A DNA stretch of 64,000 bases, taken from Daphnia pulex. Lineage: Eukaryota; Arthropoda; Branchiopoda; Diplostraca; Daphniidae. Below, one piece after another: positions 1 to 64,000 of this stretch (within the stretch, counting starts at the first letter, position 1; every line of letters starts with the position of its first letter). Where the stretch lies: assembly GCF_021134715.1 (NCBI RefSeq), contig NC_060018.1:1178001-1242000 (forward strand), read 5' to 3'. Position numbers and translations under genes: made by a program. The notes below the pieces were generated by a model. The model saw only the letters and a program-made list of their open reading frames with translations, had not been told where the DNA came from and did no database searches.

Positions 1-3000
1 CTCCTCCGATTCCATTCCGATGAGAAACGAGAAAGATGGACTCAATGGAAGATGACCGTTCACTCTTTTTCATCTTTTTCATTTGTTATTTGCTCTTGTA
101 TTTTGTATTTTTTAAAATGGACTGGATGTCCCGGGCCTTTTCTACTGATGTTTCATTTGAAAAGAAAAAAAAATCGGCCGAATAATGTTTCTTTCTTTCT
201 TTCTATTCCGGCGCTATAAGGCCGTGTTCGGTATTTGAACATTTCCAACCGAAAAAATGTTGTTGCGTCGATCTGAAAGAAAATCCTATAGGACTCTTTT
301 TCTTTTTTCTCCCATTCCTATATCGCGGCTCTGTGTGTCTGACGGTGTGAAAGAAGAGGAGGATCTTGGCTAGGGCAGTTGGACTCACGTGAACGTCGGA
401 AAATCCCAAATCTGATGGCATTTCACGCCCTTGCACTGACTTTTTTGACTGGCAAGAGACTCTACGCCGCGGAGTGGGTCCATTTCTGGGACAGACGACA
501 CGAGCCACAAGAAAAAAATAAAATAAAAGAATCCAACCGAAGTTGATACATAAAGGACGGATGCCAGACACTAGTCGGAGCGTTCCCTTTTCCCTCTCTT
601 TCTCTTCTCTGCTTCCCAACTCTCTTAACTCAAGAAACACGACAAGGTGTTGATAGAAATCCATTGGCAATAGGACGGAACCGCTAGAGCTGCTGGCGCG
701 GTCCAGGAATCTTTGGCCACATCCTCACGTGTGTGTCCACCCACCAGCCCCCCATCGGTCGCTATCGCCAACAACTCCACTCCATCTTCTCTTGTGTCTT
801 TTCTCTCAAGTTTTTTTTATATTTTTTGTTTGATTCTTTTTCTTTTAAATACCTTCTTATACATATCCCCCCTTTTTTCTTTTATTATTATTATTTGAAC
901 TTTTCTTTCTTTCTCTCTTTTTTAAGACACACACACATAGAAAATGTAAATAACTCTATTGACTAGATGCTTATTTGCTTTTGCCAGACGGGTCGACTCT
1001 AAATAAAGCCTCCCTCTGGCTCTTCTTCTTCTTCTTCTTCTTTTGGGTCTTTCACTTCTCTTTTTGGTTCCTTATGTCGGCATCAGCAGCAGTAACGGCG
1101 GCGTCTTTTTCCTTTTTCTTTTTTTTTTCTTTTCAACTTTGCTGTGGGTTTGTCTCAAGACGTCTCTTTCTTTTCTTTTTTTTTCCACCTTTTTAGCATA
1201 CCGGGAATTATATGTAAAAAAAGAAAAAAATCAGTTGCATCAGATAGAAAAGTTAAAAAAGCGACAATGGTGGGGGCAACTATTGGCTCATTCACATCTG
1301 TGATGCGCCATTTTATAATCACATATCAACGTCGTCGTTGAGAGAAAATCTCTTTTTTTGCCGAGTTTCTAGGAATGGCGGTGACCAAGCCGTTCCTCAA
1401 AGGTTTGGGACGTCAGGTCACGCCCCTTTTGTGCCATCTCGTTATCGCGCGCCGGGGCGAAATGGAAATTCACGCAATTCACGCGAGATGATACGAGACG
1501 ATGACGGAATCTTGCGGGTAACAGTTAAAATAAGAACCGACGAGACCGAATTAGACGACTGCCATCATCGGCGTTATTGAAAATAGCCTCTCAAGTCTCT
1601 TGTCAGTGTCTGTCTCTCACCGAAAGAAAGAAAAAAAAGCCTGTGGGAAAACGATGCCTATATTATTTATATCCCTCCCCTCCTTCCAGCTAGAGGACGC
1701 TTCCTGTTGTCAATGTCCGGAAAATGAATGTGTATAGGTATACCAGACCAAACCTTAGCTCCTCGGGGCGGCCATCATCGCCAGCTCCCGTAATATAATG
1801 TTGTCGAGAAACTACTCTCCCAAGCGCAGCAGTAAATAGTCGTAATAATCATCATAACAACAACAATAACAGTCGAATGAAAAGCGGAAGACCAGAAGTG
1901 AAGAAAACAGAAAATATATTCCGGAGGAGCAAAGCGATCGGAGGTGCTGCTGCTTCATATTTTTTTCCTTTTCTTATTTCTTTCCGGTTCCGCTACAGTG
2001 CGGACTTTATGTACCAACTGTCAAGATTATTTATCCAGGAAAAACAACAAAAAACAACCTTTAGCCCAATTTCCTCCAACGACTTATAATATAAACAAAT
2101 GAAATGTGTGTCGGCTGCTGAGTGCAGCGGTCGATGCGGAGGGCACGTGGGAGTCGTAATGAATGAAAGTGACAAGAAACGGCGACTTCTCGAAATATAA
2201 TTTCACAATCGTCTTAGGATATTAACGGGGGAGGAAAGAAAGAAAAGGAAAAGTTGAACGGATGAAGTAGGGGGTTTACATTTATAATAACGCTTTCCCT
2301 TTTATTATATTAACAAATGGAATTAATACAGCCAAAATGGGGTGGTGGTGGTGCTTGGGGTGCGAGAAAGGGTTTCTTTGATGTCTGACACAAAAGGATA
2401 TCGTCGTGTTCTTGATGCCTTCCTTCTTCCCCAGCATTGTCTCGTTCCTTTTTTATTTTTCTTATTATTATTTTCGTTAAAAGGCCTTTAATGAACTTTC
2501 CCTCTCTTGGAAACATGACTTATTGAATATTTCGATTCACCACCGACGCCCGGTTTGGTGGACTTTTTTAAATGGGAAAATGGGGGGGGGGGGAGGAAAC
2601 AAAAGGCGACTGATGCAAACCAAACAGAAAACGGACGTTTCCTTTTGGTGCGGTTGTATTATATGAATAGACCAAGTGATTGTTGGATCACGATTCTCGC
2701 CGCCGCCGCCGCTGGTTGGGTTGCGTTAGAGTCTCTACTGACACTTGGAGGATTTGGGAATCGTTTGGCCAGGGTTCGTTACCGCCGACGGCCCGTCGGG
2801 AGCCGTTCAACAAAGGAGAAGCTGATGAAGATTATCGCGAATTCACAGGTGCGCGTGCCGATTATTTAGTCCCCCCGTATATATATACTGTACAGGAAAA
2901 ATTGAATAACCACGATTCGATTTTTTTGGTTAACCGGCTTTTCAAACATTCCCGGGAAATTCTATTTATTTACTTCTTTTTTTCTCTTTTGAGGGAATAT

Positions 3001-6000
3001 AATAAATAAATAAGCCCATGGGCGTGTTCACTTGGGTGTCAGCTGTTTCTTTTTAACGTCCGATCCGAATCAGCAGCAACTGAAACTCGTTCCTCTTTTT
3101 TATTTTTTAAATTAAAAGAAAAAAGAGGAGAATTGAAACAAACAAGAGGTCCTTTTGTGTGTGTTCGATTGCATGTTGAACAAAAGGGAGGGGCCGGATG
3201 CTATTGAACTCGCGTTAGTGCAACTTCCAATATAAAGCTTGTACACAGAGTAGTATATAACGTAACGGTCGTTTTTTAACATGAATTTCATATATGCGCT
3301 AACTTTTGAACGCGAACGTGTTTGAGGATATATACACATTTCTGGTGGGTGTTATTTTATCCCCATTAGATTTGGTTTTGATTTCTTTGTTTCTTTGCCC
3401 AGTCATCAGCAGAGATGAGTATCTGCTGAAGGTTTTTGAGAGTTTTTGTTTTTCAGACGTCACGCGCATTCAGACACAATCCCCCGAGCCGGCCCCATTG
3501 TTGGTGGAAGGCCGTCTCCCGCGTTGTGGGGCATCGTTTTCAGCAGCGACGGACCCAGGGCTTCTCCCGACCGCCATTGTTGCCCGTGTTCGTGTATCTA
3601 TCCAACTCGAAAGCCAATCGAGTTCTTTGAACATCATCAATCTGACAATCGAACCCCAAGAACTTATTCTCTCTCTCTCTCTCTCACTCGCTAGCGAACG
3701 AGAGAGGAGATGCTTATAAAACAAAAGAGGCTCGAGGGGGAGGTGATTGATATCCAAGTGATGCCCGTCGTGTCCCGACAGCCTCCTAACAACAACAACC
3801 GCAGAGCTGGCTAAAAGCGAGTTCACTCGATAATCCAGCTCGTTTTTCCCACCTCTGGTTTTTCTTTTTCTTTTCTTTTTTTTCGCTTATCCGACGTGAA
3901 TATCAATCAGCACGCAATGGGACTCTCTCCTTCTATCGGTCAAGTACTTGCGTGCATCTAAACGCACAGCTTGAGGTCCTTATATATCCAAGCCCCCCAA
4001 AAAAACATTGCCGTCACGACTTGGTTTGGACGACGACACTTTTCTCGATTCAATTCAAAAACTAGGAAAAAATTGTTTTACCCCCTCGGCCGTCGCACGC
4101 ATCTGCGAGCAAATCGCCAGTTATATTCTTCTTCTTCATCTTGTTTGGTTGTATATTCAATTGAGAAAATGCACAAGGCGGAATTATTCGATGGGAAACC
4201 CCGAACCTTTTTCTCTCTCATCCCTTTTCTGCGCCACTTAAAAGACTCAGCAAAGTGGAAGAACAACCCTCTTTTATAAAGCATTGTTAGTAATGATGAT
4301 ATACAGGGAACAAGACCGGCCATCTTTCATCACAGGCCAATGCGTCGATCAAGCCAAAATAGGAATAAATTCTATTACTTTCCCCCCTTTTATCATTTTT
4401 TTTCTTTCTTAAACTTTACTCGTTTTTGTCCCTCATTTTCCCCCTTTATCTTCTCTTCTTCACCTCGACGGTTGTTGTTTACTTTACTTAGCTTCAGCTA
4501 TTTTTTGAACGGCGTGTACACACACTACAAATAGCGCGTTGTGAAGACAAGAGGGAGGCACACATTTCTATACAAAGTCTCTAGCTCTCCCTGAGAAAAA
4601 ACAACAGAAAAATTTACGTCGGATGACTCTGAACAAAAAAGGGGCCGCGCTAACAAACAGACGGGCGGCTCATCCCTCCTCAATATTTGTGTGTGTATTT
4701 TAGCCGTGATGGCGTGCACCACCGTCTAGTGTGTTTTATTATTATCCAGCCAGCAAGAAAGATGGAAAGATGGAACGAAAGTTTAGGGATAAACCGGCTC
4801 AAACTGAAAGCGGATAATTGATGATCTCTTCCGACTTTTAGCGGCCAATTAAATATCGGCGGTCTTGGCCGGTCCCAAGTGGAAACAACACACGTCTGAT
4901 GGGGTAAATAACCCAAAACGAAAAAAAAAAAAAAAAAAACTCTACTAGTTGTACATACATAGGATAATAGATCCGATGAGAATAAAAATCGACCCGACTC
5001 CGCTTCTTTTTAGTTTTTCCTCGTGTCGATTCGTCTTTCCCCCATTGGTCAGGAATAACTAAAGGGCAGCACACACAGGATATCTAATAAACCAAGTTTT
5101 CTCTTTTTTTTCTTTTTTCCTATTCTTTTCCCTCTGCACCTGTGGGGGGTTCTTCCGGCCCTTTTCGTTAAATGGGAATGAGGGGGGTAAAAAGGGGAAG
5201 AAGAAAAAAGGTTTAGCGCGTCTAGAAAATAGCCTGTGAGATGTGCGGTCGTTGGTATCCGCCCGGCCCGGCGTGTTGTGCATGTCTGTACTCTGCGGCC
5301 CATGAATTTGCCATTCGCCGTTTTCTTTCTTCTTTCTAGGAGTAGTAGTAGTAGCGAAATAAATACGTATTTACGCGTCGCGGGACCGGCACGAACAGAC
5401 ATACAAATACCACACCCAGCCAGCCAGGCCCAGTGACGGACGTGGTGGCGCGCGAAGGGAGCAATTTGTTATGCCGCGGCGTCAATTACGGACGGCGGGG
5501 CCGCGTCAGTGGCGGGCGGGCGGCGGTAAATCCATTACAGGGATCCAAGGAAAAAAGCTAACGAATAGTAAGGTGCTGGTGTAGTAGTGGGAGGCAAACC
5601 CCCTCCACCACCCGAAAGGTCTACGAGGAAAAATGACCAATTCGAGGAAATAACACACCCACGTACACATTTGCGGAGGGGAAACACACACACACACACG
5701 ACATGACCGGTGTCCGTTTCGTCGAATTCTTTCGGCGACCCGCTCATTTTCGGGTAGTCGACGTGTCCTCGTCCCTTTTTTCACAGTCGGTCAACCGCAA
5801 AAAGAAGAAGAAGAAGAAGAGGAAAAATAACAATTTTCAACGAAGCCGCAAGGTACACACATACAGTCCTCGAGTTCATTATAGAACAAACTTGAAGTGG
5901 GGGGGTTAAGGGAGTTTACACACAACCGAAAAAAAGGTGTACACGTTATTATTATTATTACCTTTTTTCTTCTTTTCCTCAAGTGTCCGCAAAAGTGTCT

Positions 6001-7313
6001 TTGACTGTCCTATGTACCTGGGAGTTTGGGGTTTGGGGGGGAAGATGGCCGTTTTTCTTTTCTCGACCGCAACACCGGCATCGATATTCTGCGGCTATAC
6101 CCGTTAAGAAAGTTGAACTTTTATTTTTAATTTTTTCCTCCGACCGGTTGTACGGTGTAAAATATTTGTAGCAACAACCATACAATCGATTAGTGCCCGT
6201 GCAGCGATGGCCAATGATTTCCGACTTCGATTGTTCCACGGAACCCAAAATTTGTGTTCGTTTTTCTTCGTTCCGGGTTTGGGTCCGTGAACCCCCCGGA
6301 AAAAAAACCCCAAACGAAATGAATGGAAAAATGTTGTCCCTTTTTCTGATTGTTGTTGTTGTTTCCGCCGTTTCCGCTGTTGTTGTATAACGAAGACGGC
6401 GGAGAAATAATGAGGGCGAGATTCCGTGACGCTCGGTCCCGCTATATTTACAACAACCCTTAAAGTATAAGACTTGTCTATATACATACACACGCTCTAG
6501 CGTCCATGATATTCACGCTGCTGGTCACCGCCGCCCTCCTCCTCCTCTCCGTCTATTATTATCAGGTAGCAATCAACTCCTCCCCCGTCTTCGCTGGAAA
6601 TCTTTTCATCAGACACGGGGGGAAACAAAAGCGCATTATATTATCAAGATTGTGTCTCCCGAAAAAAACTTTCTTCTTCTTCTTCTTGTTGCAAGTTGCA
6701 ACTTTTTCTTCTTTTGGGTTGTTGTTCCGACTGTGATGTCTCCCTCGCAACGCGTCAGCGAGGCCATCGCGCAATTATTTACGTGTATTCTTTTTATATT
6801 ATAAAAGAAACATTCGTGATATTTTCCAGTCCACCGGGAAAAACTTTGATATTGAAACAGCAGCAGACCAACCCGCGAATAGCTATCCACCCACACACAC
6901 AAACAAAGGCGGGAAATTCGACATTGTTGTACATTTTGTGGTTGTTTTTTCTTTCTTTTTCTTGGAAATGAAATTGCCGCTGTTTATTATTAGGGGCGAG
7001 GGAATCTCTTTTATGATTGTCATTTAGATCTATCCAGAAGAATGAATTGGGAAAAGGGTCCGCCGGCCGGCCAGGGCCGGCTAGCCGCAGCACCAGCGGT
7101 GGTGGTGGTAGTGAGGTTTGTCAGTTGTTGTTGAATTATACAACCGAGCGTTGAAGAGAGAAAAAGAATAAATGTGAAGGAGAAGCGTGTCCGAATTAGT
7201 GGTAGTCGGAGATCGGCGGTCGGCCAGAGGTTTTTTGTGTAACCGTGTGTCACATACCGCCGGCCCTTGGAGCGCGGTCTCTTTTGACTCGCCAGGTGAG
7301 ACGGATTAAGAGG

Positions 7314-7340
7314 CGAAGAAGAAGAAGAAGAAGAAGAAGT
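7314..7340. repeat. (GAA)n microsatellite
   Basis: About nine uninterrupted GAA/AGA units lie next to a short G run. Similar shorter trinucleotide runs occur at about 5802-5821 (AAG), 5946-5960 (TTA) and 14923-14943 (TTA). Confidence 0.9.
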
Positions 7341-8253
7341 TGGGGGGGATACGCGCGCAATTGTGTTGAGAAGAAGAAACAAGCGGCCAAGCCGAAACGA
7401 CGTTGTCAACAATAGAATGAGAGAGTCTAATACTAGCAGATTGTGAAGTTAAAAAGGGGAAATCATCAGCAGGACCCTCGTCACAGACAGAGAATATCTA
7501 CCAGGCTGGGGGGAAGCCGACGAAAGGTAAAATAACACCCGAGGTTAAGAAGATGAGGTCGGCCTTCGAGTACTACTCACTTTTTCGGGGGGTCTTTTCT
7601 TCATTGCCAGTGTCCTGCTGGAAAAAGACACAAAAGAAATCTGAAAGCACACATACATAGAAATAGAAGGACGCGTCAATATATATTCACTGTGCTCTCT
7701 CTCTGTGTGTGTGGCGGTCTATTAGAAAGGTAAAAAGAATGGAGAACTAGATGCACATAGTCATTGACTTTTTTTCTACCTGAGTTGGTTCTTCCTTTCG
7801 GCAATGAGGAGCTCCTTATTTTTCATTTTTTGAACCTTGCCCAAGAACAACATTTACACTGGAACCTAACCACGGCCGCCACCATCACAGCACCGGGTTG
7901 TCTTCTTTTTCTGGCCTGATGGGGTTTTTCTTTTCTTTTTTGGTTATTTTGTTATTTTTCTTTCCCGCTGAACTGTGTCCTCCCTGCCAAGGTGTATACA
8001 AGTCTAAGCGCATCAGAGTATAGAAGGGGGCGACCCATAAGGATAATCTGTTGTCCTTGGCCGCAAAAACCAACTCTTCAGTGCCATGTGGTTGGTTGGT
8101 TGGCAGAAAAATTCCTCGAGCTGGAAAATACAATCAACTCTTTTTTTCTTATTTCTTGTCGCGTACCATATGTGTGTGTGTGTTTTTCCGGTCTGCTTTT
8201 TCCATTCTTCTCGGGAAAGAAAATATCCATATTGTTTCTCATTTGCTGCTGCT

Positions 8254-8286
8254 GGATGGTGATGGTGATGGTGATGGTGATGGTAG
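8254..8286. repeat. (GGTGAT)n hexanucleotide repeat
   Basis: Five consecutive GGTGAT-type units form a perfect hexanucleotide array. Nearby frames translate it as GD or MV dipeptides, but there is no gene context. Confidence 0.9.
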
Positions 8287-11159
8287 GGGGAGGAAAAAAG
8301 GAGACAGAAGGGACGCGGGGTGATGTCTTCTTGGTCTTTGGAAGATGATTACTGACAGATGAGGTGACCCCCTTTTTCTTTCTTAAGACTTAGACTCTTG
8401 TTGTGTCTTCCTTATGTCTCTGCTGAAAGCTGAAAATTTGAAACCCGTGTCGGGTTTTTGTTTTGTCAATCTGGGCAAACAAACAAACGACCGCAAGTCG
8501 CTTGGCAGGAGGATTTTTTCCTCGTCGTCACACGCTCATTTGGTCGAGAGACAAACACCAAAAAAACAAAACAAAAACCGAAAAGGAGGAAAAACAAAAA
8601 TACTCAAAATATATGGAGAGAGAAACAGATCCTCCAAGATGATCCACAAGAAAAACACCGAGATTTGGGTGTTTTAATGTTTTCTAATAAGGGCTCATTT
8701 TTCTCGAGAGATGAACTAATTGGATTGTTTCTTCTTCTCCAGTACCGAAAGATACGACCGTGCGGTATTACAACATGGAAGGAGAGAGGATGATCCCAAT
8801 TTCGCTGGCATCCTCTCAATCCCGTAGAGCCGAGAACAACGGTGAGAAAAACACGACGATGATCCCCGACACCTCCAAAACTCTTTTTTTTTTTCCCCTT
8901 TTCTTTTACCGTCCTGGTCCAATTAGGTGGAAGCTATAGTGTATATAAGGCATTCCCCCCACCTCCCGGTTGTGGGTGCGTGTAATTACACGGACGACCG
9001 CTGTATATACATGTATAGTAGTTGCCAGCCGAGAGTGCAACCATATAGTTGTTTGCGCTCTCATTTTTTTAACTGTGTTCGGGTGGTGGTGGTGGTGGGC
9101 TCATCAGCCGCTTTATCTAACATTTTCTAGCCCCGTGGTCATTTCCTTCTCTTTCACGTTACGTTTATTTGTCTTATTGGTGGATGGGATTCACCCCCTT
9201 GGATCACACACACCCGACTCTCTCTCTATCTGTGTGAAATCTCTTAGCGGACCCTTCTTTTTCTTTCTATAGTTGGGATTATTATTATTACCAACAACCA
9301 CCACAGCGCCCGGTTTGTTGCTTCTATTAAGAGCCCTGCCGTATCAAAGTGGGGGTGGGGTAGATATCCTCTACTTTGGGTTGAGAGAACGACGGACTGA
9401 TTTTTCTCACGCAGGAGCGAGTTCCCACACATAGACAAATACCATCCCAAGTTCGTCGAGAGAGAAACAGAGAGATATATATACCATACTTTTATTAGGT
9501 GTAGGCTCTAAGCGCAAATGCACACACACACACAACATATTTCCATCGAACAACACACACATAGAAAAAAGAGCCGCCCCGGGGTTATAGCGACTGAGAA
9601 GAAGACTTGATTAATCTAAATGACTTTGCGGTCGATCAGCCAAGAAAAAATAAAAAAAAAGTCAAAAGACGGGAAAAAATAGTGTGGAAGGTTATTACCG
9701 ACGTATTGTTTTCCTTTTTGGCGCGTTTGTTTTTCCCCCTTTCAAAATCTTTATTTTTCTTTTTTTTTTGAACCAAAAATTCTTTCCCTTTGTGGGTTTT
9801 TATATACGTCAGTCGAAGAAGAGACTTAATCAGCCGGAGCCGGGTTTTCACGCGGGAGCGATGCCGCTTATTCTAAACCGCACAAGAAAAGAAACCTGCG
9901 ACGAACCCACGCCAAAATATGTAACAGAAACACACGAAAAATACGAACAATTGTTTGTTGAGCTTCTTTTTTTGTATAAATAAATCGACATGAAAGTTTT
10001 TTCCCGACTTTGTCTCGGTACAGGAAGGTGGGACTCGGAGCCGAGTCCCGCATAGCACGAGAGGCGGAAAATAAAAGATGGTTCTCGTGAAAGGTTGATT
10101 CCTTTTCGCTCCTCGCTTGGTGGAGGTACTACTCGATGTTGTCTGTATAACCTTGTTCGAGTTGGCGTGCGTGACAACAACTCAAAAAGAGATGTTTTGG
10201 AGACGGGAATATTTCTCTTACACGGCAATGAAGAAGAAGAATAAGACGGCGGAATGCTTACAGTTGTATCTCTCTCTCTCTCTCTGGCGTCGGGAACAAG
10301 CAAACACGAAACCAAACAAACAAAAAACTAAAGAGAAAGAAAGAAGAAAAATGGGACGGAGAAAAAAGACAAGACAACATTTTACGGGACATTCGTGAGG
10401 CGCATCTACTTTGACGGTAATGTACGGAAAAGCCGTAGGCGCATTGACGACTCGAATTCACAAAGAGAATGAGAGAGAGGTGGAGAAGGTGCGGGTGGGA
10501 GAGACACAAGAAGTTATATAAGATGAATAAGAAAGATGAGCGCTGTGTGCTGTGCTCCTATAAAAAGAGCTATATCTCTTTTTATTTAGTTTTTTTTTTC
10601 TCATCTGCTCCTGCTGATGGCGGATACACATAAAACTGTTTTTTTTCTTCTTTTTTTGTGTGTGTTGATCAAAAAGGAAACCATGTTATTTACGATATTA
10701 ATCGAGCGCTGGAGAGCGGCGGTGGCGGCGCTGGGCGGCCTTGGGGCCTGAGCGGACGTCGAGACATTTTTGGCTTGTCCAAGTTGCTGCTTGCGTCGGG
10801 TATAGAGTAGTACCGAGAAACTGTGAGTTTAGTTACGACGCAAGCGGCCATCCGGATTTCCCTCGAAGATAGGCTTTTATATGTGCCTGTCCAAAATGAA
10901 CGAAAGGACCGTCTCTGACGGACCGAAAAGAAATTCTTTTCGAAAAATTTCATCATCGTCTTTTCTAACTTTCTTCTTCTTTTTTTTTTCTCTCTTTTCC
11001 TTTTTATTGTTGTTGTTGGTATTGTGTGTAGTTTCTATACCAAACCCACACGCTGTAAAATGAAAAAGAAAAAAAAAGTATTTGTACCGTTTCGGATGGC
11101 GCTCCGATTTCCAGCTGGACGTCCGTCCCTCAAAATGTCCAAGTCTTTCCCCCCGTGCG

Positions 11160-11189
11160 TATAAAAACCGAGCGAGACAGGATTCAGTC
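11160..11189 (+). promoter_or_regulatory. TATA box plus arthropod initiator, lipocalin gene
   Basis: TATAAAA begins at 11160, and the arthropod initiator TCAGTC lies at 11184-11189 with its A at 11186, 26 bases from the first T of the box. This is slightly closer than the usual -31/-30. A good splice donor (AG/GTAACA) at 11340/11341 and candidate acceptors at 11506 and 11521 would leave a 5'UTR intron before the lipocalin start codon. The promoter call is an inference from motifs and position. Confidence 0.55.
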
Positions 11190-11523
11190 GAGCGCACTCG
11201 ACACGAGAAGAGAAATATCAAGTCTAATATAGTAGTAGAGTAGGCTATACGCAACAACGTCGGAGAAGAATAGAGTCGAGTTTTGACGTTGGCCAAACAG
11301 GACCGAGAAAAGAGCTATCACGCTGCGCCGATATCAGTAGGTAACATCACGTTACGTCAATCTCAAACGTCCACTTTGCATCTATCGCATTAGCATCTTC
11401 TTCTTCTTGTACGCACTGCACTACACACACATTTTTCTTTCCAACTTAGATTTTTATTTGATATTTTTTTTGATTGTCATGAATTCTCTATTGGCATTCC
11501 TGTTAGATTGGCCGGATTTAGAA

Positions 11524-13866
11524 ATGCCGATCCATAAGTTTTTGGTCGTCTTCGTAACGGCGGTGCAGCTCTTGTCGCTCCGTGTCCAATCTCAAGTGAC
11601 GTTCGACCAACCGTGCCCAAAGCTCGACGTCGTTCGCGATTTCGACCTCCACAGGGTACGGCACGCACATTTAAATCGGAGCCGACAGACTCCGTCGGTC
11701 CATTTTGACCGCCTCCCGATTGATTTGTCGCCATAAATCTGTGACGAATTGGTGACTAACCGGTTGCAAATTTTGATTTGATATTTCCAGTATCTTGGCC
11801 TCTGGTACGAAATTGAAAGCTATCCGGCCGTCTTCAGCTCGTTCGCCAGTTGTGTGACGGCCAACTATTCCTTGCTGGCCGATGGCAACGTCCGAGTGAT
11901 CAACCGGAGTTTCAACACCAGGTAAAAACGTTACTTTTTTTGTCAGTTATTTTTAAGTTTTTTTCCCACTCTCGATCCTTTGAGCTGTTGACGTATGAAT
12001 GAATACAAACAGAGTGTCCTTTTTCTTGCCCCCGGAGTAGTCAGACGTCGTTGTAACAGACACTCGTATATGTCAGTTAGAAACGCTTGTATAATTATAT
12101 TCGCGCTCGTCGCCCGGGCGACCGCCCAAAATCCCGCTCCCTTTTTTTTCTTTTTTAACATTTTCTCTCCCGTTGGGATTCGCCATCAACGCCCGAGCGA
12201 CGACGACTCTATTGGATCAGGTGTTGACATCACGGTGGCGTACATAATGTCGCTTGTTGCTTGCAGCTCCTGCTGCTGCTGCTGCTCTTTTGACTTTCTT
12301 CCCAGTTGAGATAAAAAAGAAAACAAACGAAAAACGCGTTGGCCTTTTTTTTTATTATTCGTGCAGGGTGGGCCATTCTGTTTTTCCGAGCCAAACGACG
12401 AGATGGGATCGTTTGTAGTTGGGAGTCCTCTCTCTGGCTGGCAAACGACCGGCGCAAATGTTTGTTGATGTTGGCTCGGAGCGACACATAGTCCGCCGTG
12501 GTAAGAAAGAAGAAGAAGAAGAGATCGGGACACTACCCGAGTCATTGGTTTTTACCGTGAATTGCCGGACTGCTGGGCGCGCGTGTTTAAAAATAGGTCA
12601 GCCCAGTCGAAAGTTGTATGTAGATGTCCGCGTGATGTCCTTGCGCAACGCCAACGCCGTTTTGTGTCTCCTCGGCTGCTGCTGCTGCTGGCCTCCCTCC
12701 TCCTCCGTCTCATATTTTTTGGCACAAAGAAGCAAAGTGCGTCGGCCACCACCACACGAGCGAACGATATTATGGTAATCGGATGGATGCGCTTTGCGCG
12801 AGCTCTGAGATGTTCAAGGGAAAGAAGAAGAAGCGATTGAAAAAAGAAAAAGACTTGGGCGCGCACGTTTCCCTCCTAAAATCTCGAGGCGACACGACGA
12901 GATTGACGACCATCGCCTATGCCGATTCGGCGTGGAGAATTGCGCGTTTCGTCGAGTCAAACTCTCTCTCTCTCTCTCTTGCTCGCCCACCTCCCTCACG
13001 ACGGCCGCATCGTTCGCCTTGATTGAGCCTCTCTTTTCTCGCACTTTCCGATGAAGGCGAAGGCAAAGGAGAAAAAATACGTCAGGAAATTATGATTATC
13101 GCGGCGTGGAGAATGTCTCGATAGGTACGCGACTGATGTCGTGGCACGGCGCCATGCCAAGGAAAAAAAAAAAAAAAGGAAAAAATCTTCTTTTCGATTT
13201 GTTTGAATATTTTTTCTGGCCTTTCTTATATAATCAATCGCCCCCCACACTCACAAAACACTTGAGAATTTTGTTCTTTTTCTTTTTTGTGTGTGTTGCC
13301 TTTCTGACTCGTTTATATCCCCATTCTATCCGTCTTGGTGTCAGCTCGAAGAGTTTCAACATGGTCGACGGCACTGCCCGGCTGATCGAACCGCCAAAAG
13401 GACAGGCCAAACTAGGCGTCGTTTTCCCATCGAATTCTTTCAGCCGACCTGTTCCAGCCGACGGCAACTATTGGGTCCTAGATACCGACTACACCAACTA
13501 CTCGATCGTCTGGACTTGCCAAAGTTTCAACGGCAAAAGCATTCGTAAAATTTTCATTCATTTTTCCATCTACTCGGCAAACGATTTAGTTTTAAATCCG
13601 TGATCGATATCATTTGATTTTTTTTTTTCCTTTTGGGCATTTCTATCGTTCGATTAGAATTTCTCTGGTATTTAAGTCGCCAGAGGCAACCGTCGGAATC
13701 CGGATTGACTTTCGTCCACCATCGCATCCATTCGTTTGGTTTGGATCAAAAGTTTCTCAAGACCACGGAACAACGCAACTGCCCGGACGCTCCTAGTGAC
13801 GAGACAAGCCGGCCAATTCGTCAGCAGCAACCAACTCGTACAAGTTACTACTACCGAGAAAATTAA
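11524..13866 (+). CDS. Apolipoprotein D-like lipocalin, secreted
   Basis: Four coding exons fit: 11524-11655, 11791-11921, 13345-13544 and 13658-13866 (672 nt, 223 aa). The chosen start (MPIHKF) gives a clean signal peptide ending near VQSQ. An in-frame ATG at 11479 would weaken the peptide and sits before candidate splice acceptors. Exon 2 opens with the lipocalin GxW signature (YLGLWYEIES). Exon 3 carries the strand core ending NYWVLDTDYTNY, and exon 4 begins with QFLWYLSR. Cysteines in CPKLD, SCVTA, WTCQ and RNCPD match the two-disulphide pattern of ApoD. Such proteins bind small hydrophobic ligands outside the cell; the ligand cannot be read here. Intron 2 is large (1.4 kb) and simple-sequence-rich. 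An AATAAA overlaps the stop codon at 13866-13871. Confidence 0.9.
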
Positions 13867-13871
13867 ATAAA

Positions 13872-14447
13872 TATCCCGTTGGGCACTATAGTACGCAGTG
13901 CAGTAGAGTTTGCTTGTTGAGTTGTCCTTGCGTTACTTTACCCCCCGTACCGCACCGGCTGCATCTTTAAACCGAAAGTTTCAATGTCCCGTGTTTTCCA
14001 GCACATGCCGATGAGTGACAGGTTGGCGGATGGGATTATCGATTTTAAGGGTGGTGCCTCCTTCTTTCACTCTTGAATGTATATATGTATACCCCCTCCT
14101 TGTGTCGGGGTATATATCGGCGGTTTGGATCACGCTCTGCCAGTCCATTAGTTGACACAGAGCACTCTCCTTTTTATTTTTATTTTATTTTTCTTTCTTT
14201 TCTCTTCGGCCTCTATTGTATTTTTCTCTCCCCCACCGCCAAACTTTAAGTGATGGATGACTCTTTATTTTAGCCACACACACCAAAGTATTTTGTATTC
14301 AACCACATCTGAAAAAGGGGCTACATAATAAATATCTCGATCGAGTAACATAACAAAAGACGACAGCCTTCATCACCCTCCTCTCTCTCTTTCTCTTTAC
14401 CATTTTTCTCTTGTCTCTAAAAAGTCTGGACCCTTTTGTGTGCGGGT
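13872..14447. other. Intergenic DNA between two convergent genes
   Basis: This separates the 3' ends of the lipocalin and the isomerase. It contains pyrimidine tracts, a GTATATAT stretch near 14108 and, for the minus-strand gene, an AATAAA (TTTATT on plus) at 14264-14269. No coding potential is seen. Confidence 0.7.
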
Positions 14448-16172
14448 TCAAACATTAGCGAACGCTTGATAAACGATCAAATCCTGGCCGCCTTTGACTT
14501 TCAGAGTCAACTGCTGGCCGGCTTTCAGGAAAAGCACTTGACCGAAATTCAAGTCTCCCGCAGTCTCGGCGCTGCTGGCCTGGCCCTGCAGGATCAAAAG
14601 GACGCTGGCGTTGGATCGGCTGGGAAGACGATAGGCCTGGTCGACGGTGGCGCTGGCGGGCAGACGCAGGCGGGCCATGGCAAAATCCGGCACCGGGGGG
14701 AAGCACTCTTGGCAAAAGGCGTCGACGGCGGTCCACTGCATCCGGAATCGGTCGACCGGTCCCGGCTGGTAGTCGAGCATCGAGCACAGCGTGTCGATAT
14801 CTTTGAATTTGGGCGTCAGTCCGGCGCGGACAACGTTGTCGGAACATGCCATACACTCGAGGCAATCTGTCACAGCAAATGGGCTTAATTAAAGCTTAGC
14901 TCAGCTGTCACCCGCAGTCGGCTTATTATTATTATTATTATTATACAGTGTGTGTGTGTCCCCCAATGTACACACACACACATTGCCTTTTCCCATCCGC
15001 ATTGGTGGCACAGTGAGGTGCACTCAACCGTGCGATTGCTGGTGAAAAACATACCCCCGAAAATGTAAGCGTGAGGAACATTGGGACCGAGAAACATGCT
15101 CTCTCCTTCCTGTAGGACGACGTAGTTCATGAAGTAAACGCTCCAGCAACCGACGTCGCCCGGGAAATCGGCGGCGATCCGCGTGAAAAGGTCACACTGA
15201 AGCGATTCCTTCTTCTCGGCACCTGAGGGGGGACGGCGAATGTTTTGCGTGTTAGTTTGTTAGTCGGAAAAGGGAAAACTGTGGACGCATCGTCATTTCA
15301 TTGAAAGGAATATAGAAAGAGAAAAGAAAAATCAGAGCGGAAACGGACTCAGAGACGGGATGCGCTTCTCAAACTGCTGCAGCGCGGATGCAATCGATTC
15401 CTCGCTGCTGTTCATCAAAGCGGAGAAGCATTCACGAAGGGCTTGCATTTCCCCTGAATCCGATTCGGCCTTGACTAGTGCTTCACACGCTGCCTTTCCC
15501 ACAACGGCGGCCAACTCGTCAATTTCTAAAAGTTCCCTCGGGGTAAATAAAAAATAAATAAAGAGATGGAGAGAAAGAAAAAAAAGAGTTAGATAATCGA
15601 ACGCGAGGGCCTCATTCAAAAGAGTCGAATCAATTTTGCCCAACCTTGGATGAAGAATTTGATATCTGCTATAGGCCTGAAGCCACACAAGGCTTCGAAT
15701 GGCCCCAGCCAAGCAGTCACCATTTCAGGCTTGTGGTTGGGATCCTTGTAGAGATCTGGTCGAGTGGCAAACAACTCCTCAGCATGTTTCTAATTTTGAA
15801 AGCGTCAAAAGACCTGTCAGTGTTGTATGGATTGAAGAGGTGTTTGAGTGGTGTTACCTTATTGGGATGGGCCTGGATTGATAGGGCCTTTGCAACTGAT
15901 AGAGCTTTAAAGAGGAAGGGCAAGTCTGTCCCGAAACTCTTTTTCTCTGCATCTCCCAGTGAGTCGACATTGTTGAGCAGGTGATTCAGCAAAGGCTCAT
16001 TGGATGTTTTAATTAAAGATGGGCCAGAAGGGTGAGTTCCCATCCACAGCTCGGCATAGGGATCCACTTCCACAACAGGGGCAGCTGAGTTTCCTTGCGA
16101 AAGCTGGGCCACCAGACTCGATTTCCCAACTTTCCCCCAAGCATACTTTTGGACGACGCAGCAAAGTTCCAT
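14448..16172 (-). CDS. MPI: Mannose-6-phosphate isomerase (type I, zinc)
   Basis: Converts fructose-6-phosphate and mannose-6-phosphate, feeding GDP-mannose for glycosylation, in the cytosol. Five coding exons on the minus strand: 16172-15858, 15789-15645, 15525-15349, 15222-15055 and 14866-14448 (1224 nt, 407 aa; human enzyme 423 aa). All type I landmarks are present: VQKYAWGK near the N-terminus, ALSIQAHPNK (Gln and His zinc ligands), DPNHKPEM (Glu ligand), GPFEALCGF, NVPHAY (His ligand) and the ECMACSDNVVRAGLTPK block. A 5'UTR intron (16187-16406) precedes the ATG. For exon 3 only the acceptor after CTTTTAG keeps frame; a nearer AG at the GAGGG site would not. The 3' exons are markedly more GC-rich at third positions than the genes beyond 20 kb. 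Confidence 0.96.
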
Positions 16173-16407
16173 GGCGACGGTCTTTCCTATTGATATCCAA
16201 ACAAAAGAGTCGAATTAGAATGTTTATAAATAGCACTCGAGCTTCGTTTTCCAAGGGGTGGGGGGCTAAAAGTTGAACTCTCACTGGGACGGCGAGTTTC
16301 CTTAGTTTTCCGACAACTCGCGAACAGAAAATTCATTTGACAAAGCCAACGGCGAGATCGGTCTCGAAAGATACGCAAGATTGGTCAACCATTCTATTGA
16401 ATTTACC

Positions 16408-19400
16408 TGCTTTTCCAAGGGGGGCACACGTGTGTTTTGATGTGGAACGAAGAAGACCAGCAGACACTATCGGCTTTTACCCTTGATAGATGACAGCTAG
16501 CATCAGCGCCACCTGTCGCTCACGCCACGCATGCAGTAAAAAAAAGTCTATTTTTTCTTTTTCCCCCGACGAATAAAAGAAAACCCCACATCACAAAAAT
16601 AAAATGTGGAAATGTGTGTGTGTGTACGCGTCATTTTTTTCTTCCACGTAGTATGAAACAAGATCAGAGAAGCAGCTGCACATCGCGCATTTGCTGTGCA
16701 TTGTTAGAGCGATCCACCTGTGAAATATTATGTTATCCACGCGCGAACCATTTATTCCGGAAACGACCAAACCCAAGTGCCCACGCGGATGGAATGGCGA
16801 CGGATAGGATTCCGTTATTACTGGCACCCGGGGGCACGACCCCACCACGTCTCTTTTTCTTCTTTTGCTCTCATTCTCTTCTTGTCAAAACGGTTATTGC
16901 TGTTAAAGTCTCCCCCCCCCCTCCATCTCTATGAAAGGGAAAAAGCTTATTGAATTATGATTTTCTTAAAAAAGAAGGTGGGGTGCTTTGAATCTCACGA
17001 GCCAACCCCTCGACTTCCGGCCAAAGAGCAAGTCTCTTCAACCGTAATGTACAACAACAACAACAACAACACGGGCTGCTCGTCTGAAAAGGATTTGACA
17101 CACATAACCAGAAAATGTGTACGAAAGAAACCCACATGGGGGAGGTGGTGGTTCAAACTGCTCCGCGCCGATCAAATAAACCAAACATCAGGAGGCATTA
17201 CGGCATTTATTATTCATGCGAGCTTAACAACACGCCCGATTTTGATGCGTCTGCTCTCAGCAGAGCTAGGCTAGCTGGGAGAGATGCGCTGCGAAGCTCA
17301 ACAAGGGTTAAGCTGTCCTGCCAAAAAGTTTTTTTGTCTTTTAATACCCTCCCTGGATTTTGACTAAGGATTTCCCATCCACACTCTACAGGATTCTTTA
17401 ATCTGGTTAATTAATCCAAGTTGTGCCGAATAGATGACGAGGGTTGATCCCGACATTTGACAAGCACCCCCACCTATCCCGCGCGCTGAACTCCCTTAAG
17501 TTTAAGTGAATTCTCTACTACGAGGAGATACCTTAGAGAGCTCGTTATCTTTTTTGTTTTCTAGGGTGGGGGTTTTTGGTTTCTCGAGCTGATTGATCTC
17601 GGCCGTCTTCTGTCACTCAGACGCAGTCAACGCGGATGCACGCAACGGTTGCATATGAAGCTAGCAGCTATAGCTAGACGATTTCTTGTTTACGTTGGCT
17701 ACTGGGTTTGGAGACACATTTCTGCTGGCGGGCCTGTTGGTGGAAGATGAAGTCTAGATGGAGAGGGACGGGTTTTTCGTGAGAGGATTTGGCGATATCG
17801 TGTATCTCGTTGTGCATTGACCCCCTTCTAACTCCCCCCCTCTCCGTCTTGTATGTCAGTCCAGTCCAGACTTCAGATAGCAATTACCAAAGGCCGATCG
17901 ATCATGAGAGAGAGATCCAAACCCGAGACACAGCAGCAGCAGCAGAAGCGGAGGCTGTTATATAGAGTGTAAGTATCATTAGAAGCGAGCGAGAAAGGCC
18001 TTTTTGTTTGCCAACGTCTTTTCCCAGCCAGGAATAAGAGTCATGTCCCTTTTAACCGAATCAATATCTCGTCAGCTAAAAAGAGTGCGATAGATATACA
18101 TAAATAACTCGATGAGAACCGGGGGCCCCGATAGATTCTGCTCTCTTTATCTGTAATTGACAATACCAGTCGAGTTTGTTTTTTTTGTTTTTCTTTATCT
18201 GTTTAGAGATATCATAGACAGAATGAGTAGGGGACTACAGAAACGACAGGGGTTTTTTTCTTCTTCTTCTTTCCCCCCTCATCGATGTGGAGCACAGCAG
18301 AAAAGCGAAGCCATATAAACAGCGATCCATCAGTCCCGTTGCTCGTTCGTCTTCATCACGCCAACGTTTTCAAACCTCCCCCATCGCTGGTCTCTGCTGC
18401 TGCTGCTGCTGTCGCTGCCACCAGTGGGGAGTGGCGATGAATCAACTTCACTAGTCTCTCTATATAGCCCTCTCTCACACTCTATATCCAAGTCTTATCT
18501 CGATAATGTTACGAATCGAAAAAAATCTTTTACCCCCCTCTCTCTCTCCCTGGATGAAGAGATGAATGGGGAACAGACACCCTTGTAGCGCGCTCCATCA
18601 GCCTATGACAAAAGATCTAGGCCGGTTTGGCTGTCTAAAGTTTCGCGAAACTAATCAAACCCCATAAGAGGATATTCGATCCACCAGTTTTTAGGGGTAA
18701 TACCCTCCTCCAGTCTCCTATCTGTGTGTGTTGTGTTCTCCGAGTACCACCTATGAAGGTATTAAATACGTCCACTCTTTCTATTATATAACCATTTTCT
18801 TCTCTTATTTCATTCAAACCATTTTTGAGGGGGAATTATTATTCATTTTTATATCTGCTATATAAAGAAAAGCTGTTGATGACTAGTCTATTTTTGAAGG
18901 GCTGTTTCCGCTAGCTTCTTCCTACACATTTCCAGGCCGTTAATTTTCATTTTCTTTTCATAAACGGCATAGCGTCTGACGTCATCAACATCCCGCCTCC
19001 CAACAAGCACACCTTCTCCTACTATTATGTTGTATTCAGTATCATCTCGGTATAGTCATGCGTACGTACTAGACGTCGGCCGTTGCTGAACCATCTTTTA
19101 ATTGTATTGATGACGCTCTCGGGCAGCAGGACAGCAGTATATACGCAACACACACAAAACGAGATGGATCGTCTTCCATTATCCCTTTTCTCATTCCGTT
19201 AATAGCACACGTGTTTCGCCAGCTCCTGGATGTGTGGTAGGATGTCCTGCTCTAGCTTCTCCGCCGACTATTGCGGTCGTTATACACACACATAACGGGG
19301 CTGAGGGATATGACATACACAATGCTCCGTTTGTTATTAGAGCCGACGGCGGTCGGCTCGGCTGTTTACACGAAAAACTAATGAGTAATGACCACCCAGT

Positions 19401-19608
19401 TTTGTTTGTGTTTGTATCTGTAGACGTGCTTGCATTTCCACCGTGTATTACTACCACCACTACTGCGCCGTGTCTCTACCCTTGATGTTCTGTCTCAACT
19501 TGTAAACAATAGTCACACTGATGGATCTATAGACTGCACTGTCTTTTCCTCGGTCAGCTGTTTATCAATATTAATGGTGTTTTCGGCTAGCTTGTTTTAC
19601 ACATTTGT
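16408..19608. other. Intergenic, simple-sequence-rich; no supported gene
   Basis: Upstream of the isomerase and downstream of the aminopeptidase. It contains CAG-type runs (about 17930-17945), CTG-type runs (about 18397-18412), CT/GA tracts and a G(T)AAGT donor-like site at 17969 without a partner. A TATAAA at 18314 has a TCAGTC only 18 bp downstream, which is too close for a canonical promoter. No frame is convincing. Confidence 0.65.
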
Positions 19609-22600
19609 TTACGGATTCTGTTGGATCCAATCCAAAACTTCCTGATAATGGAGTGACATCCATTCTACATTGGATTCAGCTCGTTCAATCGATTGATCAA
19701 GGGCTCGGGCGGCGGTCCCGAGTTCGTCGGCGTGGTCCGCTTGCAACTGTTTCAACTGCTCACCCACCACCGAAAAAAAAAAAAAAAAAAAAAAAAAAAA
19801 CAATTGAAAAATCGATAAATAATGACAAAATTAGAAGCTATTCATGAGGTTGTAGTAGAATACGGTACCTCTTGCACTTCCGTCGGGGTGTTGAAGCCCT
19901 CCGATACGGAGTCGACTATGCGCGCCAGGTCGTACAAACTGGGGAAACTGGAACACGAAACAGAATACAAATTACAATTGGAAATTGTGGAAATGAGTTT
20001 GTGTCTGTCAATACTTACAAGGCTACCATTTCCGACCAACGAGTTTGAATAAAATTGAAGGTGAGGTCACGCCCAACGGGGTTGGAACCAACATTAATAA
20101 AGACGCTGCTGGCGTCGTTACGTCGGATACCAGAATTCGGATCTAAACTCATTTCCAACAAGCTAATACAACAAATTATCATTACTTGAAGGCAATTTAA
20201 CAAAGGGGGCTGATTATGATCACTTTTGGAGTACGACAGGATCAGTAGAGCAGCTTAGTCCGAAAAGCAGTTTGGAGGATTCAGCTGCCACATTAGAGTC
20301 CAAGTAGCGCTGAAAGGCAAAGTCCCACTCCGCATTCCCTCCGTTAGCAATGGCCGTACAAGTAATGGTTGACTTTTGATTGACTGGAACTATACTGTCA
20401 ATCGCACCCCAAAAACCGTTACAAACATTTGACGATTAAAATTCAACTATATTGATTTTTGGTTACGTGGGATTTGCTGGATCGTTCATCCAAGCTTGAT
20501 AAAAGTTGATTGAACTAGACACGCAATCTCCTATTTGTAATTTGCATGCCCATTTCACTGCTGTGACTCTTGTGTAGATGAGCAAGTGGGAATCGCCTAC
20601 GGTGTCGTTGAATTTGACGTAATCGTAGAGTGGCGTCACCAGTTTCGTCAAGTAACCCTATCCAGCCATCATTAACAAAATGATTCTTTTTTCTCTGAGC
20701 GATGATTTCGCGTCACACTATTACCTTAAACTCGACGTATCCCGCCGTTCGGATGTACATGAGATCGAGGTAACTCAATCCGGTGAGGGCCGACATCCAC
20801 GGGATGTAATCCTGCTCCTTTGTCAGGTACTGGGTCAACCCTAACGACACAGAGTAGGGTAAAGCGTTGACTCGCGCGATATTCAAACTGTCATCAAGCA
20901 GCTGGGCTCGATTAATTAGAGAAATTTGTTGAAAATCCGAAAGCAGTTGAGAGACGATCAGATTCCAGTTTGTTTCGTCGTAATTCACCCGATAGAAACC
21001 TGCAGTGTGTGTCAATGTCAATCCCAATTGTTTTCACAGTCTTGTTTTATGTGACATATTCCTTTTTACCGACTTCGTCGACGTTGAAAATGACCCATTG
21101 ATTGCTGGCTCCGACATTACTTATTTGAATGGCTGTCTGCTCGTAAGGGATCCAAGATGATTTTTGTGGCTGGTTGAAATCAGTCGTGTAAGTGAGTGGA
21201 ATCCACCAACGGTAGACGGTTTGGTCTGTCGAATTGGGATTGGATCTCAGCAGAAATCGTGCCTTTTGTCCATCAAATTCTTATTATTAAAAACAAAAAT
21301 CATTCGTTGGGAAAATAATCAAATATTTACTTGGGAGATAACGGCGGTCTGCGCAGCGTAATCGCGGACGACAGTGACGATTGGATAACCCTAATTTAAT
21401 CAGACGGATATAAACAGGATATGTACCCAAGATGAATAAGCAAATTTCTCAATGTAGTACCATTTTCAAAGTCCAGGTGTTCATGATGGTTCGGACGTCG
21501 ATCGGTAAACTGACGTTATCAGTAAGAGCCTGTGCTGTCAAAGCTGCCCATAAATCATCTTGAACTGCGTTGCTGTATTTCCTTCATGAAGAAATAGGCA
21601 CAATCGTTTTAAAAATGATCGTTGAATTACTTGCACAATATTTTTTTATCTGGACCTACTTTGAGTTGAGGTAATTAGTCAGACCAGCGCGGAATGACTG
21701 CTCGCCCAGAAATTTGTTCAACATCCGGATAATAGAAGCGCCTTCGCATTCAGTGGTTATTATTAGTACAATTTATTAGCTTTTGGATGCATAATAAAAG
21801 AAGGATCTACCTTTTCCGTACGAAATGTCATCAAACAGCTCGTTGATTTCATTTGGGTCGTTAACCTCCACCGAAATTGGATGCGATGACTCGAGGGCGT
21901 CTATGCCAAAGACGTCTTGGACGTCGTTGATAATAGTTTGTTCAATCATACCGAATTCGGGCTCGACCTTCAAAATTAATTCATTAATAGCTTGGTGGGT
22001 CCGTTTACAAATGGTGTAAACTAAATTTAGTTATTTTAGATGAGATATTCCACAGTCGTTTACGGGGACATGGACTTGACGATTTACAGAATTGAACTTA
22101 CAAAATCGGCGCCTAGATATTCCAAATAACTTGCGAACCCTGTTCGTTTAAAAGGTTTGTTATTGCGCTAGGTTTTTAAATTTTTCTCACAGAATTAAAT
22201 GCCGTACCTTCGTTAAGCCACAGATCACTCCACCAGTCCATCGTAACCAAATCTCCGAACCTGTGGAAAATATTGTCATTTTTAAAAAGTTCGACTAGAA
22301 AGTTTATCCTAATTATAATTTACCATTGATGGGCCAACTCATGGGCAACAACCGTAGTAACTCTCTGCTTGTCCGACTCGGATGACTTGACAGGGTCAAA
22401 AAGCAGAGCAGTTTCCCTATTAGTTTAAAAGCCACCGCTCATATCAATAGGGATTCCCTTATTTTCTATATCTAAATGGTATGTGTACCTGTAAGTAATC
22501 ATACCCCAGTTTTCCATCCCACCAAAAGACAAATCTTTCAGTGCGACCATATCTTGCTTCGGAAGTGGGAAAGGGATTTGAAAATAATCTTCGTAAAACG

Positions 22601-23664
22601 TCAATACCTGAGGACCAATTCGACTAGCGTATCTGTAATTTTTGAAACAAAATAAAATCCATTAAACGTACATAGTCTGTACGATATCTCGTAAAAAATC
22701 AAGTTTCTACTCTGCTTGGCTGACAGCTTCCGGTCTGGTCCAAATACGGAAGGGCGTTGTGCTGAGTCCGGGTGGTGAATCGATGTAGGTGAACTCAGAA
22801 ACCATCATACCCACCAGATAAGTCGAAACAGGGAACGAAGTTTCAAATAGATCCCACACGTAGCCGGGTCTGCCCGCACTGCGAAATTGGTCACAGTTGA
22901 TTGAAATTCTCCAAAACTTGTAAACATAAAAGTAGAATGGTATCGTATAATATAACTGACATGGGCGTTGTTTCCTTGACAGGCATGTTTGATGTCGACA
23001 GCTGTGTCGTCAGACGGCCAAGTTTCATTGTGAAATTAGCCTTCATGTTAGGCTCGTCGAAGCAAGGGAATGCTCTCCGGGCATCGGTCGGCTGCATCTG
23101 CGAAACGGCCATGTATTTGACTGCGCCATTTTCATTGTAGCTGGAACGGTAGAATCCGCGCAGCTCATTGTTGAGAATGGAAGTGAAAGTCAGAGAAAGA
23201 CGGTATTGACGCCCAGCTAACAGCTGAACGTTCGTCGTCACAACCAGGAATTGGCGGATTTTATCCTCGGCAACATTGCTGATTCCCACCAATTGACTCG
23301 TGGTCAAATCGGTTAGCTGCATTGAACAAAGAACTTTTTAAATTTAATTGTTAATTCGCAGCTTTTGACTTGCTGTTTAACTCACCGTCACATCAGCAGG
23401 ATTGAAAAGGATATCAGCGATATGCAACGTAATGTTATTAGTAGCTTGAATACAATCGACAGAAATGCTGACTGAACCCTCGGTCGTGAAATTTCCTTCG
23501 CTGAGAATGGGCAGCAAAGTTACCTCGTACAAACGGGGTAAAATATTTCGCGGTAGACGTAGATCTTCCCCAGCTCGGCCGGCTCTTTTGGTGGATGACG
23601 ATGCTGCTGCTTCCGTGGAAGCGGCCAGCATTGCAATCAATATTAAGAGAAATGAATACTTCAT
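19609..23664 (-). CDS. M1 zinc aminopeptidase (aminopeptidase N family), secreted form
   Basis: Eighteen coding exons on the minus strand: 23664-23386, 23316-22961, 22878-22711, 22632-22489, 22416-22324, 22260-22208, 22139-22102, 21967-21811, 21741-21660, 21581-21461, 21390-21331, 21262-21070, 20999-20725, 20657-20467, 20394-20224, 20162-20019, 19947-19869 and 19758-19609 (2754 nt, 917 aa). The last acceptor could be 3 bp further in (AGCAG). It removes N-terminal residues from peptides. A signal peptide is followed by the N-terminal beta domain (FPCFDEP), the exopeptidase motif as GGMENWG (GAMEN variant), the zinc site HELAHQW, then WLNEG and [12 protein letters not shown] with the catalytic Tyr. 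The C-terminal ERAP1-like helical domain ends VLDWIQQNP. No hydrophobic C-terminal tail follows, so a GPI anchor is not predicted, unlike many arthropod gut APNs. Confidence 0.95.
19774..19801. repeat. Poly(A)/poly(T) tract
   Basis: About 28 consecutive A on plus, which is poly(T) on the coding strand of the aminopeptidase. It forms the polypyrimidine tract just upstream of its last exon's acceptor. Confidence 0.9.
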
Positions 23665-24622
23665 TTTTCCTAATTCTGGCTCGGCTTTCAGGACTCACGA
23701 AAGGTTCAATCTCAAATGACCAAAACAAATGTGGTACACACAGTGTAGGCATATTTAGAGAACATGTACAAACAAGGATGTAGGGCTTATGTAAAGATAA
23801 TAAAAGTGTCAGACGATAGATGATTTGAAGTTTGTACGGCATTCTGCATCATATCACATAACATCTGATAGTAGCCGACCCCGTACACCATCAATTCGGT
23901 TCACAGTCGTTTTTTTTTTTTACATATTGAACCAAATAACTTCGGGCTCCGACAGATTGGAATATTCAATGTGTGTGTACATTGCTTATGTTATGTACTT
24001 TAAAACAGGCTTTTAAATATTTTAAAATTGAATTTCAGTGTATTTCTTGCAGCACTACTAACGTAAATAGCTAAATAAATTATATATTTCAGTGGCATTT
24101 TGGATCAGCGCTGTGCACACAGTTTGCTCGAGAACATAATAGATGGGATTGTGTGCATATAGAGATCTACATTATAAAATGAGTGTTTTCTTACTGACTG
24201 CAATGCTAGTTACTTTCCTCTATTGAATAAATGAATTTCAAGTAGTTGACTTTGCCTTACAAAATTTGGTCACCATTCTACTTGACATTTTCCATCTCTC
24301 AGCACGATGCCTGGTAACATAATAGAGACTACTATGCGAGAGATGTAATTTTATTATTATCGAATTTAAATGTATTATTCCTGTGTTCCAAAGTAACAAG
24401 TTATGCTCCGTACGTCCGTAGTCGACTCGCCTTCGCCTTCGCTCGCGTGGCGGGTTGGACTTGAAACAAAAATAAATTTGGCATCGTCTAGCAGAAGACG
24501 TACTTTGCCACGAAGAGGAAGCGTTATACGAACAGATTTTTCTCCGGTAATATTCGTTTTAATTGAACACAGCTTTGATTTATTTTATTTAAGTGTGTTG
24601 TTTATTCAAAGAAAGAATCAAG
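23665..24622. other. Divergent intergenic region (aminopeptidase / SET)
   Basis: AT-rich DNA between two head-to-head genes. No frame or RNA signature is supported. The right part (24400-24622) is presumably the SET promoter and 5'UTR. Confidence 0.65.
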
Positions 24623-25578
24623 ATGTCGAATAACGGCGCTCCGGAAGAGAAACGAGCCAAAATAACTGAGAAAGAAGAAATGTCTCCAGAGGCGACTGAA
24701 GACGACGCTCTTTACCAGGCAGCACTCGAGGAAATCGATGATTGCCAAAGCCAGATTGATAGTCTCAATGAGCAAGCCTCAGAAGAAATTCTTGCAGTTG
24801 AAGTTCGCTTCAATACACTCAGAAAGCCACATTACAGCAAACGGGCAGAGATCATAGCCAAAGTTCCAAGGTTTTGGATCACAGCGGTAATTTCTCCACA
24901 TTTTAATCATAGTTGTGTGCACCTGTACACTTTGGTTAACATATGTTTGATTATTTATTGCTCAAGACATATTCTAATGATTGTTGTTTTTGTAATTTCA
25001 GTTTATGAATCATCCTCAACTGTCCCTGAGTATTCCTGAAGACCAACAACACTGTCTCCAATACTTGCAAAATTTATTGATTGAAGAGTTTGAAGACATA
25101 AAAAATGGTTACAAGATCATTCTGAAGTTTGATCCAAACAATCCCTACTTTGAAAATGATACCTTGGTAAAGGAGTACCGCCTGGAAGTCAGTGGTCAAC
25201 CCAAAAGTGTAGTCACCCCAATCAAGTGGAAACCAGGCAAAAATATCCTAAATGATAATTCAGAAAAAGGATCCAGGAAGAGGAAGGCATTTGAAAACTC
25301 TTTCTTTTCCTGGTTTACTGATTCAAATCATTCCAACCTTGATGAAATTGCTGATGTAAGTAAAAATGGAATTTTGTGTGTAGAAAGAATGTAACACATG
25401 TTCTTTATAACAGATTCTGAAGGATGAAATTTGGCCGAATCCCCTCCAGTTCTTCATGATGCCTGAAGCCCTTTCAGAGGAAGGCGATGATGATGGCGAT
25501 GTTGACGATGAAGAAGACGAAGAGGATGAAGAAGGTGGGGAAGTTGACGAGGGAGATTCAAATTACGACACTGATTAA
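24623..25578 (+). CDS. SET: SET / TAF-I nucleosome assembly protein family
   Basis: Histone chaperone of the NAP family; in animals a subunit of the INHAT complex that shields histones from acetylation, and a PP2A inhibitor. Three coding exons: 24623-24886, 25002-25355 and 25414-25578 (783 nt, 260 aa; human isoforms 277-290 aa). Visible parts are a charged N-terminus, the dimerising helix region (EEIDDCQSQIDSLNEQASEE), the NAP earmuff fold with KVPRFWITA, IKNGYKI and SFFSWFTD, and an acidic C-terminal tail of D/E runs ending YDTD. The start was chosen at MSNNG; an earlier in-frame ATG at 24593 adds only MCCLFKERIK. AATAAA lies at 25681-25686. The stop is 170 bp from the convergent HDAC3 stop. 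Confidence 0.96.
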
Positions 25579-25748
25579 TCATGTGATGCCGTTTTTTTGC
25601 GTCGATCCAAAACTTTGTATTGTATGTCAATGTGCCGAAAAGATGCGAGTCAGACTGAGAATGAGCAATGCCTTTTTTTAAATAAAAGAAAATCGGTAAC
25701 AATTTAAGATGGCATTTATTCCACGAGGTGAAATTTGGATTGGAAGTT

Positions 25749-27790
<2,042 letters not shown>

Positions 27791-28069
27791 ATTTGTTTGT
27801 TTGTAATCACAGGATTTTTTTTTTTTACTTATTTTCGTTCCACTCCTAGTGGCAGACTGATGAAACAATAATTTTGCAACTTTTTTTACTAAAATAAATG
27901 GTTCTATTAATAAATCATATTAAATCATGTAAATATACAAAATTATAAAATTTAAATAAAGATTTGGAGCACGATAATAAAATATAATTTTTCCTTTAAA
28001 AAATAATAAGAGAATTCAGATGACACTTTGCAATCTGGCAACAAAATCTCGTCGAGCTTTGCCGTGGAA

Positions 28070-28126
28070 CAACTTCTTCTCTTTCACTTGTGTGTGAGCG
28101 CCCCTTCGTTCCCTCTTGGAAGCCAG
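28070..28126 (+). promoter_or_regulatory. 5'-UTR exon with terminal oligopyrimidine-like tract (RpS15A)
   Basis: A pyrimidine tract (CTTCTTCTCTTTCAC, 28074-28088) opens a short exon that ends at a GT donor after GCCAG (28126). The UTR resumes at 28317, 18 bp before the ATG. A 5'-TOP start is expected for a ribosomal protein mRNA under TOR control; the exact start site is inferred. Confidence 0.5.
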
Positions 28127-28322
28127 GTAATTTTTATTTCATCCATTTATATCGAGTGAAAATTATTTTCATCTTCCATTGATAGTAATAATTTTGAATC
28201 GTCTCTTTCTATTTTGTTGCTGTAATTTATTATAAAGTTTTACTGCTTTCGTTGAAAGTGTTGGTTTGTGAATCCTTAATGACAACTAACTTCAACCGGT
28301 CTTCTCCTTTATTTAGGTGTGA

Positions 28323-28847
<525 letters not shown>

Positions 28848-31055
28848 AACTGTTGGCTGCCTTGATACACATGATGGTCAATACACATTCTGGAAGATCA
28901 TATTTGCATACCTTACCACATATCCAAAATCAATTCTCTTGTTAAGAGGACTGTTAGTGGTGAGAATGCTCCAGCTGAGGTTAATTTTGGCTGTGTGGTA
29001 AGGTTCTTCATTATTTAATTAATAAGTTTCATTAGTGTTATAAATCGAAAACAATGTGTTTTTCTGGGACTACAGATCAAGTGCTTGATGGGTTGGTTAG
29101 GTTTTCTTTTTTTTTTTTGGTTTGCTACTAGGATGTCCAATGCAAGTGAATGTGGAAGTGGTTCACAATATAGTTAAGATCATTGCATTTATGTCTAGCG
29201 TTGCTATGTTCACTAATGGACGAATTAAAGTTAGTCATTCATTACACAGAAAATGTAAGGTGTTCAGGAAAGAAACTGGAAATGATCGGCCATAAACTTT
29301 GCACTGAACTCGTGACGTGAGCAAATAAATGATAAGGTAAGTTATTTTCAGCAAAATAAAATAATAATGGTCCTTACATTCTGTTTAATTTCCAAAAGGA
29401 AATAAATTTTTATCTTGGCAATCCATTTTATGTCATGTCAAAGCTGATTTAGTTGATCAGTTTAAAAAACACGTAGAAATGGTAACATGGTCTACTCTGT
29501 TATATGCTACTCTCGCTGTATTGCTCGGTGTTATTAGAAATGTATTTAATAAATTAGACAATTTAAGTGAATTATCAAGAGGTTTGTGTATACATTTATG
29601 GGTGTAACGTAACTTAATAGTAAACTGTATAATTTTAACGATTTCTAATGGAGCGATTCATTTCCGTCACGAAATATTATTAGCGGCTTCTTCCATCATT
29701 ATTTAGGACACATCTAAAGCTAGGATTCCGCACTTCCAATTCACATTTGTATCGGAGCACTGGCTTAATAGATCCCAATTTCCAAAAAATTTACTTATCG
29801 CAATCTGGTCGATGTCGATCTTGAAAATTATGAGCCGTTACCCCGACCCACTTCCCCTCCTATAACATTGTTATCCCAATGCTGTTCTACAACTAAAGCG
29901 CTACGCAAAATCTAAATGACAAAGGTTGAAGCTGAATAGTGTGACGATTGCATATGTTTAAAGAGTAGTTAACTTGTAGTTACCTCGAATCCGAACGTTT
30001 ATTACAAAGGTCGTTTCTACGTTAAACTGAAAAGACGAGAATACGTTGTTACTGACAAGTGAAAACATTGGGAATTTCGATGGTGCCGTCTGCAATGCAT
30101 CGAGTGAAGCAGTGCAAACTGGACAGTAGTAAACAGGATTTAGGGCTTTAGGCCTATTCAATGGCTGACGAGTTACGATTTTTAGAAGAAATAAAGTAAA
30201 TTTATATCAATTTCAATATAGTTATGTAGGATACTCTCGAGTGCTATGTGATTATTTCCCCTTTTATCCTGGATCAGGTGATTCAGGAGTAGGATCTTCA
30301 ACATTCTCATTGAAAAAAAAATTCTTTCAGTAAAAGTCTTTCGGTTGTCTTATACTCTCTTTGTAATTTTATTACAGAAAGGATAAAATGAATATTTCCT
30401 GCTATAATGGAAAACAATGTACTGAAAACTGAACGGAAACGAAAAGAGAACTGAAAAGTGTAATGCCTACAACTCGGCCACAAGTGAGTAGATTAAATTA
30501 TAAATATGAATATTTAAATAATGTGTTGATAGGTAAATAAAAGTATGGTTATAGGTTGTAAAGTACATGATTTGAATATATAAATGATATAGTATTAAGT
30601 TAACAGATAGTTTGGTTAGATATGGCAACCGTAGAACTCCAAAGACAGAAGAACTCCACCGACAATAGAACCCAAATATTTTAAATAATTTTTAAAAATT
30701 TCTTTGTATGCGACAGTAGAACTCCAGAGACATAAGAACTCCTTTTTTAAATATTATTAAAATACCCGAAAATATTATTAAAATACATCATTAAAATTTT
30801 CTTTAACTTTAGCGATAAAAAAAGTGACCCCCCATACCCCCCAATCTCATCAGATTTATTTGTATGTGATGTGTATCTGATTATTCATTTCTCGTGAGTC
30901 GTGATGTTAAGCTTCGGAAACAGAGTTCGGAAAGCAATCCGTTCCGTAGCATAGCCTACTTCTACGAATCTACTCTTCAGGCTATGTTCCGTAGTCAACC
31001 GTGGTAATCGTGAGGGAACTTTAGGCTGTCCGCTGTCGGTAGGTGGCTAAAATGG
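28848..31055. other. AT-rich non-coding stretch after RpS15A
   Basis: No conserved gene. AATAAA at about 29325 could end a long RpS15A 3'UTR. A 42-codon frame at 29479-29607 (MVTWSTLLYATLAVLLGV...) encodes one hydrophobic segment but matches nothing I know. Around 30629-30742 two diverged copies of a unit with GTAGAACTCC and GAACTCC lie about 85 bp apart. Otherwise nothing is seen. Confidence 0.55.
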
Positions 31056-31710
31056 ATTGTCCCCCCATCCACCAGGTGACGCGAGTGTCTTCGTGTGGAA
31101 GAAATATTTGCCATTTGTTTCCGAGACGCTGACTGAAAGTGTATTGTATTCCAAATTCAATTCATTGCGGAATTGAGGTGTCGGATCTACATTTTCAGCC
31201 AAATGTAATTGGTAATGCTACTTTGGATTTCCTAAATATAATCAATCTTTGACGTCTCTGTCTGAATTTACAGGCAATCTGGCATATAATTACACTTGGC
31301 CAAATGTGATAACGGGTCGAAACTGCTGTCCATTCTCGGAATTTTGTCGAAATGTCGACCATTGTTAGCTGTATGGCTCATGTCGTGCAGAAACACTTCA
31401 AAGCTAGTAAAGTAATTTTCTTGATCAATTTCCCTGCAATAATGCAATAGGTTTTATTGGTTGATTTTCAGGTCGGAGATGGAGATCCCTTTGCTCAACT
31501 GTTGCAGAAATTGAGAACATGACAAAGTCTGAGCTTCTCAGCTTCAAGGATGTTGTATCTTTAATGTGGTTTTGTTGCAGCCAGCTGGTGAGAAAGATGT
31601 GTTTGAGTCGAGTTGAGCTGCAGGCAGTTTATCGAGCTGGTGTTATCCCAAGTGTCACTGCAGGAAAACTTCTTGAATTGGCAATTTGATATTATTGGTT
31701 GTAACTTGGG
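31056..31710 (+). other. Candidate short spliced transcript (peptide or ncRNA), copy 1
   Basis: The layout parallels a unit inside the inverted repeat (38985-39620). Shared landmarks in the same order are a CCACCAGGT..CGCGAGTGTCTTC block (31069), an acceptor-like AATTTACAG (31275), a short frame starting ATG at 31352, a donor with GTAATT at 31412, an acceptor TTTTCAG at 31471, and a TTGTTGCAGCCA..TGGTGA block (31574). The two exons 31352-31411 and 31472-31522 join in frame over a 60-bp intron to a 36-residue peptide (MSTIVSCMAHVVQKH...). It has no known domain and could equally be a non-coding RNA. Confidence 0.3.
31143..31235 (+). repeat. Outlying 93-bp inverted match to 43045-43137
   Basis: The reverse complement of 43045-43137 reads through this segment without a visible mismatch. 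The match ends at TTTCCTAA on both sides; after that the left sequence runs into unrelated DNA while the right sequence continues into the outer end of the large palindrome. It marks the former outer extent of the inverted duplication. Confidence 0.85.
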
Positions 31711-33132
31711 AAGTCTTGTTTGTTTTGTTTTTTAAGTTTTGTGTTCAACTGACAAGTTTAACTCTTATGTGATGTAGACAATTAAGGGTAATAATTTGTC
31801 CTCCCAAATAATTGTTTCTTCAAAAGATAGTTATACATTGTTGGTCAGCTTTCACTGAGTTAGCGATTTCCTTCCAATCAAACTAGAACAAAAATTCCCA
31901 CTCAGTATTACCAAGTTTATAACACATTGGAAGTAGATGTACAGAATTCTTTTCTGGTTTCTTTTCCAATTCAAATCAATTGTTAACTTTAAATTAAGTA
32001 AATTTTATTATCAGTACCCTTTTTCACATTTCATATAGTTTCATTAATGTTCTTTTGCTTTGTAGGAGTTCATGGTCAGTTTGAGCTGTTTGTTGTGTTG
32101 CTGTTTTGGTGTACAGTGGTTTTGCAGTCCCTTTCCAGTTGAGAGATGCTCTGAAATGGAGCTTGTGCAGACTTGCAGTTCAACATCACACTTAAATGTG
32201 TCATTTGCCTATGTTGGTGTCCATGCAGTATATGCATTGTTGAACAGTTGGTTAAAATAGTCTATGCTGCCTGATGGCTGTCGGTCTTATTTTATCGGTT
32301 GCATTTGGCGATAATCGTCTCTTGCTACCTGTACCGGCGTTGAGGTAATGCTTGATGTTTCTTTCAGTTATTAACTTTTAATTAAAGTCTCTATTCTTTT
32401 TCAGTTGAATCGTTTGCTGCCGTTCCATAGACTTGATCCCTTGGTAAAACTGAGGAGAGGTTGCTGAAATTCAAGACTCGTCAATAAACTATCTAGATGT
32501 AGACAAATTACAGGTGCATATCTGGGCTCCCTTCTTCAGTGGCCCCGTTTCCCTAAATAACCACTAACCAACGCCCGCCGGTGGTCACTCACTCGCTGCG
32601 ACAGACCAGGAGGAAGGGAGATGTTTGGTCGAACGAGGACTTGCAAGGCGCATGATTCGATGAAATCTGTTGAAGGGTCATGAGTCTAGCCGGAAGCCTA
32701 CTATGATGCATTGCTCTCATAATAACTGCTATTCAGCTCTCTTCGCTCTTTTTCCGGGTTCTCTAAACCACGGCCGGGTAATCTCCCTGGTAGAGTCAGT
32801 CGGGCAGTGTCTCCCCCTGCTTGACTGGCTGCAGTTTTTACCGGACGGTTTGTTTAATAAATAAAACAAGTATAAAAAACCATATAATGTCATTTTATAA
32901 ATTGTTATTCATTAATTAAATATATATAGATAACAACTTGATTAACAAGCATAAATATACAACATTGTTTATTAAACAGACCGTCCGGTACAAACTCTTA
33001 GTTAGTACTATTGCTCAAAAACTGATTCTCTTGAATCAGCAGACTCGAGAGTTTATAGCGCCTTCAAGGTAGATATTTCTGAATGGTACCCGTCTTGTCA
33101 ACTGCTAATGATTCATGTTCTTGGTTTGACAG
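31711..33132. other. Left-only non-coding DNA
   Basis: Part of the segment missing from the right arm. Several acceptor-like pyrimidine/AG sites (for example 32067 and 32402) hint at spliced RNA, but no frame is convincing. It also contains a GC-richer stretch (32520-32840) and the MITE candidate listed separately. Confidence 0.5.
32841..32988. mobile_element. MITE candidate with 20-bp terminal inverted repeats and TA flanks
   Basis: CCGGACGGTTTGTTTAATAA at the left end (from 32841) is mirrored by the sequence ending ACCGTCCGG at 32988, with one mismatch in about 21 bp. Both ends are flanked by TA, the target duplication of Tc1/mariner elements. The roughly 106-bp AT-rich interior has no coding capacity. 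A short hairpin of other origin is possible. Confidence 0.5.
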
Positions 33133-33653
33133 AAGCTGTGTTGTGTTTGTTGATCGTCTCCACCATGCACGCGATAATCAAGACCAGCAAGCAGCAACGT
33201 CTTGATCAAGAAGAAGAAAAGAACGGAGAAGCAAAGAACGACGATGTAAATAGCGGGGTGGGTACCGCTAAATTCATTCTTAGTTGAATGTCGAATCGCT
33301 AATACCATTGTTGGTTATGGTAGAACAGTTTTCCATACTGGTACGCTGTATGACGTCGAGCATTGCCAAAATGGAAGTGCTCTTTGAAGAACTGAGCGTC
33401 TAAATCTTCTTCAGTCAGATGAAGCTAACGGATTCGGAAATCGTCGAAGAAGCAGAGGACATCACAGCTGAAAAAAAAAACGTGAGTCAAACTCCTGTGG
33501 TTAAGTTCTGCAGCTACTCTCAAAATATTTTGTCTTGTTTGCTCGTGTTGATTGTAGACTGCTTTTAAATTATCTATCAGTGAAGCCCTAATAAGAGGTC
33601 CAAGAGAAATTTATTCGGGTCAACTGATACCATACCACGTACTAAATCGTTAA
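33133..33653 (+). CDS. Candidate small spliced gene, unknown function (3' part)
   Basis: Three segments join in frame through good splice sites: 33133-33245 (acceptor GACAG, donor GAT/GTAAAT), 33419-33481 (acceptor GTCAG, donor GTGAGT) and 33558-33653 (acceptor TTGTAG, stop TAA), with introns of 173 and 76 bp. The first exon enters with two bases of a codon and reads a hydrophobic run (AVLCLLIVS) before CCACC-ATG at 33165. Then come basic (KTSKQQR) and strongly acidic stretches (EEEKNGE, EIVEEAEDITAE), and the protein ends YHVLNR. From the ATG this gives 79 residues. The layout suggests a single-pass membrane protein tail, but no family is recognised and upstream exons are not established. 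Chance alignment of splice sites cannot be excluded. Confidence 0.3.
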
Positions 33654-34276
33654 TGGTTTTCAGGTAAAAAATAACCATGAGAATATGGGGTCGCAGAAAT
33701 AGATGTCAACTGGTGGAAAATAAGAAGGTGATACGGTATTTCTCTTTTCTTTTTTAAAAATACTGTCTGATTTTTAAAGATTTGGTGAGGAACATCCAAT
33801 CTGTCGATCGCGGTCGCTAACCAATTGGTAGAAAAACAGCACCAATAATGGTAAGAAGGTGTGCTGTGAAGTGGCGTGATAATTTTAATCATGGACATGG
33901 ACATTCAGGTTTCATTTCGTTTTTTTGTCAGGTCGAACTCGGATGTGCTTTATTCGAGATTTTAACACAAATTGCATTTTATCATCAATTATGATTCTTA
34001 AAGGTGATGGCTTGGCTAAACTTTCGACGGTTAAACTCTTTTAATAAATAGATAATATAACATTGAGCTAATGATCTTGCATTCTTGACTAAATCTTTTC
34101 AGGCAACTTTTGAAGTTTTTGTGGGCACTGATTTGCAGAGTACTCGTGACCAACAGATAAAATGGCCCAATTGCAAATTTGCAAGCTGTCTTCAAAAACC
34201 AAGGAATTTCTATTTGCAAGGTAATTATTTCAACCAATGTTTCTTTTTATTACTGTGGTAATAATTCAAGATAATG
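33654..34276. other. Left-only non-coding DNA before the palindrome
   Basis: AT-rich, no supported gene, and absent from the mirrored right side. Confidence 0.5.
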
Positions 34277-34367
34277 AAGTCTAATTAGGTAGAAAACCTT
34301 TCTCTGAAAAGTTTAGGAACCATTGTTAATTTGAATTGGTATAAAGTGAGTTTTAAGCCATAATCAT

Positions 34368-34690
34368 TTGGTATTAATTTTTATATTGGTTGTTGTAGAC
34401 CCATTCCAATCCCCAGCAACGTAAACCTGCAGAAGAAAAGGCACGTAAAACTTGTCATGCAGTGGTGTAGAGGTTGGGTGAGAATGGGATGTGTTTCATA
34501 ACCATTTGGTATTCATTTTGATATTGGTTGTTGTAGACCCATCCCCAGCAACGACAACCTGCAAAAGGAAAGGTACGTAAAACTTGTCAAAAAGAGGTTG
34601 GGTGAGAACGGGATGTGTTACATAACCATTTGGTATTCATTTTGATATTGGTTGTTGTAGACCCATCCCCAGAAACTTCAACCTGCAAAA
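34368..34690 (+). repeat. Three tandem copies of a ~125-138 bp unit
   Basis: TTGGTTGTTGTAGACCCA recurs at about 34386, 34524 and 34647, each preceded by TTTGGTATT and followed by CCCCAG..AAC and CCTGCA. Two copies continue into AAAACTTGTC and GGTTGGGTGAGAA. The array sits directly upstream of the TATA box of the first pseudogene and is mirrored at about 42631-42953. Confidence 0.85.
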
Positions 34691-34856
34691 GGAAAGGGCA
34701 GTCTGCCTGTCCTTCACATTCGAAGGTCACGGAGATCATTACATAAAACGTGCCATGCAGTGGTGTAGAGGTTGGGTGAGAACGGGACGTGTTTCATCAT
34801 TTTCAAGTAGCTACAATAGCCGCAAGGCTTAAAAGGTGAGGGTGATCAAAAAATCG

Positions 34857-34893
34857 TATAAAAGGAGAGAGAAAAGGCGAAGGTAAATCAGTC
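34857..34893 (+). promoter_or_regulatory. TATA box and TCAGTC initiator of tyrosine-rich pseudogene A
   Basis: TATAAAAG starts at 34857 and TCAGTC at 34888, with the initiator A at 34890. That spacing (33 bp) is nearly ideal for an arthropod core promoter. About 60 bp of leader precede the ATG at 34951. The mirrored copy lies at 42428-42464. Confidence 0.65.
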
Positions 34894-34950
34894 GAGGGAG
34901 CATCTCCGACACGGCAACAACTGCAGCGCTCTGTCTGTCATTTCGCATCC

Positions 34951-35900
34951 ATGGGTAAATATTCTGTCTTTTACATAGAGTTTGGTTTCAATCCTTCTTT
35001 TTATTTGTTTATGTATGCCTGTTATTATGTAATATTTATGTTAAAATTTATAATTGTCTAGCAAACTATGGCGTAGTGCTGCTGTTGTGTGTTGAATCAT
35101 TGATGGCTGGGTCGACCACTGGTTTACCGATGTCTTCTTGGTATGTCGGATACTAAACCGCAACGCCGCCGCCTTACTACCCAAAAGCAACTTACGCAAC
35201 GACCAGTTACTGCACCGAGGTCTTCAAGTACTACACCACTAAAGCACCGGACTTGAATAGCACAATTTACGCTGCCCCGAGCCACTACACTGACGCCCTG
35301 AAGTATTACTCTGCCCCGAGTTACTACTCCACCAAGGCGACGGATGATGACTACGCATGCTGCCCCATCCTCCGAGGCTCATACACCGAGGCTCCTAAGT
35401 ATTACAATCTTCTCATCTACTTATTGCACCGATTTTCCTAAATACTACTCTGTTCCCAGCTGCTACACCAAGGCTCCCGCTGATTTCTACACCGAAGCGG
35501 CAAAGTACTACTCTGCCCCGATCTACACAACGATAAATGAGGCGGCCAAGTGTTACGCTGTCCCGACTTACTGCACAGAAGCTGCTCTTTCGTACTACGT
35601 TGAACAGGAATACTACACTGATGCTCCAGTTCACTACACCACGACCTAGGCTACACCGCAGCCCCCAAGTACTACACCGAAGAAGCCGCCTATAACAACG
35701 TATGCTGCCTAGTTTACTACACCGAGGCTCCCAAGTACTAAATCACTAAGGCACCGGAATTCTACACGTCTGTGTAAGCTACCCCTGCCTACTACACCGA
35801 GGCCCCGCATTACTACAACACTGAAGCGCTCAAGTACTACACTACAACCTGCGCTTCCCCGAGCTACTACACCTACGTCCCGAAGTATTACTGTGCGTAA
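34951..35900 (+). pseudogene. Tyrosine-rich repetitive secreted protein, pseudogene A
   Basis: Exon 1 is only ATGG (34951-34954). The intron runs to 35061, and exon 2 supplies a signal peptide (NYGVVLLLCVESLMAG). The body is an irregular repeat built from YYT/YYS, EAPK, TTKAP and YAAPS words, typical of extracellular structural proteins; cuticle or egg-case material is a guess. It is broken by a TAA at 35154-35156 (where the repeat grammar expects CAA), frame changes near 35360-35405, a TAG at about 35647 and later stops. The intact promoter and splice sites suggest recent decay. The same lesions occur in the right arm. Confidence 0.7.
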
Positions 35901-35990
35901 AAAGAGTCTTCAAAAAAAAAAGAAGTGCCCGAACTGCAGTGCCCTATCTGTCACCAACTGCTTTCCTCATCGTGTAACCGATTCGCAATC

Positions 35991-36782
35991 ATGGGTAAAT
36001 ATTCTTATTTTTACATTGAGTTTTGTATCAATTAGATTTTTTTCTATTTGTTAATATGCCTGTTAATATTTAATATTAATGTTTCAATTTATTTTTGTTT
36101 AGTCAACTATGGCGTCGTGCTCCTGTTGGGTGTTGCATAGTTGATGACTGGGTTGACTGCAGGTGTAGCGATGTCTCCTTGGTATGGCGGAAATCAAACC
36201 GCAACGTCGCCGCCTTTCCTACACAACTAAAGCAACAACAGTTCCTGCGCCGATGTCTTCAAGTACTACACCACCAAAGCACCGGAGTTTTATACCACAA
36301 CTTACGCTGCCCCGAGCCACTACACTGATGCCCTGAAGTATTACTCTCCCTGAGTTACTACTCCATCTAGGTGACGGAGTACTACATGACTACGCATGCT
36401 GCCACATCCTACTACACCGAGGCTTCTAAGTATTACTCTGTTCTCAGCTACTTATTGCACCGATTTTCCTAAATGCTACTCTGTTCCCAGCTGCTACACC
36501 GAGGCTCCCGCTGATGTCTCCACCAAGACGGTTGAGTACTACACCGAAGCGGCAAAGTACTTCTCTGCCCCGATCTACACAACCACAACTGAGGCGGCCA
36601 AGTATTACGCAGTCCCGACTTGCTACACAAAAGCCGCTCTTTCGTGCTACGTTGAACAGAAATACTACACTGATGCTCCAGTCTACTACACCACGACCTA
36701 CGCTACACCTAGCTTCAACACTGCAGCCCCCAAGTACTACACCGAAGAAGCCGCCTATTACACAACTACGTACGCTGCCTAG
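35991..36782 (+). pseudogene. Tyrosine-rich repetitive secreted protein, pseudogene B
   Basis: Tandem paralogue of A with the same ATGG first exon (35991-35994) and an intron to 36102. Exon 2 begins with the NYGVVLLL signal peptide, which is broken by TAG at 36138-36140. Further stops and frameshifts fall near 36352-36390. The longest intact stretch (36396-36782) keeps the YYTEA/APTCYT/TTTYAA pattern and ends at TAG. The leader resembles that of A (ACTGCAG..CTGTC), but no TATA box is evident in the 90 bp upstream. Confidence 0.7.
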
Positions 36783-38580
36783 TTTACTACATCGACGAAT
36801 TTAAGTATTGCCCTGCTCCAAACTACCAAAATTAGGTTCATATGTATTGCAATTTTCATTACTATATTACCTGCTCCGACCTAAACACCTAAGTTCTGAA
36901 GTATTTCTCTGTATTTGTGAAAGATTGCTGAAATACAAGATTTAATGATAGATCACATGTTTCTATTATCTCGTTAAATACCTTCTCCTGCTGATAATTG
37001 CATGATGTGAGAATATTTCTGAGTGCTATGTTAACTTACAAATAATTGATCTTGCCAAATACACTGATAAAAATTCAAACTCTTATATTTTTACATTTCA
37101 ATAATATTTAAACTCCTTTTTATAAATTCTTTTCTATCATTAAAATTCTAAGTCCAACGAACTATTTTATTAAAAATGCAAATCCACCACCCAATTATTT
37201 CTGCTAAGTCCAGACTTTTGTTTTTGAAAAAAAATTTAAAAAAATTCCCCTTACACGAAATTTTAAAAAATTTTATCGCGAAAAAGATTGATACGAATAT
37301 TTTATTGCATACAAAATTTATTTTTATAACATTTTACATACATCATATACATTTTTCCTGTGGCCCCCAGGGGGGGGGGGGCCTGTCGCTTTCTCTACCG
37401 CGATAATAACATGATGCAAGTTATATGCAAGTTATTATTTGTTTGGTGCAGAAAGCTTGTTTTATCTAGCAGTTCTCAACTGTTTCAAACCTGACATTGA
37501 TCAGGTTGCCTCAGTCGTATACTGCATGATTGAATGAAACTCAAAAGACAACAGATCAAACTTTTAACGCAGCAACACAAAATATCAATGGCAGAGCAAT
37601 TTCATATGGCATGGATGAAAACACAAACACAAAAATGTTAAAGTCAGGAACCCAGATGCCACAGCTCCGCTACAACAGCACAGCAACTTCTGGATTACAC
37701 TACAACTGCATGCTGCATACAAAGGCTCAATCTGTCTTCGTCACACCTTTCACCATTTGGCTGCAACAAGGTAACCACCAGCGTTTAAGAAGTGTTTGTT
37801 GTACCTGTTAAAGAAAAGAAAATTATTTTCGAGAAACACAACTGTGTACACATGCATACTCATTATAACAAAAGAATACAAAGAGTAACAGAAAACTACG
37901 CAGTCCAACAGAACAACTTTGATATCTGATTCAAAATTTCTATAGTAGCAGAGCAAATTGGTCTACTCTCTAGTCATGTTAACTAAATCTGTAGTACTTT
38001 GGCAAGACATTTTATCAAAATAATTACTTTTTCGTGTTGAATGGGGTGAGACGTAAGCCAAAAAACAGGCAGCGAGACACACGAGGCACGCCATTTCGGA
38101 AAAGTACAGGCACTTTCCAAGTCTGAGTAGAATGATTTGGCAAATTGGTTTCTACATGCTATATCACCTGTAAATTTTCACATCAACATTTTACATTCAT
38201 TAACAATAGGAAATTAACAATAAATACCTTTTAATTTTCATCGTGAGGAGCGTGACAACCGACAACCTACTTCAGCTGCGTCTTGGAACAAAATGGCCGC
38301 TGAACGTCCCTGAAGACACTCGCGCTACCTGGTGGACATCATACAGTTGGGGTGTCAGAGATGTCCAACAGATGTCATAGGCGTCGTTGTTTTCATGTGA
38401 TGGCGGATTGTTGTGTTGAGTGATTGTCAAAAGTTTTCCTATTTCTTCATGAAAATTACCGATGAATTCATCAGTAAATTCAAGTTCTTTTCTTTGCAAC
38501 TTGTTTGTGATGTGATTTATTCCTTATGTGTGCTGGATCAAATTCAAAATTCAGGTCCTAGGAAGGAACGGGACAGGAAA

Positions 38581-38738
38581 TTGATTATTGTTGATTGATT
38601 GCAGGATTTGATAGATTGTATTTTCTCTCATAGGTAAAGCTATGAAAAATATCATATCATCTAGGTCATGGGTAATCTTCTGGTTTATTATATTAATAGA
38701 GTTTGTGGAAGTGATGCTAGGCTACTTGTATGCTACTG
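38581..38738. other. Loop (spacer) of the large inverted repeat
   Basis: 158 bp of AT-rich single-copy sequence between the arms. The innermost paired block is AGGAACGGGACAGGAAA at 38564-38580 and its complement at 38739-38755. Confidence 0.85.
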
Positions 38739-38984
38739 TTTCCTGTCCCGTTCCTACAGGTTAGATTGAGGAATTTTGAATTTGATCCAGCACACCTAAG
38801 GAATAAATCACATCACAAACAAGTTGCAAAGAAAAGAACTTGAATTTACTGATGAATTCATCGGTAATTTTCATGAAGAAATAGGAAAACTTTTGACAAT
38901 CACTCAACACAACAATCCGCCATCACATGAAAACAACGACGCCTATGACATCTGTTGGACATCTCTGACACCCCAACTGTATGA

Positions 38985-39620
38985 TGTCCACCAGGTAGCG
39001 CGAGTGTCTTCAGGGACGTTCAGCGGCCATTTTGTTCCAAGACGCAGCTGAAGTAGGTTGTCGGTTGTCACGCTCCTCACGATGAAAATTAAAAGGTATT
39101 TATTGTTAATTTCCTATTGTTAATGAATGTAAAATGTTGATGTGAAAATTTACAGGTGATATAGCATGTAGAAACCAATTTGCCAAATCATTCTACTCAG
39201 ACTTGGAAAGTGCCTGTACTTTTCCGAAATGGCGTGCCTCGTGTGTCTCGCTGCCTGTTTTTTGGCTTACGTCTCACCCCATTCAACACGAAAAAGTAAT
39301 TATTTTGATAAAATGTCTTGCCAAAGTACTACAGATTTAGTTAACATGACTAGAGAGTAGACCAATTTGCTCTGCTACTATAGAAATTTTGAATCAGATA
39401 TCAAAGTTGTTCTGTTGGACTGCGTAGTTTTCTGTTACTCTTTGTATTCTTTTGTTATAATGAGTATGCATGTGTACACAGTTGTGTTTCTCGAAAATAA
39501 TTTTCTTTTCTTTAACAGGTACAACAAACACTTCTTAAACGCTGGTGGTTACCTTGTTGCAGCCAAATGGTGAAAGGTGTGACGAAGACAGATTGAGCCT
39601 TTGTATGCAGCATGCAGTTG
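38985..39620 (+). other. Candidate short spliced transcript, copy 2 (mirrored at 37703-38337)
   Basis: Same landmark order as the unit at 31056-31710: CCACCAGGTAGCGCGAGTGTCTTC (38990), AATTTACAG (39155), ATG at 39229, donor GTAATT at 39296, acceptor TTTAACAG (39518), then CCTTGTTGCAGCCAAATGGTGA. Joining 39229-39295 to 39519-39538 gives a 28-residue peptide beginning MACLVCLAACFL, unlike that of copy 1. Conservation of splice landmarks without conservation of the peptide favours a non-coding RNA, or decay. Confidence 0.3.
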
Positions 39621-40538
39621 TAGTGTAATCCAGAAGTTGCTGTGCTGTTGTAGCGGAGCTGTGGCATCTGGGTTCCTGACTTTAACATTTTTGTGTTTGT
39701 GTTTTCATCCATGCCATATGAAATTGCTCTGCCATTGATATTTTGTGTTGCTGCGTTAAAAGTTTGATCTGTTGTCTTTTGAGTTTCATTCAATCATGCA
39801 GTATACGACTGAGGCAACCTGATCAATGTCAGGTTTGAAACAGTTGAGAACTGCTAGATAAAACAAGCTTTCTGCACCAAACAAATAATAACTTGCATAT
39901 AACTTGCATCATGTTATTATCGCGGTAGAGAAAGCGACAGGCCCCCCCCCCTGGGGGCCACAGGAAAAATGTATATGATGTATGTAAAATGTTATAAAAA
40001 TAAATTTTGTATGCAATAAAATATTCGTATCAATCTTTTTCGCGATAAAATTTTTTAAAATTTCGTGTAAGGGGAATTTTTTTAAATTTTTTTTCAAAAA
40101 CAAAAGTCTGGACTTAGCAGAAATAATTGGGTGGTGGATTTGCATTTTTAATAAAATAGTTCGTTGGACTTAGAATTTTAATGATAGAAAAGAATTTATA
40201 AAAAGGAGTTTAAATATTATTGAAATGTAAAAATATAAGAGTTTGAATTTTTATCAGTGTATTTGGCAAGATCAATTATTTGTAAGTTAACATAGCACTC
40301 AGAAATATTCTCACATCATGCAATTATCAGCAGGAGAAGGTATTTAACGAGATAATAGAAACATGTGATCTATCATTAAATCTTGTATTTCAGCAATCTT
40401 TCACAAATACAGAGAAATACTTCAGAACTTAGGTGTTTAGGTCGGAGCAGGTAATATAGTAATGAAAATTGCAATACATATGAACCTAATTTTGGTAGTT
40501 TGGAGCAGGGCAATACTTAAATTCGTCGATGTAGTAAA

Positions 40539-41330
40539 CTAGGCAGCGTACGTAGTTGTGTAATAGGCGGCTTCTTCGGTGTAGTACTTGGGGGCTGCAG
40601 TGTTGAAGCTAGGTGTAGCGTAGGTCGTGGTGTAGTAGACTGGAGCATCAGTGTAGTATTTCTGTTCAACGTAGCACGAAAGAGCGGCTTTTGTGTAGCA
40701 AGTCGGGACTGCGTAATACTTGGCCGCCTCAGTTGTGGTTGTGTAGATCGGGGCAGAGAAGTACTTTGCCGCTTCGGTGTAGTACTCAACCGTCTTGGTG
40801 GAGACATCAGCGGGAGCCTCGGTGTAGCAGCTGGGAACAGAGTAGCATTTAGGAAAATCGGTGCAATAAGTAGCTGAGAACAGAGTAATACTTAGAAGCC
40901 TCGGTGTAGTAGGATGTGGCAGCATGCGTAGTCATGTAGTACTCCGTCACCTAGATGGAGTAGTAACTCAGGGAGAGTAATACTTCAGGGCATCAGTGTA
41001 GTGGCTCGGGGCAGCGTAAGTTGTGGTATAAAACTCCGGTGCTTTGGTGGTGTAGTACTTGAAGACATCGGCGCAGGAACTGTTGTTGCTTTAGTTGTGT
41101 AGGAAAGGCGGCGACGTTGCGGTTTGATTTCCGCCATACCAAGGAGACATCGCTACACCTGCAGTCAACCCAGTCATCAACTATGCAACACCCAACAGGA
41201 GCACGACGCCATAGTTGACTAAACAAAAATAAATTGAAACATTAATATTAAATATTAACAGGCATATTAACAAATAGAAAAAAATCTAATTGATACAAAA
41301 CTCAATGTAAAAATAAGAATATTTACCCAT
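40539..41330 (-). pseudogene. Tyrosine-rich pseudogene B', mirror copy
   Basis: Reverse complement of pseudogene B, including the in-frame stop in the signal peptide and the same frameshifts. It is convergent with its left-arm twin. Confidence 0.7.
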
Positions 41331-41420
41331 GATTGCGAATCGGTTACACGATGAGGAAAGCAGTTGGTGACAGATAGGGCACTGCAGTTCGGGCACTTCT
41401 TTTTTTTTTGAAGACTCTTT

Positions 41421-42370
41421 TTACGCACAGTAATACTTCGGGACGTAGGTGTAGTAGCTCGGGGAAGCGCAGGTTGTAGTGTAGTACTTGAGCGCTTCAG
41501 TGTTGTAGTAATGCGGGGCCTCGGTGTAGTAGGCAGGGGTAGCTTACACAGACGTGTAGAATTCCGGTGCCTTAGTGATTTAGTACTTGGGAGCCTCGGT
41601 GTAGTAAACTAGGCAGCATACGTTGTTATAGGCGGCTTCTTCGGTGTAGTACTTGGGGGCTGCGGTGTAGCCTAGGTCGTGGTGTAGTGAACTGGAGCAT
41701 CAGTGTAGTATTCCTGTTCAACGTAGTACGAAAGAGCAGCTTCTGTGCAGTAAGTCGGGACAGCGTAACACTTGGCCGCCTCATTTATCGTTGTGTAGAT
41801 CGGGACAGAGTAGTACTTTGCCGCTTCGGTGTAGAAATCAGCGGGAGCCTTGGTGTAGCAGCTGGGAACAGAGTAGTATTTAGGAAAATCGGTGCAATAA
41901 GTAGATGAGAAGATTGTAATACTTAGGAGCCTCGGTGTATGAGCCTCGGAGGATGGGGCAGCATGCGTAGTCATCATCCGTCGCCTTGGTGGAGTAGTAA
42001 CTCGGGGCAGAGTAATACTTCAGGGCGTCAGTGTAGTGGCTCGGGGCAGCGTAAATTGTGCTATTCAAGTCCGGTGCTTTAGTGGTGTAGTACTTGAAGA
42101 CCTCGGTGCAGTAACTGGTCGTTGCGTAAGTTGCTTTTGGGTAGTAAGGCGGCGGCGTTGCGGTTTAGTATCCGACATACCAAGAAGACATCGGTAAACC
42201 AGTGGTCGACCCAGCCATCAATGATTCAACACACAACAGCAGCACTACGCCATAGTTTGCTAGACAATTATAAATTTTAACATAAATATTACATAATAAC
42301 AGGCATACATAAACAAATAAAAAGAAGGATTGAAACCAAACTCTATGTAAAAGACAGAATATTTACCCAT
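41421..42370 (-). pseudogene. Tyrosine-rich pseudogene A', mirror copy
   Basis: Reverse complement of pseudogene A. It keeps the same nonsense codon after the signal peptide and differs at 41805 (Ala to Val in the repeat). The ATG is at 42370, behind the mirrored TATA and initiator. Confidence 0.7.
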
Positions 42371-42427
42371 GGATGCGAAATGACAGACAGAGCGCTGCAG
42401 TTGTTGCCGTGTCGGAGATGCTCCCTC

Positions 42428-42464
42428 GACTGATTTACCTTCGCCTTTTCTCTCTCCTTTTATA
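42428..42464 (-). promoter_or_regulatory. TATA box and initiator of pseudogene A'
   Basis: Mirror of 34857-34893: the TATA begins at 42464 on the minus strand and the initiator A is at 42431. Confidence 0.6.
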
Positions 42465-43044
42465 CGATTTTTTGATCACCCTCACCTTTTAAGCCTTGCG
42501 GCTATTGTAGCTACTTGAAAATGATGAAACACGTCCCGTTCTCACCCAACCTCTACACCACTGCATGGCACGTTTTATGTAATGATCTCCGTGACCTTCG
42601 AATGTGAAGGACAGGCAGACTGCCCTTTCCTTTTGCAGGTTGAAGTTTCTGGGGATGGGTCTACAACAACCAATATCAAAATGAATACCAAATGGTTATG
42701 TAACACATCCCGTTCTCACCCAACCTCTTTTTGACAAGTTTTACGTGCCTTTCCTTTTGCAGGTTGTCGTTGCTGGGGATGGGTCTACAACAACCAATAT
42801 CAAAATGAATACCAAATGATTATGAAACACATCCCATTCTCACCCAACCTCTACACCACTGCATGACAAGTTTTACGTTCCTTTCCTTCTGCAGGTTTAC
42901 GTTGCTGGGGATTGGAATGGGTCTACAACAACCAATATAAAAATTAATACCAAATGATTATGGCTTAAAACTCACTTTATACCAATTCAAATTAACAATG
43001 GTTCCTAAACTTTTCAGAGAAAGGTTTTCTACCTAATTAGACTT

Positions 43045-43137
43045 TTAGGAAATCCAAAGTAGCATTACCAATTACATTTGGCTGAAAATGTAGATCCGAC
43101 ACCTCAATTCCGCAATGAATTGAATTTGGAATACAAT
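43045..43137 (-). repeat. 93-bp inverted match to 31143-31235
   Basis: Joined directly to the right arm. The junction TTTCCTAA/AAGTCT shares two or three A with both parental sequences, as expected for microhomology-mediated joining. Confidence 0.85.
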
Positions 43138-43437
43138 CATGGCCTACTAAACCCTAGGCCGGTGATCCTTTCGTTGAATCCTGAAAGGAGGAAAGAGCTC
43201 TAGCATTGCCAAGAGGCAGGACTCCCTGAAATCCGTGTTCCTCTTTGACACGTAGATGGCATTGCATGCCAGGTTTTCCTGCTAGATGGCGTTGTAATTC
43301 TTTTGCAGACGACTTTTGAACGTAAGAAAAATTGAATCGACTCACTCTCTTATGTAAACAATAATAACTAGCCTTATTGAAATTTAATACATTCAAAGTA
43401 TACAACACTCCTAGGAGACGGTTTAACGAGTCAAACC

Positions 43438-45425
43438 ATGTCTTCTAAAGAAAACACAGTTTCAGTGGGGCTGTTGACAGGTAACCAGAGTTGGAACTAT
43501 TTTTACCTTCTGTCTTTTTAATTTAAAATTTTGTAATTTAACTTTCTTGTAAATTTACCTTCAATTATTTATGGGCAGTCAGTGATCGTTGCTTCCAAGG
43601 ACTGACTACGGACACCAGCGGAGCCTGCGTGCGCAACTTGATTAATGAGGGTTCTCATCTAAAAGCCACCGTCATAGTTGAAGATTGCGTCCCTGATGAA
43701 ATGGATGCCATACACACCATACTTACCAAATGGTGTGATGAGTTAAATGTCAATTTGATCTTCACTCTAGGAGGAACAGGTTTTTCACCAAGAGATGTAA
43801 CACCAGAAGCAACTAAGACTATCATTGAAAGAGATGCTCCTGGACTCAGCTTGGCTATGATTAAGGCATCACTTGATATTACTCCTTTTGCTATGCTTTC
43901 CAGGCCTGTTTGTGGCATTAGAAAACAGAGTCTTATTATCAATTTACCTGGAAGTCCTAAGGCTGTAAAGGAATGTTTTCATATAGTATCCCCATCTTTG
44001 CAACATGCAGTAGATTTAATAACTGGAAGAAAAGAAGTTGCCGAAACTCATAAGAAGATGCAGTCTAGTGAAGCAGCTCCTATTAAAGAACATCATCATT
44101 CCTGCAGCCATCATCAATCAAGAAATCTTGAAGCAGTTGCATTCCGTCCAAGACATTCAAATTTTCCAATGATCAGTGTTAAAGAAGCACAAAACATCGT
44201 TTTTAATCATTGCAACATAATAGGATATGAAACAATTGATTACATGGAAAGCGTGGGACGTGTTTTGGCTGCGGATGTCTTCTCTACTGATCCTCTTCCT
44301 CCTTTTCCAGCTTCGATGAAAGATGGTTATGCTGTCATAGCTGCTGATGGCCAAGGTACAAGACAAGTAATTGGTGCGTCAATAGCCGGTTCACAGCCGG
44401 CAGAAGTAAATGTTGAAAGCGGTTTCTGTGCCAGGATCAGCACAGGTGCCCCTTTACCACCAGGAGCAGATTCTGTTGTTATGGTCGAGGATACAAAACT
44501 GATTTTGGCTTCTGAAGATGGCAGTGAAGAATTTCAAATCGAAATAATGGCTTCAGTCAAGCATGGTCAAGAGATTCGTCCAATTGGTTGCGATATCAAA
44601 GAAGGAGAAATCGTACTAGAGCAAGGAACTATTCTAACTCCTACAGATGTAGGAATTCTTGCCACAGTTGGACAAACGAAAATCAAAGTCTACGCTTTAC
44701 CAATCTTGGCCGTACTGTCCACTGGCAATGAATTACAAGAGAGTCAAGCCGACTTGCAACGTGGACGCATCCGGGATAGTAACCGACCAGCATTATTGAG
44801 TTTTCTAAAGCAACAAGGATTTCCTGTCGTCGACGCTGGGATAGCCGAAGACCATCCAGAGGCACTCTATCAACGCATTAACGCGGCCTTTGAAAAGGCA
44901 GATGTCCTAGTCTCTACAGGAGGAGTTTCTATGGGGGAGATGGATTTACTTCGCCATGTTTTAGTCAACAAATTCGGAGCCGTTGTCCATTTTGGTCGTG
45001 TAGATATGAAACCTGGGAAACCAACCACTTTTGCTTCTTGTGAGCACAATGGAAAGAAAAAATTTGTCTTTGCCTTACCAGGTAATCCTGTTTCGGCCAT
45101 AGTGACATGTCATCTCTACGTCATTCCAGCTTGTAGAAAATTGTCTGGTCGCAAACGATATCTTCCCACCACGATAAAGGCAGAATTGTCGAGTTCCACT
45201 GGCTATATTCCTCTCGATTTTCGACCAGAATACCATCGCGTGAATGTTCAGTGGCATCACGAGAAATCTATTCCGTATGCCATGTCCACTGGAAATCAAC
45301 AAAGCAGTCGTCTTCTAAGTATGAATCGGGCTAACGGACTAGCAATTTTGCCTTCCAAAACAACAGAAATGTCAAGTATTTCTAATGGAACAATTGTGGA
45401 TGTAATTGTGATCGATCAATTATAA
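43438..45425 (+). CDS. Gephyrin/cinnamon: molybdenum cofactor synthesis (MogA-MoeA fusion)
   Basis: Adenylates molybdopterin (G domain) and inserts molybdate (E domain) in the last steps of molybdenum cofactor synthesis; in vertebrates also a synaptic scaffold. Two coding exons, 43438-43480 and 43579-45425 (1890 nt, 629 aa; Drosophila cinnamon about 600, human gephyrin 736). The N-terminal MogA-like domain has VSDRCFQG, LGGTGFSPRDVTPEAT and LPGSPKAV. A short His-rich linker (HHHSCSHHQ) follows. The MoeA-like domain has PLPPFPASMKDGYA, STGAPLPPGADSVVMVED, STGNEL, STGGVSMGEMD, GRVDMKPGKPTTF and LPGNPVSA. The short linker suggests the metabolic arthropod form, without the long vertebrate scaffold region. 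Almost the whole protein lies in one exon. AATAAA is near 45447. Confidence 0.96.
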
Positions 45426-45484
45426 GTTACATTATGTTGGAAGCAATAAACAAAATCCAGCACCTATCGTTTTTGGGCTTCCTT

Positions 45485-46858
45485 TTACTCGGTTTGAGTT
45501 ATGTATTTTGAACTGTAATACTTAACGCCATTGATGTTTGAAGATCTTGCGTACTTTGTCAGCAATGCTGCAACATTCAGATTATTATCAGTCAGTGGCC
45601 TGGAAAAGGTAGAAAAAAAATACATAAATAAATAATGAAAATTTTACTTTTTTGCATTTTGAAAAAATTAAATTAGGTATAAACATACTGGACATAAGGT
45701 GTAATAGCTTGTAAGGTCCATTTCGTCCTGTTACGAAACAAAATGTCCAATCGTTCGTTGATATCCTCTGGTAATTCGAACTCGGGTAAATATTTAACTA
45801 ACGAAGGAGTTGAATCGTAGTCAACAAGGGCGACGCCGTTTAAATCTTCTTCGTTTGCCGTCACTCCCACTGGCATTGACTGTTGCCAGGCGGTGAAAAA
45901 GTCTTTGCTATCAAATGCTCTTAATTCCGGCAAGAGATACAGAGCAAATAATTGAGAGACAGCTGCAGATTTCCACTTGAGACTATCATCATCCACTTCC
46001 ATGAAGAGCGACATGCATTTAGAATTGACGTCGGCAATATCGTACAACCCCATCCAATCTTCAACATTAAGGGGTGTTACTTCTTCTAGGCTAAGTTGTT
46101 TCTCCCTTAGTATGGAATCTAGGTATGAAACCCAACCAAATAAAAAGCCAACATCTAGCAATCGCCACTTCCCTCTTATTTTAGCTGCAGGAATTTCTTC
46201 AAGACGATTGATGATTTCCTCTTCACTTGCTTGGATAATATTTTTTAGTTCTGTAAAAGATAACCCAACAGCATCTTTACTTAATTCAGAATTTTTCCCT
46301 TTATAAGGATATTTGGCTAAAGCATTTCTGAGTGATTGAAGCTTTGGTTTGGTAAGCCTCATCTCATAGTAAGTGTGATAGACACCAAAAACCTAAACAT
46401 ATGGTAAAAGAAAAAGGTATAAGTTAATGTATCAAAATTGCAAAGAGGATATTTACTTCTTGTTTTTTCAGAGTCCTTGATTCAGTTGCTTCAATAAGCT
46501 TTCCATGGTTCAGTGATGGCATAAGAAGCAAACTATTTGATGTCTCGGCTTCTTTAAATTCAAATGTTTTGGAATTGCTACATACTACAACGTGAGCATC
46601 TTCACCACCTTTTATAAACAGACTTTCACAATGATAAGTAACATTAAGAAATAGATTTAGAAATGTTTCAAGTGTATGTTACCATTCACCACTCTTGATA
46701 TACTCCAGTGTGTCTTTATTCACTTCTAATAACTTCACTTGCTTTGAGTCTAAAATCTGGGGAATGAATTGCAAAACATGACTTTCTTTTTTTATATCGG
46801 ACTCTGTTAATTTTGCCAAGTTTAAAATTGTATTGACTTGTTGAAGAGTTCTTTCCAT
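45485..46858 (-). CDS. DSCC1: Sister chromatid cohesion protein DCC1
   Basis: Subunit of the Ctf18-RFC clamp loader that links replication to cohesion. Four coding exons: 46858-46683, 46622-46457, 46392-45689 and 45599-45485 (1161 nt, 386 aa; human 393 aa). Matches to the family include the N-terminal NTILNLAKLTES and EVNKDTLEYIKSGE, SNSLLLMPS, VFGVYHTYYEMRLTKPKL, IIQASEEEI, the C-terminal winged-helix region WQQSMPVG and LNGVALVDYDS, and ALLTKYARSS near the end. Its stop lies 59 bp from the gephyrin stop, so the two 3'UTRs must overlap on opposite strands. Confidence 0.94.
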
Positions 46859-47330
46859 TTTTCTGTGTTCTAGCAGACTAATTTCTTGATTTCCCGCTCA
46901 GAATGAGACATCTAGCGCTGATATATTAAGCCTTAGTTGAGATGGTAAAAAAAAAAAAAAACAATGTCCAAAATATTTTGCTTTTTTATATCGATAGCCA
47001 ATGCCAATTGCCAAGTTAAGTTATTCTCTTTTGCGTCAGAGACAAATCAAGTCTTTTTATCATTAAGCTACCGCCTGTCGTACCTTCAGTTGTGTTAAAA
47101 TACTGGTGCCTTTTTAAATCGTGATTAAATAGAAGGGGACGACGGACGATCTTTGGTCATTTAGGTTATTTGTATCACAGTCAATCTTATCATTTGTAAG
47201 TATGTACTATATAACATCGTAAGATGTTGTATGACAATGCATTATGAATATCATATTTATTCAAGGTCTGTCTCCTTAATCTATTTTTGTGAACTTTAAC
47301 CATCTATCCACTGTTATAGGCAGTCATTTC

Positions 47331-50093
47331 ATGGCTACTACTACAGTTGGAGTGGTTCGTGGACTTCCTCACAAAATATTGAATTCTAAACATGTTCTGA
47401 GTACTGCACCTAGGGTAAACTTACTAATACTACACCTAGTTATCTTATATCTGTATTCACTTGTAAATTAGAGATATACTTTTGTCAACAGGTTTCTTTC
47501 TACTCATCAAGTACCAGCTCAATGTCTGAAAAAACTTCACACTATGCAAAACTGCCATCTTTGCCTGTTCCAAAGCTTAACCAAACCTTGGAACAATACA
47601 TAAGGTGAAACCAATAAATCTGTTAGTTTATATAAAACTTGAATCATTTTATTTGTAGGACTGTGAAACCCTTATTGACAAAAGATGAGTTTGTCATTAC
47701 AGAGCAAGTGGCAAAGAACTTTGGTGCTCCTGGTGGTGTAGGGGAAAAGCTACAGCATATGCTGGAAGAAAAAGGGGCAAAGGAAAAAAATTGGGTACAA
47801 AAACTTGGATGATAACATTTCATCACCAAACTATAAAACATATTTTTAATTATTTTACACAGCTTAGTGAATGGTGGCTTGATTCAGCATATTTAAGCTA
47901 CAGGCTCCCAGTACTAGTTCATTCCAATCCTGCTTTAGTCTTCCCTAAACAGAGCTTTTCTTCTCAAAACGAACAATTAACTTATGCAGCCAAGCTCATT
48001 ATTGGAGCGCTTCGCTATAAAGCAATAATCGATGGGTAGGTTCATCTGTAGATCAGTTTTGTTCTGATCTGAAAAAAAAAACCCTTCCTTATCACAAATG
48101 TGTTTATTCTAGAGCAAAATTGGAACAAGACTATTTGGGGAAAAGCCCACTGGACATGTCGCAATATGTATAATAGTGTTTTTTGTATTAAAAATTTACT
48201 GCTTGTTTATAATTAACACATTGTTAGACCAAAGTATTCAGTGGATGTCGGATTCCCGGATTAACAGTAGACAGTATTCGTCACACATCAGGATCTAACC
48301 ACATCATCGTTGTTCACAACAACCACGTAAATAAGTTGTTGTTTATTTGATAAACATGAAATATAATTTCCAAATTTTCCTTAGTTTTTTAAAATGGTGG
48401 TATATGGGGGAGATGGACAAATGCTGGATGATAACGATATTCTCAACGGATTGATGCACATAGTTAAGAACTCTACTGGCCCTGCGGATGGTGTTGGATT
48501 TTTGACGACGGAATGCAGAAATGTTTGGGGCATAGTTAATCAAGAATTGAAAAAAGGTTTAAAAATTATTCACAATTTTGTTATATCCGTAACATAATAA
48601 CTAATTTACCCCCCTCCTCCTACATCAAAGACCCTTTGAACAGTGCGTCTTTACAAGCAATTGAAGATTCCATTTTCGTCATGTGCCTTGACAAGGCGAG
48701 CAAGGTCGAGAACGATGCTACAGCTAGCAGTCGCGTGGCTTTGCAACTACTTCACGGTTATGGGGCGGAAAATAATTCGGGAAATCGTTGGTTCGACAAA
48801 ACTTTGCAGGTAAATTATTCTATCGACAACTACATGACCTTTTAATGTGAAACATTTCTTGCATTTAATTTCTGAAGCTCATTGTGAGTGAAGATGGAGT
48901 AAATGGCCTCTGTTATGAGCATGCTCCTACTGAAGGACCCCCAATTGCTAACCTTGCTGATTTCATAGTAAATTACGCGTAAGTATTGTGAATGAAAAAA
49001 TTTAATTGTTTCCTTATAAATTTGTCGTCGAATTTACGCAGAAAGGGGAAAACAGTGGACAATAATAAAGGGCGTTCAACTCCTAAATCTGAACTACTAA
49101 CCTTTAACTTGTCTGCTTCCGTTGATGAGGCTGTACGATTGGCTAAGCGGAACGTGGACATATTGGTTCAAGATGTTCAAATGAATTCCTTCACCTTTGA
49201 TAAATTTGGAAAAGAAGATATTAAAGCACTCAAATTCAGCCCGGATAGTTTTATACAAATAGCAATTCAAATGGCATTTATCAGGTATGAATAGCGTTTG
49301 TTTTTTTGTGTTAAAAATTTAAAATTAATTAGTTGGGTGTAGGCTACATGGACATCCTGCTGCTCACTATGAATCTGCTTCGACTCGAAGATTCCATGGA
49401 GGACGAACAGAGACTATTCGAAGCTGTTTACCAGAGATCGTTGATTTTGCAAAAGTCCATTTGAAACCAAACCAAAGTCCCCAAGAAAAATATAAAGCTC
49501 TACAAACAGCCATTACTGCCCACAAAGCATATGTCGGAATGGTAATTACCGTGAATAGTTTAAATCAAAACATTACTACTAATGATTCTCTACTCCCATA
49601 ATAACAGGCTATAAATGGCCAGGGTATTGACCGACATCTTTTAGGTTTGAAAAAGCTTGCTATAGAAAATGGAATTGATATCCCTACATTGTATCTTGAT
49701 CCTGGTTATTCAACATCAAATAATTGGCGTTTGTCAACCAGTCAAGTACGTTTTCCCATTTTTATGAATTTTTGAACTAGTAGAAGTAAGTTAGAAAATT
49801 GTTTCTGTAGGTTGCAGCTGTCAATGATATGGTCATGTGTTATGGACCAGTTGCACCAGATGGATGTAAGCATCAGTAAAAGTACAGTAAACATATTATG
49901 TTATTAAACACTAAGCTTCGTGTTCTAATTAGATGGATGCTGCTACAACCCTCGTCGTGATGGAATAAATTTTGCTGTTTCTGCCTTCAATTCAAATCCC
50001 ACCACATGTGCCAACAAGTTTGGAGAAACACTCAAGGGTTGTCTGGAAGAAATCAGGAATATTGCTACAAGTTCTATGCAAAGTAGTTTATAA
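47331..50093 (+). CDS. CRAT: Carnitine O-acetyltransferase
   Basis: Moves acetyl groups between CoA and carnitine in mitochondria and peroxisomes. Fourteen coding exons: 47331-47414, 47492-47604, 47659-47794, 47863-48035, 48113-48167, 48228-48326, 48385-48556, 48631-48809, 48878-48978, 49042-49284, 49343-49541, 49608-49745, 49811-49865 and 49933-50093 (1908 nt, 635 aa; human 626 aa). An N-terminal basic leader (RGLPHKILNSKHVL) fits mitochondrial import. LPSLPVPKLNQTLEQYI opens the choline/carnitine acyltransferase domain. The catalytic His is in CYEHAPTEG (about residue 352), with the STS motif in RLSTSQ. YESASTRRFHGGRTETIRS supports acetyl/short-chain rather than palmitoyl specificity. The protein ends SSL, only a weak variant of a peroxisomal PTS1. 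An untranslated first exon is likely (donor near 47196), divergent from DSCC1. Confidence 0.96.
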
Positions 50094-50865
50094 ATTCTAT
50101 TCTATTTTAAGAGTATTGTTCCACATACAAGTCATGCTTTTAATTGGGTCTTATAGTTAATTGATGCTTTGTATAACACTTTCGGTTAATAATAAATAGG
50201 GTTGGATGCACATCAATGGTAAAATATTCTATCTTCTTAGATTATTAGTTGAGCAAAAATTGAGTTACCTTGTGGGTGTAGTTCCTAGTTCCACAGTCAT
50301 TGCAATAGTTGGACACTTATTAAGACATTTAAAAAGGTTTTTCTTTTACATCTCTTTCGTTTAATTTTGCATGTACTCGCTACTCGGATTCCGTAACTGT
50401 AGAGGGACACGTGGTAGCAAACCTTGAAAATTGCCGATTAAAAAAGTGGACGACAAGCCGTTCATGCGACCAATTGAATAAAATCAATCCTATCATAATT
50501 TAATGCCCAAGTTTAACCGAAGTCTTTGCATCAGCCAGTCACAACTGAACGAACTAACAACTAAGTCAAGAATAAGACCAAAACAAAACAAAACCGTCTG
50601 CAATCCGGGGTTGCATTTTACAACAAATCAATATTAGAAATAAATTAATGATTTTTAAATATAAAAAAGAAGGCAAAAATTTGTCTTCGTACAACTGTAT
50701 TTTTCATTTATCCGCGTATGGATCAGGAATACATTTAATCGCAAAGTAACATTCAAACATCTTGACAACTCAAATAGACTAGGCAACTCGCATAGTGATT
50801 TTAGAAAAGGTATTAAAAAAGTTTGATCAAGTTCAGTTTAATAAGTTTAGTAAGAAATTCAGAGA
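50094..50865. other. 3' flank of CRAT and Hsc70
   Basis: AT-rich. AATAAA-like signals for CRAT occur near 50190, and the Hsc70 3'UTR extends leftwards from 50865. No other gene is seen. Confidence 0.7.
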
Positions 50866-52950
50866 TTAATCAACTTCTTCAATGGTTGGGCCACCAGCTC
50901 CACCACGGGGAGGAGCACCTCCAGCGGCTCCTGGCATACCACCAGGCATTCCTCCTGGCGGTGCTCCACCGGCTGCGTACAACTTGGTGATGATGGGCTT
51001 GCAAACTCCTTCAATTTCCTTGAGCTTGTGCTCAAATTCTTCTTTATCGGCAAGCTGATTAGCGTCCAGCCACTTGATAGCTTCGCTGCATTTGTCCAAC
51101 ACGGTCTGGCGATCAGACTCCGGAATCTTATCCTTGACCTTGTCATCTTCCATTGTCTGCTTCATGTTAAAGCAATAAGATTCGAGAGCATTCTTGGCCG
51201 ATACTCGTTCACGCTGCTTCTCATCTTCATCACGGTACTTGTCGGCATCGTTGACCATGCGCTCGATCTCTTCCTTCGACAGACGACCCTTGTCGTTTGT
51301 AATCGTGATCTTGTTTTCGCGACCAGTTGATTTGTCGGCAGCAGTCACGTTCAAGATACCGTTAGCATCGATATCGAAGGTAACTTCAATCTGGGGAACA
51401 CCTCGTGGTGCGGGAGGGATTCCAGTCAATTCGAATTTTCCCAGCAGATTGTTGTCCTTGGTCATCGCTCGTTCTCCTTCGTACACCTGGATCAGCACAC
51501 CGGGTTGATTGTCAGCATAGGTGGTGAAAACCTGAGTTTGCTTTGTCGGAATGGTGGTGTTTCGCTTGATGAGGGATGTCATCACACCGCCTGCAGTTTC
51601 AATGCCCAAGGATAGAGGAGCAACGTCGAGCAGCAGCAGATCTTGAACAGCCTCAGACTTGTCTCCGTGAAGGATAGCAGCTTGGACTGCAGCGCCATAG
51701 GCGACAGCTTCATCAGGGTTGATAGACTTGTTCAACTCCTTTCCGTTGAAGAAATCTTGCAACATCTTCTGAATCTTGGGAATACGAGTTGAACCTCCGA
51801 CCAGAACGATTTCGTGAATTTGAGCCTTGTCCATCTTGGCATCACGAAGGGCCTTTTCTACAGGTTCCAAGGTTCCGCGGAAAAGATCGGCGCAAAGTTC
51901 TTCAAAACGAGCCCTCGTAATGCTGGTGTAGAAGTCGATACCCTCAAAGAGCGAGTCGATCTCAATTGAGGCCTGGCTGGAAGAAGAAAGCGTTCGCTTA
52001 GCACGCTCGCAAGCTGTGCGAAGACGACGAAGAGCTCGTGGGTTGGATGACAGATCCTTCTTGTGTTTTCGGTTGAATTCTTGTACAAAGTGGTTGACCA
52101 TTCGGTTGTCAAAATCTTCACCACCCAAATGAGTATCTCCAGCTGTAGACTTGACCTCGAAAATTCCTTCCTCAATGGTGAGCATGGAAACATCGAAGGT
52201 ACCGCCTCCAAGATCGAAGATCAGGACATGGCGTTCGCCAGTGACCTTTTTATCAAGACCTATAGAATAAATAAGAAAAGATAAATATCTCATCCTTCCT
52301 GTTAAATATGAAGCATTAAATTCCATACCATAAGCAATAGCTGCAGCAGTGGGCTCGTTGATGATGCGAAGGACATTCAAGCCTGAAATAGTTCCAGCAT
52401 CTTTTGTTGCCTGACGTTGGGAATCGTTGAAGTAGGCAGGAACAGTGATGACAGCATCCGTCACCTTCTGTCCAAGATAAGCTTCGGCTGTTTCCTTCAT
52501 CTTCACAAGCACCATAGACGAGACCTCTTCCGGTGAGAAAGTTTTGGTTTCGCCCTTGTATTCAACCTGGATTTTCGGCTTTCCTCCATCGCTAACCACT
52601 TTGAAAGGCCAATGCTTCATATCGCTCTGAACGCAAGCATCTTCAAAACGACGACCGATCAAACGTTTGGCATCTATCAATAAAATCAGAACGGTTAGAA
52701 CATGAATTTGAAATGAGTATGGAGAAAATCAATTAATCTTACCAAAAACTGTGTTGATTGGGTTCATGGCAACCTGATTTTTAGCGGCATCTCCAATCAA
52801 ACGTTCAGTATCGGTAAAGGCAACATACGATGGAGTTGTACGGTTGCCCTGGTCGTTGGCGATAATCTCCACTTTACCATGTTGGAATACTCCTACACAT
52901 GAGTAGGTAGTACCCAGATCAATACCAATGCAGGGTGCTTTCTTGGCCAT
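50866..52950 (-). CDS. Hsc70: Cytosolic heat shock cognate 70 (HSPA8-type chaperone)
   Basis: ATP-driven chaperone of the cytosol and nucleus. Three coding exons: 52950-52743, 52673-52329 and 52259-50866 (1947 nt, 648 aa), plus a 5'UTR exon ending at 53081 (intron 52953-53080). All three Hsp70 signatures are present: [27 protein letters not shown] and [14 protein letters not shown], with the linker [14 protein letters not shown]. The C-terminus has [13 protein letters not shown] repeats and ends in EEVD, the anchor for TPR co-chaperones, which places it in the cytosol. Introns inside the coding region are typical of constitutive cognates rather than intronless stress-induced Hsp70 genes. The start MAKKAPC sits eight bases behind the UTR acceptor. 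Confidence 0.97.
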
Positions 52951-53202
52951 GTCTAACAGAAAATAAAACAAAATCAGTCTACGAAACACAAAAAATCCAA
53001 TAACAATTCTATGCAAACAATTCCAAAATAATCACATGTAGCAAAACACGAGAACAGTAATTAGAAGTATGATTTCTTACCTTTTTTCAAATTTTACTTT
53101 TTCTTTCAAGAAAAAATGTGTACTTTGTAGAGTTGCTTGGGTAGAAGCACGTGGTATCTTTCGTCTTGTTCTCTTGCTTTCTGGGCTCGAACTGCTTTAC
53201 TC

Positions 53203-53228
53203 AACTGATGGAAACGCTGCCTATATAT
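53203..53228 (-). promoter_or_regulatory. Hsc70 core promoter (TATATA and TCAGTT initiator)
   Basis: On the minus strand TATATA begins at 53227 and the initiator TCAGTT has its A at 53206. The 21-bp spacing is short, so the true start may be a few bases away. The 5'UTR would run 53206-53081. Confidence 0.45.
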
Positions 53229-53305
53229 CCAAATCAAACGATTTCTAGTTCTTTCTGAAATGCCCGACACTCGTGTGAATCCTAGGCAATGTGGCAACGA
53301 CGACG

Positions 53306-53420
53306 TTCTGGAAGCTACTAGAAAAATATTTCTATTGGCTGGCAGACGCCGGCTAGAAAGTGATTCATAGTAAAAAGGCGGGCAAGTGGCTAAGCTCCGC
53401 CCCTTGAGAACATTCGAGAT
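53306..53420. promoter_or_regulatory. Heat shock element-like sites and CCAAT box upstream of Hsc70
   Basis: A perfect TTCnnGAA pair lies at 53306-53313, with a further GAA in register at 53321. GAAcaTTCgaGAT lies at 53408-53420. Between them a CCAAT box reads on the minus strand at about 53334-53338. These match the inverted 5-bp GAA units bound by HSF; function is inferred. Confidence 0.5.
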
Positions 53421-54145
53421 TCTAAAAAAACGAGATTTTCAACGTAAGATAAACGTTTATCGTGACTGTAAATATTTTTTGTGAATTATTGCAGTAACCA
53501 AACTGAAAATTAAGTCTGGTCAAGTTCGATTATGCAATGATTACGTGCAGAGCTTCTCTGAAAAACATTGAGAAAGCAACATGAATGACATTATTCGAAT
53601 CACAAAAATACATTTCTGTGATTTCTCTTATTACCTGGAAGAAACTGTTGGCGATTAAGGATTTGCTGTTTTCAGAAAAAAACGACGAAGATCAGTCGTT
53701 ATCCCCTTGTTGGTAAAAATTCTCAGCAAAAGAATTTTCCATGGCCATTTAGAGTTAAAGAGAAATGCGAAAAGGAAATTACGACTAGGGATGAATCACC
53801 CACGCTGCACAACTATATACTTACTATTATGGCTACCTTGGCATCTTTCGCCATATAAAGGTTGCAATTGCAGAAAAAAAAATACAACATGTTTCTCGTA
53901 TGCCAAAACGAGGTGTATGCAAACGCTTAGCATGTACGGATAATACACAACAAAAAAGTGTTAGGCACAATCGACAAAAACCGGGTGAAATCAAGCAAAT
54001 TTAACTCGAACAAATACTCTCTGATTTTTTCAAATAAATGGCAAGCTGCTATACGAATTCAAAACGGGAACGCAATTTTCTTATAAAACTGTAGACATTA
54101 CGGAAAAACATGGGGATCAACCTCCATTTTACATGCATATCAAAT
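53421..54145. other. Intergenic, Hsc70 upstream / ORP9-like 3' flank
   Basis: AT-rich without a supported gene. A 78-codon open frame at 53707-53943 has no recognisable features. Confidence 0.65.
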
Positions 54146-57100
54146 CTACTGTTGCGCTCCAGAAGCTGCTAGACGTTTCACGAGAGGTTTGTCGTATATC
54201 CAGTTATCTCCAACTAGCGAGAACAGCTATGAAAATAAAAATTTAAGAAAAAAAAAAAAAAAACCAATGAGTTTTTTCCCCCGGTCGATTTTAGAAAATA
54301 ATAAACTCAAGTTGAAAGTTTTGTTTGCTTGAACCGATTCAAAAATAAACGTCGGCGTCTATTATTAGAACCCCCAACTCAGAATGTTTGACTAGTAACG
54401 TCTCTCCCACTTACTTTTGTCTCCCATTTCTCGTTGGCTTCTTTGCGTATCCGGGCTTCTTCCCGCTGTCGATGCTCCAAGCTTGATTTAGATTTTGTGG
54501 CCAGATCAATGTCATTAAATCTAAAACGTGGCACGCACGCATTAGTTAGACTTTAAGAATAACCAAACGGTTTAATATGAAATTACTTGAGACCGAGCGT
54601 GACTTCACGCCATAAACGACGAGATTCGAATTCCTCTTGTTCTGCTACGGGGCGCACTCGTTTTTGAACAATTGACATCGCGTTAACATTCACAAATTCT
54701 TCCGTTTTCTATCAAAAGGACGGAAATAATTTAGAAAAAGATCACTTTGTTAGACGGAAAATTTAAAAAGTGCATGACTCATCATTGCCTAAACTGCCTA
54801 GTATCAAAATCTACTCGAGGTCACGACACAAATCCTTGTGTTTACAAAATTGGAATTGCCTATGGCGTATAACATACCCCGTCAGTCCATTTAGCTATCA
54901 TGGCACCGTTCCATTCTCCCGATATGGCGACAAAGGGTTTCCTATCGGGCTGCAAGATTTCCGCCGTAATTTTGTTCTTCTTGCCTCCGTAAAAGGGCTT
55001 GGTGAGGAACTCGACCGTCGCACCGTAGCCAGTTTTAGCACAGGTAATACTGACGCTTCCACCCAACTCAACCCAAGGTACGGTCAATATTGATCTAGGA
55101 AAGTTTCAGAAATACGATAAAAGGAAAAAGACTAAAAATAGCATTTTAGTGATATTACCTGCCATAAGCGTTTGGAAATGTGATGATGTATTCTTCGTCA
55201 TAATCCAGCAGAGAGACACATCCTTGACCAATATGATGGACGCCAATTGAGAGTCCGAGAAACTTTGACTTGGTCCAAATATGGGCACAGAAGGATATTC
55301 GCTTGCCATAATGTTCCGCATAAAAAGCAGACACTGAGAACGGATTATCAAACTATGTTATAAAAGTAAAAAGCTAAAAATATACCTGGAGGATGATGGG
55401 AAACTTGTTCGGCGACGAAAGTCAACTGATTGGCGTCACACCACGGAACAGGGCCATCACTTACCAAATTCTCTGCAATCGGCTTATCCTTGCTTACGTC
55501 CCACCAACAACGAAAAGTTTCCCCTATGATGGGATTGTAGGGTTTCTTTGCAACTTCTGACCGCCTTCCGGCATGAAATGCTGATAAAAACCAACGAACT
55601 ACTTGCACAATCCGGTCGCGTGGTTCGGTGAAATCCGCGATTCTACGTTTTAAAAAAGGTGGGAAGAATACAAATTTGTCCTGACACACAAAAAAAAAAT
55701 AAACAAAACATTGCATTACCCAACAAATATGTCTGGATGGGCGAAAAAATCAGCATACATCTCCAGTAAAGAACGCCTCTCCAAAATAAATGTTGGAAGC
55801 ACGACTTTGGTCAAATCCATGCCAAGCTTGACTTGCGACAGCAAATGGGTTACGACACTCCCATGCGATTCCATTGAACCCACTAAAAGGATTACAGTAT
55901 TATAATCTCGGTTTCAAAAGAGGTAACATTTTACAGGACTTACAATCATCTTCATCCGAATCCTCATACAAAGCTGAAATCACGACAGTATTTGATTAAA
56001 ATATCCAGTATTATAGAGGAAAATTTTGAAGTTAAATCACCATCATAATCGACTGTGTCTGATGACTGATTCCTTGAAGAAGTTTCCAGCTCGTCCAAAG
56101 TTTTTGTACTGGGCCTAATCAATTTCATGAGATCCATTTAGTCTATTTATTTGTTCTGTAAATCAGGATAAAATTACTTACGTTGGCAGCATTGGGGATT
56201 GTCCCATGTTTTCAGTCGCATCGAAAAAATCTTCATCTTCGGAGCTGGAGTATGAAGTTTCAGGGATTTCTAGTGCAAGCGGTCTCTGGCCATAAAATCC
56301 CGGAGGCTGCTCTAAGCTGATGACAGGAGGTTGTCTCAAACTGTCAGTGCATTCCACATTTCCACCTCGTCGTTCAACACATTCGGCCCCTAGCTCAATT
56401 CCAGTTTGCACGGGCACCTCTTCCATTGAAGTTATCACAGAAACAACCTCATTTGTCAAATTAACTTTCACAGGTTGTTGATTATTAGTGATTTTCAAAG
56501 TGTCTGATGGAGATGACTGGAAAAATGTAATGGGAGCTGCAACTTGGACTCCATTGACAGGATGGGTGGTATTCTAAATATAAGGGAAATGTAGCATGTG
56601 TACTAGCCTTAGCACATTAGTAAAAAGCTAGTACCTTTGCAATTTGGAGCAATACTATTGTATGCTTAATAGATTCTAACATTTCCTAGAAAAAAAGGTG
56701 ATCATCATTTTTTACCAGCACAAAAATGAACTAAATAATAATGTGTATACATTTGCTCTGTCTCTTATTGAACACAAGCGCATCTTCTCTTGATCATCAT
56801 TGCCTTGTTCAATCCGAACTTCCAGTGCCTACAGAATCATCAAGATATTGCATTTTTAAATTGTAGCTTAATTTAGAGCCTTACTTACCTTGACTTGATC
56901 AATTAATATTTGCAAATAGGAATCTGTTTCAGTCAATTTTTTGTCAAAATCTTGCATTGTTGGGGTTGGATGATTCGGGTCAAGTCTCTACAAGGATATG
57001 GATGAATATTAACAACAACTTTCATAGAAACTTTGAATATAATACCCTTTGAAGTTGGGCATGTCTTAGAATGGTATCTTCTAGTCCTCTAATCCACTTT

Positions 57101-57431
57101 TCTCTCTCTTCTGCGTCTTTTGCTTGTAGGTGGAACACTTTCATATCAACTGTTACAGTGAATGTCGTATCGTCTTCGTCATCAATACCAACAATAGCGC
57201 CTTTTAGTCGAATGCATCCTCTTCTTACTCCGCGGGTCATCTTTTCTTTGGACTAGAGATAAGATAAGAAGTGTTGAATGAAGTTTTGCAAAATGATTAA
57301 TTCGATATTTAAGTTGTTACTGTATAATAAGAAAACAGGCCAGCATTATCGTCTAAAACGAACCAACGATATTGCCAACCTTTCACCACATTAGTCCATT
57401 TACTAAGGGGTCCTTCAATAATCCCAGCCAT
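54146..57431 (-). CDS. OSBPL9: Oxysterol-binding protein-related protein 9 (ORP9-like)
   Basis: Lipid transfer protein at ER-Golgi contacts. Fifteen coding exons: 57431-57321, 57252-57046, 56987-56889, 56828-56751, 56685-56635, 56573-56182, 56114-56041, 55973-55944, 55882-55720, 55642-55386, 55333-55159, 55094-54878, 54708-54587, 54520-54415 and 54226-54146 (2163 nt, 720 aa; human ORP9 736 aa). The N-terminal PH domain ([40 protein letters not shown]) precedes a coiled region, then a FFAT-like VAP-binding motif EDFFDATE near residue 295. The ligand domain has [39 protein letters not shown], the ORP fingerprint [15 protein letters not shown] and KPFYGGKK. It matches the ORP9 branch closely over its whole length. 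The exon 10 acceptor was chosen at CGTAG to keep frame. Confidence 0.95.
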
Positions 57432-58205
57432 CGTCGTTTCTGAATTTTCAATCTGATTGTTTGACAAGCTCTTATGACAACATTGATCTTGGAATTTCGT
57501 CTGCAGTGCGGGCCTGTGGGGTGTGTATCAATACCGGGAAGGGATAAACAACACCTCGGACGGCGGGATCGTAAAGAATTAAAATTATTTTCAAATGACC
57601 TGCTACGCGGCTACGCCTTCTGAAAGGACGGATAATGGGATAAAGTCTATTTTAGGGGACATATATTAACGGATAGTAGAGGTCTATGGAAATAGAATAG
57701 ATAAACTAGAAATATTTATCTGGTTAATTTTTACAACTCTAGAGTAAAAAAGTTAACGAAAACCTTACGTAATTCCACCGATCATAAAAAAAATCCATAA
57801 AGGTATTCCTGCTTAAAGCCTGTTGTGAAAATAAATTTACTGACCATTAAATCATACGTCATATCGTCATCTATGATCTAACAAAATCTTGCAACACAAA
57901 AATAAATTAGAAATGCGCAAAATAAATGAGAAATTATTTTTTATCAACGAAAATGCGAAAGGAAAGTGATGTTTAAAAATGGCATACTAGTTTTTTTACA
58001 TTTACAACTGAAAAGTTAACTACCAATTATTTTTCGACCATTATCCGTCAGCAATAAGTAACACAAATTCTTCAAGCTTGAGATCTATATGAAATCGTGA
58101 TATTACATATCGGTTCTTTATTCAATTTTAACTGGAAAAACGTTTCAACACATCACAAGAGGCACAGAATTTTCAGCAGATATCAAGAGTCATTCATTAG
58201 AAAGG
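57432..58205. other. Intergenic between ORP9-like 5' end and GTF2H4 3' end
   Basis: AT-rich, with no coding or RNA features. The left part must hold the ORP9-like promoter. Confidence 0.65.
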
Positions 58206-60029
58206 TTACATGGAACCATTTCTACTGTGTCGTTTCCAAAATTTCCTGACTTCATCGTGACCTTCCTTGGTGACAACCATTTTTCGGCCATTCAGTGTGT
58301 GCCAAACAAGCAATCCTCTCTCCTGGGCGTAATTTCGTAAGATTTCAAAATCTGCCTGCGAGTCAAACTGATTATAAAGGACGCCATCTTTATAAAGAAA
58401 TCGATCCCTTTCGATTGCCCACAGTTTGATTTGATCTGCGATGGTAGACGGGAGCACTGGCGGTTCTTTGTAGCACTCGGAATGTGCATGTTGCCTTAAG
58501 AAAGACACAATTTGATCTGCTGTGATCCCCCTCTTTAACGCCTCTCTGACGCTCTCTCGTGTGATAATACCAACGACCAAATTTGGAAAGCTAAGTTTTA
58601 AAAATATAATGTTAAAAATAAAACTAATTTTTTGTTATGAATTTTCTTACCGGTAAATGAGCTCACAAAATAGGGCAATCAATGCCACTTGCAAGCTTGA
58701 ATCCGTATATGCATAAACCCTGTAATTTGTCTCCACGACAATATAACCGGTTGCCTGACTTGAAGCATTCAAGCTGTTAAGCATGGATTTTTTGGGACCT
58801 GCAGCTATGTCCAATGCTAGCCTTGTAGGATAGAATCTGCCATCTTTCCTCTGCAAATGAGATTAATAAAATTCATGTATTTTTTTAGATAGAAAAATTA
58901 AAAATACAAACACAATTTTTTTTTAATTAAACGAATAAAAATGAAATTACTAAATTAGGAAAGATTATATATTATGTGTTCACCTTTCTTTGGTAGACAA
59001 GTCCGAATTCTCTAAGGTGTTGCAAAAATTTCTGAAGACCGTCATTCATGGAATCTGTACTGTAATCCTAAAAATATTTGTTTCATTATTATTTGATTTA
59101 AATTTCATTTTTCAAATTTTAATATACTTGGCCTAGTGTACTGAAGCTAAGCTGGAATAAAAATCCCAAGCAATCGATCAAATCTAAGTTCCTGGAGTTA
59201 GCAGTGTCAAGGTACTGCAACAAGAAATACCAAACTTGAGCAGATGTGTCCATCAAGAGGAACTGGAAGCCATCTTTTGTTATTGACAATTGGTTGTCCC
59301 CAGGTTCTCTAAATAAGAATTGTTAATAACAACAGTTTCACACAAAACCCAGAATTTATGCATACTTTTTCATGAGACCTGCATGTTGTAATATTTGCAG
59401 TGCATCAGAAGATATGGCTTCATGCTGATGGGAACCAACCATAAAGTGTAGCACACACTCCCACCTTCCCATGGCATATTCATCCAAAACAGCAATGCCT
59501 CTGGCTTTTGGATCAGCATCTGTATTTGGCTTCATGCTCCATTCATTTCCTCTATAATTACAATATTATTTATAACAGAGAAAAATGTTTATACACTATT
59601 TTGTGTAACTAACCCGCCCAACAGAGCCCCTTTCAAGTTTCTTCTGAATGTGGGATTCAGCAACCAGCCCTTTAGTCCACCTTGCATCTCAACTTCTTGC
59701 CAAACACGAAGCTCTGTCAGCAACTTCACAATATCTTCAAGTTCCCTGCAAAGTTGAAATAGATCTAGATTTGATTATCCAGAGAGTCTAAATTAAAATT
59801 TGTACTTTGCGCTGTTTGGTGAAACCCAAGAGCCCATGATTGCTTTGGGGACAGCCTGATCAACAAACAATATTCTCATAATGTAAATCCTGGATAATTC
59901 AGGTAATTCTCTAAAAACGGCTAAACATGTGGCTGGATGATTGTACAATCGATCCAGCACGGCTGCCGGCAGGGTTTTCAAATACGAATGCAGATCTTTG
60001 CAATCTAGCGTTCTTTGCTGTACAGACAT
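58206..60029 (-). CDS. GTF2H4: General transcription factor IIH subunit 4 (p52/Tfb2)
   Basis: Core TFIIH subunit that anchors and activates the XPB translocase in transcription initiation and nucleotide excision repair. Seven coding exons: 60029-59806, 59745-59614, 59551-59366, 59308-59128, 59067-58984, 58850-58651 and 58590-58206 (1392 nt, 463 aa; human 462 aa). Conserved blocks include [20 protein letters not shown] at the start, [68 protein letters not shown] and the C-terminal p8/XPB-interacting region with [12 protein letters not shown] and RKFWKRH. The ATG at MSVQQ is used; the frame upstream has only a GTG. Confidence 0.96.
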
Positions 60030-60599
60030 TGTGCGACACTTCCGTAAGTTTCTACTGTGCGACACAAAACTCTTTTATACAGTATGATAGTTTTCTTTCA
60101 AATATTAGATGTAATTAACTTAAAACACATTCCCACACGTTCACAATCCTTCTACACTCACACACTTTTACACCAACCACTTTCATATTCCGTCTGCTAC
60201 ATGTTTTTTTTTTCTTCACAAAAAGAAAAACTGGCATCTCTTCGTTCCATAAGAGAAAGTGAGTCGTGCAAAATCTTGCGTACAGATGGCTCTGTCTTGT
60301 TATGTTGCTGTCAAAAAGTTGCCAGCCACGAAAGAATAAGAGAAATCAACAGGTTAACGCGTGATTAAGTGAAAACACACATTTTTATAAGCCGGTTTCA
60401 AATGTTCTTGTTATGTGTGTTCCTAACACTATTTTCTCTTCATGTTTTATAAATCTCTATTGCGGGCGTCCTACTTAAATTTCCAACTCACTCACAGTAG
60501 CCAAATTGACACAGTCGAAGATTTTATTTTGTCTTGAAAAGACGCCCCCTTAATTGTTGCCATCAAGTTTACTTTATAAAAAAGTGCTACCTTAAAACC
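60030..60599. other. Divergent promoter region (GTF2H4 / SLC35E3)
   Basis: About 570 bp between two head-to-head start codons, with CACAC/TTCACAC-rich sequence and no coding features. Probably holds both promoters and 5'UTRs. Confidence 0.6.
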
Positions 60600-61816
<1,217 letters not shown>

Positions 61817-62795
61817 AAGCTCAATCTCGAAAAATGTTGACGTTAAAACTTTGGACTATGCACTAGCTCCGGACGGGGAGCGAGTGACAGTGCACGCACA
61901 AATTCGTTAATCGACTTACCAAGTGTCTTTTTTAAATAAGAGACTTAGTTCCTCGCGCCAAATTGTTTGTACTTTTCCATTTAAAAAAAAACCAAATCAT
62001 TTGTTAACGCGATTCCAAATATAACAATAATGACGACGATGCTATATTTGGAATTCAAAGTAATGAAAATCACCTGTCGATATATAGTTGGCGGGGAATG
62101 CGCACCTGCCAAAGTAAGTGAATTCCCGAAGCGTGACTTGACAACCGAAACGTTGATTATTTATTTCCCTCCTCCATGTGCACAGTATACGACATTCCTC
62201 AGTGACGGGGTGGATGGAAGCAGAGGGGGAGGGAGTGCGGGATGGAATGTTTGGTTCACTCATCAACACGTCCCACACGCGGGAACGCTATACATTTTGC
62301 CTTTTTTTTCGCATTCCCTTTGCATCGTTAACCGACTCCAAGACAAAACAAAAAATCTTAAGACAGAAATCTTAAAAAATCTTCCTCAATTTTGAAGTCT
62401 TTGACCGGATGCGTTATTGTTCATTGGTATACATTAAAAACATGGCAATGTAGCAGATTGCTAGTCTCCCGGAATTGGATCGAATCGGATGTCAGACCGC
62501 CGGATGTTGAAAGGGAGGCTGACCGAGCCGAACTCCATCGAAGTGTGACAAGAAGCAGATGTGCAACTGCTGTTGCCCAGTTTCATCTTGTTTGACAGTG
62601 AAGACAATAGGGAAGGCGACAAGCTGAAGAAAGAGACCCAATCTCTTCTTATCTTTCTCTCTTTTATTTTTTCTTCTTTGCTCTTTTTCTTTTTTTTTTT
62701 TGTGTTTAAGCCCTTCCCCCCTCGACTCCCCGAGAGAGGGCTGGTTAAAAAAGCCACACACACGGTTCGTTCTCTCGAACTGCCCCACTCCGTCT
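61817..62795. other. Intergenic, upstream of the last gene
   Basis: Contains the SLC35E3 3'UTR and, towards the right, pyrimidine-rich tracts (62640-62700). No supported gene. Confidence 0.6.
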
Positions 62796-63306
62796 TCAGT
62801 CACCGTTTAGTCGCCTCGCCTCTCGACTGCCAACTTTTCTTCCGCTCATCCCGATTCATTCCGTCTCATTCGACTTCAACGGTGCCTTGTTTCACGCGCA
62901 TATTCATCCCAGTTCACCACCGGGACCACAGCCATCCGCCCTCCAGGATATAGGAAGCACCGCAACACCTACTAGGGATAGTCGAACTCACCTTAGCGGA
63001 CGATTCGGAACTACTAGATCAGTATAATAAATCGTAAGAGAATCTTTGTCGGGCGAGAGACGAGAGAAAAAAACAAAAAAAAACGAGAGATAAAAAGAAA
63101 AAGTGCGGACGATAAGACAAACAAAACCCTGGACTTGCATTGATTGTTTAGACAGCAGTGAGTTTTGTTGTGTGTGTGCGACTGTGCGCCATTTAGCGCA
63201 CCGTTTGCGTGACAGCTACTGTCAAATCTTAAAACCCCCAAATCTAAACAAAAAGCGAAATTTGTTTCTATTACAATTTCAAAGAAAACTAAATAATTGG
63301 AAGGAA
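62796..63306 (+). promoter_or_regulatory. Initiator and 5'UTR of the right-end gene
   Basis: A TCAGTC initiator lies at 62796-62801, about 510 bp before the ATG at 63307. No TATA box lies at the right distance. The intervening sequence has stops in all frames and fits a long leader. The start site is inferred. Confidence 0.35.
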
Positions 63307-63373
63307 ATGGGGCACTGGACTACAAGATTGCCCTTGATTGGACTCTCTCTCCTTCTTCTCACAGACGTTTACG
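63307..63373 (+). CDS. First coding exon of a secreted or membrane protein (partial, runs off the window)
   Basis: ATG at 63307 opens MGHWTTRLPLIGLSLLLLTDVYG, a textbook signal peptide (basic n-region, leucine core, small residues at the cleavage site). The exon ends at a strong donor (G/GTAAGT, 63373/63374) in phase 1. The rest, 63374-64000, is intron. A long leader, a signal-peptide-only first exon and a long first intron are common for receptors and adhesion proteins, but the identity cannot be told from this exon. Confidence 0.65.
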
Positions 63374-64000
63374 GTAAGTCTCGACCAAAGGTCTGGTGCC
63401 TTGCTGTGATTTTCAAATAGAGCCCATATTCCGTCTGGAACGCATTCAATCTGACAAGATAAAACCAAAAAAATTCTTCCATTACACTTCAATCGAGGCC
63501 GTATAATTTCACTGTCTATGTACTATGTCCGATGGGAAATTCCTGGAACTATGGTTCGCTTCCAAAAAATTCACCAATATCTATAGTGAAAATGCACTTG
63601 AAGTCAAGTGGAGCCCGTCAGCACTCGGCCAAAGGCTTTTAGATTTCAATCGTCAATTCATCAGTCGGGAATCGCTTAGCGTTTGGGCCTTTCACCAGCT
63701 ATTTGTGAGAGTTAAAAAATAAAGTTCAAATCTTTCACCTACGGAAAAAAGCGGAAAAGTCTCTTTTTCTTCTCGTGGTGTTATCAGTTGAAACATTTTC
63801 GAAAAGCGAAGGGAAAAAGGGGAGCATGTCAATCTTTCTGCGGGTGATAGGACTATAGAAACTTTATGTTCGGCCGACTGTACACATGGGCACAGTCCTA
63901 AATACATATACAGTATTACTCTGTATACTAGAGTCGCGTCTGTTTGTCGGCATTCATCCGTACGAGCTTCCGCATCTTCCGATGGGTTTTCCAACTCAAA
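63374..64000 (+). other. Intron of the right-end gene
   Basis: Follows the GTAAGT donor. No acceptor joining a plausible exon was found before the end of the window. Confidence 0.5.

Follow-up and report, generated by a model that had tools for sequence, protein, structure and literature searches.

The window, a 64,000-nucleotide stretch of the Daphnia pulex genome, contains a long palindrome, and the question raised by this locus is whether its two arms are alike because they were duplicated recently or because they are kept alike. The 8.8-kb palindrome is real. Comparison of the window with itself (BLASTN, E = 0) and alignment of the arms (MAFFT) pair the proximal part of the left arm (34277-38552, + strand) with the right arm (38771-43044, - strand, read from 43044 to 38771) at 99.81% identity over 4,276 columns, a match far beyond chance. 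The earlier note had placed the inner limits of the arms at 38580 and 38739. The long arms stop at 38552 and 38771, and what reaches the former limits is a perfect 17-bp inverted repeat (38564-38580/38739-38755), which encloses a 158-bp loop (38581-38738) and is set apart from the long arms by an unmatched patch, 11 bp long on the left and 15 bp on the right (38553-38563/38756-38770); together these form the centre of the palindrome (38553-38770). The arms do differ at only a few sites, although the substitutions number six (34436, 34442, 34502, 34574, 35516 and 38527) and not five as had been counted by eye. One 2-bp indel is added to these, the previously noticed run of 12 versus 10 G residues (37370-37371), which was recovered in the MAFFT alignment of the arms. 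Paired coordinates sum to a constant on each side of this run, but not across it (77321 outside, 77323 inside). Four of the six substitutions fall within a 124-bp tandem repeat (34359-34697, + strand; mate 42624-42962), in agreement with the clustering of differences described there before.

Beyond the outer end of this match, homology between the two sides resumes. Positions 43044-43137 (- strand) are the reverse complement of 31143-31236 (+ strand) over 94 bp at 100% identity (BLASTN), a segment absent from the earlier note, and the right arm therefore lacks 3,040 bp that the left arm retains (31237-34276, + strand). That the left arm had instead gained a 3-kb element was ruled out, as parts of this stretch are present in other family members and in some palindromes (C1:4668981, C1:5229670 and C3:9730859) its segment 32500-33700 is found on the left as well as the right. 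The right-arm remnant loses homology at 43137, while on the left, family-related sequence with no right-side mate extends further out (30826-31142, + strand). Close to both limits of the arm unit lies a short repeat, TCCACCAGGTGACGCGAGTGTCTTC, at 31068-31092 (+ strand), with an inverted copy (92%) at 38312-38336.

The arms carry a conserved noncoding block (37355-37545, - strand, in the left arm; 39778-39966, + strand, in the right) and the remains of two tandem genes. Copy 1, with Tyr/Thr-rich repeats and a broken frame, occupies approximately 34951-35900 (+ strand; mate about 41421-42370, - strand), and copy 2, about 82% identical to it, lies at 35991-36830 (+ strand; mate about 40491-41330, - strand). 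Judged from their reading frames, both are broken in the window copy. A search for relatives of the repeat protein returned 152 matches (with 150 of 959 candidates scored), many of which are open over the 129-aa query, itself a fragment. No match among the 150 scored of the 959 candidates was proven to be a complete gene and thus an intact progenitor, and the protein matched no Pfam family above the cut-off.

A census with a 32-mer from the arm found 103 occurrences in the 133.19-Mb genome. These fall into 78 loci on 11 contigs, of which 25 are convergent pairs like the window palindrome, both counts resting on this motif; all 25 merged pairs are convergent. On this sequence evidence the window palindrome is a member of a dispersed multi-copy family and not a private inverted duplication. 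The remaining 53 loci hold the motif once. Among these, L022 and L028 seem to have arisen from palindromes by deletion, L028 having inverted ends of 1,138 bp (99.7%). On C4 the motif is single at all 28 loci, which counts against the explanation we prefer, and at one C4 locus the conserved block is absent from the mirror position. A prokaryote or virus source of the arm sequence was considered and rejected, with 0 exact matches to the 32-mer in viral contigs and prokaryote genomes. In the open-access literature we recognised no paper describing this family; a survey of palindromes in parthenogens lists D. pulex with the species for which screening was not possible (PMC7953838).

The centres of the palindromes indicate how old this organisation is. 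The window loop is common to L020, on another chromosome, and the two centres are 96.7% identical over 390 bp, loop included; L018 and L019 share a centre at 99.5% over 221 bp. Since centres are homologous between chromosomes, the palindrome would have been inherited as a unit. L020 also bears on a small transposon at the 17-bp centre repeat, which was ruled out, as the L020 palindrome continues through that repeat. The right-arm version of the non-matching patch recurs in L020, L034, L011 and, with one difference, L012, so it is the left-arm version that is derived. The adjoining inner arm segment (38347-38552, + strand; mate 38771-38976) is present in both arms of the window copy and L020 and on one side only of L034 and L011.

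Arm identity was compared in 15 palindromes (the window, L009-L021 and L034). It ranges from 96.8 to 99.98% (BLAST), reaching at least 99.5% in 11 of the 15, over aligned lengths of 3.0 to at least 4.9 kb. Over a 1.1-kb segment in 14 palindromes, divergence within a copy is 0-1.7%, with no left/right substitution in nine, whereas divergence between copies has a median of 8.4% (727 pairs) and the nearest other copy is 1.2-7.6% away. Left and right arms are sisters in 13 of the 14 (FastTree), nine of these cherries having support of at least 0.986 and four no printed value. The tree thus shows arms evolving in concert inside copies. Two palindromes count against our preferred explanation: L010, the sole exception, with non-sister arms, and L034, with 50 substitutions in 3,014 columns. 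As centres are common to different chromosomes, the palindrome predates the divergence between its arms.

We consider it probable that a palindromic family spread as a unit, that its arms are homogenised at each locus and that the block within them is conserved. The unit, a short centre between an arm that reaches about 7.3 kb at most and its inverted counterpart, would have spread to many chromosomes, most likely as a non-autonomous element of fold-back type. At each site the arms are held nearly identical, and the most likely mechanism is gene conversion from arm to arm or fold-back repair. In the window copy the right arm would later have lost its outer end as well as the 3,040 bp, and the inner margin of the left arm would have been slightly rearranged. 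Arm-to-arm homogenisation had been one of two proposals in the earlier note, and the divergence within copies, far below that between copies in a family with homologous centres, argues for it. The other, a single recent inverted duplication at the window locus, would explain the identity by recency. It could appeal to the mere six substitutions and to the identical outer 94 bp, but on another chromosome, at L020, the palindrome recurs and its centre is homologous, and convergent pairs lie at 25 places across the genome. With palindromic organisation and centre common to copies on other chromosomes, we rejected it, and give it hardly any credence.

That the palindrome is an assembly artefact of fold-back reads or polishing seems to us very improbable, even though long palindromes are difficult to assemble and the 12/10 homopolymer difference would suit it. 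A fold-back artefact, which had been disfavoured from the outset, is unlikely because there are 25 convergent pairs at different places in the genome and the 3-kb deletion is confined to the right arm; the derived inner edge speaks against an artefact as well. Short-read polishing could, however, have over-homogenised the assembled arms, a point against our preferred explanation. Another account departs from it only in the homogenising process: a centre with one arm folds back and copies that arm anew during transposition or repair, leaving young arms around an old centre. The 53 loci with a single motif, the centre common to copies with young arms, and the inner segment that is two-sided in the window and L020 but one-sided in L034 and L011 all favour it, and repeated re-formation would be expected to give a similar tree, a further point against the explanation we prefer. 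Yet the 0-1.7% range of arm divergence and the concentration of differences within the tandem repeat fit continuing conversion as well, the single copies L022 and L028 resemble deletion derivatives, and we think re-formation unlikely. Somewhat less unlikely is that no transposon was involved: a gene cluster of the host would have been copied as segmental duplications, carried to new sites by ectopic recombination and homogenised in place, a view that differs only in the way of spreading. The gene pair inside the arms, the mosaic ancestry of L020, ragged limits with no target duplication at the ends compared and the lack of a transposase in the ORFs tested are in its favour, while the spread over 11 contigs and derivatives with inverted ends such as L028 are more element-like.

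Spread as a fold-back element agrees with the long inverted repeats that make up most of the unit (15 palindromes) and with its dispersal in many copies (78 loci, 11 contigs). Dispersal as a fold-back transposon is nevertheless something we infer, because no common terminus or target-site duplication was seen at the few copy ends compared (the window, L022, L028 and copies on C1, C2 and C3), whose limits vary, and no transposase domain was found in five ORFs, one from each of five loci. One of these five ORFs, next to L029, encodes a tyrosine-recombinase (Phage_integrase) domain and is assumed to belong to an unrelated element.

Sex chromosomes provide the best-known cases of arm-to-arm conversion in palindromes. 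The human Y palindromes are much larger than the Daphnia copies, lie on a sex chromosome and are not a dispersed family. Gene conversion keeps their arms more than 99.9% identical (PMC3723533). Galileo, a Foldback-like long-TIR transposon of Drosophila (PMC3573991), is also dispersed with long inverted repeats, has tandem repeats within them that alter their length, includes chimeric copies that combine a single central region with differing ends, and has many copies without transposase. Its TIRs, as reported there, span 18 bp to about 1.26 kb, with 95.2% identity in the copy with the longest; the Daphnia arms exceed 4 kb and, unlike those of Galileo, carry remnants of genes as well as the conserved noncoding block, with no transposase or target duplication identified in the copies examined. 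In root-knot nematodes, the Tm1 Mutator/Foldback elements (PMC3169594) share inverted repeats of fold-back type and include a non-coding class with a conserved hairpin motif. In the figures given there this class measures about 0.9 kb, mostly with 9-bp target duplications, and TIRs within one element are on average 93.15% identical, whereas the Daphnia arms are longer, more identical and without duplication at the ends compared. In Caenorhabditis, long, near-perfect inverted repeats hold paralogous gene pairs (one locus has 2,207-bp arms, a 126-bp spacer and 99.7% identity), their symmetry is better preserved than their sequence, and gene conversion was proposed (PMC1803023). Those are described as gene pairs at individual loci, in contrast to the dispersed Daphnia family, and a conserved RNA-like block is not mentioned in the passages of PMC1803023 on these repeats. 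With at least 25 palindromes that share an origin and are spread over many chromosomes, one genome offers replicated natural experiments, which can inform how palindromes arise, spread, keep their symmetry and die. For this genus, mutation-accumulation lines exist and rates of conversion have been measured (PMC12926508).

The conserved block is about 190 bp long and far less variable than its flanks. Across 23 copies, its 178 sites include 11 singleton and 7 shared variable ones, whereas the flanks have 204 and 302 among 1,295 sites (Fisher, 4e-4 for singleton and 1e-11 for shared sites), and on this pattern the block is under selective conservation. It probably acts either as a structured RNA or as a cis-acting site. 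Its - strand is predicted to fold at 37380-37536 into two hairpins with a hinge and an ACA tail. Small nucleolar RNAs of the H/ACA class are arranged as hairpin, hinge (ANANNA), hairpin and an ACA near the 3' end, a layout that the predicted fold shows with the boxes read by eye. The ACA is invariant in all 31 aligned block sequences and the hinge AUAAAACA is found in 24 of them. There was no Rfam match at the gathering score; four matches at E 1-3.6 all lie below it, none of them H/ACA. None of the 44 predicted stem pairs has a double change, and among changed stem cells the pair is kept in 23 and broken in 5, gaps aside. As a candidate for a new multi-copy RNA or cis element, the block can be tested directly. 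More tentatively, and with considerable doubt, the palindromes may be dispersed carriers of a new H/ACA-like RNA gene in about 100 copies, preserved by the palindromic form: homogenisation of the arms would keep the RNA gene working while the remaining arm decays, and the carriers would be spaced along certain chromosome domains, at least about 58 kb apart.

The palindrome in the window has arms at 34277-38552 and 38771-43044 that are 99.81% identical over 4,276 columns when the window is compared with itself. The earlier note had described an 8.8-kb palindrome with a 158-bp loop, and this description was correct except that it missed one substitution: column-by-column alignment places six between the arms (34436, 34442, 34502, 34574, 35516 and 38527). 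A G run differs in length (12 versus 10), and the patches adjoining the centre, 11 and 15 bp, fail to match; inward of them lies a perfect 17-bp inverted repeat around the 158-bp loop. The earlier picture is altered by two further features found in self-comparison, an internal tandem duplication in each arm (34942-35725 and 35982-36795, 82% identical) and homology that picks up again beyond the right arm, where 43044-43137 matches 31143-31236.

Between the outer match at 31143-31236 and the left arm, 31237-34276 (3,040 bp) is found on the left only. Because parts of it recur in other family members, and because the palindromes at C1:4668981, C1:5229670 and C3:9730859 (contig:position) carry its 32500-33700 segment on either side, the stretch was most likely lost from the right arm. 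Homology on that side stops at 43137; from there it is about 300 bp to the first ATG read upstream of a MoeA/gephyrin-like ORF (43629-45425), which is followed by the neighbouring ORFs of Dcc1 (45673-46362) and HSP70 (50866-52680). Within the left-only stretch, 32500-32865 has copies of its own, since 16 of the 40 scored matches to the query 32500-33700 span that first part alone; this region looks like a separate small element within the arm. A 32-bp inverted repeat occurs at 32833-32996.

The palindrome belongs to a dispersed family. A search of the genome (133,188,837 bases on 13 contigs) with one arm segment gave at least 72 matches, with 40 of 654 candidates scored, and many were convergent pairs of equal score 3-7 kb apart. 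Twenty-five 10-kb stretches around such matches were fetched, together with one of 7.5 kb around a central-segment match; 14 of these 26 are palindromes (loci L009-L021 and L034), a share that is not unbiased because 13 stretches were chosen for showing a pair. Among the other 12, the second arm is partly present in L030. Across the 15 palindromes including the window's, BLAST identity between arms runs from 96.8% (L010) to 99.98% (L014) and reaches at least 99.5% in 11, the others being L009 (98.7%), L010, L016 (99.1%) and L034 (97.7%); the value for L015 (C1:5229670) is that of the largest of several aligned pieces. L015 also carries a 20-bp tandem array of unequal length in its two arms (1728-2080, mirrored at about 7920-8508). 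A conserved 32-mer, allowing up to three mismatches, has 48 forward and 55 reverse sites genome-wide (103 in all; none on either strand for the reversed 32-mer), with no mismatch in 82 and one in 18 of the 100 sites listed, and a second motif, a 39-mer, has 102. The listed 32-mer sites and three found only in the 39-mer list, merged within 8 kb, give 78 loci spread over 11 contigs. Convergent pairs make up 25 of the loci and single sites 53, and no pair is divergent or direct. By this motif-merging criterion all 28 loci on contig C4 are single, and none of the listed sites falls on C6.

Over a 1.1-kb arm segment (36800-37930; the L013 right arm, L030 and L033 were too short and were dropped), the two arms of a copy differ by 0-1.7%, with no difference in 9 of 14 palindromes, the nearest other copy is 1.2-7.6% away, and the median between-copy distance is 8.4% (727 pairs). 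In a FastTree tree, left and right arms form cherries in 13 of the 14; the exception, L010, groups with L009, and by distance its own arms are slightly closer (1.73% versus 1.91%). Arms within a copy evolve in concert; the homogenising agent may be gene conversion from arm to paired arm, or one arm may be resynthesised repeatedly by fold-back. The palindrome predates the divergence between its arms: centres are homologous between chromosomes. The centre in the window matches L020 at 96.7% over 390 bp, loop included, while a second group comprises L010, L014, L017, L018 and L019 (99.5% between L018 and L019); L012, L016 and L034 have longer centres with stretches of both types, and L011 has the inner segment in common and not the loop. 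Since L020, L034, L011 and L012 (one difference) carry the window's right-arm version of the inner edge, the left-arm patch is the derived one. L020 has a centre like the window's and arms (about 36450-37850) mostly like those of L016 and L026. Judged from these sequences, arm and centre genealogies can differ, and the mismatch suggests exchange among dispersed copies.

These properties recall transposons of the fold-back or long-TIR type, among them Tm1 (PMC3169594) and Galileo, for which PMC3573991 describes TIRs of varying length, tandem repeats within TIRs and chimeric copies with a common centre; there is a likeness, too, to the maintained inverted repeats of Caenorhabditis (PMC1803023). 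Of the defining features of such elements, no transposase domain was found in five ORFs tested from five loci, and the few ends fetched shared no terminus and showed no target duplication. The family works like a fold-back element with homogenised arms and may belong to that class. One of the five ORFs, at 8509-9999 of L029 beside a family copy, carries a tyrosine recombinase domain (Phage_integrase) and is presumed to belong to an unrelated mobile element. A search of open-access papers turned up nothing describing this family. The loci are confined to limited domains (for example, 1.26-6.10 Mb on C4 and 6.99-11.42 Mb on C5), and no two loci are separated by 8-58 kb, against 11.0 such gaps expected from uniform placement inside the occupied ranges of six contigs (64 gaps); zero such gaps arose in 0 of 20,000 simulations. 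Selection that disfavours ectopic recombination of neighbouring copies would be enough to produce this spacing.

The tandem genes of the arms, read by eye, predict Tyr/Thr/Pro-rich repeats behind a signal-peptide-like start, and no Pfam family scored above cut-off for the repeat protein. In the window they are broken by stops and frameshifts, and in the fetched loci the ORFs that reach 140 aa or more resemble fragments or expanded repeats. When the genome was searched with a 129-aa fragment, at least 152 matches resulted, many free of internal stops, none of which was shown to be a complete gene.

Within the diverging arm, a noncoding block of about 190 bp (37355-37545, mirrored at 39778-39966) is near-invariant, although copies show a median arm divergence of 8.4%; the 32-mer with 103 sites in the genome belongs to this block. 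Across 23 copies, one arm each and the two most diverged omitted, 11 singleton and 7 shared variable sites fall among its 178 (G run excluded), compared with 204 and 302 among 1,295 sites of the noncoding arm around it (Fisher, 4e-4 and 1e-11). Predicted folding gives z = -5.1 on the minus strand and -3.5 on the plus strand. The consensus predicted fold of 31 of 39 sequences (37 fetched and 2 from the window, with 8 second arms omitted) has two hairpins, a hinge and a tail; the hinge reads AUAAAACA in 24 of 31, and ACA is in the tail of all 31. Read by eye, the hinge and the ACA would correspond to the boxes of H/ACA RNAs. No double compensatory change was seen in 44 pairs, and changed cells keep pairing in 23 cases and break it in 5. 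The first predicted hairpin has only small internal loops, a poor fit for a guide RNA and a better one for a miRNA-like stem. In the window, ARAGORN found no tRNA and no Rfam family reached its gathering score, which holds for the block too. On the predicted fold the block is an H/ACA-like candidate, short of assignment as an H/ACA RNA; alternatively, it may act in cis as a DNA site.

Immediately outside the left arm, at 30621-30774, lies a short widespread repeat of GACAGTAGAACTCC units, also seen in L011, L016, L028, L032 and next to the C3 copy. A TCCACCAGGTGGCG-like motif, resembling the CTCF core motif, recurs at 31068-31092, at 38312-38336, in L038 and in other places, with inward-facing copies close to either limit of the arm unit.
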